DNA from: Romanomermis culicivorax
Taxonomy: Eukaryota; Nematoda; Enoplea; Mermithida; Mermithidae
Direction: 5' to 3'
Assembly (NCBI GenBank): GCA_963922205.1
Contig: CAWUHX010000376.1
Coordinates: 124,001 to 188,000 of the forward strand
DNA: 64,000 bases
In this document: positions 1 to 64,000 of the stretch, in pieces
Position numbering within the stretch: position 1 is the stretch's first letter
Layout: every line of letters starts with the position of its first letter
Made by a program: the position numbers and the translations under genes
Notes under the pieces: generated by a model
Seen by the model: the letters and a program-made list of their open reading frames with translations, nothing else
Database searches by the model: none
Told to the model about the DNA's origin: nothing

Positions 1-125
1 TGTTCAGTTGATTGCTAATAGGAAGCTCCTTTGAGTGACCTACAGTAGTTGATTGAGTACAAGCCGATAGGACTTGAGTCATATTGCTGACATCTTCGGA
101 TCTAAGCAGAGAAGTAAACATAACA
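1..125 (+). repeat. 3' part of the 5' LTR of a Ty3/gypsy element
   Basis: These 125 bases recur without a difference at 13429-13553, the end of the 3' LTR. The LTR end is placed at TAACA (121-125), an inverted match to the TGTTG with which the 3' LTR starts. The 5' part of this LTR, with promoter and target duplication, is off the left edge. Identity over this short stretch suggests a recent insertion. Confidence 0.9.
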
Positions 126-127
126 AG

Positions 128-145
128 TGGTGGCTTCTGACACTT
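128..145 (+). other. candidate primer binding site
   Basis: Two bases after the LTR end comes TGGTGGCTTCTGACAC. It begins with TGG, as expected for a site complementary to the CCA end of a tRNA primer. I did not identify the tRNA. Confidence 0.45.
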
Positions 146-219
146 GCAATACGGAAGAGCGCAGAGTCACTCGAGGTGTCACAAAACCTAAAGGTTTTTA
201 CAAAGACTTAGGGCTCAAA

Positions 220-3200
220 ATGTCCAAAAATGCTGAGGATCTAGCCTCTGGTACGACTTTGCCGAGGACTCCGCCTGGTGTAAGGCATGATGAGTCGGAT
301 AAATCTTTCCCACTGCCCGTGGTATCTAATACTACGAGCAAGCGGAAAGGCTCCGATTCAAGTGCCATAAGCCAGCGGGCTGAGGTAAAATTGGACCCAG
401 TAAGCGCTCCCACTTCCGTAGCGCCTATAATGGCCAGCAATAATACCAATAATATGGCCACGGCAAAGGAACCATTGACTGCCGACGATAGAGACGCTCA
501 ATTATTAGCGCCTATTGATAGAAGGCCGAAATTGGCCGAGGATCATATTGATCCATTTGATCAATTTAGAGAGGAACGTTTTCGACGACCTCGACAACGA
601 TTTGATACGTATCATCGCGAATACGTCAACGAAAATATGGATAATATTCGGGATGATTACCGTCATGATCCATTGGACGACTTACGATTCGAAATGAGTC
701 AAAAGGACGACGAAATTCGACGACTAAACGTCAAAATTGATAAAATGGCCGATTCGATGGTCGGAGTCCAAGGACTATTGGAAAGATTCGTCCTGGATCA
801 AAAGGAAAGGGATATCCGAGTGAGTATGACTACAGACAGACCATTGCAAACTCAGGATATGTGTAGAACTTTGCCAACGACGTCTGCAACCTGTATTGCC
901 AATGACCAAAGGTTACGGCAGATGGAAGCAGATATGTCAGAGCAAAAGTTCACAGTCAAACCTGCTGTGAAATCAAAGGTTTCTACGGAAAAACGGGTAA
1001 CTGAACCGCTTGCTGTTCGAGAACAAGCAAGTGATATAGTTGCTCAATTTTTCCAAGAGGCTGATGAGGAAGCAGCAGGTAGTCATAAGGAAAGCAAACA
1101 TACTACGTCGAAGCACAAACGATTCAAGAAGTCCACACGAGGAAATTCATCAGATTCTGATGACTCCTCAGTGGATGGATTGGAGCCTACTGTGTCAGAT
1201 ATAGTGAAGGCCGTAAAGCCAAAGCTACTCCTTGATGACATGACTGAGACACAAGTTCTCAGCTTCCTAAATGATTTAGGGGCAGAATTTACTTCAGAAA
1301 CTACTGATAAAATGAAGCTGGCTGCCTTACGAGCGCTTTCTAAGGGTGTACCGAAAGCTACTGCCAAAAGGTTCAAAAGTTACGAAAAAGCCCGAAGAAA
1401 GTTGCTCAAAGTGCAAGCTCCAGATTCAAATGTCGGTATGCAAACAAGAGAGCTGATGAACATAAAGCAGGAATTTGATGAAGCTCCAGTGAAATTCCTC
1501 AAGAGAATTAGTGTGCTAGTAGATAGATTGTATCCTAATAAGACCGAAGAGTTCAGAGATCGTTTCATAATTGATACCTTTTTGTATAAAGCATCTGAAG
1601 AGTATCAGATGGAGTTGCTAGATCAAAGAGAAAAGTATGAAACATGGCACGATTTAGCAGAGGATGTGCACAAGATTGATAAGCGGAACACAGCTGCTTA
1701 TAAAAAGAGAGGAACTCCGGAGTCTCCAATTGTGATAAATGAGGTGACGATGGGTGAAGGGCAAGCTGAAGTGGCTTATGTTGGTAGAAATAAATTTGGC
1801 AATGCCCCACAAAGGCAGTTTCAAAATAAAGCTATGCGACAGCAAGCAAGGAGAGAGAAGCAAGCCCCGATCCTAGTGTCAGAAAAGAAGGATTCCGATA
1901 CTTCTATAGAAGAGAGTAACTCACAGGGGACTCAAATGGCTACTACTCCCCAAAAGGGAAAAGAGCCTGAGGAACCTAGCAGTGATTCTGTTCTAGCAAA
2001 GTTATCACAGGAGATTGCGAAGTTAGCTCAGTGTTATCAGGAGATAAGCCAAAAAACTGATGCTAAATTGAATGAAATTTCTGCCAAAGTTAATAAGGGC
2101 AAACCCCAAAAACCTGGTGGAAATGAGTTCAGGAAACCATATTGTCGATACCATAGAAATAATTCTCATGACACGTCGGAATGTAAAACCCTTCAATGGA
2201 AAAATGCACAAGGACGTAATTGGGATAATCGATATGGTGGAAACAGAGGTTTCAGGCAACAGTTTGGAGGCTTTAGAGGAGGATATGTTGGCGGGAGCAG
2301 TAGAGGTGCTCATGCCGTAGGTTATTATGGTGATACCATGGATTATGATACTTATCAACGATTCATGGATTACCAGAATAGATTGCGGAATGAGCAGCTC
2401 TATATGGCACCACAACTGCCAGCCCCTAGCCAACAGCTGATGATCACAGCTCCCCCTCAAGGTCAGGTTCAAATCAGTAACCCTAGCCCAAGTGTGCAAG
2501 CCATTTCCAGTAGTCAACCATCCACGTCCAGTCAGACAGAGTTGGGATCTGCTGGAGGTGTTAATAGCATTGCCACTACGGGTCAAGGTGTTAGTGAGAT
2601 GAAATGGCCTGGAGTATTGAAGTGTGCCATGATGAAAGAAGATTATTCAAAGGTTACGAAAGCGTTCAAGCATGGGATAATTCCTAATCAGGAGGAACGA
2701 TTAAGGTTTTCTAAATTTCCTCGAACTCTCCCATTTCACATTAATGTGACCGTATGTAATACTAACACCAAGGCTCTAGTGGATACTGGTGCTCAGTGTT
2801 CGGTGATGTCTTCATGGTTTCTTAAGGAAGCTTTTGATGAAGAATATACCGGATATCCTGAGATACTAAAAGTCACTGTTGCTGATGGTGCAGTAGTACA
2901 TGCACATGGTTACATACAATTCAAAATGCATTGTGAATTTGGAGTTTTCTTGGTGAAAGCCATAATCATTCCTAATGCGGAGGAAAATCTCATAATTGGA
3001 ACGGATTTCTTAGCACATCCGGATGTTGGAGCAATGATTGATTTTGGTAAAGGTATCATGAAACTTAATGGAGTTGAGAAAGCTATAAGTGTTGTACCTA
3101 AAGATCACGCGAGTCATATACAAGCTATTGATTGTATAGGGGAAGCACCTATAGTACATTCAAGTCCTGAAGAGGATCAATACCCCAGGATCTGCCAATT

Positions 3201-6200
3201 AGGTATAGTGGTTCCAGTGGTATCATGTACGAAAGTATACGTACCACACGGAACTGATGTGCTTATTAAGGCAAGGTTATGGGAACGATCGTCTAAAACA
3301 GATCTCGATTGTTTGGTCATAGATGGAAACAAAGAAGAAAAGAAATTTAGAGTTGATAGCACACTGGTTGATGGTAAACGGGAAGACTTTGTTCTGATGA
3401 TTTCGAATAATACGGGTTCCGGATGCCAATTGCAACCTAATCAGGTTGTAGGCTACTGTGACTCAATATTACAAGAAAATTCAGGAGTATCAGACGTACA
3501 AAGTACGAGTTGTGGGATATTTAGTGTTGAAGATAATTTTAATGCCACTCCCAGAATGTCCGTGCATGATGCATTGGCATTTAGGGAAGCGCTATATAAA
3601 ATGATCTCCAAGGCTGATATCAATGAGGAATTAAAGGAAACAGCTGTAGCAAAACTGTCTAAATACAGGGATGTTTTCAGCTTACCCAATGATTCCTTAA
3701 CTACAACACCGTATCTTACGTGCAAAATTGATACTGGTAATGCAATGCCAGTGGCAAAACATTATTACAGAGCTCCCATTAACCAAAGATCAGGGATTAG
3801 AGCTCAAGTCCAAGACATGTTAGATAAAGGAGTTATTGAACCCAGCCGGTCACCGTGGGCTGCTCCACTTTTCCTAGTTGGGAAAAAGGACGGTTCCACG
3901 AGACCAGTTGTGGATTTCAGAGGTATAAATGAGGTTACTAAGGACGATAGGTACCCTATACCTAGAATGGACGATTATTTGGATTGTCTAGGTAATGCCA
4001 AATTTTATACCACATTGGATCTAAAGTCTGGATATTGGCAAGTCCCACTTGAGGAGAGTAGCAAGGAGAAAACTGCATTTATATGTCAGGAAGGCCTATA
4101 TCAGTTCAAAGTTATGCCTTTCGGACTTAAAAATGCACCTGCAGAGTTTCAAAGAATGATGGAGAGAGTATTGCATGGTCTAGTCTGGAGAATCTGCCTA
4201 GTATATATTGATGATATCATTGTGTTCTCCAAAACTTATGAGGAACATTTGGAGAATTTAGAGTTGGTCTTGCAAGCTCTTCGGAAAGCAAAGCTAACAC
4301 TTAAACCGGAGAAGTGCGAATTTCTTCCAAAAAGTGTTCATTTTCTTGGACACATACTGGACGAAAATGGAATCTCACCAGATCCGAAAAAAGTGAAGGC
4401 TATTACGGAATTCGAATTTCCCAATAGCGTTAAGCGTATGCAACGATTTCTGGGGATACTGCAATGGTGTAAGAAATTCATCCCAAACCTTGCAAATCTT
4501 GCAGAACCGTTGTATAAGCTTACCGCTACGGGAAAGAAGAAGTTCCAAGCAACAGAGGAACATCGCCAAGCGTTTGAAAAACTGAAAAAAGCACTCACCT
4601 CAGTGCCATTCCTACGGTATCCTGTTTTGGATGGAACTGCGGAGTTCATTCTCCAAACAGATGCCAGTGGAACTGCACTGGGAGCAGTACTTTATCAGAA
4701 GACTAAAGATGATCAATGGGTAATAGCCTATAGCAGCCGAATCCTTAAGGAAGACGAGAGGAAGTGGTGTGCTACAGAGCGAGAATGCCTAGCGGTTGTC
4801 TATGGTCTTAAAGTTTACCGGCACTATTTGTTTGGACAAAAAGTACTGATCAAAACTGATCATAAACCTCTCTTATCTATGAAAGTTAATACTCAAACTA
4901 ATGATAAGTTGAAAAGATGGTATTCCATTATAAATCAATTTAATCATAGGTTGGAGTATGTGCCCGGTAGACAAAACGCAATGGCCGATTTTCTCTCAAG
5001 AAAAGATGAACCCGAAGACGCTAAGGACAAAAACCCACCAAAATGGGAATATGTCTTCAAAATTCAATTTCGTAATTTCGGAACTCAAACCAATGAAGTT
5101 GAAACCCAAATACTGGTACAACAATTTCAGAGGATGAGGGACGAAGAGGTTGAAAGTAGAGACGAAAAAATTGTCCCCCAGCAGACCAAGGAATTGACGG
5201 ATATCCAGGAATTGACGGTAGGAAATGACAACATTGCACCAACTACCAAAGATGTATTGCAGAGCAGAAATGAAATGCAGAAGCTTACGGTAGTTGATGC
5301 AGTCACAACTAGAAGACAAGCAAAACTTCAGGATCAAAATGCACAGAATCAAGAACAGGGTACATCTGTACCCAATGATCCTGAAAACATTGCTTGGCTT
5401 TTCCCGAATAGAGAGAAGGAATTTGAAGAGGTGAAGGAAGGAGAGAAGGAAGAAAAGGATGATGATAAGATCGATTATCCAATTGATCTAAATGTTATTG
5501 CTCAATTGCAAAAAGAAGACACTAATCTTACCCCAATTTGGGAAAGATTAGGGGTCAAAAGCACTACGAAGTATCATAGTGGATTCTATGAGGATAACGG
5601 AGTTCTTTATAGGGAAACTGAGGGACGTGGCCATGATCAGATCGTGGTCCCGAATTCCCTCAGAGACAGCATACTTCACCAATATCACGGAGCCGTTATA
5701 ATGACACACCAAGGGTTCAAAAGAACTCTGGGTATTGTCAAACAGCGGTTCTGGTGGCCTGGCATTGAAAAAGATGTCAGAAATTGGTTGAAGTTTTGCC
5801 CTGTCTGCCAAGTGGCTACTCCCGGTAAAAGCTCCATATCCCCATTGATACCCATTATACCGGAGGGTCCCTTCGATATTGTGTCTGTGGACATAGTAGG
5901 GATTGCTCCCTTGAGGGAACGTCACCCATATGTCATTGTCTTTCAGGATTATTTCACTAAATGGGTTGAAGCTATATTGATTCCTGATCAGACGGCTGAA
6001 ACCATAGTGGATGCATTCTTAGAGCATGTGATATTTAGGCACGGTACCCCAAGAAAACTTCTTAGTGATAACGGATCTGGATTTAATTCAGATCTTATGA
6101 AAGCAGTCTGTAAACTGTTAGAGTGCAGGAAAATTTTTACAACAGCATACCACCCACAGGGTAATGGTATGGTTGAGAGATTTAACCAAACCCTAATAAA

Positions 6201-6825
6201 GCAGCTGCGAAAAGTTGCAATTGAGGATAACAATAAATGGCCAAGGTACCTCAGTGCAGTGGTATTTGCATATAATGCCACACCTCACGCAGCAACAAAA
6301 TGCTCGCCATTTTCACTGCTGCGGGGGCATGAAGCTAATTTTGGTATCAATTTCACTGCTGCTCTTAGAATAGTCATGCCTAATGACTATGAGGCTTATA
6401 AGTATGTTTTGACTACCCATCTTACAAATTTGTACGAAAGTATCGCCGAAAACATACAAAAAGCCGCTAAGGACAGCAAGAAATATTTTGATAACAAAAT
6501 TAAAACTTCTGGTTTTAAAAATCAAGATTGGGTTCTGTTGAAAGTAGACAGACAGAAAAAATTGGGGTTACCTTGGCAAGGACCATATATCATCATCGAT
6601 GATAGAAGATTGAAAGACAATGTGCTCACAATAGCGCATTGGAATAACCCGCTTAAAAAGCAGGTCGTATCGGCAAGTAGGCTAAAACACTTTCGATACG
6701 AAGGTACCAGATGGTCTCGACACGAAATGTCGCAGGTTTTCCGGGATACTCCAGTTAACGCAACTGGAAATCCCGCCGAAACCGAAGATCATCCGGTCAT
6801 TATTTCAGTGTCTAAAAATTTTTAG
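220..6825 (+). CDS. Ty3/gypsy Gag-Pol polyprotein, single frame
   Basis: One open frame of 2201 codons from the first ATG after the LTR; the frame is open from 127 but has no ATG before 220. Gag carries a CX2HX4HX4C knuckle starting at about residue 642. A retropepsin follows with DTGA (Asp near 855) and a later IIGTDFL. Reverse transcriptase has YIDD at 1329-1332 and ribonuclease H has TDAS near 1481. Integrase has an HHCC zinc site (H1820, H1830, C1860, C1863), a D,D35E triad (D1891, D1950, E1986) and a C-terminal WQGPY (GPY/F) module. The order PR-RT-RH-IN is that of Metaviridae. No stop or frameshift separates gag from pol, and every catalytic residue checked is present, so the element may be active. 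It makes the particle proteins and enzymes that copy and integrate the element. Confidence 0.95.
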   Translation: MSKNAEDLASGTTLPRTPPGVRHDESDKSFPLPVVSNTTSKRKGSDSSAISQRAEVKLDPVSAPTSVAPIMASNNTNNMATAKEPLTADDRDAQLLAPIDRRPKLAEDHIDPFDQFREERFRRPRQRFDTYHREYVNENMDNIRDDYRHDPLDDLRFEMSQKDDEIRRLNVKIDKMADSMVGVQGLLERFVLDQKERDIRVSMTTDRPLQTQDMCRTLPTTSATCIANDQRLRQMEADMSEQKFTVKPAVKSKVSTEKRVTEPLAVREQASDIVAQFFQEADEEAAGSHKESKHTTSKHKRFKKSTRGNSSDSDDSSVDGLEPTVSDIVKAVKPKLLLDDMTETQVLSFLNDLGAEFTSETTDKMKLAALRALSKGVPKATAKRFKSYEKARRKLLKVQAPDSNVGMQTRELMNIKQEFDEAPVKFLKRISVLVDRLYPNKTEEFRDRFIIDTFLYKASEEYQMELLDQREKYETWHDLAEDVHKIDKRNTAAYKKRGTPESPIVINEVTMGEGQAEVAYVGRNKFGNAPQRQFQNKAMRQQARREKQAPILVSEKKDSDTSIEESNSQGTQMATTPQKGKEPEEPSSDSVLAKLSQEIAKLAQCYQEISQKTDAKLNEISAKVNKGKPQKPGGNEFRKPYCRYHRNNSHDTSECKTLQWKNAQGRNWDNRYGGNRGFRQQFGGFRGGYVGGSSRGAHAVGYYGDTMDYDTYQRFMDYQNRLRNEQLYMAPQLPAPSQQLMITAPPQGQVQISNPSPSVQAISSSQPSTSSQTELGSAGGVNSIATTGQGVSEMKWPGVLKCAMMKEDYSKVTKAFKHGIIPNQEERLRFSKFPRTLPFHINVTVCNTNTKALVDTGAQCSVMSSWFLKEAFDEEYTGYPEILKVTVADGAVVHAHGYIQFKMHCEFGVFLVKAIIIPNAEENLIIGTDFLAHPDVGAMIDFGKGIMKLNGVEKAISVVPKDHASHIQAIDCIGEAPIVHSSPEEDQYPRICQLGIVVPVVSCTKVYVPHGTDVLIKARLWERSSKTDLDCLVIDGNKEEKKFRVDSTLVDGKREDFVLMISNNTGSGCQLQPNQVVGYCDSILQENSGVSDVQSTSCGIFSVEDNFNATPRMSVHDALAFREALYKMISKADINEELKETAVAKLSKYRDVFSLPNDSLTTTPYLTCKIDTGNAMPVAKHYYRAPINQRSGIRAQVQDMLDKGVIEPSRSPWAAPLFLVGKKDGSTRPVVDFRGINEVTKDDRYPIPRMDDYLDCLGNAKFYTTLDLKSGYWQVPLEESSKEKTAFICQEGLYQFKVMPFGLKNAPAEFQRMMERVLHGLVWRICLVYIDDIIVFSKTYEEHLENLELVLQALRKAKLTLKPEKCEFLPKSVHFLGHILDENGISPDPKKVKAITEFEFPNSVKRMQRFLGILQWCKKFIPNLANLAEPLYKLTATGKKKFQATEEHRQAFEKLKKALTSVPFLRYPVLDGTAEFILQTDASGTALGAVLYQKTKDDQWVIAYSSRILKEDERKWCATERECLAVVYGLKVYRHYLFGQKVLIKTDHKPLLSMKVNTQTNDKLKRWYSIINQFNHRLEYVPGRQNAMADFLSRKDEPEDAKDKNPPKWEYVFKIQFRNFGTQTNEVETQILVQQFQRMRDEEVESRDEKIVPQQTKELTDIQELTVGNDNIAPTTKDVLQSRNEMQKLTVVDAVTTRRQAKLQDQNAQNQEQGTSVPNDPENIAWLFPNREKEFEEVKEGEKEEKDDDKIDYPIDLNVIAQLQKEDTNLTPIWERLGVKSTTKYHSGFYEDNGVLYRETEGRGHDQIVVPNSLRDSILHQYHGAVIMTHQGFKRTLGIVKQRFWWPGIEKDVRNWLKFCPVCQVATPGKSSISPLIPIIPEGPFDIVSVDIVGIAPLRERHPYVIVFQDYFTKWVEAILIPDQTAETIVDAFLEHVIFRHGTPRKLLSDNGSGFNSDLMKAVCKLLECRKIFTTAYHPQGNGMVERFNQTLIKQLRKVAIEDNNKWPRYLSAVVFAYNATPHAATKCSPFSLLRGHEANFGINFTAALRIVMPNDYEAYKYVLTTHLTNLYESIAENIQKAAKDSKKYFDNKIKTSGFKNQDWVLLKVDRQKKLGLPWQGPYIIIDDRRLKDNVLTIAHWNNPLKKQVVSASRLKHFRYEGTRWSRHEMSQVFRDTPVNATGNPAETEDHPVIISVSKNF

Positions 6826-7238
6826 CGGAAAATGCCGTATACGTGTATTTTATGTGAATAAAATTTTTATTTTCTGTGTTATTTAACCGATTTATATTCG
6901 TTTAATACCTTTCTTAAATTTTGGGTAGCGAAGGGTCAAATTTTCAGAATAATATTGTTAATTTGTACACCCGACGCTAAAATTTTTGGATTACATTCTG
7001 GGAGGTTTACGACCAATTTTCATTTTCAATTTCAAAAGTCGTGTTTTTTCTTGTGCTCCGCGTCGCACAAAATTTTCGGAACAAATTTTTTCGTCCAGCC
7101 CAAGGACCCGATAAAATTATTTTTGGTAATTCCGTATATTGTATCGATATTGAAGTAACGATAAGTGTTCCTTAACATTTTGCTTACTTTAGAAGATACA
7201 ACGCGGAATTTTAGAAAAAATTTAAAAAATTTTTTAAA
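6826..7238 (+). other. AT-rich spacer between gag-pol and the accessory gene
   Basis: No supported gene. AATAAA-like sequence at about 6858 could end a gag-pol transcript. AATTTTAG at 7207-7214 lies 25 bases before the accessory ATG and could act as a 3' splice or trans-splice acceptor. Both are inferences from short motifs. Confidence 0.4.
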
Positions 7239-10200
7239 ATGTCGAAATTAGGTGTTGCGCCTTTCGCGCGAAATTATTGCGCACACGCCGACCACATCAA
7301 GGCGGGCCAACCGCAAGGCCGCCAAAACAATCGTTATTTTTTGACCGACGGTAAGTTTTTATTTAATTATTTCTTGGTATGTGGGACGAATTCGCCCATT
7401 TAGGTGTCTTAGGAATGATTTCTTCACGCTCAATTTTCTGAATGGGCCAACCAAGGGGAAAACGAGTTCGAAGAAAAGTTTCTAAAAATGTTAGGGTAGG
7501 TGAAAAGAAAAAACCTAATGGATTTACGGCCCTAAAAAGCCAAAATCTAATGGTTTTTACCTTGGATCCGATTCCGAAGCATTTATTTTTGGTTTTATTA
7601 AAGCCCCTGGTCTACTAAATTTATTTCTTGGATTAATTAAAACCTTAATTGGTTATTTATTCATTACTTAATTTTGGTACCGAGGCGTGAAGTTATCGCT
7701 AGGGTAAGTGGTAAATTGACGGCGGCCGACGTCGAGAAGCGAAAGGTGGTGCAGATGTGAGGTTCCTGAAAAATTGGTGTAGCATTTGCGTTAACCACTG
7801 GGCCTGCTTACTTTATGACTTTGACACCTAACCTCACTAATTAATTTATTTTTCCCCACGCTAAATCTTTTTTCTAATTTGGTGCCGGTCAAAGTTGATT
7901 ATTTATTTGGTGGTGGTGGCCTAATGCCTGATTTATAAAGGGTCAAGGGGCAAATTCTTTTTGATTTTTAGATTATAACATCAAGCGTCTGGTCCGCGTC
8001 GGAGAAATCGAACAATGGTTCGCCGGCGCGATGGGTTATTGGCCGCAACGACCAATGGAACCCGAACAGGTTCACGGCGGCAACGTCGAACCGATCCTGA
8101 AGCAATTGGCCACAAGCCAGTTTCGGGGGCTAGGCGTTGTCGGATTTGACGTCGAAAAGGTCAAGAAGACCGAGGTATGTATTATACCTTATAAGGTAGC
8201 GATCCAGAACCCGGAAGGGAAAGAGTTCGCTAGGCTGGTGTCATTTGCACACATAGATGGTTCCAGCTTTGTGATCGACCTTACAACATTGAAGCCGCAG
8301 GAATGGGATCATTTGATTTCATTCCTGGCATCGGTGGATCGTTTCTTGGTCGGTTTCAAAGTTGTGGACGATCTGGTTGCAATTTTGAATGTCTACGGAT
8401 CCGGGTCAGGGGCCTCGGCTCATGATAAGACGAAAATTATACAGGCCCGTATACTCCAAGGATTTGGAAAATATTGGGACTGTGAAATTTGCGTCAGATT
8501 GATGACGGGGCCCATGGCCAATCACGCTCGTGATTTAGGATTGTGCCCTGAAAACCTTGGGTTAAAAGGACTTTTCACCGAATTTTACTTGGCTGATGTC
8601 GGCAAATACCAATGCGACTTCGGTGACAAAAAGATTCGAGAAAAGTTCTTGGCCCCCAAGATTCAAGACACAGAAATTGTGTATGCTGGCCTGGACGCCT
8701 ATTATTCAATTGCCGTATTTTTAGGGTTCTTTCACTACGGGTTTTGCGGTGAATTGAGTGGGGTTACGGCAACGTACCCCCATGATATTGTATCGCCGGC
8801 CCAAGTGAAGACCGTGGCCTTCCGTTTCTATACGGTGTACTCTCAAGACCTAACGGGGTTCGAGGATCGAAACTTCGTAGATGAGAAGGACATCGTAAAG
8901 AGGCAGTTGTTCAAGGTCTACCATATGATGCGGCAAGAGGTAATGGCCAGGTGGGCTACACAATTTCATAATGACTTGCCAGAATATGCGTGTCCTGCGG
9001 ATATTAAAAATCCCGCTAAAGCTACGGACCACACTTTACTGTCTGGGATTTATCCCAAGGCGCTAAAAGCTGGTCCAAGCAAAAAGAAAACAAATCAGTG
9101 GGAGGACGTAAGTGATCCGGAGGACATGGATACAATGGAACAACAAGTCAATAGGACAAACGAGGTGATAAACCGACTGCACACAGAAATGTTGCAAGGG
9201 GTTTCATTTTTCAAATTAACGGATCCTGTAGATGTTGTATGGTATATCACAGCCGGTCTTGCCATGAACAAGACTCCTCGACAGGACTGGTCGAAGCAGC
9301 TTCAATCGTTTCAACTCGGAACGGACTGCTACGAACCAGTGGAAATCGACACCGGTATGGCTAAGTACGACAGGGATCATTGGATGGCGGACTTGAGGAA
9401 TTATGAGCATGTCATGGACTCAACAAAGTTCCCTGCGTTGGAAAAGGCATGCAACTTAATTCCTCTACCATTCTTTGTTTTCTGGCCTCATAGCTGTGCC
9501 GAGTACGATTACATACTGAGGGAATTATTGAATTATAATTTCCTCAAATCCTACTCGAAGGAGGATGCAGAATTAATAAAGAAGATGGCATGGAAGACCG
9601 ATGACAGGGTTTTACAGAATTACGACCTAGTAGCATCCTTACCGCCAACGGAACCTGAACATGCTGTAAAAGGCAAAAGGGTTACGACCTGGCAAAACAG
9701 GTTTGGTTTTATGCCTATTCGGTTGCGCTTGCGCGACAAAATAGGTTCTCCAATTTCGACGGAAAAAGCAAAGGACAATATTACCCATAACAAGGATTAT
9801 TGGGCCAACTGCTTTTTCTACGTCAGATTCTACTATGCGGAATTCGGTAGTAAAACCCCGTCACTGCGATATGGCCTATCACCAGACACGCCTACTCTTC
9901 AAACGGGTCAGATCAGATGTATACCGGCGGATTATCCCTTGTATACTATTGAATTTCCTGAAAAGTGTATTCACCGGAGGCCTCTGCCGTCGGAATTACC
10001 CATGGTTACCTATTCATACGGTAATCAAACCAAACAATCTGATTTCAGGACGAAATCCGATATACTAGACCCTGATAATGAACCCACAGTTCAAACGGGT
10101 CTAGTGGACGAGGACGTCACGGAATTGGAGAGTGAGGAGGAAGATAATTCCGCATTCCTGGGAGAGGAAAGCTGCAAGGAGGTTGACGACGAAGACGCAT

Positions 10201-11981
10201 TATTGTATATTTCGATCGCCGACCCCCAAGTAGCCGAATCTGCGGTCACAGCACCTTCTGTCACGCAGTTGCAACCGCAACCACAAGTTGTGACGCAGCT
10301 GCAGACAGAAATGCTGCCGCCGCCGCCTGGCTTACCTACACCACAAGTCACACAAACATCTATGGATGCAAGTCAGTACTTGTCTAGTGTAGAAAGTCAA
10401 GCGCAATCGGAAGAAATTCCGATTACCCAGGACGAGCAGAACGTCTATGATCAGGCATATATTAATGAGTACATGGATGCCGAAGGTGGAAAGAAGAAAG
10501 AGGAAGAGCAGACGGCAGGGATACCTAGCCATACTGTGGTGGAAACACCACAAGAGCTAGCGGCCCGGCTGGCTGAAGAGGATAAGGAAATTCAAGTATT
10601 AGCCTTGACCTGGGACAAAGAAGGTGTTCCCGGATACTATACTGCTGAGGCGATAAAAAATATGAAAATAAAAGGATTAAATGATAGGCAAATTTTCGTT
10701 AACTTGAAAAAGAAACGAAAAACAAAAGCCCGTCAGGAGAAGAAGAAGGTGGAAAAGGCAATTGCGCAGCCTGCAAAGGTTACGCAGCCGAAACCCGCCA
10801 AAACTTCTGCTCCGGCTTCAGCAACGGTATCCGTGACCACCGTATCTTCGACTACTCCTGTATCGCAGACTGTCTCTACAGGTACTTTATCGATGGCAAC
10901 GAGTCAGTCCACGCAATTTGTGTCGCAGGCTACGGACACCTCTGCTTCCGGACGGCGTCAGCCTAAGGTGCAGGGAGCTCCTAGCAAGCCACAGGTTGCA
11001 GGACAAAAAGTTCAAATCTTTACACCAGGAAAAATAAAGCCGTTAACTCTGGTTACTGTTGACCCAAATCAACAAACACCAGAAATGACGGTGAAGTTAT
11101 TCCGGGATGTATTGTTGGACTTTTGGCAAGTAACCAAAGATAAAAGTAGAGCCAGAGGTCCAATTTCTTTTGCTACACCGGAATTGGCGAATTATTTCTG
11201 CGACGAGCAGTTCGAAGACCCAGAGATTTGGCTGATGGTCAATAAGGCGGTCAGGACTATATACAAACTGTATCAGCCACAGTTTGATGTCCAAGGTGGA
11301 TTTTTATACGACTCGCGAAATATTCCAGAGCCACTATGGGATAGGATCATTCGTGAGATTGTCCTTGAATGGCTCACGGAATATCGAGCGAGCGTCGTAT
11401 TTGCAGCTGTCAGATATTTATGCATGATGATATTCCTTATGCTTGACTATGCACCGCTTACGGCTGAGCAGATCGGTAAACGATCAGTCTCAGCCAAAGT
11501 GTTTGCAAACATCATGCTGTTACAGGAATATCGGAGTGCCACTGCTTCGGATGTTTTCAAGACTGCCTATCGCTTGGTGATGTATAACTACAGTCAACAA
11601 GCGGCGGAGATGGATGTCAAAAGGTCAGGTAGCCCAAGTCCTCCGACTACTGTTAAGTTTAGCAAAGTTCAGAACGATGCGGGACAGACCTTTCGGGCAC
11701 CCGGACCCGCAAGCAGTCAAACTGGTGGTCAAGGAGCCACGGTTGGTATAGCCAACCAGGTCTTCGCTGGCCCCAGTTCTGGCACTGGGCAAGCCTCCAG
11801 AACCGTTCCGAAACAACAGCAACCTATACAGCATCTACAGGGTGCTAGGGGAGCTCGTGGAGGACGGGGAAGGGGTGCCCAACCAGGCCAGTTTCATTTT
11901 AACAATCCGAACAGGGGCAGAGCTGGTTACGTTGGTGGCCGAGGTATATACCGAGGACAACACCCTCGTGGTGCATTCTGA
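7239..11981 (+). CDS. retrotransposon accessory protein: DEDDy 3'-5' exonuclease with RGG tail, two exons
   Basis: Spliced frame: exon 1 7239-7350 (37 codons plus one base), exon 2 7972-11981, about 1373 aa. Donor GACG|gtaagt and acceptor gatttttag|AT join in frame to code for Asp. The N-terminal part reads as an RNase D/WRN/EXD-type exonuclease: GFDVEK gives the DxE pair (D97, E99 in the spliced protein), VGFKVVDDL gives the exo II Asp (near 171), and YAGLD gives exo III YxxxD (Y275, D279). A Leu/Gly-rich NLGLKGLFTEFY precedes it, as in the family. The middle is unrecognised. Residues of about 740-1090 are acidic, then Gln/Pro/Thr-rich and Lys-rich. A folded-looking block follows, and then an Arg-Gly-rich tail that suggests RNA binding. 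No signal peptide or membrane segment is seen, so it is not env-like. It lies between pol and the 3' LTR, where some gypsy elements have env. The exonuclease call rests on motifs, and the role is unknown. Confidence 0.8.
7351..7971 (+). other. intron of the accessory gene
   Basis: 621 bases starting gtaagt and ending gatttttag, a good nematode-type acceptor. It has stops in the reading frame. Removing it extends the exonuclease frame upstream by 57 residues to an ATG. Confidence 0.75.
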
Positions 11982-12035
11982 GGTCGCGGAGGTCATCAAC
12001 AAGGCCAGCAGCAAGGCGGCGGGCAGCAACAATAA

Positions 12036-12938
12036 ATTTTAGCCGCCAAAATTTTGGTCAAAAATCCTCCATTCTTGACTCCATTTCATTTATTCAAAAA
12101 ATACAAAAAACACAAAAACATAAAAAATCACAAAAATCCAAAAACATTATAAAACATAAAATACAAAAATATTATTTAAACTTTTGGTTGTGTTGTTACC
12201 TTTCAAAAATCTCATTTTTTGGCCAAGCTCATCGCTTGAGTCCACATTTTTGATTTAATATTTCTTTCACTTGTTTTTTGCATTTCGTATTTTTTCTCGT
12301 ATTTTAATCTCGTCATTTTGCCTCGTATATTTTTCTTGTCATTTTTTCGGTGTCTTGTAAATTTTTCTTGTTATTTGCGCCTCGTATTTTAAAATTTTTG
12401 CTCAATATTTTCTCGCCCTACTAGTTTTGTAAATATTTGTTCGTCATATCGTATTTTAAATTTCTCGTATGGAAAATTGGCGACGAACCGAAAGGGGCGA
12501 CGGAGCGGACGAAAGTAGCCGATTACTGCAAGGATTGGGACACTGCTGCCAAAGACAATCCACATCACTCAATGGGACGAAGCGATCGACTGTGGAGGAA
12601 GGTACCTAGGAGCCTCAAGGCACGCTGGCGAAGCCAGGGAAAAGTCAAGCCGATGCAGAGTCGTCGATCCGTCAGATGCTGGATCAGTGATCGATCGTGC
12701 CGCGGCATGTCAGTGGACAGACCTAGGTAACCTTGTAAAAAGACTTGACGTTGGAGGTGGTCTTGACCCGTACACCCTTCGGGGTCAGGTCAGGACGATT
12801 ATGACCCGTACACCCTTCGGGGTCGGATCATAGTCCCTTTAAGTTGGGATCCAGTAGTAGGTCACACCGTAAAAGGTAAAAGTCCTGCTCACGGTTTCCT
12901 TCTTCACCTCCCGTTGGTCAGTTTCAAGGCCCGAGGGA
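12036..12938 (+). other. 3' non-coding region of the gypsy element
   Basis: An A-rich block (about 12085-12180) is followed by T-rich sequence repeating TCGTATTTT (about 12280-12470). A 23-base direct repeat with a small ACCC-TTCG-GGGT hairpin core lies at 12764-12786 and 12802-12824. The short run CCGAGGGA at 12931-12938 directly before the LTR is the candidate polypurine tract. I see no convincing gene. Confidence 0.5.
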
Positions 12939-13553
12939 TGTTGGGGATGTGCTTACGGCAGTAGCAATCCCACATCTATGCAAAATTGGTGAATCGACAA
13001 AGTTACGATTCCACCAAAAAGGAAGAAAAACATTCATTCTATTCGTGTTTACCTTCTGCAATTTGGTGTGTTTCGGGCGAGTCGCGTTCGTTATAAAATT
13101 GTATTGTACTGTTTCGCCTAGTAAAGGCAGACGCTGACAGCCCCACACCATATTTGCATATTATTATTATATTAATTATTTATTATTTATACTATTATTA
13201 TTTCTCGCGCATTGAGCGGTTGGAGGGAGTCGTCTTACACGGGAGCCAAGCCAAGGTGAAGCCCCAGTCCTTTTGGATATTATTGAAGTGAGTTCTGTGT
13301 ATTTGTGTGAACCTTTAGGAGGCATCTGGGGAGACCCTGAGTGCCCTTCGATTGCAAGAGTTAGAGTTTCCAGTTACTTATTGGTGACTGAAGGTTGTGT
13401 TTATTTCTGCTTAAGGACTGTTGCACTGTGTTCAGTTGATTGCTAATAGGAAGCTCCTTTGAGTGACCTACAGTAGTTGATTGAGTACAAGCCGATAGGA
13501 CTTGAGTCATATTGCTGACATCTTCGGATCTAAGCAGAGAAGTAAACATAACA
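12939..13553 (+). repeat. 3' LTR of the gypsy element
   Basis: 615 bases, starting TGTTG and ending TAACA. The start was fixed by comparison with a diverged solo copy at 38735-39395, which begins with the same TGTTGGGGATGTGCT. A TATAAAA box lies at 13092-13098. The last 125 bases equal the visible 5' LTR. Confidence 0.85.
13092..13098 (+). promoter_or_regulatory. TATA box candidate in the LTR
   Basis: TATAAAA about 150 bases into the LTR, a usual position for a U3 promoter. Seen once; no other promoter evidence. Confidence 0.4.
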
Positions 13554-13652
13554 ACACTTTTTTGCCAATTTTTTCTAATTTTTTCCAAACTGGGGGGGGG
13601 TTGGGTATATGGTTGGCCAAGTTGGGCCCCCCCCCCATCACTTACAGGTATG
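13554..13652. mobile_element. right half of a CATACCTGTA MITE, split by the gypsy insertion
   Basis: The sequence resumes directly after the 3' LTR in the middle of an element also seen at 15945-16180 and 58787-59031 (the ACTTTTTGCC... run, G/C homopolymers) and ends ACAGGTATG. The left half should lie beyond the left edge. ACACT after the LTR may be the right target duplication. Confidence 0.65.
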
Positions 13653-14200
13653 TATTTTAGATATTTAATGAAGATTCGCAGTTTTTCCTTGAAACATTTT
13701 TCTAAAAGATCAGTATACGTCAAGTCTCTAAACTTTTTGGAGCGATTATTTCTTTCTTAACGTAAAATCAATTCGAAAGCTTCACGGAATTAGTTTTCGG
13801 AAATTTCTACTCTTCCACTTATATCTTTTGAGCCAAGTTCAAGAGAGTTAACGAATAAATTACAGATTTTAATAATTTTTAAATAATAAAATTCTAGAAA
13901 AATTACGACTTTTCAACACAAAATTCCAATCTAATTCGTGAAATACATGTTTGGAAAATTGATTTTCCAGCATTGCCGAATGTCAATACACAAAAAAAAT
14001 GTCCAGTGCTTCGCGCCAGTAAGAAAGATTAACATTTTTTAGGCTTCCACTTGTCATCATAGAGGACCTGACCAACGATTTATCATCTAATGCAAATTCA
14101 TTATGCTATTTGATAGTTTTCTAGAAAATTTGTTCCACAATGCTTGTAAATTAGACTTGAAACTCAAAAATTTCAATTTTTTGCTCAATTTTAGTGAATT
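13653..14200 (+). repeat. dispersed repeat copy A
   Basis: About 540 bases that match 57022-57560 in the same orientation, from TTTAATGAAGATTCGCA onward, with scattered differences. No coding capacity seen. Both copies contain a CTTCGCGCC element. 14200-14946 holds no recognised feature apart from low-complexity AT-rich sequence. Confidence 0.6.
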
Positions 14201-14946
14201 TTTTCGTAGTTATAAATAAAATTTGAAAATTACACTGATTTGGTTATTAGTCTTTGGCCATGATGTATAGAAAAACAGGTTACTTATTTATACCTATTTT
14301 CGATATGTACAAAATGTACAAATGAAGTATTGGCTGCCGTTTGTACATGTGAAAATGCCAGGCGCAGGAAAAGTTTGAGATTTATACCTCCTAAAACACA
14401 CCTAAAGGCATCTTCCCAAGATCAAAACTACAAGTTTTCTTTCAAAATTGTGGGAAGACCTCAAAAATCTTTTCCACGTTCCGGATTTTTTTCAGATTAT
14501 AGTGTTTTTTCCTAATTTGGAATAGCGCAAAAAATTTTGAGCATTTGTGCCAATTGGCATAAAATTTATTGCAGGTCAAACATTAAATTTCGTTGATTTC
14601 CAGACGTTTTAGGGGCTGAAAATGCAACAAATTTCCGGCGCTATGAGCCGAGACAATGAATATAATATTGCCGAAGTACTCGTATTTCACTGGAACGCGA
14701 ACGAGTTCTCTTAGAACACTTGGAGTAAACTTTATAGGCTGTCAATGACTGATGAATGAAAAGAAATTCTGTATATCCTCTGTTTCATTCAGTCAGATTG
14801 GGATTTAAAACTGAAATTCTTACTTTTTTTGTTTGATTAGTTCAAATAGGAAAATTGATATCGTGGGTAAAAAGTTTCGACCGAAAATTTACACAATCTT
14901 TTCGACTTTATTTTCCCTAGTCTTCTTTATATACATTGTTTTTAAA

Positions 14947-15198
14947 TAAGGTAAAGTGGGGTGACTTTGATCAGGGGCGACTTTGATCAGAGAATGGCAT
15001 TTGATAACTATTCGAGATCAGCAGGTCATTTTTGCTTTTTTTTTTAATTAGCTTTTGAGATAAGCAGGTCATTTTTGTAGACAAACCCTGCTGTGAAGTT
15101 GTCTACACAGCAAAAATGACCTGCTGATCTCAAATAGTTATCAAATGCCATACTCTGATCAAAGTCGCACCTGATCAAAGTCACCCCACTTTACCTTA
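14947..15198. mobile_element. palindromic Tc1/mariner-type MITE
   Basis: Ends TAAGGTAAAGTGGGGTGACT and its complement form near-perfect inverted repeats of about 88 bases around a short centre. TA at both ends fits a TA target duplication. No transposase. Confidence 0.85.
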
Positions 15199-15944
15199 AG
15201 TATTCGCTGTCGAAAATTGAATCAATTTGAACTTCCTGAACAATTCTAGAGTTATTCAAATTTTCCCAGCATTCTATTTCTTTTCTGGAAATTCTGAATA
15301 TTCTCTGTTCATTCAGTCAGGTTCGGATTTAGAGCTGAAATCCTTAATTTTTGTGTTTGATTGATTCTAATAGAAAAATAGAAATCGTTAATACAGTGTT
15401 TCGACCGAAAATGTACACAATTTTAGACTTTATTCTCTCTAGTCTAGAACAAATCTAGAGTTATTCAAATTTTCTCAGCATTCCATTTCTTTTTAAGTCG
15501 CCGTGAGCTATTTTCTTGCAGTTTTTTCTTATTTCACTTTCGTGGTCAGCTGAAAAATAGGTTGGGCATGATTTTTACAAAAATTAATCCGTTAGTAGCT
15601 TCAAATTGATATATTTTTATCAAACTTTTGGCCTGAAACTGTTCGCAGTTTTCAGTATGTTCCTTGTAGAAAAAAAATTTTTGTGCCATTTTTGGCCTCT
15701 TGTGCCAATTGGCACAAATCTCCGTGCACAAAAAAAAACGCTGAGCCGCAAAGCGCCGAAAAAATTTTCACTTTTTCCCATTTAATAACGCATAAAAATG
15801 CATCTCCGGACAGAAAACCCTATAACCACCTAATCGGAAGAGCAGTCAGGCCTCAAGTTGCACTGTGCAACTTGGTGGTAGAAATAATTTGATTGCACAG
15901 CCCGAAATTTGGTTGCTGTGTGCAAAAGAAAAACCCTATCTGTG

Positions 15945-16180
15945 CATACCTGTAAGACCTCCGACCAGTTGGGGGGGGGGCGGGAAGGTAAATCCGAAAT
16001 TTTAGGGGGGGGGGTAGAAAAAAAGTCGAAATTTTTCCCAAAAAAGGCCAAAAAACATACACTTTTTGGCTAATTTTTTTAATTTTTCCAAACTGGGGGG
16101 TTGGGGGGGGTAAACGATTTTGGGTACAGGGTTGGCGAAGTTGGGAACCCCCCCCCCCCCTCCCCCCAAGTACAGGTATG
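15945..16180. mobile_element. CATACCTGTA MITE, complete copy
   Basis: Starts CATACCTGTA, ends TACAGGTATG, with long G and C runs between. Flanks TATCTGTG (15937-15944) and TGTCTGTG (16181-16188) agree in 7 of 8 bases, which suggests an 8-bp target duplication. 15200-15944 is AT-rich with no gene recognised. Confidence 0.7.
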
Positions 16181-16386
16181 TGTCTGTGATGAATGAAGAA
16201 GATTGGTCTCCTAATTCCTATCCTATCCTACTGCCGCTACATTTTCGGAAGATTTCGTATATACAGTAATCCACGAAATTCTGTGTAGCCTATGTACAAA
16301 ATCAAAAACTCGCTCCCAACATTCCAAATGAAGCCAAAAAAGCATATCATAGCACTTTTCGAAGTTAACTTACATCAGTTGCTTAC

Positions 16387-16500
16387 CTAAACATTCTTCA
16401 CCCCTGAACCCCGATTTGCAGACGCACACAAAACTGCCTATCGTGTTCTTGCAGGTTGCAACAGTCATATTGCACGGCTGTTCGAGGCATTCATCACGAT
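16387..16500 (-). CDS. EGF-repeat gene, exon 19 (last visible)
   Basis: Acceptor gttttacag, donor TTAG|gtaagc; 114 bases. One EGF module, DRDECLEQPC ... CVCKSGFRGEEC. Ends at a phase-1 donor, so more exons follow to the left. None was seen between here and the gypsy element. Confidence 0.85.
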
Positions 16501-19500
16501 CTGTAAAACATAGAATTATATTGGCGCTAGTGCGCAGGGCAAGTCGGTTTTCCTACCAACACACAGTTGCCCTTGCGGAACAAAACCCTTGGAGCATTGG
16601 CACCTGTAGCTGCCTATTGTGTTTATACAATCGGAATGGCTGGTGCATTGGGCGATGCCCCGTTCGCATTCCGGTACATCGACGCAGGCCACCGGTTCGG
16701 GCATGTTGGGCATAAGTTCTTCGAAACCTTTGCCGCAGACGCAACGGTAGCTGCCGATTGTATTGACGCAGTACGTGTTAGCATTGGGGCAAACCCGCAT
16801 ATTGAGCTGAGTACATTCTTCGATATCTGTTACAAAAATTATTTCTGAAAAGACTGTTTTTTTCAGTTTACAAGATGATTCAATTGGATGTAGAGCGTGT
16901 ATAATGAAATATAGTATGAAGCAGACAAGAGCCTTGGGAGTAGTTATTCAGGCTCATTTAGGCAGTACACAAAAGATGGGTATTTCCATGTGAGCATGCT
17001 AACACATTAATGTAAATACATATTGTACACTATGTGATACTCGTTTATTAATTATAAATTCATTTCATAATCTATCGTCTCAAGAGTATCTGGGATTCAC
17101 ACCCAAACATTCCTATAAATTTATGTGAAGTACTTTGTTTTGATCATCCCACTCCCTGGTAGCCGTTATTGACCCAATTAAGACGCTCTAATTAATTTGC
17201 ACATCGGCAGCTGGTCCCCTAGAATCTACATTAAAGTACACATTCCACGGCTACCGTAATTCCCAATAAAAATCGTAAACACGCCTGCACACAGTAAAGA
17301 AGTAAAAGCCGCGCCAGACATTAGTCTCAAGTGGAACAGTAGCCATGGTTCCTACAAAACATGTATACCCAGAGGAAATAGATATAGAAGCATATACGGA
17401 AGCACAGAGGCGTGGTCAAGTCCACAGTAGGAAGCAAGCATAAGAGAAGCATAAAAGCATAGGGTACCAGAAAAGCATTGGAAGGCGTGACTAAACAAGC
17501 GAAGCAGAAGAAGCAAGAAGCAGCGATTGGCGGAAGAAGATTTTCGGAAACAGCCCTCCCAGGAGCCAAGGGAGTGGCTAAAAGAAGCAGTATTTAAAGA
17601 GAAGCAAAGCGTGATTCCGTCAGATTTTATGAAAGCATGTCTTTTTTCAAAAGGGAGATTTGGAAAGCATTTAAGCAAGATTTGTTTTTATTGCAAAGCA
17701 AGCGTAATCGTATTTTTGGCGATGAGAAAGCAATCGTCGTTATATCGTTTTGTTATTATTGTTGTCGTTTTATCATCATCCTCCATAGTGTTGCCTCCTC
17801 GTGGACCATGTTAAGTGTGACATCATGATCAAGTAAAAGTATCATTAGAATCTGGGTGCTACAAGCGATTCCCAAGTGAGCGAATTTCTAAGTGAGCGAA
17901 TTTCTAATTGGGCGATTCCAAGCAAGTGATCGATAATGTAGTAACACTTGTCACGTGCTGCTCAATTCTCCAACATCACCTGATCCTCATCATGCTGATA
18001 CTTTATTTTTGCCGTCACTTTTTATTTTTTCAATCATTTACTTTATGTTTGTTTCGTTTATTGTTTTGCACATGGATTTTTATGTTTTGTTCATTATTGT
18101 ACTTCCATTTATTTTGTTTCTTTTTATGCACATGGGCTACAGTACGCCCTTTAGCTAAAACTTCCGCCAAAATGTGCTTCACGTGCACATGGCTATTTTA
18201 GGTGCATTCCATGCACCTCTTATCACCTAAATTAGTGTCGTTTTTGTTAGGCAAAAATGACTAGCTAAAAAGTTTAGTTAAAGATGCTGCTATGCTTAGC
18301 ATAGGCACTGCCAGTCGGCCTCAGTGCTAAACACATGCGAGCGAAAAAATGTCTATGTGCTCATAGGCATCTTGTGCATGGCATCTAGCTGCAGAAGTTA
18401 GCTTGGGCGTCGAAAACTCCGCCCAGGCCTAGGTCGAAAACTCCGCCCAGGCCAGTGCTGTAGCCAACAAGGTCCTTAAAAGGACATGTTTCTTTAGTTT
18501 TTCGCTCACTTTTGGGTTAACCCACTTTCGTCCATTTGTTTTAGCTTTGCATCTGCCGCCATCAAATTTACATATTTTTATCATATACACTTCGCGTTGG
18601 CCGCCCTTCATTTACATATTCCTACGCAACGTTTGTGCCAGGTCACCACCCGCACGCTTTATATAATAAAGAGAGTTGCCACCAGCCTCCTTCGTTCGTC
18701 TTCTATTGAGAAACTGAGTCCGTTCATACCCCACCTGTTTGCCCGTTGAATAACCACCAGGGATCCCATGGCCCTTCATCGAAGTCGTTTGAGAAACAGG
18801 ACTAGGTGAGTCTTCTCAGGGGATTATTGTTGTTGTGGGTATATTTTTGGGAACCCTTTCTAAGTCGGTTTTGCCCAGATAAGTAGGGCCTTTTCCTTTC
18901 TGATTTGGGCTAAAACAGGGGTCCCAGAGTTTGGGTCGTTTTGATGACCTTGTCCCTGTTCACACTGAGCAGGACCTTGGGATTGTCACTCCTAACCTGG
19001 TGGCCTTGTCTATTACTTTATAGCAGCACCCAAGGACAGCACCAGAGTACCCTATAGATCTTCCTATAGCCAGTACCAGCTGGCTTAGGTTCCCAAACAA
19101 GGGAAAAAGCCTCCTGTTAGGAGTCGCAGCCTGTCACTCACTGTGATAGGGTCAAACTGACGTGATTCTCCATCAATGTGACTGGAAAATGGTGTTTTCC
19201 ACCTAATGTGACATGGCTTTTTTCAACTTGACGTGACATTTTCTTCGTATGTTCTTTCTTTACCTTATATGTTTGTGTATTTTTTTCTTTGTTTTTTGTG
19301 TGTATTACTAATGTTTTCGTTTATGCATGTTTTTCCGTTCTCATCTTTTGTCTCTGTTTTATTTTACTTTCGATTTTCTTTTCATCTACTTTTTTCTTTT
19401 TTGCTCATTAAATTACAAGTTGTTACTTTTAATAAGCATAGTCTCCCGTATAGTTCTTATACACTTTGGCACGCTTTATTTTCTAAATAATTTTATCCTT

Positions 19501-22500
19501 TGTGATTTTTTTTGATTATTTTTCATCTTAGTTTTTTTGCTTTCAATCTCTCCTGATTTCTTTTTTGTTCTTTTTCACATTTTTTTCTTTCTTTCTTGCT
19601 GCTTTCTCTATGTTGCTTCTTCTTTCTTGTCACTGTCTTCATGTTTTCTTTCTTATTTTAATGCTTTTCCATCTATTTTCACTTATTCTTAATGTCTTCT
19701 TTTTTGTTGACATTTCCTTTCTCTTGATGTTTTGTTGGTTTCAGCATTCTTTTGTTTATGCTTTTCATGATGATTTTCAAACTTACAACGATGAAAGACT
19801 CAAGCTTGCGGAACTATGCTAGAATTGTACAGTAGACTGCGTTTATTTAAAATGACAACTTGTAACGTGTTGTTTCATGAGCGAAAAAGAAAAAAGTAGA
19901 TGACAAGAAAAAGGAAAAGGAGATAAAGCAGAGACAAACGATGAAAATGTTAAAACATAATAGGAGAAAACGTTAACCATACATCAGAAAACGAAAGAAA
20001 AAAGAAATACATACAAATAAAAATGATAGGTAAAGAAGAAAAATATGAGGAAAGTCTCATTACATTCTCGATTGTTGGTTTGGAATCACCCAATTGCGAA
20101 TTTGCTCACTTCCAAGCTTGGAAACTCACTCCCTCTTCCTCTCTCTTGTATTCTTTGTCCCTCCACCCCTTCAGTTCTCCATCGGGTTTCTTCCTCCGGG
20201 AACTCGCACATAGGACTAAGGTTCCAGCTTTCCTCAGGTCCCACTCCAGGACTAGGATTGTTGGCGCCTCTTCAACAACTCTCTCTCTGTCATCATTGAC
20301 CGACAATCACTCCATGTGATGTGCCCTGTGAGGTTCAAGGGGGGATAACTAGTAGCGTCTCTTCACCTACAGTACCCCTGGGCCTGTGATTCCCATAGCA
20401 CCTTTGGGCCCTCTTTCATGAGGCACAGCCACCTCTCCTTACTCCCTCCTTACATCCCTCCCAATGTCACAACCATCTGAAATTTGGTAAGCATGTGGGG
20501 TGATACAGGGCAGGGGGGTTTAAAAAGTACACCTGAAGCTTCAATGTGTAAAATTAGAGTTCCGTGTAGAAAGTACGCCAGAAGCTTCAAACCATAAAAT
20601 TTGACATCCATGTAGAGAGTATGACTGAAGCTTCAAGGCGTAAAATTTGTGTCGTATGCCCAAATCCACATGGCCAGCACGTCAGAAAAATAATGCTCGT
20701 TGACGGGCTCGAACCCTGGACTTTGTGCAGACAAGGCAGACCTGCTACCAACCGCTCTAACCGAGCCACGTGGATGGTTCAGAAATTGTGGTTGTAGTGG
20801 TGGTGGTGAGTGCGGGACATGCCGCGTAATGAATAGCCAGATGCATCACTGCAACATTCGACTTCCATGTAGAAAGTATGCCCAAAGCTTTAATGGGTAA
20901 AATTCGTATTTTCACAAAAAATTCCTTAAAAAAACTGAGTAAGATTGTTAGATTGTTAGATTCTATGACCCTCAGCCTTTTTTCTAAATTTTTTGGGGGA
21001 TTTTATTTCATCATCAATTTCAACGTACAAATTGGTTGAGGAACATTGATTTGGAATTTTACCCATTGAGGCTTCAGGCCTACTTGCTAAATGGAAGTCG
21101 AATTTTACACATTGAAGCTGCACGCCTACTTTCTAAACTAATATCAGGCTCATGCTGTTTACTGTAGCCTGTAGCATTTCTAGGGCCATATAATCAAACA
21201 GTCAAGTGACACGTATTGGGTATCGCGTTGCCATTGTAACCCTCGCCAAACACTGTTCGAAAAATAATACTCGTCCAGGATTTGAACCCCGGTCTCTGTG
21301 ACTATAGTGCAGTGTTCTTCCATTTGAACTACCGAGTTAGTGTTGCGATTGTTACAAAGGGGTGATGTAGGGCGGTGCGACAGGTGACACAAGATTCTCA
21401 GGTTCATTCTGCTTACTGTAGTGTACAGTACTTATAGTGCCATAGAATCAGACACACAAAAATCTCAGATTCATTCTGGTTACTGTAGTCTGTAGCACTT
21501 TTGGGTCCATAGAATCAAACAGTCAAGATTCTCAGGTTCATTCTGCTTACTGTAGTCTACAGTACTTTTAGGGCCATAGAATCGGACACACAAAAATCTC
21601 AGATTCATTCTGGTTACTGTAGTCTGTAGCACTTTCAGAGCTGTGGAATTGAACAGAAAACAATCTTGGATTGTGATTACTCTAGTGTATGGCACTTTTA
21701 GAACAGTAAAATCAAACAGGCTGCATTCTCAGGTTCATTCTGGTTACTGTAGTGTACATAGAGATGTATCGGGTCCAAAATCTTGAAAATATGGGGTTCG
21801 GGTCCAAAATTTCAAGAATACCGAGTTCGAGTCCGGATCCAGGTCCAAAATTTTAAGGATATCAGATCCGTGTCCAGGTCCTGGTCCAAGTACGAAACTT
21901 TAATATCTGATCCCGGTCCAGGTCTGGGTCTCATTTCGGGTCTGGGTCCCCCAGATACATCTATAGCGTAAGGTACTCTCAGGGGCCTAGAATCAAACAG
22001 TCAAGAATCTCAGGTTTGTTTTGGTTAGTGTAGAATAAAACACTTTCCTAACTTTTTCACCTTTGCATCCATTGACCAGTCCATTGCCTGTGAATCCACG
22101 TTTACAAAAACATTCCAATTGTTTCCCGTTATGCAAGTGAGGTACCCGGTCGATACAGCTTGCGAATTCCGGATCGCAATTATTCAAATCCATCCTCAAA
22201 CATTCGTCGATGTCTAATTTTTTCAAGAGTGAAAAGTGATCAAATGCAAAAAACGACACAAATAGGTATACTGTATTACTGTGGCATTGACCGTCAGGCA
22301 TCATCATATAACCCAGGTTGCATTTGCAGGTGAAAAGTTTGGGATCCCTATCATCGGGTACGCAAGTTTGCTTGAGCGGGTCGCAACGGCTGCAATCTAG
22401 AAATGAGACAGATTCAAATGAAACTTGCGGATCATTTAAACAAATGCTTACTGTGGGCTCTAACGACTTGGGAAGCTATGAAAAAAAGAAGATTCGCATG

Positions 22501-25500
22501 ATTGAAATTAGGCTTACTGTAGCTTTTTGGGCTTACTTTCTACGCATCTTTGACCTTGTTGAGTATACCCTTTAAGGCAAATACAGGTAAACGTGCCCAT
22601 AGGTGTTTTACGACATTGCGAAAATGGTACCACCAAACAGGGGTTCGATTCGCAAGGATCAGGCCCTGAGGTAAAAATCGATAGTGTGTAAATAGAAATC
22701 ATGGAAAAATCTAGTTTACAATCTTACTGTAACATGATCGACCATCACCCATGAAACCCACTTTACACCGGCAAGTGTAACCTTCCAGTCGACTGGCGTC
22801 ATTGATACAGACGGCATTGATTTTGTCGCATAGATTTTTGTTGGGATCACCGCATTTGGGTTCAACTTGGCATGCAGTGTCGCTGCCCATAACCTAAGTT
22901 GATACAATGTTTACTAGTTTCTAAATTGTGTTGATTACAAATCAGTTGTGTCTAAGGCTTAGGCTTAGGCTTAGGCTTAGGCTTAGGCTTAGGCTTAGGC
23001 TTAGGCTTAGGCTTAGGCTTTGGCTTAGGCTTAGGCTTAGGCTTAGGCTTAGGCTTAGGCTTAGGCTTAGGCTTAGGCTTAGGCTTAGGCTTAGGTTTAG
23101 GCTTAGGTTCAGCCGTGAGCATAGGCTTAGGCTCAGGACTCACTTTCACATATCCTGGCAAACATTGGCACATGTATCTATTCTGCGCAGGCGTAAGTAT
23201 GCATCGCGTGGTACCCGGTTGACAAATTTTACAGTACGAATCGTCAGCTACACAAAAAAGTGTACTGTACATTTTTTGAAGTCACGTGACAACCAACTTT
23301 TCCCCGCATACCTTTGCAAGAAAATCCATCGCCGACGAAACCGCTTTTACATTCGCAACTGTAACTGCCGGGCGTATTGATACAATTGGCGTTGGAATTG
23401 CACGGCTGATCTTGGTACGACGTTTCTGTACATTCGTCGATATCTTCGCAATTTTTCGAATCGATTTTACGAATATTGCCCGGCAAACAGACGCAAACGT
23501 AGGAACCGGGTTTGTTTATACATTTGGTGTAGGTGCCGCAGGCTTGGGGCATAACGATGCATTCGTTGGTGTCTGCAAGAGAGAAAGGTCATGTCAAGCA
23601 GGGTGGGGGCAGTGATCAGTTGGAGGTTATGTTTTGTCTTCAGTTAGAATCTGGAGTCGGAGGAAGTTTTTTACCTTCTAAAGCCAGGGGTCATATGAGG
23701 ACTTTGGCAAGATGGTGCCCAACACTGGATGAGACAGGAAGTTGGATGTGACTGGAAGCTTGATGAGGCTGGAAGACAGATGATGCCAGATACTGCAGGA
23801 GGCTGCAGGCCAGATGAGATCCGGGTCTGGATGTTGCTGAATGAGGCCAGAGGCTGGATGAGACTGAAGCCCCCTCAAGCCTGAGACTGAATGAAGCTGA
23901 ATGCTGGATGAGGGTGTAGGTCTCATTAGGTTAGAGGTCAAATGAAGCCCTATGTTCAATGAGGGTGTGGGCCAGATTAGACCAGATACTGGATCAGGCT
24001 GGAGGCCGGATGAGGTTAGAGGCCAGATGCTGCGTGACACTGGAGATGGCATGAGGCCGGAGGCCGTGTGAGGCTGGATGCAGTGTGAGGCCTATAAGAT
24101 CAGAGGCTTGATGAGACTGGAGGCCAGATGAGGCCAGATGCTGTGGCATGCTGGAGGTGGTGTGAGGCTAGAGGCCAGATGAGATCAAAGGCTTTATGAG
24201 ACGGGAGGCCAGGTGAGGCTGGAAGCTGGGTAAAACTGGAGGCTTGATGAGGCTGTTCATCAGATGAGACTGAATGAGATGCCAAAAAAAGTCTGGCTGG
24301 AGGAGCTCAGAGCAGCTGGCAGAGGCCAGTCCATCACTACACAAAGATACTACACCTTTTAGGAAAAAATAAGCAAGCTTACCGACACAAGGCTGCGATA
24401 CTGTACCAGGCGATGGGGCACCTTGCCAGCCCAGTCGACAGCGACATTCGTAACCGGGTCGTTTGTTGAAACAGTCTGCATTGGAGTCACATTCGGCAAT
24501 TCCTGATGTGCATTCGTCCACTTCTAAAGTGCATTAGTCAATGAAAAAGAAATATAATGGAAGTTTGGTAAAAAAGCTAAAGTAATCTAGCTCGGAATTT
24601 GTGGTAGATGTTTTTGAGATGTTTGCACCTGCACATCATGCTTGTAGTTTTTGGGCATGTGACTTTTTCCCACACTTTTGTTATGTTATTTTTCGTCCAC
24701 CGTTGGACTATGCAAATTTATATGTGTGTTGATTTTTGTGTATAAACTGTTAGGCATTTGGCATTTTCTATGTTACTTTTCTTTTATCGTGGACTATGCA
24801 AATTTATATGTTTGTCATTTGTTGTGTATAAATTGTTAGGCATTTGTCATTTTTTATGTTAGTTTTCTTTTATCGTGGACTATGCAAATTTATATGGGTG
24901 TCATTTTTTGTGTAAATTGTTAGGCATTTGCATTTTTTATGTTAGTTTTCTTTTATCATGGACTATGCAGATTTATATGTGTGTCTTTTTTCGTAGTTAA
25001 GCATTTGGCATTTTTAATGTTAGTTTTCTTCCATCATGGACTATACAAATTTATATCTATGTCTTTTTTTGTGTATAAATTGTTGAGCATTTGGCATTTT
25101 TTATGTTAGTTTTCTTTTGTCGTGGACTATGCAGATTTATATGTGTGTCTTTTTTATGTAAAAATAGTTATGCATTTGGCATTTTTTGTCCACCCTGGAC
25201 TATGTGAATTTATATGTGTGTCATTTTTCGTGTATAAATAGTTGGGCATTTGGCATTTTTTATGTTAGTTTTCTTCCACCATGGACTATGCAAATTTATA
25301 TGCATGTCGTTTTTTGTGGATAAATTGTTAGGCATTTGGCATTTTTTATGTTAGTTTTCTTCCACCCTGCACTATGCAAATTTATATGTGTGTCTTTTTT
25401 CATGTATAAATAGTTATGCATTTGGCATTTTTTGTTATTTTTTGTCCACCCTGGACTATGCAAATTTATATGTGTGTCATTTTTTGTGGTTAAATTGTTA

Positions 25501-28500
25501 GGCATTTGGCATTTTTAACATTAGTTTTCTTTTGTCGTGGACTATGCAGATTTATATGTGTGTCTTTTTTCCTGTATAAATAGTTATGCATGTGGCATTT
25601 TTTGTTATTTTTTGTCCTCCCTGGACTATGCAAATTTATATGTGTGTCGTTTTTTGTGTATAAATAGTTATGCATTTGGCATTTTTCATGTTAGTTTTCT
25701 TCCATCATGGACTATGCAAATTTACATCTGTGTCATTTTTTGTGTATAAATAGTTGCGCATTTGGCATTTTTTATGTTAGTTTTCTTTTGTCGTGGACTA
25801 TGCAAATTTATATGTGTGTCGTTTTTCGTGTATAAATTGTCAGGCATTTGCCATTTTTTGTTAGTTTTTCTTCCATCGTGGACTATGCAAATTTATATGC
25901 GTTTCATTTTTCATGTATAAATAGTTATGCATTTGGCATTTTTTATTATTTTTTGTCCACGCTGGACTATGCGAATTTATATGTGTGTCATTTTTTGTGT
26001 ATAAATTTTTAGGCATTTGGCATTTTTTCTGTTAGTTTTCTTCCATCATGGGACTATGCAGATTTATATGTTTGTCATTTTTTGTGTATAAATAGTTGCC
26101 GCATTTGGCATTTTTTATGTTAGTTTTCTTTTGTCGTGGACTATGCAAATTTATATATGTGTCATTTTTTTGTGTATAAATTGTTATGCATTTGGCATTT
26201 TTTTATTTTTTGTCCACTGTGGACTATGCAAATCTATATGTGTGTCATTTTTCGTGTATAAATTGTTAGGCATTTGGCATTTTTAATGTTAGTTTTCTTC
26301 CATCCTGGACTACGCAAATTTATCTTTGTCATTTTTTGTGTATAAATAGTTGCGCATTTGGCATTTTTTATGTTACTTTTCTTTTGTCGTGGACTATGCA
26401 AATTTATATCTGTGTCTTTTTTCGTGTATAAATAGTTATACATTTGGCATTTTTTTGTCATTTTTTGTCCACTGTGGACTATGCAAATTTATATGTGTGT
26501 CGTTTTTCGTGTATAAATAGTTGGGCATTTGGCCAGCAATTCATTCACACTATTTTGCCTTCTTTTCTGTCTTTCTTTACCATTCTTGTTTACGAATAAA
26601 TTATGTTAATCGGCCAGTGTAACGGATACCTCACCACCCGTATGTGTGTATGTAGGCCGTCAATAGAGGATAAACCTACTGATCCATACAACAGTTTTCT
26701 GAAAATGCAAACCCTAACTGTGGATTTGATAGCCCACATCAAATAGAGTAATGTTACAATAATGTGTTTTCCTTGCAAGTTTTCTTTACACTAAAATTTT
26801 CATGAATTTTGTAAACGATGATAATTTTTTTTTGGATGATTTAAAATGTTTTGTCTGCACATTTATGCAAATTTAAGTGTAAAGATCACACATAGGAAAA
26901 AAAGATTAGTGTAACCTTACTCCATTTCCTGCGAGCTATAAACTGCACTATAGCATGTGAACACAATATCAGATTTTACACTACAGTAAAAAAGGGATTT
27001 TTTACCTTTACATTCGTCGATAGCATTTCCGAAGTAACCTGGCAGGCAAACACATTGATATCCACCAATTTCATTTTTGCACATTGAATGTTGAACACAT
27101 TGATGTTTGCATTCGGCGCATTCGTCGATATCTGAATATCATTCGTAACAGTAGGATAAGGTCACATGAACAAATGAATTGTATTTCGAATGCCCACCAA
27201 TGCAAGATTTTCTTAACGGGTTCATTCGGAAGCCAGTTTTGCATACACATTTCTTTTGACCACGTTCGTCGAGGACACACTTTTTAGTTTTCAATTCGAT
27301 GTTATTCTTGGCGCAGTAATATTCGTCATTTTTGCTACATGGCCTTTCTAAAATTCAGTTTTTTATTAGGAATTTTAAGAATGTTTGCATGATAGGAGCT
27401 TTAGGATATTTATCCAATTGTTGGTAATGTAAAAAATTCATTTTTACGTAATGTTTAAATTATAGTGTGAAAATGTCGACAATGTGAAAAATTCAGATTT
27501 ACAAGAAATCTGGATATTAAAATATTCATTGAAGTGTTGGTAATGTAGAGAAATTGCATTTACAACATGTCTGGGTAGTACAATATTAGTTCAATTGTTA
27601 ATAATGTGTAAAATTCATTTTTATAACCAGTCTAGACATTATGATATTCAATTAAAAGTTGATAACATGAAAAATTCATTTTGATGGCAGGTTGGGACAT
27701 CACAATAACCATTTAATTGTTTATAATGACAAGTTCATTCTTACTATAGGTCTGAATAATACAATATTTATTTAATTATTGATAACATAAAAAATTTATT
27801 TTGATGATGATTCTGGACATTACAATATTTATTTATTAACTGATAATGAAATAATTCAATTGATTGGTCATTATGATGTTTATTTAATTGTTAATAATAT
27901 AAAAAAATTAAGTCATGTTCAGACATTATGATATTGATTTAATAGTCAACCATAACATGTAAAAATTTCATTTTTACAAGTATTGGTTCAAATATCCGTA
28001 ATGCGAAGAATTCCATTTTATGACAGATTTGGATATTACAATATTCATTTAATTGTCAATAATTTGAATAATTCATTTATGACTAAACAGAGTAATTCAT
28101 CTGCAGATGTAAATGGTATAACTAAACAGCGGAAAAATTTTACAACGTGCTATGAATTTCGACCAAAATTTTCCCACTATACAAATTTGTAATGTCAATA
28201 AAATCAGTTTTTATATGAAAATTGAGGTGTAAAATTTTAATCCATGCCACAAAATTTAAATTTTTATCCACCAGAACATTCAAAATTTGATAGATATTTA
28301 ATCTGAATTTTTTTTCAATCGAAAATTTTAAATTGAAATTCAACAAATTGATTCGAAATTCAATTTCTTGATTCAATTTAATTCAGAGTTTAAAGTTAAT
28401 ATCATTTATAATTTATAGTTTCATTTAATTTATAGTTTAATTTATATTTGATGTTTAATCCTACAGTCTAATTTAATCTAAAGTTTGAAGTTTCTGTTTC

Positions 28501-31500
28501 ATCTATACTTTATAGTTTCATTTATAGTTTATAGTTTCATTTATAGTTTATAGTTTCATTTATAGTTTCATTATAATTTAATTTAAAGTTTAATTTAATT
28601 TAAAATTTGATTTAATTTAAAGTTTAATTTAATTTAAAATTTGATTTAATTTAAAGTTTAATTTAATTTAAAATTTGATTTAATTTAAAGTTTAATTTAA
28701 TTTAAAATTTAATTTAATTTGAAGTTTAATTTAATTTAAAGTTTAATTTAATTTAAAGTTTAATTTAATTTAAAGTTTAATTTAATTTAAAGTTTAATTT
28801 AATTTAAAGTTTAATTTAATTCAAAGTTTTATTTAATTCAAAGTTTAATTTAGTTTAAAGTTTAATTTAATTTAAAGTTTAATTTAATTTAATGTTTAAT
28901 TTAATTTAATGTTTGATTTAATTTGAAGTTTAATTCAATTTAAAATTTACTTTAATCAAAAGCTCAATTTTATTTAAATTTTAATTTAATTTAAAGTTTA
29001 ATTTAATCTAAACTTTAATTTAATTTAAAGTTTAATTTAATATAATGTTTAATTTAATTTGAAATCTAATTCAATTTGTAGTCCAATCGAATTTTTTGTT
29101 TAATTTAATTCATAGTTAAATTTAAATTATAGTTTAATTTAATTTATAGTTTAAATTCATTTATCGTTTAGATCAATTTATAGTTTAAATCAATTTATAG
29201 TTTAATTTACAGTTTAATTTAATTTATATTTTGATTTAATTTATATTTCAATTTAATATATAGTTTAATATAATTTATAGTTTAATATAATTTGCAGTTT
29301 AATTTAATTTATAGTTTAATTTATTTTACACTTTAATTTAATTTATTGTTTCATTCAATTTATAGTTTAATTTATAGTTTCATTTAATTTTTAGTCTAAT
29401 TTAATTTATAGCTAATCTTATTTTATAGTCTAATTTAATTTATAGCTAATTTTATTTTATAGTTTAATTTTATTTACAATTTGATTCAATTTTTAGTTTC
29501 ATTCGATTCATAGTCTAATTTAATTTATAGATGATTTTAAGCAATATTTTAGTTGAACTCGAGGTTTAGTTTCAGCTGTAGTTTAATTTAATTTCAAGTT
29601 TGATTTGATTTATAGCTAAATTTAGTTTGTTGTTTAATTAAAATTTATAGGTCAATTTAATCTATAGTTTAATTTAATTTTAAGGCATAGTGCAAATTGC
29701 AGTTTAACTTGACTTCTAGTTTAATTTAGTTTATAGGTTAATTTAATTTATGGGTTGGTTACATTTATAGTTTAATGACATTTATAGTTTAATTTAATTT
29801 GAAGTTTAATTTAATTCAAAGTTCAGTTTGATTTAACGTTTAATTCAATTTGAAATTTAATTTAATTTGAAATTTAATTTAATTTGAAATTTAATTTAAT
29901 TTCTAATTTAATTTAATTTGAAATTTAATTTAATTTGAACTTTAATTTAATTTGAAATTTAATTTAATTTGAAATTTAATTTAATTTGGAATTTAATTTA
30001 ATTTGAAATTTAATTTAATTTGAAATTCAATTTAATTTGAAATTTAATTTAATTTGTAGTTTAATCGAATTTATAGTTTTATTTTATTTATAGTTCAGTT
30101 TAAATTATAGTTTAGTTTAATTTATAGTTTAATTTCATTTACAGTTTAATTCAACTCCTGATTTAAGTCAATTTATAGTTTAATTTAAAGTTCAATTTAA
30201 TAGATAGTTGAATTTAGTTTAAGGTTTAATTTAATTTATAGTTTCATTGAATTTATGGTTAAATTTAATTTATAGTTAAATTTATTTTATCATTTAATTT
30301 GATTTAAATTTTCATTCAATTTTCAGTTTGATTTGATTTACAGAATTTTTTAATCGATAAATTAGTTTAACTTAAGGTTTAATTTAAGTTGTAGTTTAAT
30401 TTAATTTTTAAGCTTGATTTAATTGATAATTAAATTAAGTTTGTAGTTAGGTCGAATTAATCTATTGTTTAATTTAATTTAAGGCATAGTTTAAGTTGCA
30501 GTTTAACTTGATTTATAGTTTAATTTAGATTATAGGTTAATTTAATTCATGGTTTAATTACATTTATAGTTTAATTTTATTCAGAGTATAATTCAATTTA
30601 AAGTTTAATTTGATTCAAAGTTTAACTTAATTTAAAGTTCAACTAAATTTAAAGTTTAATTTAATTTAAAGTTTAATTTAATTTAAAGTATAATTCAATT
30701 TAAAGTTCAATTCAATTTAAAGTTTAATTTAATTTAAAGTTTAATTTAATTCAAAGCTTAATTTAATTTAAAGTTTAATTTAATTTATATTTTAAGTTAA
30801 TATATAGTTCGATTCAAATTACAGTTTAATTTAATTTATAGTTTAATTCAATTTACAGTTTAATTTAATTTATAGTTTAATTCAATTTACAGTTTAATTT
30901 AATTTATAGTTTCATTTAATTTATAAATTTAATTAATTTATAGTTTCATTTAATTCCTAGTTGAATTTAATTTGTAGTTAAATTTATTTTATGGTTCAAT
31001 TTGATTTAAAGTTCAATACAATTTTTAGTTTAATTTGATTTACAGATTTTTTTAATCGATAATTTAGTTTAACTTAAGGTTTAATTTAAGTTGTAGTTTA
31101 ATTTAATTTCGAGTTTGATTTAATTGATAGTTAAATTTAGTTTGTAGTTTAATTTAATTTATAGTTAAATTGAGTTTGTAGTTCAATTTAATTTATAGGT
31201 CGAATTAATCTATTGTTTAATTTAATTTAAGGCATAGTTTAAGCTGCAATTTAACTTGATTTATAGTTTAATTTAGATTATAGGTTAATTTAATTCATGG
31301 TTTAATTACATTTATAGTTTAATTTAATTCAGAGTATAATTCAATTTAAAGTTTAATTTGATTCAAAGTTTAACTAAATTTAAAGTTCAACTTAATTTAA
31401 AGTTTAATTTAATTTAAAGTTTAAATTAATTTAAAGTTCAATTCAATTTTAAATTTAATTTAATTTAAAGTTTAATTTAATTAAAAGTTTAATTTGGTTA

Positions 31501-34500
31501 AAAGTTTAATTCAATTTGAAGTTTAATTTGATTTAATGTACAATTTAATTTGAAATTTAATTTAATTTATAGTTTAATTCAATTTATAGCTCAAATTATA
31601 TTTGATGTTTAATTCTACAGTCTAATTTAATTTAAAGTTTGAAGTTTCTGTTTCATCTAAACTTTATAGTTTCATTTATAGTCTAAAGTTTTGTTTCAGT
31701 TGTAGCTGATGGTTTTATTTATGGTTTATAGTTTAATTTAGTTTAAAATTTGATTCAATTTTCAGTTTCATTTGATTAATAGTTTAATTTAATTTATAGA
31801 TTATTTTAATCGATATTTTAGTTGAACTCAAGGTTTAATTTTTTAAGTTTGATTTAATTTATAGTTAAATTTAGTTTGTAGTTTAATTTAATATATAGAT
31901 CAATTTAATATATAGTTTAATTTAATTTAAGGTATAGTTTAAGTTGCAGTTTGACTTGATTTATAGTTTAATTTAGTTTATAGGTTGATTTAATTTATGG
32001 TTTAATTACATTTATAGTTCAATTTTATATAAAGTTTAATTTGATTTAAAGTTTAATTTGATTTAATGTTTAATTTAATTTGAAATTCAATTTGAAATTC
32101 AAAATTCAAATTCAATTTAAAATTCAAAATTCAATTTCAATTTAAAATTCAAAATTCAATTTCAATTTAAAATTCAATTTAAAATTCAATTTAAAATTCA
32201 AAATTCAAAATTCAATTTGGAATTCAAAATTCAATTTGAAATTCAAAATTCAATTTAAAATTCAGTTCAAAATTCAATTGAAAACTTAATCACATCACAA
32301 AATTTTCTGTGTTTTCAAGAAAAGACAATGATTTTTTCATTTAAGGAAGTGGGAATGGTATATATGATATCAAACAGTACTTGCCTTCCATATTCCTAAT
32401 ATTTACATACATTTCGAGAATTACTATATTACAGTATGCCCAAAATTGTAATCTCCCTTACCACATTCATAACCATTGTTGCCAGAAGAAAACCCTGGCC
32501 TGCAAGTGCAAGTGACATTGCAAATGCGGCGCCAGTCGTACGTGCAATCGGCGTGCGGGCTACAGGGTCTTTTGTCGCAGAATGGTTCCACACTGACCGG
32601 CACTGTTTCCACAGCATTGGGTCCCACAATTTCGGGCCATTTGACCGAAGGACAAATCAACGGCGGTGGTATTTCTGTAACGCCAGGTGGTGGGCGGCAT
32701 ACGAATGAACCAACTGTGTTTTCGCAGGTGTAGCCCGGCTTGCAGGGTTCGAAAGTGACGTTGCCGTACTTGCGACCCGATTTCATATAGTCGCATTCTT
32801 GGATATCTGGATTGAAATTTGGGTGTTCATGGTTACCAATGCATATCGGCATACCAATGGAACCATGTCAGAAGGTCTACATTGAGGAAACGGGACAAAC
32901 ATTGAAGACAAGAAGAGCTAAAATGCCCTGAAGAATCAAAAGGGAGAAGGAAGTGAGATCATGACCTGACAATTGAGCGCTGGACAATTGAGCACCGACA
33001 ATTGAGCGCCAGACAACTGAGCGCCGACAACTGAGCGCCGTGGCTTAGGCTTAAGCTTATGTTTATGCTTAGGCTTAGGCTTAGGCTTAGGCTTAGGCTT
33101 AGGCTTAGGCTTAGGCTTAGGCTTAGGCTTAGGCTTAGGCTTAGGCTTAGGCTTATGCTTAGGCTTAGGCTTAGGCTTAGGCTTAGGCTTAGGCTTAGGC
33201 TTAGGCTTAGGCTTAGGCTTAGGCTTAGGCTTAGGCTTAGGCTTAGGCTTAGGCTTAGGCTTAGGCTTAGGCTTAGGCTTAGGCTTAGGCTTAGGCTTAG
33301 GCTTAGGCTTAGGCTTAGGCTTAGGCTTAGGCTTAGGCTTAGGCTTAGGCTTAGGCTTAGGCTTAGGCTTAGGCTTAGGCTTAGGCTTAGGCTTAGGCTT
33401 AGGCTTAGGCTTAGGCTTAGGCTTAGGCTTAGGCTTAGGCTTAGGCTTAGGCTTAGGCTTAGGCTTAGGCTTAGGCTTAGGCTTAGGCCTCAGTAAATGA
33501 AAAAAACGCTGAATTATAATGCATTAAATAGTCGGTGCTCAGTTGTCGGCGCTCAAATGTCTGACGCTCAGTTGTCGGCGCTCAAATGTCTTGCGCTCAG
33601 TTGTCACAGCACTCAGTTGTCACGGTGCTCAATTGTCTGGCGCTCAGTTGTTGGCGCTCAATTGTTGGCGCTCAATTGTCGGTGCACCAAGTGAGATAGC
33701 TGAACATTGTCCGAAGTGTGGATGAGAAAAATCTGGGAGACAATGGAAATGGAAGCAGCAGACCCCAGTAATGTAGGCGTCAAAAGCATAGAAATTGGTC
33801 ATATAGGGAATAGAAGTTTCATCACATGTGCTATAGGCAGGGAAAACTACCACCCTACCCACCAATGTATATAGAAAATCTAGCCATATGAAAAATGGCC
33901 CAGATGGCCTAGTGGATAGTGCTCTTGACCATCACAAACTCAAAGCTCACAGTCCAAACCCCATGCCAGTGGAAATTTAGTAAAAAGTTGTAGAAAGCCT
34001 GAGGAAGGTAGTAGGTTTACTGCCGAAATTTTGCTTATCCATATTGTTCTGTTACATACATTGTATTGTTGTGTTATATTGTGTGTTATAATTAGAGCAC
34101 GGATTCTTAAGTGCAAAAAAAGTCCAAATTAAGTGCATAGTCAAGTGCAAAAAAACCTATTTTACACTAATTTTTGGCCTTAATAAATTGCAATAAGACG
34201 TTTTAATGGCAGCAAACTGTCAAGTTTAGTCGAAAAGAAACTTATTAAACATAACAATATTTATCATTCCAATATTTTCAAATGTTAAGCTTTGACGGCG
34301 ATCAGACAATATTAATTTATATTGAGAAAACAAACATTTTACATTCTATGTCGTGAACAACGTTTTAAATTTAAATTCTGGATTGGAGTCAGGAACAAAC
34401 CATTGAAGATCAGGATTTCGGCCAAGACTGCTTGTATATTTTCCGCGGGCAAATCTATTCAAAAAATTAGACGCATCACTGAAAATTTTCCACTGTTGAT

Positions 34501-37500
34501 CTTTCATTAAACCTTATTTTTCAAGTTTTTAACTATGTTTCTTCGAGTTATTAACTAAAAACGTTTTTAACTCTCAAAAAGTTAAAAATAGTTGAAAAGT
34601 TTTTAACTTAAAAAAAGGTTTTTAGCTTTAAAAAAGTTAAAACTAGTTAAAAAGTTAAAAATAGTTGAAAAGTTTTTAACTTTTTAACTTTTTTTAACCA
34701 TGTTTTTTCAAGTTTTTAATCAAAAACTATGGATTTAGGTGCAACTTTTACAAAAAGTTTAAGTTAAGTGCAATTAAGTGCAAGACCCCCAAATGAAGTG
34801 CAATTAAGTGCTGTTAATTAGCATTCTTTTGCATCAGACACCATGGATAATTGCATTTCTAAGCATGGGAAGTATATTCCATCAAAACAAAAGAATAAGT
34901 GCAGCACTTAAAAATCCGTGCTCTAGTTATAATGAAGCATTTCAGCATTTTTATGTGGTTGTACAGACCGAAAAGCAGAAAGCGAAAATGAGCTATTACA
35001 ATCATCTGCAACAAACATTCAAAACAATAGTTCATGGTTACTGTAGTCTCGGTTTCAGAAATACTGACCTTGACAAGGTTCGTCGGTCATAGCGCAGCCG
35101 CTGAAGCCTGGCTTGCACCATACTTGTTCGGGAACGCGAGCATAAACTTGATATTTCCAAATGCTGAACGCTTTGGCCGAACAATGAACGGCTTTCAGAT
35201 TTTTGATCATCTTGTAAGCTTCATTTTCCGGGGTGCACATTGAATCTTTGGGCATTGTGTATTGGGTGCAGTCGAATTCGTAATAGGTTAATTGATTGTG
35301 CACTTTCGGTATACACATGCAACGTTGTTTGCAGCCTTGGGTCATGAACGCTTGCTGAAAAAAATCAAACTAATCAGATCTTGGTGACAGGATCAGTCTA
35401 GTCCAATTGCAAGTCTTAGTCTAATAACCATGAACTTTCAGTTCAATATTCATTACAGGTGGCAGCCAGCAACAAACATCCATCAAGTGCAGACAATTTT
35501 ATATGACAATGGAGTGCCGCAGAAAGAAGGAAAAATGATGATGAAATCATTCTCGTTTTTGCTATATTTTGCTCTTCTACCTGAACTTACTCTATTGGTT
35601 TACGTAAACTTAATGATATTTGTTGTAGTGTGTTTCGGCCGATTTCGTCATTTTTTGTCGTTCCGCGCATGAGGCCCGCAAGTACCAAGTGGAGTGAGCG
35701 ACGCAGACCATCGACAGTCGTCTTACTGTAGCATGCGCTGGCTCTCTCCATGTGCATTATTCTTGTGTGTTTTTATAACGTATGTTCCCATTAGTTATAT
35801 GCCCTACTCGTCGCCTCCCTGCACGCTCGTCTTTATTTGCCTTTTTCCCAGTGCCTGGGAGTGAATTGTTTGTTATTCTCACCCCATCGCGTTTGTAAGC
35901 AAGTGTTTTTTCATTGCATAAGTAGAATTGAAGAAAGGGATTTATTTTCTTGTATTCGTTTAATTCGGGAGACAATTAAGGAAGTATCTTCTCCTTGATT
36001 GCTAGGGTTATTATCATCGCGTTTAAGTACAATTAATTAAGCTAATCGGGTAAGGATGGGCGTGGGAAATACATACATTAAGGATGAATCCTGGGATCGC
36101 AATCCTGCCTGAGACTCAAAGCCCCGACTTATTTGCAAATACAACATAATCCCTCACTATAATTTTGTTTATCAGTTAAAATTTTTGGATTTGTCAGAGT
36201 CGGGGTGAGTGTAACCATCCCAAACAAGGCTCCTTGAAAACTGCTGGGTTCAGAATTCATGAATTGACTGAAACATCAATCTTATGGCAGTAGTTATACA
36301 GGGCCCGTACAGGGGGTAGACAAAAGATACCCATGTACAAAGCATAGGCATGAAAGTATACCACCTCAACTGTGCGAGATGATACAGGGGATGTAGAAAG
36401 TTTAACCAATGATCCAAATTCATATAACATGTGGTGTGATACAGTGCGTGTAGAAAGTACGCATGAAGCTTTAATGCATAAAATTTGGCTTCCTTGTAGA
36501 TTGTATGTCCAGAGCTACTATGCGTGAAATTCAACCTCAATGTAGAAACAATGCCTATGCCAACTTGGATGTTAAAATTGATGACGCAATGTGCCCCTAA
36601 CAAATTTTAATGTGATTTTAATGTGTCCCAAAAACAACGCTTAAGCAAAGGGAATCATCAAAAAATGTGTCCTGGATATGTGGTAAAAAATGAGTGAAAC
36701 CATTAGATCATTAGATTTTGAGCATCACATTGGGGGATATTGTATGATCAAGTTTAAATTCTGAGTCAATCGAGGTGTATTTTCTACATTGTAGTCGAAT
36801 TTTACCTGTTAAAGCTTTGGGGCGTACTTTCTACGTTGAAGTCAAGTTTTACACATTAAAGCTTCAGGCATACTACCTCGACATTTAATGAAATTTATCG
36901 ACTATACTTTCTACACCCATTGTATTGCCAAGCATGCTATGTGACTTTGGATCATCAGCTATACTTTCAACACCCTGGCATTGTCTCGCACGGCTAAGGC
37001 AGTATACTTTGATGCCTATATTTTGTACATGGATATCTTTTGTCTACACCATGTATGTTGTAGTGTGTATCCACCGGTTTTCTCATATTTTGTCAATCCG
37101 CGCATGAGGCCCGCAAGTACCAAGTGGAGCGAGCAACGCGAACCATCAACAGTCGTCTTACTGTAGCACACATCGGTATGCATGCACTAGCTCTCTCATT
37201 GTGCATTATTATTGTGTGTTTTTATAACGTAAGCCCCATTGGTTATATTTCGTACTCAATCATTTGTATTCTCGCCCCATCCTATTTGTAAGTAAGTGTT
37301 TTTTCATTACGTAGATAAAATTCGAAAGGTCTTTCCTTTCCCGTTTGTATTTAATTTGGGAGACAATTAAGGAAGCATCTTTTTCCTTGATTGGTGGGAA
37401 TATTTGTGTCGGGTTTAAGTACAATTAATTATATTAATTAGGTAAGCGTGGGCGTGGGAAATACGTACATTAAGGACGAACCCTGGGATCCCAATCCTGC

Positions 37501-40500
37501 CTGAACTCAAAGCCCAAAGCCCCGACATATTTTCAAATACAACATGTGCAGGCCCCTAAAATTACTTATGGCTAGAATGTTGTATGTTACAATACAACAG
37601 GAATCTACGAGGTCTGCTTTGGTCTAGTCAAGGAGTGGTTCTAACTGTACACATACACACCTGAGTATAGTTTCTCCCTCTAGGCAAAGGAAATACCTGC
37701 ACAACAATCAGATATTATGTCAAAAAGTCCAACCAACTTTTGATACTGTTGTATGGTAACATATACAACATTCCACCCATAGGATTGATGATTCAGCTAA
37801 TCCACGGGGCCCAAATCCAGCCATTTTTGTTGAACCCTGGTCACGATGGTCACACCTACGCCGACATTGGCCAGTGGTAGGACAGCTTCGGCATGACCCA
37901 GAATCCCTTCAACACTACTAGAAAACCATCCATTTGTTAATTTGGGTTAGCTTCTCAAACCTTTCACTTTAGAAACTGGATCCAGAATTCTAATTACAAT
38001 CAACCTAAGTTGAAACTGAGATCCTTATTTCAACTTCTCTCAACTTACATACTAACTGTTAACTTCACTGGTACAGAGCTTACCCCCCCCTAACTTATTT
38101 CCCAATATTAATTTATTTTTCAAATATAGCACACGCTCACCCTTGTCAAAATGAGGTACCAATTTGTTCTATAAACTGTTGTAGCGCATTGGCAACTTTT
38201 CGAATGGACGCAGTGCGCTTTGTCTTGCGAATGTTCTAGCAAATTGTTCTGACAATAGCACGCTGAACCTAGAATAGCCTTCAATCGGAGGTTGCGCGCC
38301 GGTGCTCGACATCCTTTGTAGTCAGATTTGCCCATCATTTCCGTGGTGGCGTTCGATTGGAAGTTAGCTTTGCAAAGTAGTGGATCGGCCATGGTTCGAT
38401 CGAGATCTGTGAAGGTGATAGAAGTTTGATTTGGAGTTTGGACATTGTCTGGCCTAATTAAGTCAAGGAATGTTCCCGTTTGATGCATGGTGTGACAATA
38501 CGCAAAGAGTGTGATGATGCATTTTCCTCTGAAACTGTTAACCTGATATTACGCATCCAAGTCACAAACCCAGATATTGATTTTTGTGACAGGCACTGTA
38601 TGCAGAGCTATGCAGTCAGTCATTGAGCAGCTACCACCATGTGTGCGAGAAATGTCAACTGGTGACAGTACAAGGGGGCCTATTGCCCACTCATTAGGGG
38701 GATGTTGACAAAGTGGTGGAAATGCAGGTTAGAGTGTTGGGGATGTGCTCATGGTAGCAGTGTTCCAAAATTGATCATTTGGGTTAACAAACAATTTGGC
38801 CAAAAGGCATATGATTTTATCATTTTGATAATTTGTTATCATCTGGTGTGCATCACTCTGATGATAGGTAGTAGGTATACTACAGAAACATCGCTCACCA
38901 CTGTATTATTGTGTGTTATATTGTGTCATTCTAATAAAGGTTTTTCACATTTTTATGCGCTTGTAAGGCCCAGCAATTAATTCTTAGCACTAGAATATTT
39001 ACGTATTGCTATTCATTATTATTACTATGTATACCTTGCCCCACTGAGGGCAAGTAGATACTGTGAGTTGGAACCATTACCACACCATGACAGCCCTCAA
39101 CCTCATTTGGACATTTGTCTTAGCCTGCAGCAAGTATTTGACGCAAGCCTAATTGCTTTTCAATTGCAAGCTTGTGTCCAGTTCAGGGTCAGCAAGCTCA
39201 GGTTAGGCTGCGACTAAAGCTTGCATTTAGTCTACTGGAGAACTGTTGCACTGTACTAGCCTTTACTAACAGGAAGCTATCTTGAGTGACCTACAGTAAT
39301 CAGCCATGTACAAGCCAATAGCATTTTCATTTTTTTTTAAGTTTTTTGTTTTTTGACCTAAGTTTTTTGACCTAAGCAGAGACCTGAAGATAACAACAGT
39401 CTTGGAACTCTGAGTACCAAAGTTAACATTTAAAACACAGTTCTCATTGCCTCTGAGCTCACTGGTCATCAGAAGTTCTGAACTGTAACTGGTTGTGAGC
39501 ATGATAGGATGAATTTTACCACTGTAAAGGGCCTACTATAACTCGCCGCATAGTGCTGTATGGTGCCACATTGAGCTGCTATACTTTGCCGCATACGCCA
39601 TATGGTGCCATGCAGTGCGGTATCATGCATGATCAGTAGCTGCTATACTTACATGCCCGGTGTGGGGCTGTGTGGCGCCCTATAACGCATGATAAGTAGC
39701 TGCTATGCTTACGTGCCATACAGCACTGTAGGGCGCCCTACAGCAGTGTATGGCACTGTACAATGAAGTATAGTAGGCCCTTAATTCTACCTAAATATTT
39801 CCCCCTGTAAAGGTTAGAATTTGTTGAATGGTGATTAGGTGCCCTATTCTCTACAGTAACCAATGTCCCATCCCAGTATCTATAAATTTTTCACACATTT
39901 CACACTTACAGCAATATGGAACCTTCTGCCAATTTGTTAAATACTTTCTATGTTCGTGAAATATTTTAGCTATGATCGATTGTATCAACGGGCACCAGTG
40001 CAGATTCTTTTTGTAAAGATCGCTGTAGCACTTGTGGGACAGAACCTTACATTCTGGGCAAAATTTGAGCACGTTTGGATCGCAAAGGTATTTACAGCTA
40101 ATAATTGGAGAAAAAATTAATTGCGTTTTTACGCGTGCAGGATGACCATTTAGCTCACTAGGCGTTTCCAGCACCACTGAGGCAAGGCACCGGGGCATTA
40201 ATGTTTACGTAGTCGATGGAATAGTCGTTGCAGATGGGGATGTTCAAACTGTAAGCTGCACCTGTGTTCATGCGTATCAATTCCTAGAAAATGGGCAATT
40301 AAGGTAAAACAAATGAAAAGTTTTGCAATTATGTGGTGTGCCCAAATCCATGCGGATGGTGTGTCAGAAAAATAATGCTTGGTGAGGGGCTTGAACCTTG
40401 GACCTTCTGCATACAAAGCAGACACACTGTGCTAATTGAGCCATGCGGATGGTTTGGAAATTGTGATTGTAGTAGTGGTGGTGAATGTGGGGCATGCCGC

Positions 40501-42261
40501 TTAATGAACAGCGGGATGCACTATTACAACAATTAACTTTGAATATTTTTTCTGTACAATTTGTAAATGCTCCCGTTAAACTTGTCTTTGTGTGGTTGGC
40601 TTTACCAAAAACTTTTTGAAATTTTGAAAAAAATTCAATTTTTGTATTAATTTTCAAATTTTGGAAGCCAACAGAAATATTAAGAAATTCAGTGTAGGGA
40701 TGATGGAAATGATGACAATAATCTCATTTTTCTGGATAATTTTGAGGAGATGCATGATTGATGCTAAGGATTATGTGGCACTTATTTGGTAAAATAATAT
40801 TTTTCAAATTTTTTGCAGGTACACCTACCCATTTTCCTATAGCTGGAAAGGCAGGCTCTACAGGACTATACGGTCATATAAGTGCCCACCTTACATGAGA
40901 GGTGTGCTTCAGGTGCTTTTCACGGCCTAGTGGAGGCCATATTCCGCAGGCTGGTGTCTGCCTGATAAGCAGGACTTGTTCAGCTAAGCTACCTACCTCA
41001 TTAATGGAATAGGCCCACCTCCTCATACACCGCACTATCGCCAACATGCTAACTGGGCTGAGTGGACCCTGGCAAGCAGCGTTCCAAGCTGGCCTACACA
41101 ATTTATCTACCCTGAGAGGATGAAAGGCTGTGTTTGGCTGGGCCAGCTACCAGAAATTTAATTTCGGGTTACACGCGGAATAGAACCTGGTTCTTGAGTC
41201 TAGCAGTCAGAGGGGATAACCACTGAACCAAGGCGACCCTAAGTAATATTTTTTGCTGGAGCAGGTTTTTTGATGGTTTCACATATCTTTTACTGTATTT
41301 CAGGACACATTCCGCAATTTTTCACTAAAACCACCTGGCAACATGGATTCATGTCCCAAAACTGGTCGCGTCAGGGTCACGCTGCAGGCCCACTTACCAG
41401 TACACTTGTAGCTCTATTCACACGCTGATCGCAACGTCCACAAAGTGCGGCGTTGCTACTGGAAGCCTGGACATCGTTCACAATCAAATACACGTTTCCG
41501 TAGAGTGGTTCAATTTCCAATTCCGCTATGGGATTTTCATTGCCGGGTATTGTGAAAAAAGTTTTCTAAATTCAAAGATTCTAATTTGCGGGGTGACAAC
41601 ATCTTGGCCAAAAAAAAAATCTTACAGATCCTTGGCCAGTTTTCGTACCCAATCCGACCGGGTAGACGATATAGACGCCGGTACGTTCCCTGTAGGGTAG
41701 TAGTTCGGGGATTTCGGCGTTGGCGCCATGCCTTAGCGGGTAAGCGTTATAATTGTGATGCAAAAGTTTCATCATCTACAAGGAGACTTTGGCTTAAAAT
41801 GGCTTACTGTAGGTATACTGATCAAAAAGTCTACTCTAGATACTCGCCCTTGGGATTACTGTAATTTCAACATATTGTTTTATTTACTGTAATATAACAC
41901 ATGCAAGTTACTTTCGACTACTTACTGTAAGATGTGCAGGTTCATATTATACACTTACAGTATACCTACAGTAAGCCAAAAAATCATCAACTACCCACCG
42001 TCTGTTTGCCTTTATAATTGATAACTGCCGTAACAGCGTAGTCGACCCAAGTAACGATTTTAGAATTGCGGGCCGCCGTCGGATGCGTTGATACGTTGAC
42101 GTACAAGGAAAACTTGTACGTCCGTTGGGCGTCGAGGTAACCATTGTAAAGGAAGACGGGCAGGCCGCCGTGGCACGGTACGAATTTGTAATATTGATTG
42201 TCGAAAGATCGGACAAAAAGTTGGCCGACGTAGCCGCAAGTACAAGATTTTCCTGGTGGAC
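16387..42261 (-). CDS. large extracellular EGF-repeat protein, 19 exons visible, partial at both ends
   Basis: Nineteen minus-strand exons (listed separately) total 3522 coding bases, about 1174 codons. All 18 introns have GT-AG ends and every junction keeps the frame. The phases in order are 0,0,0,2,1,0,1,1,1,1,1,1,0,1,1,1,1,1. The first seven exons code for an unrecognised Cys-containing extracellular region. The remaining twelve code for about 14 EGF-like modules, at least seven starting with a calcium-binding type D/N/E-x-D/E/Q-E-C signature. Phase-1 symmetric EGF exons are typical of matrix and cell-surface proteins. Fibrillin-like FBN-1 and the MUP-4/MUA-3 hemidesmosome proteins of nematodes are possible relatives, but I cannot choose between them. 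The first exon seen starts mid-codon and the last ends at a donor, so the gene runs past 42261 and past the left side. Introns range from 60 to over 5000 bases and are packed with repeats. Confidence 0.85.
16557..16826 (-). CDS. EGF-repeat gene, exon 18
   Basis: Acceptor ttgtaacag, donor GTTG|gtagga; 270 bases. Two EGF modules: DIEECTQLNMRVC ... CVCGKGFEE and VPECERGIAQC ... CQCSKGFVPQ. Both contain NTIGSYRC. Confidence 0.9.
17033..17615. repeat. dispersed LTR-like repeat, copy A
   Basis: Matches 54742-55318 in the same orientation with many small differences, from TGTGATA through a shared TATTTAAAGAGA. The length and TATA-like motif suggest a solo LTR, but the ends are not fixed. Confidence 0.55.
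17616..18699. other. intronic sequence without a recognised gene
   Basis: Includes repeats of AAGTGAGCGAATTTCTA near 17875-17910, a T-rich block at 17990-18130, and a direct repeat of GTCGAAAACTCCGCCCAGGC at about 18409-18455. No exon seen. Confidence 0.4.
18700..19230 (+). repeat. dispersed repeat, copy A
   Basis: Shares CACTCCTAACCTGGTGG, AGCAGCACC, TATAGCCAGTACCAG and CTAATGTGACATGGC with the complement of 52970-53420. Both copies are degraded. The class is not known. Confidence 0.5.
19231..20050. repeat. foldback structure with pyrimidine-rich and purine-rich arms
   Basis: The T-rich left part (about 19240-19400) is an imperfect inverted copy of the A-rich right part (about 19880-20045), for example TTTGTCTCTG...CATCTACTTTTTTC against its complement. 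The centre is strongly pyrimidine-rich. Confidence 0.6.
20480..21145. mobile_element. foldback element carrying a tRNA-like insert
   Basis: Repeats of GTAGAAAGTAYGCC-GAAGCTTCAA-GTAAAATT on the left (20520-20640, 20865-20905) recur inverted at 21055-21140. The same motif and inverted layout occur at 36300-37050. The centre holds a minus-strand tRNA-Thr-like unit. Confidence 0.55.
20694..20766 (-). tRNA. tRNA-Thr(TGT)-like gene, solitary copy
   Basis: 73 bases that fold as a cloverleaf with loop CTTGTCT (anticodon TGT), B box GGTTCGAGCCC and T-rich sequence after the 3' end. There are mismatches in the acceptor and anticodon stems, so it may be a pseudogene. Its flanks match the array at 43360-45600. 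Confidence 0.4.
21255..21325 (-). other. degenerate tRNA-like sequence
   Basis: The complement contains GTTCAAATCC (B-box-like) and acceptor-like ACTCGGT...ACGAGT with a T-rich end. The stems are imperfect. Probably a tRNA-derived SINE head. Confidence 0.3.
21759..21963. mobile_element. short element of the GGGTCCAAAATTTT minisatellite family
   Basis: Begins TAGAGATGTATCGGG and ends CAGATACATCTATA, which are inverted. The inside is degenerate copies, on the opposite strand, of the unit found at 59235-63075. It interrupts the 63-bp repeat. Confidence 0.6.
22061..22213 (-). CDS. EGF-repeat gene, exon 17
   Basis: Acceptor aaaattag, donor AAAG|gtgaaa; 153 bases, phase 1. Calcium-binding type EGF, NIDECLRMDLNNC ... 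CFCKRGFTGNG. Confidence 0.85.
22280..22396 (-). CDS. EGF-repeat gene, exon 16
   Basis: Acceptor catttctag, donor CACA|gtaata; 117 bases, phase 1. EGF-like CSRCDPLKQTC ... CKCNLGYMMMPDGQC. Confidence 0.85.
22537..22665 (-). CDS. EGF-repeat gene, exon 15
   Basis: Acceptor ttacctcag, donor GAAA|gtaagc; 129 bases, phase 1. EGF module DPCESNPC ... CICLKGYTQQGQRC. Confidence 0.85.
22728..22893 (-). CDS. EGF-repeat gene, exon 14
   Basis: Acceptor tcaacttag, donor TACA|gtaaga; 166 bases. EGF module ending CRCKVGFMGDGRSC. Confidence 0.85.
22953..23137 (+). repeat. interstitial telomere repeat (TTAGGC)n, array 1
   Basis: About 30 copies of the nematode telomere hexamer, mostly perfect, in the intron between EGF exons 13 and 14. 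It starts within a few bases of the donor of exon 13. Confidence 0.95.
23144..23247 (-). CDS. EGF-repeat gene, exon 13
   Basis: Acceptor tttgtgtag, donor AAA|gtgagt; 104 bases, leaving phase 0. A short Cys-rich module ending CQCLPGYVK. The TTAGGC array begins a few bases inside the following intron. Confidence 0.8.
23312..23572 (-). CDS. EGF-repeat gene, exon 12
   Basis: Acceptor ctctcttgcag, donor AAAG|gtatgc; 261 bases. Two EGF modules; the second starts DIDEC and ends CECKSGFVGDGFSC. Confidence 0.9.
23680..24290. repeat. GATGAGGC minisatellite
   Basis: Imperfect units of roughly 25-35 bases, such as GGCTGGAGGCCAGATGAGG, in the intron between EGF exons 11 and 12. Purine-rich on the + strand. 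Confidence 0.75.
24383..24523 (-). CDS. EGF-repeat gene, exon 11
   Basis: Acceptor gcactttag, donor GTCG|gtaagc; 141 bases, phase 1. EVDECTSGIAEC ... CRCRLGWQG, one EGF module. Confidence 0.85.
24680..26532. repeat. 86-bp satellite, about 21 copies
   Basis: Each unit runs GTGTATAAATTGTTAGGCATTT ... ATGTTAGTTTTCTT ... GGACTATGCAAATTTATATG. A shorter variant with TTTTTTGTCCACCCTGGAC is interspersed. It fills the intron between EGF exons 10 and 11. 26533-27005 has no recognised feature. Confidence 0.9.
27006..27131 (-). CDS. EGF-repeat gene, exon 10
   Basis: Acceptor gatattcag, donor AAAG|gtaaaa; 126 bases, phase 1. One calcium-binding EGF module, DIDECAEC ... CVCLPGYFG. Confidence 0.85.
27198..27347 (-). 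CDS. EGF-repeat gene, exon 9
   Basis: Acceptor tgaattttag, donor ATTG|gtgggc; 150 bases, phase 1 at both ends. One EGF-like module with six Cys, ending KCVCKTGFRMNPLRKSC. Confidence 0.8.
27390..28110. repeat. about 60-bp degenerate tandem repeat
   Basis: Units contain ACATTACAATATTCATTTAA and TAATGTAAAAAATTCATTTT, about 12 copies, in the intron between EGF exons 8 and 9. Confidence 0.7.
28380..32290. repeat. 17-bp AT-rich satellite, 3.9 kb
   Basis: Unit GTTTAATTTAATTTAAA and variants (GAAATTTAATTTAATTT, ATAGTTTAATTTA), almost without G or C. Blocks such as GGCATAGTTTAAGTTGCAGTTT recur at about 29680, 30480, 31230 and 31920, showing a higher-order repeat. Same intron as the 60-bp repeat. Confidence 0.9.
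32462..32806 (-). CDS. EGF-repeat gene, exon 8
   Basis: Acceptor tttcaatccag, donor TGTG|gtaagg; 345 bases. The split codon gives DIQEC, a calcium-binding EGF start. It ends with a second EGF-like module, FCDKRPCSPHADC ... CTCRPGFSS. A Pro-rich PPPGVTEIPPP linker lies between. Confidence 0.85.
32968..33040 (+). repeat. GACAAYTGAGCGCC repeats, left flank of telomere array
   Basis: About five copies in the forward orientation directly before the TTAGGC array. Confidence 0.85.
33043..33488 (+). repeat. interstitial telomere repeat (TTAGGC)n, array 2
   Basis: About 74 copies, nearly all perfect, with a few changes at the left end and one near 33153. It lies in the intron between EGF exons 7 and 8. 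Confidence 0.97.
33533..33685 (-). repeat. GACAAYTGAGCGCC repeats, right flank, inverted
   Basis: About ten copies of GGCGCTCAATTGTC and variants, the complement of the left flank. Together they make an inverted repeat around the telomere array. Confidence 0.85.
33893..34092 (+). mobile_element. tRNA-derived SINE
   Basis: Starts with tRNA-like GCCCAGATGGCCTAGTGGATAG (A box TGGCCTAGTGG) and a B-box-like AGTCCAAACCC. The tail holds a CTGAGGA...GAAA hairpin and a GTGTTATATTGTGTG end shared with 38858-38945. Confidence 0.6.
33999..34028 (+). ncRNA. hammerhead-like core motif 1
   Basis: CTGAGGA, one A, then a 7-bp stem GGTAGTA/TACTGCC with loop GGTT, then GAAA. This is the conserved core of a hammerhead ribozyme around stem II. 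Stems I and III were not found with certainty. Confidence 0.3.
34093..34925. mobile_element. hAT-like non-autonomous DNA transposon
   Basis: Ends TAGAGCACGGATT.TTAAGTGC, inverted at the right. Perfect 8-bp direct repeats GTTATAAT at 34085-34092 and 34926-34933. The inside is AT-rich with many GTTAAA-type hairpins and no transposase. It landed in the tail of the SINE. Confidence 0.85.
35069..35354 (-). CDS. EGF-repeat gene, exon 7
   Basis: Acceptor ttttttcag, donor CAAG|gtcagt; 286 bases. Starts QAFMTQGCKQRCMC and ends with an EGF-like half ...VWCKPGFSGC. Confidence 0.8.
35621..36146 (+). repeat. LTR of the TGTTGTA family, copy 1
   Basis: 526 bases with perfect ends TGTTGTA and TACAACA. Similar over most of its length to 37056-37544. 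No clear target duplication. Confidence 0.75.
36300..37055. mobile_element. long-armed foldback element
   Basis: The left arm (36310-36520, GGTAGACAAAAGATACCCATG ... GTAGAAAGTACGC) is inverted at 36770-37050. Arms are over 200 bases with moderate divergence. It ends at the start of LTR copy 2. Confidence 0.7.
37056..37544 (+). repeat. LTR of the TGTTGTA family, copy 2
   Basis: Starts TGTTGTAGTGTG and ends TACAACA. Shares the GCGCATGAGGCCCGCAAGTA block and the GGCGTGGGAAATAC block with copy 1. The two could also be the LTRs of one short element. Confidence 0.75.
37575..37773. mobile_element. 200-bp MITE
   Basis: Ends GAATGTTGTATGTTACAATA and an inverted copy near 37746-37773, about 28 bases of imperfect terminal repeat. 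No gene inside. Confidence 0.7.
38141..38406 (-). CDS. EGF-repeat gene, exon 6
   Basis: Acceptor caccttcacag, donor AGG|gtgagc; 266 bases, phase 1 in and phase 0 out. Contains ACYCQNN and HCVHSKSCQC. Family not recognised. Confidence 0.75.
38735..39395 (+). repeat. diverged solo LTR related to the gypsy LTR
   Basis: Starts TGTTGGGGATGTGCT and ends GATAACA. The last 150 bases align well with 13400-13553 (ACTGTTGCACTGT, AGTGACCTACAGTA, TACAAGCC, CTAAGCAGAGA). The middle carries other inserts, including the SINE-like tail at 38858-38945. Confidence 0.75.
38858..38888 (+). ncRNA. hammerhead-like core motif 2
   Basis: CTGATGA, two bases, stem GTAGTA/TACTAC with loop GGTA, then GAAA. The stem differs from motif 1 but still pairs. 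Followed by the same GTGTGTTATATTGTG tail. Confidence 0.3.
39525..39784. mobile_element. TIR element with AAGGGCCTACTATA ends
   Basis: Left AAAGGGCCTACTATA and right TATAGTAGGCCCTTA are inverted. Inner GCTGTATGGTGCC-type repeats are also partly inverted. No gene. Confidence 0.7.
39910..40097 (-). CDS. EGF-repeat gene, exon 5
   Basis: Acceptor caattattag, donor TGCT|gtaagt; 188 bases. Cys-rich: CKYLC, FCPEC, KCYS, WCPL, PYC. Not an EGF pattern. Confidence 0.7.
40159..40283 (-). CDS. EGF-repeat gene, exon 4
   Basis: Acceptor cattttctag, donor CCTA|gtgagc. The donor splits what would otherwise be a TAG stop, and joining to exon 5 restores a Tyr codon. 125 bases, ending phase 2. Codes for ELIRMNTGAAYS... 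CLSGAGNA. An earlier donor (gtaaac at 40203-40208) is possible but breaks the frame. Confidence 0.7.
40376..40441 (-). pseudogene. tRNA-Thr(TGT)-like pseudogene, D loop shortened
   Basis: Same family as the array at 43483-45531, with flanks CAGAAAAATAATGC and CCACTACTACAATC in the complement. It keeps TCTGCTTTGTATGCAGA but lacks about six bases of the D arm. Confidence 0.6.
40850..41240 (-). mobile_element. tRNA-derived SINE
   Basis: On the minus strand it starts near 41240 with GGTCGCCTTGGTTCAGTGGTTA (A-box-like) and AGGTTCTATTCC (B box), followed by about 300 bases of unrelated body. No terminal repeats. Lies in the intron between EGF exons 3 and 4. Confidence 0.55.
41398..41565 (-). CDS. 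EGF-repeat gene, exon 3
   Basis: Separated from exon 2 by a 60-base intron. Acceptor gaatttag, donor CTG|gtaagt; 56 codons, phase 0. Contains LCGRCDQRVNRA with a CxxC pair. Confidence 0.75.
41626..41775 (-). CDS. EGF-repeat gene, exon 2
   Basis: Acceptor ccttgtag, donor TCT|gtaaga; 50 codons, phase 0 at both ends. Codes for MMKLLHHNYNAYP... through GVYIVYPVGLGTKTGQGS. No known domain seen. Confidence 0.75.
41999..42261 (-). CDS. EGF-repeat gene, visible exon 1
   Basis: Acceptor ttttctcag, donor ACG|gtgggt; 2+261 bases, ending phase 0. Codes for a CTCGYVGQL... region rich in aromatic residues, ending NYKGKQT. No family recognised. No exon was found upstream up to 58636. Confidence 0.75.
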
Positions 42262-42519
42262 CTGAGAAAATATTTTGGTTTACTGTAGCTTTCAGTAGAA
42301 ATTTTAGATGAGTATGTAAATCTGCAGTGTAAAGTCCAGAAATGTATGCATCTTCTTCGATTTTATTGGATAACATTCGCTTTACACTGGTCCTTTTGGT
42401 TTATATGAGACTTGTTTACACTAAAGTTTGCATACATTAATGGAAAAAATAAAGCTTGAAGTCCAACCCATTTCTTTGATATTTAAATTCTCAAGATTCA
42501 CAGGATTTTAGTACTCTCC

Positions 42520-42680
42520 TTGCCGAGAGAAAAAAATCGAAGAAAAAGAAAAAAATGAGAAAAATGAAAAAAACGAAAAAAGTAAAAAAAAAAGAGAAAA
42601 AAAATGAAAAAAGAATAAAAATAAAGAAAAAATTATAATTAAAAAACAAAAAAAACAGAAAAGAAAAAAGAAAAAAACGC
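42520..42680 (+). repeat. homopurine tract
   Basis: About 160 bases of nearly pure A/G on the + strand, mainly A runs broken by single G, C or T. 42262-42519 and 42681-42955 hold no recognised gene. Confidence 0.7.
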
Positions 42681-42955
42681 AAATTCTGAAATTTTGAACT
42701 TGGTGAATTGATAATTTGGATCCTTTTTCAAATTACCACATTTTGGGCTAAAAACAAGCATTTTTGACATTTTCCTGAAAAATCCAAAAAAAAAAGTTTT
42801 TATGAATAACCAATATGTGCGTCGGATTGCCCGTGCGAAATAAGCCTCCCTCGTTTGCCGTCCCTTCTGGTAAAATCCAAGGACGCCCTCCTCCAGCAAA
42901 CCGTGACCTCAGAAATCCACTTTGAAGGGTTCCCGTAAGTTTCAGAAATCTGCCG

Positions 42956-43225
42956 CCCATCTTGATTTTTTTCAAGATAGCATCTTGATTTTTTTTTTCT
43001 TTATCGGATCTTGATTTTTTTCAGGATGTTATCTTAATTTTTTTAAGATGTTATCTTGATTTTTTTTTCAATATTAACTTGAAAACATGTGATGCATTCG
43101 AAAAAATTGTGATGCACTTGAAAAAAGTCGAACATCGAGAAAGTCCTCACATTTTAATTCTTTTGTGATGCATCTTGAAATTTGGGAAGCATCTTGAAAT
43201 TTTTGCGATGCATCTTGAAAAAATG
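42956..43225. repeat. CATCTTGA repeats in both orientations
   Basis: ATCTTGATTTTTTT repeats (42960-43075) followed by GATGCATCTTGAAATTT repeats (43085-43220), partly complementary and able to form hairpins. Confidence 0.6.
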
Positions 43226-43482
43226 TTGTGCACCAAATAATACTGCTCACAGCATCAGAGACTACCTTGTTGCGCCAAGTAAGGGATGGATGTTGTATGG
43301 AAACCCAAAATTCTACTCATGACATTGATGTTTCTGCCAATCCACGAGTTCCGAACCCAGCCATTTTTGTTGAGCCCTGCTGCGGATGGTCATGTTGTAG
43401 TGGTGCATCTGGCTAATCATTACGGGCCATGCCCCGCACTCACCACCACCACTACAACCACTATTTTGGAACCATTCACATG

Positions 43483-43555
43483 GCTCGGTTAGCGCAGTTG
43501 GTAGTGCATCTGCCTTGTATGCAGAAGGTCGAAGGTTCGAGCCCCTCACCAAGCA
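43483..43555 (+). tRNA. tRNA-Thr(TGT)-like, array unit 1
   Basis: 73 bases, full cloverleaf with loop CTTGTAT (anticodon TGT), one mismatch each in the acceptor and T stems. TTATTTTT follows. Confidence 0.5.
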
Positions 43556-43734
43556 TTATTTTTCTGACGCGCCTGCCACATGGATTTGGGCATATGACAT
43601 TGGTGACCGTACCAGGGGCCCTTCCTCCTCGAAGGGGGGAGGGGTGTTGTAGTGGTGCGTCTGGCTAATCATTACGTGCCATGCCCTGCACTCACCACCA
43701 CCACTACAATCACAATTTCTGAACCATCCACGTG

Positions 43735-43798
43735 GCTCGGTTAGCGCAGTTGGTAGCACGTCTGCAGAAGGTCGAGGGTTCAAGCCCCTCACCGAGCA
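43735..43798 (+). pseudogene. tRNA-like unit 2, anticodon loop deleted
   Basis: Identical plan but nine bases (CTTGTATGC) missing between TCTGC and AGA, probably by slippage between TGC repeats. The acceptor stem GCTCGGT/ACCGAGC and the A and B boxes are intact. Confidence 0.7.
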
Positions 43799-43977
43799 TT
43801 ATTTTTCTGACGCGCTGGCCACATGGATTTGGGCATATGACATTAGTGACCGTACCAGGGGCCCTTCCTCCTCCAAGGGGGGAGGGGTGTTGTAGTGGTG
43901 TGTCTGGATAATCATTATGTGGCATGGCTCGCACTCACCACCACTACTACAACCACAATTTCGGAACCATCCACGTG

Positions 43978-44050
43978 GCTTGGTTAGCGCAGTTGGTAGT
44001 GCGTCTGCCTTGTATGCAGAAGGTCGAAGGTTCGAGCCCCTCACCAAGCT
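43978..44050 (+). tRNA. tRNA-Thr(TGT)-like, array unit 3
   Basis: 73 bases, perfect acceptor stem GCTTGGT/ACCAAGC, anticodon TGT, one T-stem mismatch, followed by a T run. Confidence 0.5.
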
Positions 44051-44228
44051 TTATTTTTCTGATGTGCCGGCTACATGGATTTGGACATATGACATTGGTG
44101 ACCGTACCAGGAGCCCTTCCTCCTCAAAGGGGGAGGGGTGTTGTAGTGGTGAGTCTAGCTAATGATTACGCGCCATGCCCCGCACTCACCACCACCACTA
44201 CAACCACAATTTTGGAACCATCCATGTG

Positions 44229-44292
44229 GCTCAGTTAGCGCAGTTGGTAGCACGTCTGCAGAAGGTCGAGGGTTCAAGCCCCTCACCGAGCA
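44229..44292 (+). pseudogene. tRNA-like unit 4, anticodon loop deleted
   Basis: Same nine-base deletion as unit 2. Acceptor GCTCAGT/ACCGAGC. Confidence 0.7.
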
Positions 44293-44470
44293 TTATTTTT
44301 CTGATGTGCCGGCCACATGGATTTAGGCATATGACATTGGTGACCGTACCAGGAGCCCTTCCTCCTGGAAGGGGGAGGGGTGTTGTAGTGGTGCGTCTAG
44401 CTAATCATTACGCGCCATGCCCTGCACTCACCACCACCACTACAATCACAATTTCCAAACCATCCACGTG

Positions 44471-44534
44471 GCTCAGTTAGCACAGTTGGTAGCACGTCTG
44501 CAGAAGGTCGAGGGTTCGAGCCCCTCACCAACCA
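44471..44534 (+). pseudogene. tRNA-like unit 5, anticodon loop deleted
   Basis: Same nine-base deletion. The acceptor stem is weakened (3' side ACCAACC). Confidence 0.7.
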
Positions 44535-44713
44535 TTATTTTTCTGACGCACTGGCCACAGGGATTTGGGCATATGACAGTGGTGACCATACCAGGAGCCC
44601 TTCCTCCTCGAAGGGGGGAGGGGTGTTGTAGTGGTGCATCTGGCTAATCATTATGTGCCATGCCCCGCACTCACCAGCACTACTACAACCACAATTTTGG
44701 AACTATCCATGTG

Positions 44714-44786
44714 GCTCAGTTAGCGCAGTTGGTAGTGCGTCTGTCTTGTATGCAGAAGGTCGAAGGTTCGGGCCCCTCACTGAGCA
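44714..44786 (+). tRNA. tRNA-Thr(TGT)-like, array unit 6
   Basis: 73 bases, anticodon TGT. Stem TCTGT/GCAGA keeps a G-T pair. The B box is changed to GGTTCGGGCCC. Confidence 0.45.
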
Positions 44787-44965
44787 TTATTTTTCTGATG
44801 CACCGGCCACATGGATTTGGGCATATGACATTGGTGACCATACGAGGAGCCCTTCCTCCTGAAAGGGGGGAGGGGTGTTGTAGTGGTGCGTCTGGCTAAT
44901 CAGTACGTGCCATGCCCTGCACTCACTGACACCACTACAACCATAATTTCTGAACCATCCAAGTG

Positions 44966-45038
44966 GCTTGGTTAGCGCAGTTGGTAGTGCGTCTGCCTTG
45001 TATGCAGAAGGTCGAAGGTTCGAGCCCCTCACCAAGCA
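44966..45038 (+). tRNA. tRNA-Thr(TGT)-like, array unit 7
   Basis: 73 bases, perfect acceptor stem GCTTGGT/ACCAAGC, anticodon TGT, T run after the 3' end. Confidence 0.5.
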
Positions 45039-45217
45039 TTATTTTTCTGATGTGCCAGCCACATGGATTTGGGCATATGACATTGGTGACCATACCAGGA
45101 GCCCTTCCTCCTCGAAGGGGGGAGGGGTGTTGTAGTGGTGAGTTTTGCTAACCATTACGCACCATGCCCTGCACTCACCACCACCACTACAATCACAATT
45201 TCCGAACCATCAACGTG

Positions 45218-45281
45218 GCTCAGTTAGCACAGTTGGTAGCACATCTGCAGAGGGTCGAGGGTTCAAGCCCCTCACCAAGCA
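45218..45281 (+). pseudogene. tRNA-like unit 8, anticodon loop deleted
   Basis: Same nine-base deletion as units 2, 4 and 5. Confidence 0.7.
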
Positions 45282-45458
45282 TTTTTTTCTGACGCACTGG
45301 CTACGTGGATTTGGGCATATAACATTGGTGACCATACCAGGGGCCCTTCCTCCTCGAAGGGGGGAGGGGTGTTTAGTGGTGAGTTTTGCTAATCATTACA
45401 TGCCATGCCCTGCACTCACCTCCACCACTAGAACCACAATTTCCGAACCATCCACGTG

Positions 45459-45531
45459 GTTTGGTTAGCGCAGTTGGTAGTGCCTCTGCCTTGTACGCAG
45501 AAGGTCGAGGGTTCGAGCCCCTCACCGAGCA
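45459..45531 (+). tRNA. tRNA-Thr(TGT)-like, array unit 9, best folded
   Basis: 73 bases with all acceptor pairs allowing G-T, D stem GCGC/GTGC, anticodon stem TCTGC/GCAGA with loop CTTGTAC (TGT), perfect T stem GAGGG/CCCTC and loop TTCGAGC, then ATTATTTTT as a Pol III terminator. The body (TTAGCGCAGTTGGTAG, AGGTC) recalls elongator tRNA-Met more than a usual Thr tRNA. Confidence 0.55.
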
Positions 45532-45619
45532 TTATTTTTCTGACGTGCCAACTACTTGGATTCGGGCATACGACAGTCACACGTATACCGACATCAGCCA
45601 GCACCATGCAGGAATCCCT

Positions 45620-46474
45620 TCAACACATTTTTCTCATATTTTATCATACTTACCAGCATATGACTTTTGACCATTGACCATCAATTTTAATGATGTTAAC
45701 GATAGTATAAAAAATAGGCACAGTTTTAGCGATTTGCGCATCATTTTCACGAGCTCATTCGTCGGATATTACAAGAACGAGCTCAATTTTATACAGTTTT
45801 CCTGAAATAAATACGCTGCCGCCAACAGGAAAATAGTCAGTTTTTCACGAATGAACGAACAAAATAAGCGAGAAAATATCGATACGGGCGAAAATTCTGT
45901 AAATCTATTGACGATTCCTATATATTATATCAAAACATATACAAGCGATCGGTTGTGAAAAAATGACGGAATCGTCAAAAAGCAAAATATAGACGCCCCG
46001 AATACAACAAAGATGAAAATTATATTTGAGCAGCGTCATATACAAAAATCAAGTGCCCCGAAAAAATGCGCAGTTTCGCTCGAACGGTTCAACGATTTTG
46101 GTGAATAGAGAAGACGTTTAGTTTTCAGGGTGGAAGAATTCTGACAAAAAAATTTCATATGAACATATTTAAATTTATTCGATGAAAGAATAAGCAAAGA
46201 AAAAAAAATTTTCTGGTCGTTCATTTGGAGAGAGAAAAAAAAATTTTTTTTTTTTACGACCCAAAGATTTTAAAATTTTAGATTGAAAAAATTCTATATT
46301 CAAAGGATCATTTCACTTAAGGACTAGAGAAAGAAAAAAAAATCACAGGAAGTAGTGCCGGTGCTCAGACATAAATCATTCTGAGGTCAAATGACAGATG
46401 TTGTGCCATTTGATTTGAAATAAGACACGGCCTGTCTCCTTCTTCTCCTGACCTAAATCCAGCATCACAGAGTC
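45620..46474. other. no gene recognised
   Basis: AT-rich sequence with no convincing exon, repeat family or RNA seen. Confidence 0.4.
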
Positions 46475-47421
46475 TGTTGTAGTGTGTTCTCCGCATTGTC
46501 CATTTTGAGGAGACGCCTGCAGGTAGGTCTTTGATTAAGTGTAGCGGGCCATTCCAGGCTGTTTACTGTAAGTAGCAGATTTGGTAGGTGTGGGTGTGAG
46601 CTCTTTTTCATTATTATTATTGTTAGTCATGTGATTCACAAGACTGCATCGTTTCGGAGTTCAAAGTTGTTCGAAGATTCACAACATTGAAGATTACACT
46701 CACAGCAAGTTTGTGATAAAGTTAGTTGCTGTTTTGTTTGTCTTAGTGAGCAGTTAGTTTTTTGTGAGGCTCTGTGCATTGCTAGTAAAACGAAAACCAA
46801 ACGTGTGGTCTAGGTTGAGTCAAACTAGTTTGTGTATTCTGGTTCCACTCCTAGAAGGATAAGCTAGTGCATTCCAAGCCCCAGCATCCAAAAACCTCGA
46901 ATGATTAAGGGATGTTCCGTGGATAAATTGACATAGCACTCTATGCATGCCCATCAATCTCCTGCATATGATCATTATTGCGTAATTTCCATTTGACACT
47001 CTGTGTGTCCCAACTCTTCTGTGTTCTGCATACACCTAAACGATACGATCTACAGCGTTCCGCATGCTTCTATCTCCATTCCGAAAATGCACGGTATGAC
47101 AGTCACCTTGTAATTTTATTTTCTCTAGCATGATACTAAACCTTTATTAGCCACGCCCATTTGCATCTTTATTGTGTACTAGTCACGATTGCGCAATTGT
47201 TCTTGGTGTAGTAAGTGTGTATATTTTAGATTAGGATTTGGGCCATCATTTGTGCATTTAAGCACTTATGCAGTCCATTTCAGCTGAGTGTCGGTCGGTA
47301 GGAAACTCGTGCCATAAGGTCGATCCCTGGCTATCTATCCTGCTGACTTCTGCTGATTATCCGACTAGGACAGGTAACGGCCCGAGGGACCAAAACCCCA
47401 CCATTAATTTCAAATATAACA
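46475..47421 (+). repeat. LTR of the TGTTGTA family, copy 3
   Basis: Starts TGTTGTAGTGTGTTCTCCGC and ends CAAATATAACA, like copies 1 and 2. Longer (947 bases), so it may hold an insert. Confidence 0.55.
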
Positions 47422-47561
47422 TGTCCACTGGCTGGCATGTCTATCTCAACTTGGTTTTTGTCAAAGGCATCATCTGGGGTGAGGCAATCTGCATGACTTC
47501 TACGATTCTATGGATGCAATGTTTCTTTGGTTGTCCTCACAATCTTCAGGCCAGCAGGTTC

Positions 47562-47820
47562 TGTTGTAGTGTGTTTCCGCCAATTTTAGTATACTTCCTA
47601 ATTTTGTGTCAATTTTGAAGAAGCACTCGCAAGCATGCTACCGACCGAACATGGCGGACCATTCCAAGGTAATTACTGTAGGTCTCAGATTCAGTAGGTG
47701 TGTGTGCGTGTGAGTTTTTCATTCAGTATATTAGCCACTGCTCCCCATGCCTTTAGTTTTGTTTTCGTCTGCATTGCAGTTTCTGTATTGATCATGCCCA
47801 CTGTTGGGTTTCTTTTATTG
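47562..47820 (+). repeat. LTR of the TGTTGTA family, copy 4 (left part)
   Basis: Starts TGTTGTAGTGTGTTTCCGCC and shares AATTTTAG, GTAATTACTGTAG and GTGTGAG blocks with copies 3 and 5. The right end is lost at the LINE fragment. Confidence 0.55.
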
Positions 47821-47823
47821 CTA

Positions 47824-48560
47824 TCACATTGCTGTCTGTGCTCTATCCTCATCACTTTGCATCACATGGCCATACCACTGGAGCCTAACTGGGTGCATTT
47901 TCTCAGTGACTGTGAATATCTTCGTTGGGTGCATGATTAAACCTTGTAATGCTGAGAAGCAATGAAGCATCCTGATCTCCAAGATGCAAAGGATTTGCTC
48001 ATGTTTGGTTGTCACTGGCCAAGATTCTGCCCCATAGAGGGTGATCGGGCGGGCTATGCCCATGCCGCATTCACACAGGCTCTGGCATCTGGAATGGTAT
48101 CTCTGTTGTTGCATATAATAGAGCCAAGGTACTTGAATTGTGTCATTTTCTTGAGGTCATCTCTGCTGATTTCGATGGTTCCTTCCGTTTTGGAAGCCTC
48201 ACTCCATATACTCAGTCTTCTTGACGTTGAGGTGCCTTTCATTCTCATCCAATCTGGCACTTCACTGGTTCGTTTGGCATTGAAGTTCCTGATGGTCTAC
48301 CTTTGCCAGGAAGACATCGTCGGCATAAATCAATGATAGGATGTGTGGGGCTTGGAGGTCGTTTGTGGCTGCACCCGTGCAAAGGATAAAGAGTGCGGGT
48401 GATAGGGCCGATCCTTAATGTACACCAATATTGTTGGCAAAGGGTGGTGATAGGCCAGCTGGTCATCAGACAGCATTGGTAACATTGTGGTAGAGCAGCT
48501 TGATCCGCTGGAAATAGCTTTCAGGGATATTGTGTAAATGGAGGGCATGCCTTATAAGCT
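47824..48560 (-). pseudogene. LINE reverse transcriptase remnant
   Basis: On the minus strand, in broken frames: GVH-stop-GSALSPALFIL, then IYADDVFLAK (the YADD catalytic box), then FKYLGSIICNNRDTIPDAR, then TLYGAESWPVTT and RLQWYGHVMQSD. This is the usual order for the palm-to-C-terminal part of a LINE RT. An in-frame TAA and frame changes show it is dead. Confidence 0.8.
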
Positions 48561-49232
48561 TATGCGTGTTGAAATGAGACTTGTGTTAGACTGAGAAATA
48601 TAATAAATGGATTGGTATCAAAAGTTAACCTAATTAGTCACTCGCTAATTCACCTGATCAGGCCGACACCTTAGGTAGAATAAGTTCGCAAAGTTCAAAT
48701 TCAACAAAGATCACCCACTTTCGTTCCGAGGAACTGCAGAAGATCAAATAACTCTCTGAGCTCAAGTAACTTCAAATCAAGGGCGAACCGAGAAATCAGG
48801 CCGAGAATTGAGTCGCAAATGTAGACTTGCACGCTGGGTGGCTATCCAGAAATCCCAGGTCTAACCTGCCTTCCATCTGCTGCAAGGTCCTAAACAATGG
48901 TCCGGACGGGGTGATAAACTCCACAATCACAATAATAATAAAATTATAAATAATGGCTGTCAGGCCGCCGATTTTCACTTCAATAAAAAAACAAATAAAA
49001 GAAGGACCAAAAACATAAACAACCTGCACTTTTATGCACAGTGTCTATGCAAATCCGCATCGACACAAGTTGTGTCGACTTTGGCTATTTCTTTGCAACC
49101 TGGAGATAGACCATGTTCATTCCCGACATGCTGAAGATGGTCAAACATGCAACTTGTTGCACAGTCTGTAACATGGACATATCCCCATCTTGTGTTAGAT
49201 GTTGCATGGAACAGTGTGTGGCTATATGCAGA
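48561..49232. other. no gene recognised
   Basis: Unique-looking sequence without exon signals. No feature supported. Confidence 0.35.
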
Positions 49233-49700
49233 TGTTGTAGTGTGTTTCCGCCAATTTTAGGATTTTTATAATAGTTTGTCAATTCGCCAAAGGTATGAAT
49301 TGGACCAGGCCAAGTGGACCAATTTGAAGCATCTTACTGTAGCCCACACTTGGTACGTGTGCAGCTGAGCTCTCTCATTATTATTGTTGTTATATATTTT
49401 TCATTAGTCAGCATCTCCGTGCCTTTTCATTGTTTATCAGCATGCGGGACATTTCCTGTATTAACTCTGCCCTCTGCACAATATTTTATATTTGGTTATG
49501 TAAGTTGTTTTCTGTCAGGTAAAATTTATAGGAAAAACTTATCCTCTCTAGGTTTTAAGCATTGGGAATTCAAATTAGGAAACCAAAGGTTTTCTATTTT
49601 GGATTATTTTATTGTGGGATTTAAATACCTTAAGAGTTAAGTTAAGTGAAGTTAAGTTTAGTTAAGTTAAGTGAAACAGTGATCTTGCGTCAGTGAAGAT
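49233..49700 (+). repeat. LTR of the TGTTGTA family, copy 5
   Basis: Starts TGTTGTAGTGTGTTTCCGCC and contains CTTACTGTAGCCCACACTTGGTACG, similar to copies 1 and 2. The right end is uncertain. Confidence 0.5.
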
Positions 49701-49899
49701 CATTCATTAGATACTGCTTGGAGCCCAATTCAGAAGTGTGATCGTAGAATATCATCAATTAAATTCTAGGAATTGGTGACAATCCCTGATTCTCACTGAT
49801 TGCGGTCGACAAAAATCCTCAGATTTTTTCACTTTGGGCTTTATACAAATTGATCATTCATTCCTTTGGATAGCCAAATGTCGCTGATTAATGCTGATT

Positions 49900-51755
49900 A
49901 AATCCTAGAATTCCACGTCAGTTACCATTTGTCATCAACTGTGGCTAATTTTCTCGAACTGTTGTCAATTGTCATTGACTCTGGCCAATTGATGCTGATT
50001 GAATCCTAGGAATCAGTGACAGACCCGGATCCTGGCCATATGTCACTGATTGTTGCCCACTGTTGCCAATTGTCACTCATTGAATCCTAGGAACTGGCGA
50101 CAGTTGCCGACTGTGCACAACTGTCACTGATTTTCACCAACTGGCGCTGATTGCTGCTGACTGTTGCTGATTGTCACTGACTCTTGCTCATTATCAGCAA
50201 CTGTTGCTGATTGTTGCTGACTGTCACTGATTGTCGCCCACTGTCAACAATGGTCATTGATTACATCCTAGGAATCAGCGACAGTCGCTGATTTTCACTC
50301 ACTGTTACTGATTGTTGCTGACTGTCACTGATTATCACTGACTCTCACTCATTGTCTCTGATTGTCACTGACCAAAACCAATTCTCACCAACTGTTGCTG
50401 ATTGTTGCTGACTGTCACTGATTGTCGCTGACTGTCACTGATTGTCACTGACTCTCACTCATTCTCTCTGATTGTCACCGACTGAAACCAATTCTCCCCA
50501 ACTGTTGCTGACTGTCATTGATTGTCACTTACTGTCCCTCATTGTCTCCTATATTCACTAACTGAAACCAGTTTTCGTCAACTGTTGCTGAATGTCACTG
50601 ACTGTCACTGATTGTCCCTGACTGTCACTGATTGTCACTGACTCTTGCTCATTGTCTCTGATTGTCACTGACTGAAACCAATTTTCACCAACTGTTGCTG
50701 ATTGTCACTGACTGTCGCTCATTGTCTCTGATTGTCACCTACTGAAACCAATTTTCGCCAACTGTTGCTGATTTTCACTGACTGTTGCTGATTGACGCTG
50801 ACTGTCATTGATTGTCACTTACTGTCGCTCATTGTCTCTGATTGTCACCAACTGAAACCAATTTTCGCCAACTGTTCCTGATTGTTGCTGACTGCTGCTG
50901 ATTGTCACTGACTGTCACTGGCTGTCACTAATTGTCACTGACTGTCGCTCATTGTCTCTCATTGTCATGGACAGAAACCGATTCTCACCAACTGTTGCTG
51001 ATTGTCGCTGACTGTCACTGATTGTCACTGACTCTCGTTCATTGTCTCTGATTGTCACTGACTGAAACCATTCCTTCCCAACTGTTGCTGATTGTCACTG
51101 ACTGTCACTGATTGTCACTGACTGTCACTAATTGTCACTTACTGTCACTTATTGTCTCTGATTGTCACTGATTGTCACTTTCTGTCACTCATTGTCTCTG
51201 ATTGTCACCAACTGAAACCAATTTTCGCCGACTGTTGCTGATTGTGACTGACTGTCACTGATTGTCGCTGACTGTCACTGATTGTCCATGACTATCACTG
51301 GTTTTCACCAACTGTTGCTTATTGTTGCTGACTGTCACTGATAGTCACTGACTGTCACTGATTGTCACTGACTGTCACTGATGGTCGCTGACTGTCACCA
51401 ACTGAAACCAATTTTCGCCAACTGTTGCTGATTGTCACTGACTGTCACTGATTGTCATTGACTGTCTCTGATTGTTACTGACTGAAACCAGTTTTTGCCA
51501 ACTGTTGCTGATTGTTGCTGACTGTCTTGTATTGTCATAGACTCTTACCCATTGTAGTGGATTTTTGCCAACTGTCACTGACTGTAGCCCACTGTCAGCA
51601 ATTGTCGCTGATTAAATCCTAGATATCCGCTAAAATCACTGATCATCACTGATTGTAGCTGACTGTCGCTGATTGTTGCTGACTGTCACCAACTGTCATC
51701 TACAGTCACTGACTGTCACTGATTGTCACCGATTTTCAGCCACTAAAATCCTAGG
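49900..51755. repeat. 10-bp satellite CTGAYTGTCA
   Basis: About 1.9 kb of alternating CTGATTGTCA and CTGACTGTCA, punctuated by GACTGAAACCAATTTTCGCCAAC roughly every 150-200 bases, which makes a higher-order unit. Confidence 0.9.
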
Positions 51756-52520
51756 ATTTTTCACTTCTGAACCTCTCAATTGGGCTTAAACTGGATGCCA
51801 GGAAAAAGTCCTGATATGCCATTCTGGTGTATTAATCTATCCATAATTTGAAATGGTAGCAGTTGCCAGTGTTTAAGGAATTTCTTCCTCAATTGTCCAT
51901 ATGAACCTGATCATACTGAAAGTTTCGGTTAGTACAGTAAGAAGTCCCATAGGAATTAATCTTGCTAATCCTAGAATCCTTGGTTATATATGAACTGAGA
52001 AAAAATCCAGTTCTACTGTACTAATCTGTTCATATTTTTGCAGCTTAAGTTCTATTGAACCCATACAGTATTTGAAAAATTTGTTTGTGGTTTTACATTC
52101 TGTGTTCGTTTTTCCAAAGCTTCTGTTACTACAGTAAACAATTTGTCTGCAGGAAAGTTGCAGCATGTGTTCTATAAAATCCTTACAGTATTTAAGAAAT
52201 TTTTCATAGTTTCCCATGTGATCATTTTTAAAAATTTTTTTCCATGATGTGATCTTTTTGGGAGTTTCTTTTTTGCCATAAAATGAAAAGTAGGATGACT
52301 CCGATATATGCAATTTTCACCTAATGGAAAACTTTGTACTGTAGAAAAATGCTAATTTGAATCAATTTAGAAAACGCCATGTATTTTTTCCATTTCCCAT
52401 TTGGTCAAATCTGTGTCAATAATTGGATGCAACTCAAGAAATTGGGACCAGGTGCGGAGAACATTTTTAGCTACCCTGTCTGCCTATCACTGACAAATCG
52501 CACTCTGGACCACAAAAAAA
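51756..52520. other. no gene recognised
   Basis: AT-rich sequence with several CTGTA/TACAG motifs. No exon or repeat family assigned. Confidence 0.35.
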
Positions 52521-52529
52521 GACGCAAGG

Positions 52530-52890
52530 CATGACAACAAAGCTGAAATAAGAAGCAGTCAAGATTGGTGTCCAGATAACTGGAAATGAAGATCATGAGA
52601 ATTGGATATGCTATAGCAAGGCACTCTGTGAAAATTGGCCAACAACAAATTGAGGATGTTGATAGATTCACGTACTTGGGCAGCATCTTGGGGAATGAAG
52701 GTGACGTTCACCATAATGTAGCATGTCACATGGGGAAGGCAGGAGTGGCTTAAACTGATTTGGTTAAGCCCCAAAGATCAACATAGTGACGAAAATTCGT
52801 CTACTCAACACCATTGTCCTCCCAACTGCAATTTACGTTTGCGAAATGTGGAAGCATCAACAAGCATCGTGGAAGAGGTGCCCAACAATG
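52530..52890 (+). pseudogene. second LINE reverse transcriptase fragment
   Basis: Reads EAVKIGVQI, then MKIMRI, IEDVDRFTYLGSILGNEGDV, a stop, then in another frame TKIRLLNTIVLPTAIYVCEMWK. This is the same region as in 47824-48560 but clearly diverged and on the other strand. Confidence 0.75.
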
Positions 52891-52969
52891 ATGGCTGCAG
52901 TAAATCCCGCAAGTTTCATACTGGGACCACATTGTAATATGCAGCGAGAAATCCCCCATGATCATGTCC

Positions 52970-53420
52970 CCAAAATGAAACTTGCCATGTCACATTAAGT
53001 GGAGACCATGTCATCTTGAATAGATGCCATGTGGTGACATCTAAACTGGGACCGGGCACTAAGGTGTTGGCTTTCCCGTTGTTAGCCTAACCTGGTGAGT
53101 ACTGGCTATACAAGGGACTATAGGTACTGTGGTGCTGCTCTGGTGGTTACTACCGTAGGGTAACGACAACGCCACCAGGTTAGGGGTGATCTTTATTAGT
53201 TCAGTCAGTGTGGACGATGGACAGGGGCCACCCCTGAGATGACCTGGGCAATTAGACCCCGATTGTTAATCAAAAGATCCCTTGTCACCCAACCTCAGGG
53301 ACAGGGCGTTTTTGGTAAATAAGTGGGAACTGGGGAGGAGAACCCACCCAAGAGGGAATACCCTTGACTGCGCCCCTAAGCACTAATATACCCTGGAAAA
53401 TACGTAGTCCGGCAGGGGAG
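52970..53420 (-). repeat. dispersed repeat, copy B
   Basis: The complement matches 18700-19230 in several blocks. 53421-54741 has no recognised gene. Confidence 0.5.
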
Positions 53421-54741
53421 ATTGCTAGGACAAGATCAGGTGGAGAAGAGGGTCGCAAAGGACAGCTGAGCTAGGATGGGGAATTGGCTAATGCTAAGGG
53501 GAATCGGCTAGGTGGTTTGCTAAACCAAAGACCATTGTACCATTTATTCAACGAAATATCAAAGAACAATAAAGTATATGCAGACGGATGCTGATAAGAA
53601 AACAAACCAATCCAAACCAGAGCAAGACGATGGCAGAAGTCCAAACCAAGAGAAGAATGCAAGGGTCCAAAAATGGATGATAACACAGTGCAACACGCGA
53701 TTATAAGCTTTTGAGCATCTACAGTAAGACTGGCGTGGCCTTCAGGACATTCAGGCCAACACCTGCAAAAGTATCTTTGCAGGGCAGGCCCCATAGGCAC
53801 TTGCCCAGTTCGAATACGTTTAGCATTGGGGTCGACTTAGTGCCTGTGGAAAACATATGAACATCTTTTACAGAAATTCCTTCAGCTATTCCCTTGCGTC
53901 AGCAAGAGCCAGGCTCGATTTGTTGACTTAATGGCATGTGATGTGACTAAAATCACTGTGAGCAAGGAGCGCTCTTTGTGGAACTGACGCTAACGCCGCA
54001 TACTGTAGATGAAACAAATGCATGGGTACAAAATAAAAATAACAAAATGATCAAAATAATAAATCATCAACATAAAAGGATGACGTGATGTTGCTGATTT
54101 GATCCGCGCGTGATGGAGGAATCAACCCATCTGCCCCTCAATAACATTTAGACTGAAGGCCAACTTTGATTTGCACGGCATATCTTATGACGACAGGATT
54201 CACAACTCCTGAAAGGCGCCATCACATGGACACTGCTGCAAGGAAGAATGCTCTCAGAGCACATGGGGACAGACCTTCATAGAGGATCTGCAGGCGCTTG
54301 GTATATCATGCACAGAGGCTGGTATTGCTGCATTGAACCGAACCCAGTGGAGGATGTCATATAGGAAAAAATAATTAGATGATTTATCGTGCGTTGTTTT
54401 CAAAAGAGATGTACGGAACGTAGAAGAGCGTGGGGAACGCTGTAGACAGAACACTCGGAGTGTTAGATGAATTTAACGCAACGATAATTGTAGCAGGAGA
54501 TTGACGGGCTTGTAGAGAGCGCTATGTCAATTTATCCAGGGATCTTCGCTCAGGTTGTCAAAGGTGTTCAGATGCCGAAATTCTGACTGTGCTGACTTAC
54601 CCAACTAGGAGTTGAACACGAATACTCAAACTATTTTCCGAATAGTTTGACTTAACCTAGATCACACGTTGGGTTTTCAATTTTCTAGCCATGCTGTAAT
54701 GTACCTGCTAACGCAGTACTGTAAATATATAGCATACTGTA

Positions 54742-55318
54742 TGTGATAGTCATTTATTAAATATTAATTCATTTCCATAATTTATCGTCTCAATGGTGTC
54801 TGGGATTCACACCCAAACATTCCTGTAAAATTACGTGAAGTACTTTATTTTGATCCCTTCACACCCCAGTAGCCCAATTAAGACGCCCCAATTAATTTGC
54901 ACAAATGGCAGCTGGTCCCCTAGAACCTACACTAAACCACACATTCCACGGCTACCGTAATCCCCCATAAAAATCGTAAAGGACACTTGCACACAGTAAA
55001 ATAAGTAAAAGCCCCCCAAGACAGTAGTGTCAAGTGCAACAGTAGCGAGGGCCCCACAAAACATGTGTATACAGAGAAACAGATACAGGAAGCATGCACA
55101 GAAGCACAGAGGTGTGGCCAAGCCCACCATAGGAAGCAAGCAAGACACGGAAAGCATGCCGTACTAGAAAAGCATTAAAGGGTTTTGACTAAATAATTAG
55201 CAAGAATAGTAAAGCAAGAAGCAGCGATTGGTGGAAGAAGATGGACAGAAGCAAGACCTCCTGCGACGCCCAGGGAGTGGCCAAAAACGTCGTATTTAAA
55301 GAGATGCAAAGCGCGATT
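54742..55318. repeat. dispersed LTR-like repeat, copy B
   Basis: Matches 17033-17615, for example GTCTGGGATTCACACCCAAA, GCAGCTGGTCCCCTAGAA and TATTTAAAGAGA. 55319-56380 holds no recognised gene apart from a T-rich block at 55915-56075. Confidence 0.55.
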
Positions 55319-56379
55319 TGATGATTGTTGTAATTCTCCATTTTTCGATCCCTGCGCCCCATTTGATTTGCAAGCGTTTTTATATTGCGAGCGAGCATTC
55401 CCTTTTTTCGGAAGCAGTTAAGCTGTTGTTGTAACTCTCGCCACGTTTTCCGTTTGTTGTTGTCAAGGTCTCAAAGCAGCCATCGATTATTATCCGTATC
55501 GCCCCGTATTACCCGTTCCCCCATTCCCTTGTACGCCATTTCGACCGTCCGTAATTGGATAAAGTAAAGTGCTTCACAAATATGGTTGTTACAATGCTCA
55601 GAGCCTCTAACAAAACCAACTGCTCATTAAGACAAACAAAACAACAACTAGCTTTATCACTAACTTGCTGCGATTGTAATCTTCGATGTTGTGAACCTTT
55701 GGACAACTTTGAACTACTTTGAGCTCCGAAACAATGCATTCTTGCGAATCACTTTGAAAAGCTGATGAGCTTACTGTAGTCAATCGGCGCCCTATTACAA
55801 GGACACTCACTGCCCAATCCACGAAACAGTGCCAGAGGAACTAAGTTTAAGTGATTTATGCAAAATCCACTGCATCAGTTTCGAAGACTCGGTCAAAAAT
55901 TTTGATTTTGTTGCATTTTCTTTTTTTTTGTTTTTTATTCTACTTTATTTTATTTTTTTATTTATTTAATTTTTTCATCTATTTTATTTGCATTATATTC
56001 ATTTTAGTTGTTTTGTGTTTTTTCAATGGTTTTTTGTTTATTTTACTTGTTTTTTGTCATTCGTTTGTTATATTATGTATGATGACAGATTGGCTACAAT
56101 ATTAGTGACCCTACTCTATTTTTCGAACTTGAAAAAAATAGACTGACCTGCAGCGCGTGTGCATTTTCTGGTAACGATTTTTTTTTGTATATTTCTGCAC
56201 TCAGAGGTTCATCATGAAATAGATAGTGGACGTATAACATTTGAGGGTTTGTAAGCAGGTTTTTATATATAGTGCAGTTGTCTGCAAAATTGACGACGTA
56301 CTGTAGTCAGATATTCTAGTTCTGTTTCCGATTTCTTCCGATTGAAAACTTTGATTTGATGCAATTCCATTCCATACAT

Positions 56380-57021
56380 GTAACGGAGCCCCGAGGTCTG
56401 GGGGGGAGGGGGTTGGGCCACTTTTTTGGGGCCGGGGGTCACTAATTCCCAAAATTTTGGGGGGAGGGGTCTCTGAAGGAAAAAAATCGAAATTTTCACG
56501 AAAAAAGTCCGTAAAAACAGCTCAAAAAATAGTATTTGTTGTCTCAAAAATGATAAAAAATGTATTGATGGCGCGAAGCGCCGAGAAAATGAACGTTTTT
56601 GACTATTTTTTGTTCAAAAATTGACATTTTTCATCAAAAAATTGACAATTTTCCGACCAAAAGCATACCTGTACTTGGGGGGGGTTGGGGGCACTGTTTT
56701 TTTTTTCCCCAAATCGTGCTTTTTCGGGAAAAAAAATTCGGAAAGGGGAAAAAATTTTTGGGCTCTTTCCCCATTTGGGGAAGAAAATTTTGGGGATCGG
56801 ATACAGAAAAGATGCATTTTGGTGCATTTTAGAATGTCATAATCTCAAAATTTTCCGGCGCTTCGCGCCGTTTATTACTTTAATAATCATTATTATGCAT
56901 TACTTAGCTCAGGCGCGGCTTTTAGCACGTCTACCTTCATTTATCATATAATCTATAATAGTTTTCATCATCTTGAACATATTATCTCATGTTTTCATTG
57001 GTAATCTTCAATATTTTATCA
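56380..57021. repeat. G/C-run repeats with GGCGCTTCGCGCC hairpins
   Basis: Contains hairpin motifs GGCGCGAAGCGCC (56571) and GGCGCTTCGCGCC (56856), and a partial CATACCTGTA element end at 56667. Confidence 0.5.
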
Positions 57022-57560
57022 TGATATTTAATGAAGATTCGCATTTTTTCCTTTTGAGAAAGATCAGTACGTCAAGTCTCTAAGCTTTTTGATGCGATTA
57101 TTTCTTTTCTAACGTAAAATCAACTCAAACGCTTCATGGAAATATCTTTCGGAATCGGAAATTTATACCCTGCATACTCATATATTTTCGACCAAGCATG
57201 AGAGTTTACAAATAAATTATACTGGTTTTAAAATTTTTCAAGTAAAATTCTAGAAATTACGACTTTTGAACACAAAATTCAAATCTAATTCTTGAAATAA
57301 ATGTTCGGAAAATTGATTTTCCAGCGTCGCAGAATATCAATACCCAAAAAATTTTTCCGGCGCTTCGCGCCGGAAAGATTAACATCCATTTTGGGTTCTC
57401 ACTTGTCATCATAGAGAACCTAACCATCGATTTCTCGTGTAATTCTCAAAGTCATTATGCTTTTGGATAGTTTACTTGAAAATTTGTTCCAATGCTTGTA
57501 GATTAAACTTTGAACTCGAAAATTTCAATTTTTTCCTCAATTTTAATGAATTAACGGGTC
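57022..57560 (+). repeat. dispersed repeat copy B
   Basis: Matches 13653-14200. It contains a hairpin CCGGCGCTTCGCGCCGG at about 57358. Confidence 0.6.
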
Positions 57561-57699
57561 TAAAAACACCAGAAGGCTTTAAAAAGCTCAAAAACACCTA
57601 AATAAAGCGTCTGTGAGCATTTTTAAGCGAAAAAAAACGAGTTCGGGAAAATGGGGAAAAAAATTTTGACCCCTTTCCCCATTTGGGGAAAAGGCCCGG

Positions 57700-57942
57700 G
57701 GGAAAAAAAAAAACAGTGGTTGGGGGGGGGGACCCCCCCCCCCAACTCGGCCAACCCTATACCCAGAATCATTTCCCCCCCCCCCCAACCCCCCCCCAGT
57801 TGGGAAAAAATTAAAAAAATTTGTCAAAAAGTGTATGTTTTTTGGCCTTTTTTGGGAAAAATTTCGACTTTTTCCTACCCCCCCCCCAAATTTCGGATTT
57901 ACCCCCCCCCCCCCCCAACTGGTCGGAGGTCTTACAGGTATG
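57700..57942. mobile_element. CATACCTGTA MITE, reverse copy, left end rearranged
   Basis: Interior and right end (GGTCGGAGGTCTTACAGGTATG) match the copy at 58787-59031. The left terminal repeat is absent. Confidence 0.6.
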
Positions 57943-58019
57943 GGTTGGGGGTGGGGGGTTTTTTTTTATCTTTTTTTGTTCAAAAATTGAAATTTTTCAC
58001 CAAATAATGACATTTTAAA

Positions 58020-58135
58020 GTTATTTTCTGACCAAAAGTATGGGGGTCCCTATGGCTACCATATGGCCGTAGGATTGGAAAATCCTGGGAGCTCGCCAAA
58101 TGGCTGGCCATGTTGGCGACGATTTCTAGCCGAGT
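58020..58135 (+). repeat. dispersed repeat also found inverted at 63805-63935
   Basis: AGTATGGGGGTCCCTATGGC, TACCATATGGC and TAGGATTGGAAAATCCTG are shared with the complement of 63805-63935. 58136-58636 has no recognised gene. Confidence 0.6.
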
Positions 58136-58636
58136 GTTCCTATCAGACATGCACGGCAATAATTTTCCAGGGGGGAAGGTCCCTTGGACCTTTTGTCCAA
58201 GGGGCTAGGGGGGGGGGTGTGGGCGTAAGCTTGTTTTTCATACAAAATATGCTCAAAAAATCAGCGAAAAAGCTGTCTTGAAAAAATTTCAAGGGGTGTT
58301 TGACAATTTTTTTAGGCCAGGGGTTGACCAGGGCCTCAGGTAAGGGGTTTACTTCCCTACCCCCTATGTGCATGTATTTGCTCCGCCCAAAATTTTGAGA
58401 ATCAGTGACCCTCGGCCCTAAGAAAGTCGCCCGACCCCCACCCCCCACATACCTTGGGGCCCCGTTACGTGTATGAGGGTCAACCCCTCACCACCTACCC
58501 CTATGGCCCCCCCCCCCCAATTTATGATTTTCAATCAATTTCGACATAAACGCCGAAAATTTCCCAAAATCATTCCTTTTTCGCATGAACGTTTCAATTT
58601 TTTCCGACTAGATTTTTACTTTTTAGCCTCCTCCTC

Positions 58637-58780
58637 ATGATCGAACCCACAGATTCGTTCTACGCAAGCAGCGAATATTTAATCGTCGAACAACACCGTC
58701 ATAGTAAAGATCGGCGGAGGTTTTTCCTCTTTTCGGCGTTCGATTTCGCCTTGATCACCATTCTATGGGTGTTATTTACT
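58637..58780 (+). CDS. STARD3-like exon 1 (start, membrane segment 1)
   Basis: 48 codons from ATG to ATTTACT|gtaaga. The donor is directly followed by a MITE. The upstream frame has no closer start, and TTTTTAG at 58621-58626 may receive a spliced leader. Confidence 0.8.
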
Positions 58781-61700
58781 GTAAGACATACCTGTACTTG
58801 GGGGGGTTGAGGGGTGGACCCCCCCCAACTTGGCCAACCCTGTACCCAAAATCGTTTATCCCCCCAACCCCCCCCCCCCCCCAGTTGGGAAAAAATTAAA
58901 AAAAATTTGCCAAAAAGTGTATGTTTTTTGGCCTTTTTTGGGAAAAATTTCGACTTTTTCCTACCCCCCCCCCCCCAAAATTTCGGATTTACCCCCCCCC
59001 CCCCCAACTGGTCGGAGGTCTTACAGGTATGCTGTAAGATAGTTTTTTTTTTTTTTGAAAAAACCATATTTATTTTTTAAAATTTTTTTTTTTTGTTTAT
59101 TTTTTTTTTCTTTCTTTTAGGTGACTAAAAGTCCCGATTGGCGTAAAGATTTCGACGAACAGTGTAATTTTTTGAATCAGAAATTTTTCACGATATCGTT
59201 ATTCGACGTTGCGGTACGTATAAAATAATGCATATTAGAGATGGTACGGGGTACCCGGACGGAAACAAGGCCCGAAATTACCGGCCATTTTTTGGACATA
59301 GGCCCGGTATGCTTAAAATTTTGGACCAGGACCTGGAGCTGATATTCTTGAAATTTTGGAATTGAACCCGAACCTGATATTCTCAAAATTTTGAACCCGA
59401 TTCGAACCTCATATTCTCAAAATTTTGGATCCGGACCCGAACTTGATATTCTAAAATTTTTGGGCCCGGATCCGAACCTGATATTCTTGAAATTTTGGAA
59501 TCGAACCCGAACTTGATATTCTTAAAATTTTGGATCCTCACTGGAACCTGATATTCTCAAAATTTTGAACCCGAACCTGGTATTCTTAAAATTTTAGACC
59601 CGGATTCGAACCTCAAATTGTTAAAATTTTGGATCCTGACCCGAACCTGATATTGTTAAAATTTTGGACCCGGACCTCGAACCTGATATTCTTAAAATTT
59701 TTTCATCCTGACGCGAACGTGATATTTTTGAAATTTTGGACCCGGACCTCGAACCTCGAACCTCAAATTCTTAAAATTTTGAAGCCGGACACGACCCTGA
59801 TAATCTTAAGATTTTGGACCATAAGCTGGACCTGATATTCGCAAAATTTTTGGACCCGGATCCGAACCTGATATTCTTAAAATTTTGGAATCGAACCCGA
59901 ACCTGATATTCTTAAAATTTTGGATCCTGGCCCGAACCTGATATTTTTGAAATTTGGACCCGGACCTCGAACCTCATATTCTTAAAAATTTGGATCCTGA
60001 CCCGAACCTGATATTTTCAAAATTTTGAACCCGAGCCTGATATTTTAAAAATTTTAGAGCTGGATCCGAACCTCATATTCTTAAAATTTTGGATCAAAAC
60101 TCGAACTTGATATTGTAAAATTTTTGGAATCGAACCTGAACCTGATATTCTCAAAATTTTTGAACCCGAACCTGATATTGTTAAAATTTTAGACCCGGAT
60201 TCGAACCTCATATTCTCAAAATTTTGGATCAGGACCCTAATTTGATATTCTTAAAATTTTGGATCCTGACCCGAACCTAATATTCTCAAAATTTTGAACC
60301 CGAACCTGATATTCTTAAAATTTTAGACCCGGATTCGAACCTCAAATTGTTAAAATTTTGGATCAGGACCCGAACTTGATATTCTTGAAATTTTGGAATC
60401 GAACCCTAACCTGATATTCTTAAAATTTTGGATCCTGACCCGAACCTGATATTGTAGAAATTTTGGACCCGGACCTCAAACCTCATGTTCTTAAAATTTT
60501 GGATCCGGACCCGATCTTGATAATCTCAAGATTTTGGACCATAAGCTGTACCTGATATTCGCAAAATTTTGGATCAGCACCCGAACTTGATATTCTAAAA
60601 TTTTTGGACCCGGATCCGAACCTGATATTCTTGAAATTTTGGAATCGAACCCGAACCTGATATTCTTAAAATTTTGGATCCTGACCCGAACCTGATATTG
60701 TTGAAATATTGGACCCAGACCTCGAACCTCATATTCTTAAAAATTTGGATCAGGACCGGAACTTGATATTCTAAATTTTTGGACCCGGATTCGAACCTGA
60801 TATTCTTGAAATTTTGGAATCGAACCCGAACCTGATATTGTTAAAATTTTGGACCCGGACCTCGAACCTGATATTCTTAAAATTTTTTCATCCTGACGCG
60901 AACGTGATATTTTTGAAATTTTGGACCCGGACCTCGAACCTCGAACCTCAAATTCTTAAAATTTTGAAGCCGGACACGACCCTGATAATCTTAAGATTTT
61001 GGACCATAAGCTGGACCTGATATTCGCAAAATTTTTGGACCCGGATCCGAACCTGATATTCTTAAAATTTTGGAATCGAACCCGAACCTGATATTCTTAA
61101 AATTTTGGATCCTGGCCCGAACCTGATATTTTTGAAATTTGGACCCGGACCTCGAACCTCATATTCTTAAAATTTTTTCATCCTGACGCGAACGTGATAT
61201 TTTGAAATTTTGGACCCGGACCTCGAACCTCGAACCTCAAATTCTTAAAATTTTGAAGCCGGACACGACCCTGATAATCTTAAGATTTTGGACCATAAGC
61301 TGGACCTGATATTCGCAAAATTTTTGGACCCGGATCCGAACCTGATATTCTTGAAATTTTGGAATCGAACCCGAACCTGATATTCTTAAAATTTTGGATC
61401 CTGACCCGAACCTGATATTGTTGAAATATTGGACCCAGACCTCGAACCTCATATTCTTAAAATTTTTTCATCCTGACGCGAACGTGATATTTTTGAAATT
61501 TTGGACCCGGACCTCGAACCTCGAACCTCAAATTCTTAAAATTTTGAAGCCGGACACGACCCTGATAATCTTAAGATTTTGGACCATAAGCTGGACCTGA
61601 TATTCGCAAAATTTTTGGACCCGGATCCGAACCTGATATTCTTGAAATTTTGGAATCGAACCCGAACCTGATATTCTTAAAATTTTGGATCCTGGCCCGA

Positions 61701-63581
61701 ACCTGATATTTTTGAAATTTGGACCCGGACCTCGAACCTCATATTCTTAAAATTTTTTCATCCTGACGCGAACGTGATATTTTTGAAATTTTGGACCCGG
61801 ACCTCGAACCTCGAACCTCAAATTCTTAAAATTTTGAAGCCGGACACGACCCTGATAATCTTAAGATTTTGGACCATAAGCTGGACCTGATATTCGCAAA
61901 ATTTTTTGGACCCGGATCCGAACCTGATATTCTTGAAATTTTGGAATCGAACCCGAACCTGATATTCTTAAAATTTTGGATCCTGGCCCGAACCTGATAT
62001 TTTTGAAATTTGGACCCGGACCTCGAACCTCATATTCTTAAAAATTTGGATCCTGACCCGAACCTGATATTTTCAAAATTTTGAACCCGAGCCTGATATT
62101 TTAAAAATTTTAGAGCTGGATCCGAACCTCATATTCTTAAAATTTTGGATCAAAACTCGAACTTGATATTGTAAAATTTTTGGAATCGAACCTGAACCTG
62201 ATATTCTCAAAATTTTGAACCCGAACCTGATATTGTTAAAATTTTAGACCCGGATTCGAACCTCATATTCTCAAAATTTTGGATCAGGACCCTAATTTGA
62301 TATTCTTAAAATTTTGGATCCTGACCCGAACCTAATATTCTCAAAATTTTGAACCCGAACCTGATATTCTTAAAATTTTAGACCCGGATTCGAACCTCAA
62401 ATTGTTAAAATTTTGGATCAGGACCCGAACTTGATATTCTTGAAATTTTGGAATCGAACCCTAACCTGATATTCTTAAAATTTTGGATCCTGACCCGAAC
62501 CTGATATTGTAGAAATTTTGGACCCGGCCCTCAAACCTCATGTTCTTAAAATTTTGGATCCGGACCCGATCTTGATAATCTCAAGATTTTGGACCATAAG
62601 CTGTACCTGATATTCGCAAAATTTTGGATCAGCACCCGAACTTGATATTCTAAAATTTTTGGACCCGGATCCGAACCTGATATTCTTGAAATTTTGGAAT
62701 CGAACCCGAACCTGATATTCTTAAAATTTTGGATCCTGACCCGAACCTGATATTGTTGAAATATTGGACCCAGACCTCGAACCTCATATTCTTAAAAATT
62801 TGGATCAGGACCGGAACTTGATATTCTAAATTTTTGGACCCGGATTCGAACCTGATATTCTTGAAATTTTGGAATCGAACCCGAACCTGATATTCTTAAA
62901 ATTTTGGATCCTGACCCGAACCTGATATTGTTGAAATATTGGACCCAGACCTCGAACCTCATATTCTTAAAAATTTGGATCAGGACCGGAACTTGATATT
63001 CTAAATTTTTTGGACCCGGATTCGAACCTGATATTCTTAAAATTTTGAACCCTGACCCCGAACCGATTTTTTCAAAATATATTACCTCATACATCTTCAA
63101 TACATATTTTATTTCCCTTTTTAATACCGCCTTATTCCTAGATTTTAGCATTCGGTCGATTTATTTGGATAATTTTTTGGTATTCATGCTTTAATTTACA
63201 TCATTGGTTGCCGGCCACCGTAATATTTTACAATTTTTTGGTAAAATTTTTTGCATTTTTAGCAATTTTTATTGTAGATTTCGACCGGAATTTCGACCAT
63301 TTTCTTGTTAACCAAGATAATATATTTTTTTCTAGAATCTTCGAACGTAAGTTGAAATTTTGGTAGAATATAGCTTTTTATACAAAAAAAAGATTTTTTT
63401 TTTGTAAAAATTTTCTAATTTTAATACTTTTTTTCTCATTTTTAGCAAACTAATAATCCATTAGCCTACGCCATACCCGTTTGCTCGTTCGTGGCGGCTT
63501 GGGTCGAATTGTATTTATTGGATGTTCAAGTTTTGCCCAACGAAAGGGCTCAAGAATTTCTCGATCAACCGCCAAGATCTA
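58637..63581 (+). CDS. STARD3/STARD3NL-like protein, MENTAL domain, 5 exons, 3' partial
   Basis: Exons 58637-58780, 59121-59213, 63142-63219, 63278-63346 and 63446-63581 give 173 codons plus one base, with phase-0 junctions throughout until the last donor (phase 1). The product resembles the MENTAL domain of MLN64/STARD3 and MENTHO/STARD3NL. RRRFFLFSAFDFALITILWVLF (exon 1) is membrane segment 1. LNQKFFTISLFDVA joined to ILAFGRF (exons 2-3) corresponds to the conserved FFDIF-LAFFRF region. IFLLTKIIYFFL (exon 4) is segment 3. AIPVCSFVAAWVELYLLD followed by VQVLPNE (exon 5) matches the family's IVSFxLAWxETWFLDFKVLP signature. In animals these proteins sit in late endosomes, bind cholesterol and tether to the ER. 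Whether a START domain follows is not visible. The ATG lies 10 bases after ACTTTTTAG, a possible trans-splice acceptor. Intron 2 (3.9 kb) is almost all minisatellite. Confidence 0.85.
58787..59031. mobile_element. CATACCTGTA MITE at the splice donor of STARD3-like exon 1
   Basis: 245 bases, ends CATACCTGTA and TACAGGTATG. Perfect 8-bp direct repeats CTGTAAGA at 58779-58786 and 59032-59039. The left one contains the exon end and the gt of the donor. Confidence 0.85.
59121..59213 (+). CDS. STARD3-like exon 2
   Basis: Acceptor tttcttttag, donor GCG|gtacgt; 31 codons, ending FFTISLFDVA. Confidence 0.85.
59235..63075. repeat. 35-bp minisatellite with higher-order units
   Basis: Unit close to GACCCGAACCTGATATTCTTAAAATTTTGGATCCT, over 100 copies. 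A composite of about 210 bases (TTTCATCCTGACGCGAACGT ... GACCATAAGCTGGACCTG) recurs at about 59697, 60884, 61167, 61462 and 61752. A stretch of about 0.9-1.2 kb is duplicated with an offset of about 2056 bases (for example 60031 and 62087). Confidence 0.92.
63142..63219 (+). CDS. STARD3-like exon 3
   Basis: Acceptor ttattcctag, donor ACC|gtaata; 26 codons, ILAFGRFIWIIF ... HHWLPAT. A later AG (63147-63148) would lose the frame and the match. Confidence 0.85.
63278..63346 (+). CDS. STARD3-like exon 4
   Basis: Acceptor tattgtag, donor AAC|gtaagt; 23 codons, hydrophobic ISTIFLLTKIIYFFL. Confidence 0.85.
63446..63581 (+). CDS. STARD3-like exon 5 (last visible)
   Basis: Acceptor catttttag, donor TCTA|gtaaga; 45 codons plus one base. 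Strongest family match of the gene. Confidence 0.9.
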
Positions 63582-63595
63582 GTAAGAAAATCTGG

Positions 63596-63775
63596 GCTTA
63601 GGCGTAGGCTTGGGCTTAGGCTTAGGCTTAGCCTTCGGGCTTAGGCTTAGTTCTAGCCTTGAGATTAGGCTTAGGCCTAGGCTTAGCCTTCGGGCTAGGC
63701 TTAGGCTTGGCCTTGGGCTTAGGCTTCGCCTTAGGCTTAGGTCTAGCCTTGAGATTAGGCTTGGGCTTAGGCTTA
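63596..63775 (+). repeat. degenerate (TTAGGC)n, array 3
   Basis: Mixed GGCTTAG, GCCTTGGGC and GCCTTCGGGC units, older-looking than the other two arrays. It begins 15 bases after the last donor seen. Confidence 0.8.
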
Positions 63776-63804
63776 ACCATACATGTAATTGGGTGGGTGC
63801 TATG

Positions 63805-63935
63805 GGACCCCCCCCCCCCCCCGAGAAATCGTCCACCATATGGCTAGCCATTGGGCGACCGCTCCCTCAGGATTTTCCAATCCTATGGCTAGCCATATGG
63901 TAGCCATAGGAACCCCCATACTTTTGGTTGGAAAA
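63805..63935 (-). repeat. inverted copy of the repeat at 58020
   Basis: GATTTTCCAATCCTATGGC, CCATATGGTAGCCATAGG and CCCCCATACTTTTGG are the complement of 58020-58135. The window ends at 64000 in another GGCGCTTCGCG motif. Confidence 0.6.
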
Positions 63936-64000
63936 ATACTGAAAAGTGTAAATTTTTGAAAAAAAATAATCAAAAATATGAATTTTCTGGGCGCTTCGCG

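Follow-up and report, generated by a model that had tools for sequence, protein, structure and literature searches.

The window analysed here, a 64,000-nucleotide stretch of the genome of the nematode Romanomermis culicivorax, contains a young Ty3/gypsy LTR retrotransposon with an open gag-pol frame (family A). Between its pol region and its 3' LTR lies a predicted gene, ORF2 (7239-11981), whose N-terminal domain has all active-site residues and is, as judged by profile comparison, a homologue of the DEDDy 3'-5' exonucleases. A second, distant LTR family of the same genome (family B) carries an exonuclease ORF of about 609 amino acids that matches PF01612, and codon comparison of its copies indicates strong purifying selection on the exonuclease domain, the catalytic residues of which hardly vary; the evidence of selection concerns family B only. 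Genes of this kind are already known from LTR elements and now appear, from these comparisons, in two distant families of a nematode, and they raise the question of whether a transposon exonuclease has been turned against host defence or is used on the element's own RNA.

Structure of the element and of ORF2

All features described are on the forward strand. The complete 5' LTR occupies C376:123511-124124 of the assembly, with its first 490 bases beyond the window edge; its 3' end, at window positions 1-124, was recognized from an exact 126-nt repeat with 13429-13554. It pairs with the 3' LTR (12939-13552; 614 nt, TGTTGGGG...AACATAACA), 613 of 614 nucleotides being identical, and a 4-bp target-site duplication, ACAC, follows the 3' LTR at 13553-13556 and precedes the 5' LTR. 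LTRs of the TG...CA form, a short target-site duplication, and the order PR-RT-RNase H-IN between the LTRs, all required of a Ty3/gypsy LTR retrotransposon, are present. The gag-pol region is a single open frame of 2233 codons from stop to stop (124-6825), with a zinc-knuckle-like CX2HX4HX4C motif near 2143, read by eye, an RG-rich patch, protease, reverse transcriptase, RNase H, and integrase; the Pfam matches are to gag-asp_proteas (9e-8), RVT_1 (7.5e-41), RT_RNaseH (6.5e-32), Integrase_H2C2 (4.2e-19), and rve (7.6e-13). These domains, the LTR pair, and the ACAC duplication bear out the assignment to gypsy made in the initial annotation. A possible polypurine tract containing GAGGGA (12926-12938) lies immediately 5' of the 3' LTR, and no candidate tRNA primer was identified for the element. 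An AATAAA occurs 32 nt past the pol stop (6857-6862) and another at 12031, 50 nt past the ORF2 stop, and there is none in the LTR; the two may be poly(A) signals or may have arisen by chance. TTAGGC arrays are also present, which points to a nematode host in the light of the available text of PMC9071541.

ORF2 is predicted to comprise two exons, 7239-7350 and 7972-11981 (stop included), that together encode 1373 amino acids in a spliced frame free of inner stops. The predicted intron (7351-7971; GTAAGTTTTT...TTTTTAG, with GTAAG at its 5' end) has 13, 13, and 15 stops in its three frames, and the frame of exon 2 opens 7 nt upstream of the acceptor; GC3 is 0.57 in exon 1 and 0.55 in the exonuclease part and drops to 0.35 in the intron. 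The earlier claim of an intron-containing gene 3' of pol thus stands as a prediction. The exonuclease domain is followed by a long region with no assigned domain, a C-terminal part with a hydrophobic stretch (residues 1177-1195, 11388-11444; Kyte-Doolittle 2.16), and an RG/RGG-rich tail (11838-11978), also noted at the outset, with 8 RG/GR dipeptides among the last 60 residues. The protein had been described as lacking membrane features; hydropathy, the one measure applied, agrees insofar as it reveals no hydrophobic N terminus, but the C-terminal stretch is hydrophobic and is kept in a sister copy. No significant similarity was found between gag and ORF2.

The sister is a decayed element in which pol is followed by the same gene, so that on the strength of this single further copy the gene is not a one-off insertion; the two elements are the members of family A known here. 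They are 73% identical in reverse transcriptase and 34 to 45% identical, by segment, in the ORF2 protein. The ORF2 alignment starts at residue 31, is weak and crosses a stop before residue 38, and becomes strong from the start of exon 2 (DYN), in agreement with the predicted acceptor. LTRs of the sister were not found. Its copy contains stops and reads Q for E99 and L for K249, and when its exonuclease piece is taken by itself, the match to the family profile is confined to 18 columns (P 0.0015); activity in family A could therefore be lost or dispensable.

The exonuclease domain and its relatives

The domain spans residues 60-315 of ORF2 (8037-8804). Its putative catalytic residues, D97 and E99 of motif I (DxE; 8148-8156), D171 of motif II (8370-8372), and Y275 and D279 of motif III (YxxxD; 8682-8696), are invariant in two alignments of 20 (A3) and 23 (A4) rows; all five are present in the window copy, with the DEDDy spacing that had been read from the sequence initially. 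Single-sequence searches returned little. Within the filters of HMMER, Pfam gave no match for the domain even at E values as high as 10, the gathering score of PF01612 not being reached; NCBIfam yielded one chance match and PHROGs nothing; phmmer against the PDB found merely weak alcohol-dehydrogenase and Psb28 matches; and no homologue emerged from a word-based search of 5.8 billion proteins or from viral contigs, phages, and plasmids. These empty searches were initially taken as evidence against an exonuclease.

Profile comparison gave a different picture. A small RNase D/NrnC profile and a WRN/EXD2 profile each matched weakly, with 15 and 6 of 2000 shuffled sequences, respectively, scoring equally well, and when the two were combined none of 2000 did so. 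With the profile enlarged by 80 bacterial relatives, the domain outscored 2000/2000 shuffles in hmmsearch (P 1.7e-6), and in hhalign it scored 44.8 against at most 25.4 for shuffles, beating all 300 of these and 13/13 other pieces of the element. The initial annotation had looked to a profile search for a decision on the domain; the single-sequence Pfam search found no match, a negative that profile alignment with controls overturns in favour of homology. An AF2 model guided by the exonuclease alignment has the RNase H-like exonuclease fold, although the model is partly circular because that alignment steered it; modelled without an alignment, the domain reached a pLDDT of 36.6 and had no sensible fold match. 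The top Foldseek match of the guided model is the EXO domain of Nibbler, which ties in structural score with WRN and DNA polymerase I. In a protein tree, the branch leading to the domain is 5.12 changes per column long and joins at an open fork, with no closer subfamily resolved. The proposal that the element had captured a host exonuclease is consequently unproven, since the tree does not place the domain.

Among known proteins, MUT-7, Nibbler, and EXD3 share the DEDDy exoribonuclease domain with ORF2 (PMC11347159, in the portion available), but Pfam found no MUT7-C domain in ORF2; that domain marks the MUT-7/Nibbler family but is not universal in it, having been lost in drosophilids according to the same text. 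WRN, EXD2, RNase D, and Rrp6 resemble the ORF2 domain in fold and catalytic residues and differ in sequence, identity in structural alignments being 12 to 20%. The initial annotation could name no described gypsy group with such a gene. Elements of this kind are on record: the accessible parts of PMC5408684 and PMC6431247 describe DEDDy ORF3s in the LTR elements Juno and Vesta of bdelloid rotifers and in Athena/Terminon Penelope-like elements. The likeness, drawn by description, extends to an RNase D-like exonuclease ORF located after pol and before the 3' LTR, recognized by profile methods and carried by several element lineages of one genome; the differences are the rotifer hosts and, on the nematode side, an ORF2 of 1373 amino acids with a predicted intron. 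A dUTPase domain is reported in the pol of three of the four bdelloid DEDDy-ORF3 lineages, and the activity of their LTR-element exonuclease ORFs is described as undemonstrated. Unlike most of those lineages, the window element showed no dUTPase when its gag-pol pieces were scanned against Pfam.

A second LTR family with an exonuclease ORF

Eighty loci in the genome match PF01612. The best 30 by score were read, and all 30 belong to family B, with an integrase upstream in 28 and an LTR match within the fetched stretch in 23; host genes may be among the remaining 50, weaker loci, which are unclassified. In the three family B ORFs scanned, PF01612 scored 38.9 to 41.7 bits (E 1e-9 to 1.4e-10) against a gathering score of 23.6. 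LTR pairs, 96.6 to 99.8% identical, were found in six of the seven neighbourhoods looked at. RVT_1 had no match in the pol frame of the copies scanned, and family B is probably a non-autonomous element without a recognizable reverse transcriptase.

Across the 26 loci whose exonuclease match spans 260 residues, 3 of which contain stops, the catalytic residues are D in 26/26, E in 24/26, D in 26/26, Y in 26/26, and D in 26/26; dS was usable for 210 of the 325 pairs. When each copy was compared with one reference, so that the values are not independent, the median dN/dS of the exonuclease was 0.047 (20/21 loci usable), against about 0.55 for the RNase H-integrase part (16/20 usable), the frame of which contains 10 stops in 11,062 codons compared; the tail was usable in 19/21. 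Values of dS under 0.1 or undefined were dropped, stop codons were omitted, and synonymous distances, where they exceed about 1.5, approach saturation and are rough estimates only. Synonymous positions have diverged, yet the enzyme is held constant together with its active site, which suggests that nuclease function matters for the spread of family B. The available portions of the literature on such elements yielded no earlier evidence of selection on their DEDDy gene. A specific relation between the family A and family B exonuclease domains is not supported (P 0.02, though above 100/100 shuffles).

Possible roles and alternative explanations

RdRP-based silencing of transposons has been studied best in nematodes, where MUT-7, a nuclease of the same fold, takes part, and the choice between an anti-defence role and use on the element's own RNA therefore becomes testable. 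We consider it likely that the family A element encodes, in the ORF3/env position, a multidomain protein with a DEDDy exonuclease, and that this nuclease would serve the element. A spliced (or trans-spliced) mRNA would be the source of the protein, which, judging from its homology, may have nuclease activity, with RNA as its most likely substrate. Given action on RNA, it could trim the 3' ends of the element's own transcripts, and own-RNA processing or RNP handling is the use towards which we lean slightly; alternatively, it could act against the RdRP-driven silencing that is characteristic of nematodes, degrading the host's small RNAs or the templates for them, and counter-silencing of this kind has, in our estimate, a little under an even chance. 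Under the latter reading, the exonuclease would be the family B gene held most strictly by selection, and the fast divergence of ORF2 relative to reverse transcriptase in family A is what a conflict between this protein and the host would be expected to produce. That at least two distant LTR families in the nematode lineage keep a catalytically active DEDDy exonuclease against RdRP-amplified small-RNA silencing is a speculative proposal, to which we attach a low but appreciable probability.

The domain could instead be an RNA-binding module without catalysis that exports or packages unspliced genomic RNA, as CERV does for Cer1 of Caenorhabditis elegans. Cer1 is likewise a nematode gypsy element without a gag/pol stop and with a spliced extra 3' ORF of enzyme-like fold that is needed for export of its genomic RNA (PMC10309623, available sections), and in the window element, too, gag and pol share one frame, and its genomic RNA must retain a predicted intron. 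The RGG tail, the presence of EXD1 and Egalitarian among the structural matches of the domain model, the Q in place of E99 in the sister copy, and the statement in PMC5408684 that EXD1 and Maelstrom are derivatives without activity fit such a module. CERV differs, by description, in having 517 amino acids and five exons, three of them in frame with gag, and in being G-protein-like without the critical catalytic residues, and the text available to us mentions no exonuclease domain in it (PMC10309623). RNA binding alone would not require the five catalytic residues to be conserved, yet the window copy has all of them and family B hardly varies at these sites; we judge this explanation unlikely.

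Two further readings of ORF2 were weighed and set aside. GC3, taken as a probe of foreign origin, is 0.45 to 0.57 in ORF2 and 0.36 to 0.38 in gag-pol, as might be seen had a host gene been inserted by chance or the assembly been chimeric; this is scarcely credible for a gene that sits between pol and a 3' LTR paired with the 5' LTR and flanked by a matching target duplication and that occupies the same place in the sister element. A degenerate or novel env, with the resemblance to exonucleases irrelevant, would account for the position of ORF2 and its one conserved hydrophobic stretch, but is very unlikely in view of the missing hydrophobic N terminus, the RGG tail, and the homology to exonucleases with a complete active site. 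For family B, the exonuclease might be a domesticated multicopy gene kept for host use rather than for the element, as the lack of RVT_1 in the scanned copies and the contrast between a tightly constrained exonuclease and an RNase H-integrase part with a dN/dS of about 0.55 would allow. We think this distinctly improbable, because the copies are dispersed between closely similar LTR pairs, so that the exonuclease moves with the element, and because the RNase H-integrase frame is nearly stop-free and thus not simply dead.

Family A and its extra gene

A single LTR retrotransposon, here family A, fills the first 13.5 kb of the window. Window positions 1-126 are an exact 126-nt repeat of 13429-13554, and the complete 5' LTR, which begins in the stretch upstream of the window, measures 614 nt, 613 of them identical to the 3' LTR (12939-13552); the outer flanks of both LTRs read ACAC. 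A single open frame (124-6825) contains protease, reverse transcriptase (RT), RNase H and integrase, an order that bears out the gypsy assignment of the initial annotation. Among the best 120 relatives listed, the RT-RNase H piece showed 41-56% identity, and those with names were mostly gypsy proteins of spider, insect and fish.

Between pol and the 3' LTR lies ORF2 (7239-11981), a predicted two-exon gene with a product of 1373 residues, at the place where an intron-containing gene had been annotated. We infer the intron from good donor and acceptor sequences, an exon-2 frame that begins 7 nt upstream of the acceptor, stops in every intron frame, agreement of third-position composition, and similarity to a sister copy that is strong from the start of exon 2 onward and, upstream of it, weak and crossing a stop. 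AATAAA occurs 32 nt past the end of pol and 50 nt past the end of ORF2 and is absent from the family-A LTR; the two signals hint at separate messages but may be due to chance. Two 29-nt direct repeats with a TGACCCGTACACCCTTCGGGGTC core lie between ORF2 and the 3' LTR (12764-12830).

ORF2 belongs to the element. The presence of the gene in other copies had been proposed as a check, and the one further copy examined, the decayed sister element on contig C388, has pol followed by the same gene; gag was not found in the stretches fetched. Identity to the window element was 73% for RT-RNase H, 59-77% for integrase segments and 46% for protease, and that to ORF2 was 45% (residues 31-130), 34% (119-747) and 38% (1091-1254), or 28% in a longer gapped alignment. 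In this one comparison, ORF2 thus diverges much faster than RT, at about the rate of protease or faster. The sister gene retains D97, D171, Y275 and D279, with E99 replaced by Q and K249 by L. What is shown, then, is a gene of the element whose DEDDy site is complete in the window copy and which the sister element has kept.

Selection on the family-B exonuclease

At least 80 loci in the organism's own assembly (359 Mb, 595 contigs) matched PF01612 at E 0.001 or better, ORF2 of the window not being among them. The best 30 of these were read, and all 30 lay in a single other LTR family, family B (L101, G000:C388:148001-158000, coordinates 2280-9764, and 29 further loci), with integrase upstream at 28 and an LTR match within the fetched stretch at 23. 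An LTR pair of 96.6-99.8% identity brackets the gene in six of seven neighbourhoods examined, the fetched piece ending within the pair at C69 and C440; C313 had no pair. The exonuclease ORF, of about 609 residues, follows integrase and precedes the 3' LTR; it scored 38.9-41.7 bits against PF01612 (three ORFs scanned). The pol frame matched zinc knuckle, RNase H and integrase zinc finger, and RVT_1 was not matched in the whole C388 frame or in codons 1-520 of the C69 frame.

The main advance is the selection result on this family. In the 26 copies with the full 260-residue domain, the catalytic D, D, Y and D were each present in all 26 and E in 24 (one stop, one Q). Pairwise median dN/dS of the exonuclease was 0.075, dS being usable for 210 of 325 pairs. 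When each copy was compared with one reference, medians rose from 0.047 in the exonuclease (20 of 21 loci) through 0.173 in the remainder of its ORF (19 of 21) to 0.554 in RNase H-integrase (16 of 20). Many dS values are near saturation. Second codon positions vary little in the exonuclease (0.004-0.092, versus 0.062-0.506 at fourfold sites), whereas in RNase H-integrase they are about as variable as the fourfold sites of that part and the LTRs. Counting against a simple selection story, the RNase H-integrase frame is not plainly dead, judging from only 10 stops in the 11,062 codons compared. The pattern across copies shows strong selection on the predicted protein and its active site. Also running against a simple story, fourfold sites of the exonuclease ORF are about twice as divergent as the LTRs and RNase H-integrase of the same copies (L107-L126 and L103): median p was 0.20 for the exonuclease ORF and 0.23 for its tail, versus 0.11 for the LTR and 0.12 for RNase H-integrase. 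Possible causes of this excess are constraint on nucleotides elsewhere, mosaic copies, or selection favouring silent substitutions.

Origin, precedents and possible function

The pol frames of families A and B are only 28% identical where alignable. The family-A exonuclease matched five family-B ORFs at blastp E values of 4 or more, and hhalign gave P 0.02, with a score higher than that of every one of 100 shuffles; the two exonuclease domains thus share little beyond the superfamily, so that either two acquisitions or a very ancient split would explain them.

The initial annotation knew of no described gypsy group with this gene, but a study by Rodriguez and colleagues (PMC5408684) describes RNase D-like DEDDy ORF3s in the bdelloid LTR elements Juno and Vesta, which acquired them on at least two occasions, as well as in Athena elements, and families A and B likewise carry a DEDDy gene. 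As possible functions those authors name the processing of 3' ends of element RNA and a part in silencing comparable to the one mut-7 plays, and they are sceptical of a self-limiting role. Cer1 encodes CERV, a spliced 3' ORF needed to export genomic RNA (PMC10309623). At the level of titles and starts of abstracts in the open-licence PMC literature, no nematode element with such an exonuclease gene was found. The earlier observation of a spliced exonuclease gene in the env position is confirmed and its interpretation partly supported; host capture and action against small-RNA defence are possibilities.

We suggest that the nuclease would be translated from a spliced or trans-spliced message. 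RNA would be a likelier substrate than DNA, since the protein ends in an RGG tail and its structural matches include RNA enzymes; the DNA-acting WRN and DNA polymerase I are equally close matches. If the target is RNA, it could be the 3' ends of the element's own transcripts or small RNAs of the host.

Remainder of the window

Three minus-strand reading frames with EGF-type matches, one weakly to EGF_Mua-3 (16516-32867), are probably a host extracellular-matrix gene. TTAGGC, the telomere repeat of most nematodes (PMC9071541), forms interstitial arrays at 22955-23137, 33042-33488 and 63595-63775, which produce long LRLRLR/PKPKPK reading frames; the contig holds 88 matches of the doubled unit and none of TTAGGG, TTAGG, TTTAGG or TTAGGT, which makes a nematode the most likely host. 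At 28409-32081 an AT-rich 17-nt unit is repeated over 3.7 kb (GC about 15%), and a tandem array of about 250/494-nt units (43393-45575) contains eight Rfam tRNA matches, five of them tRNA-Thr(TGT) by ARAGORN. A fragment at 39212-39298, 75.6% identical to the end of the family-A LTR over 90 nt, is a trace of an older relative.
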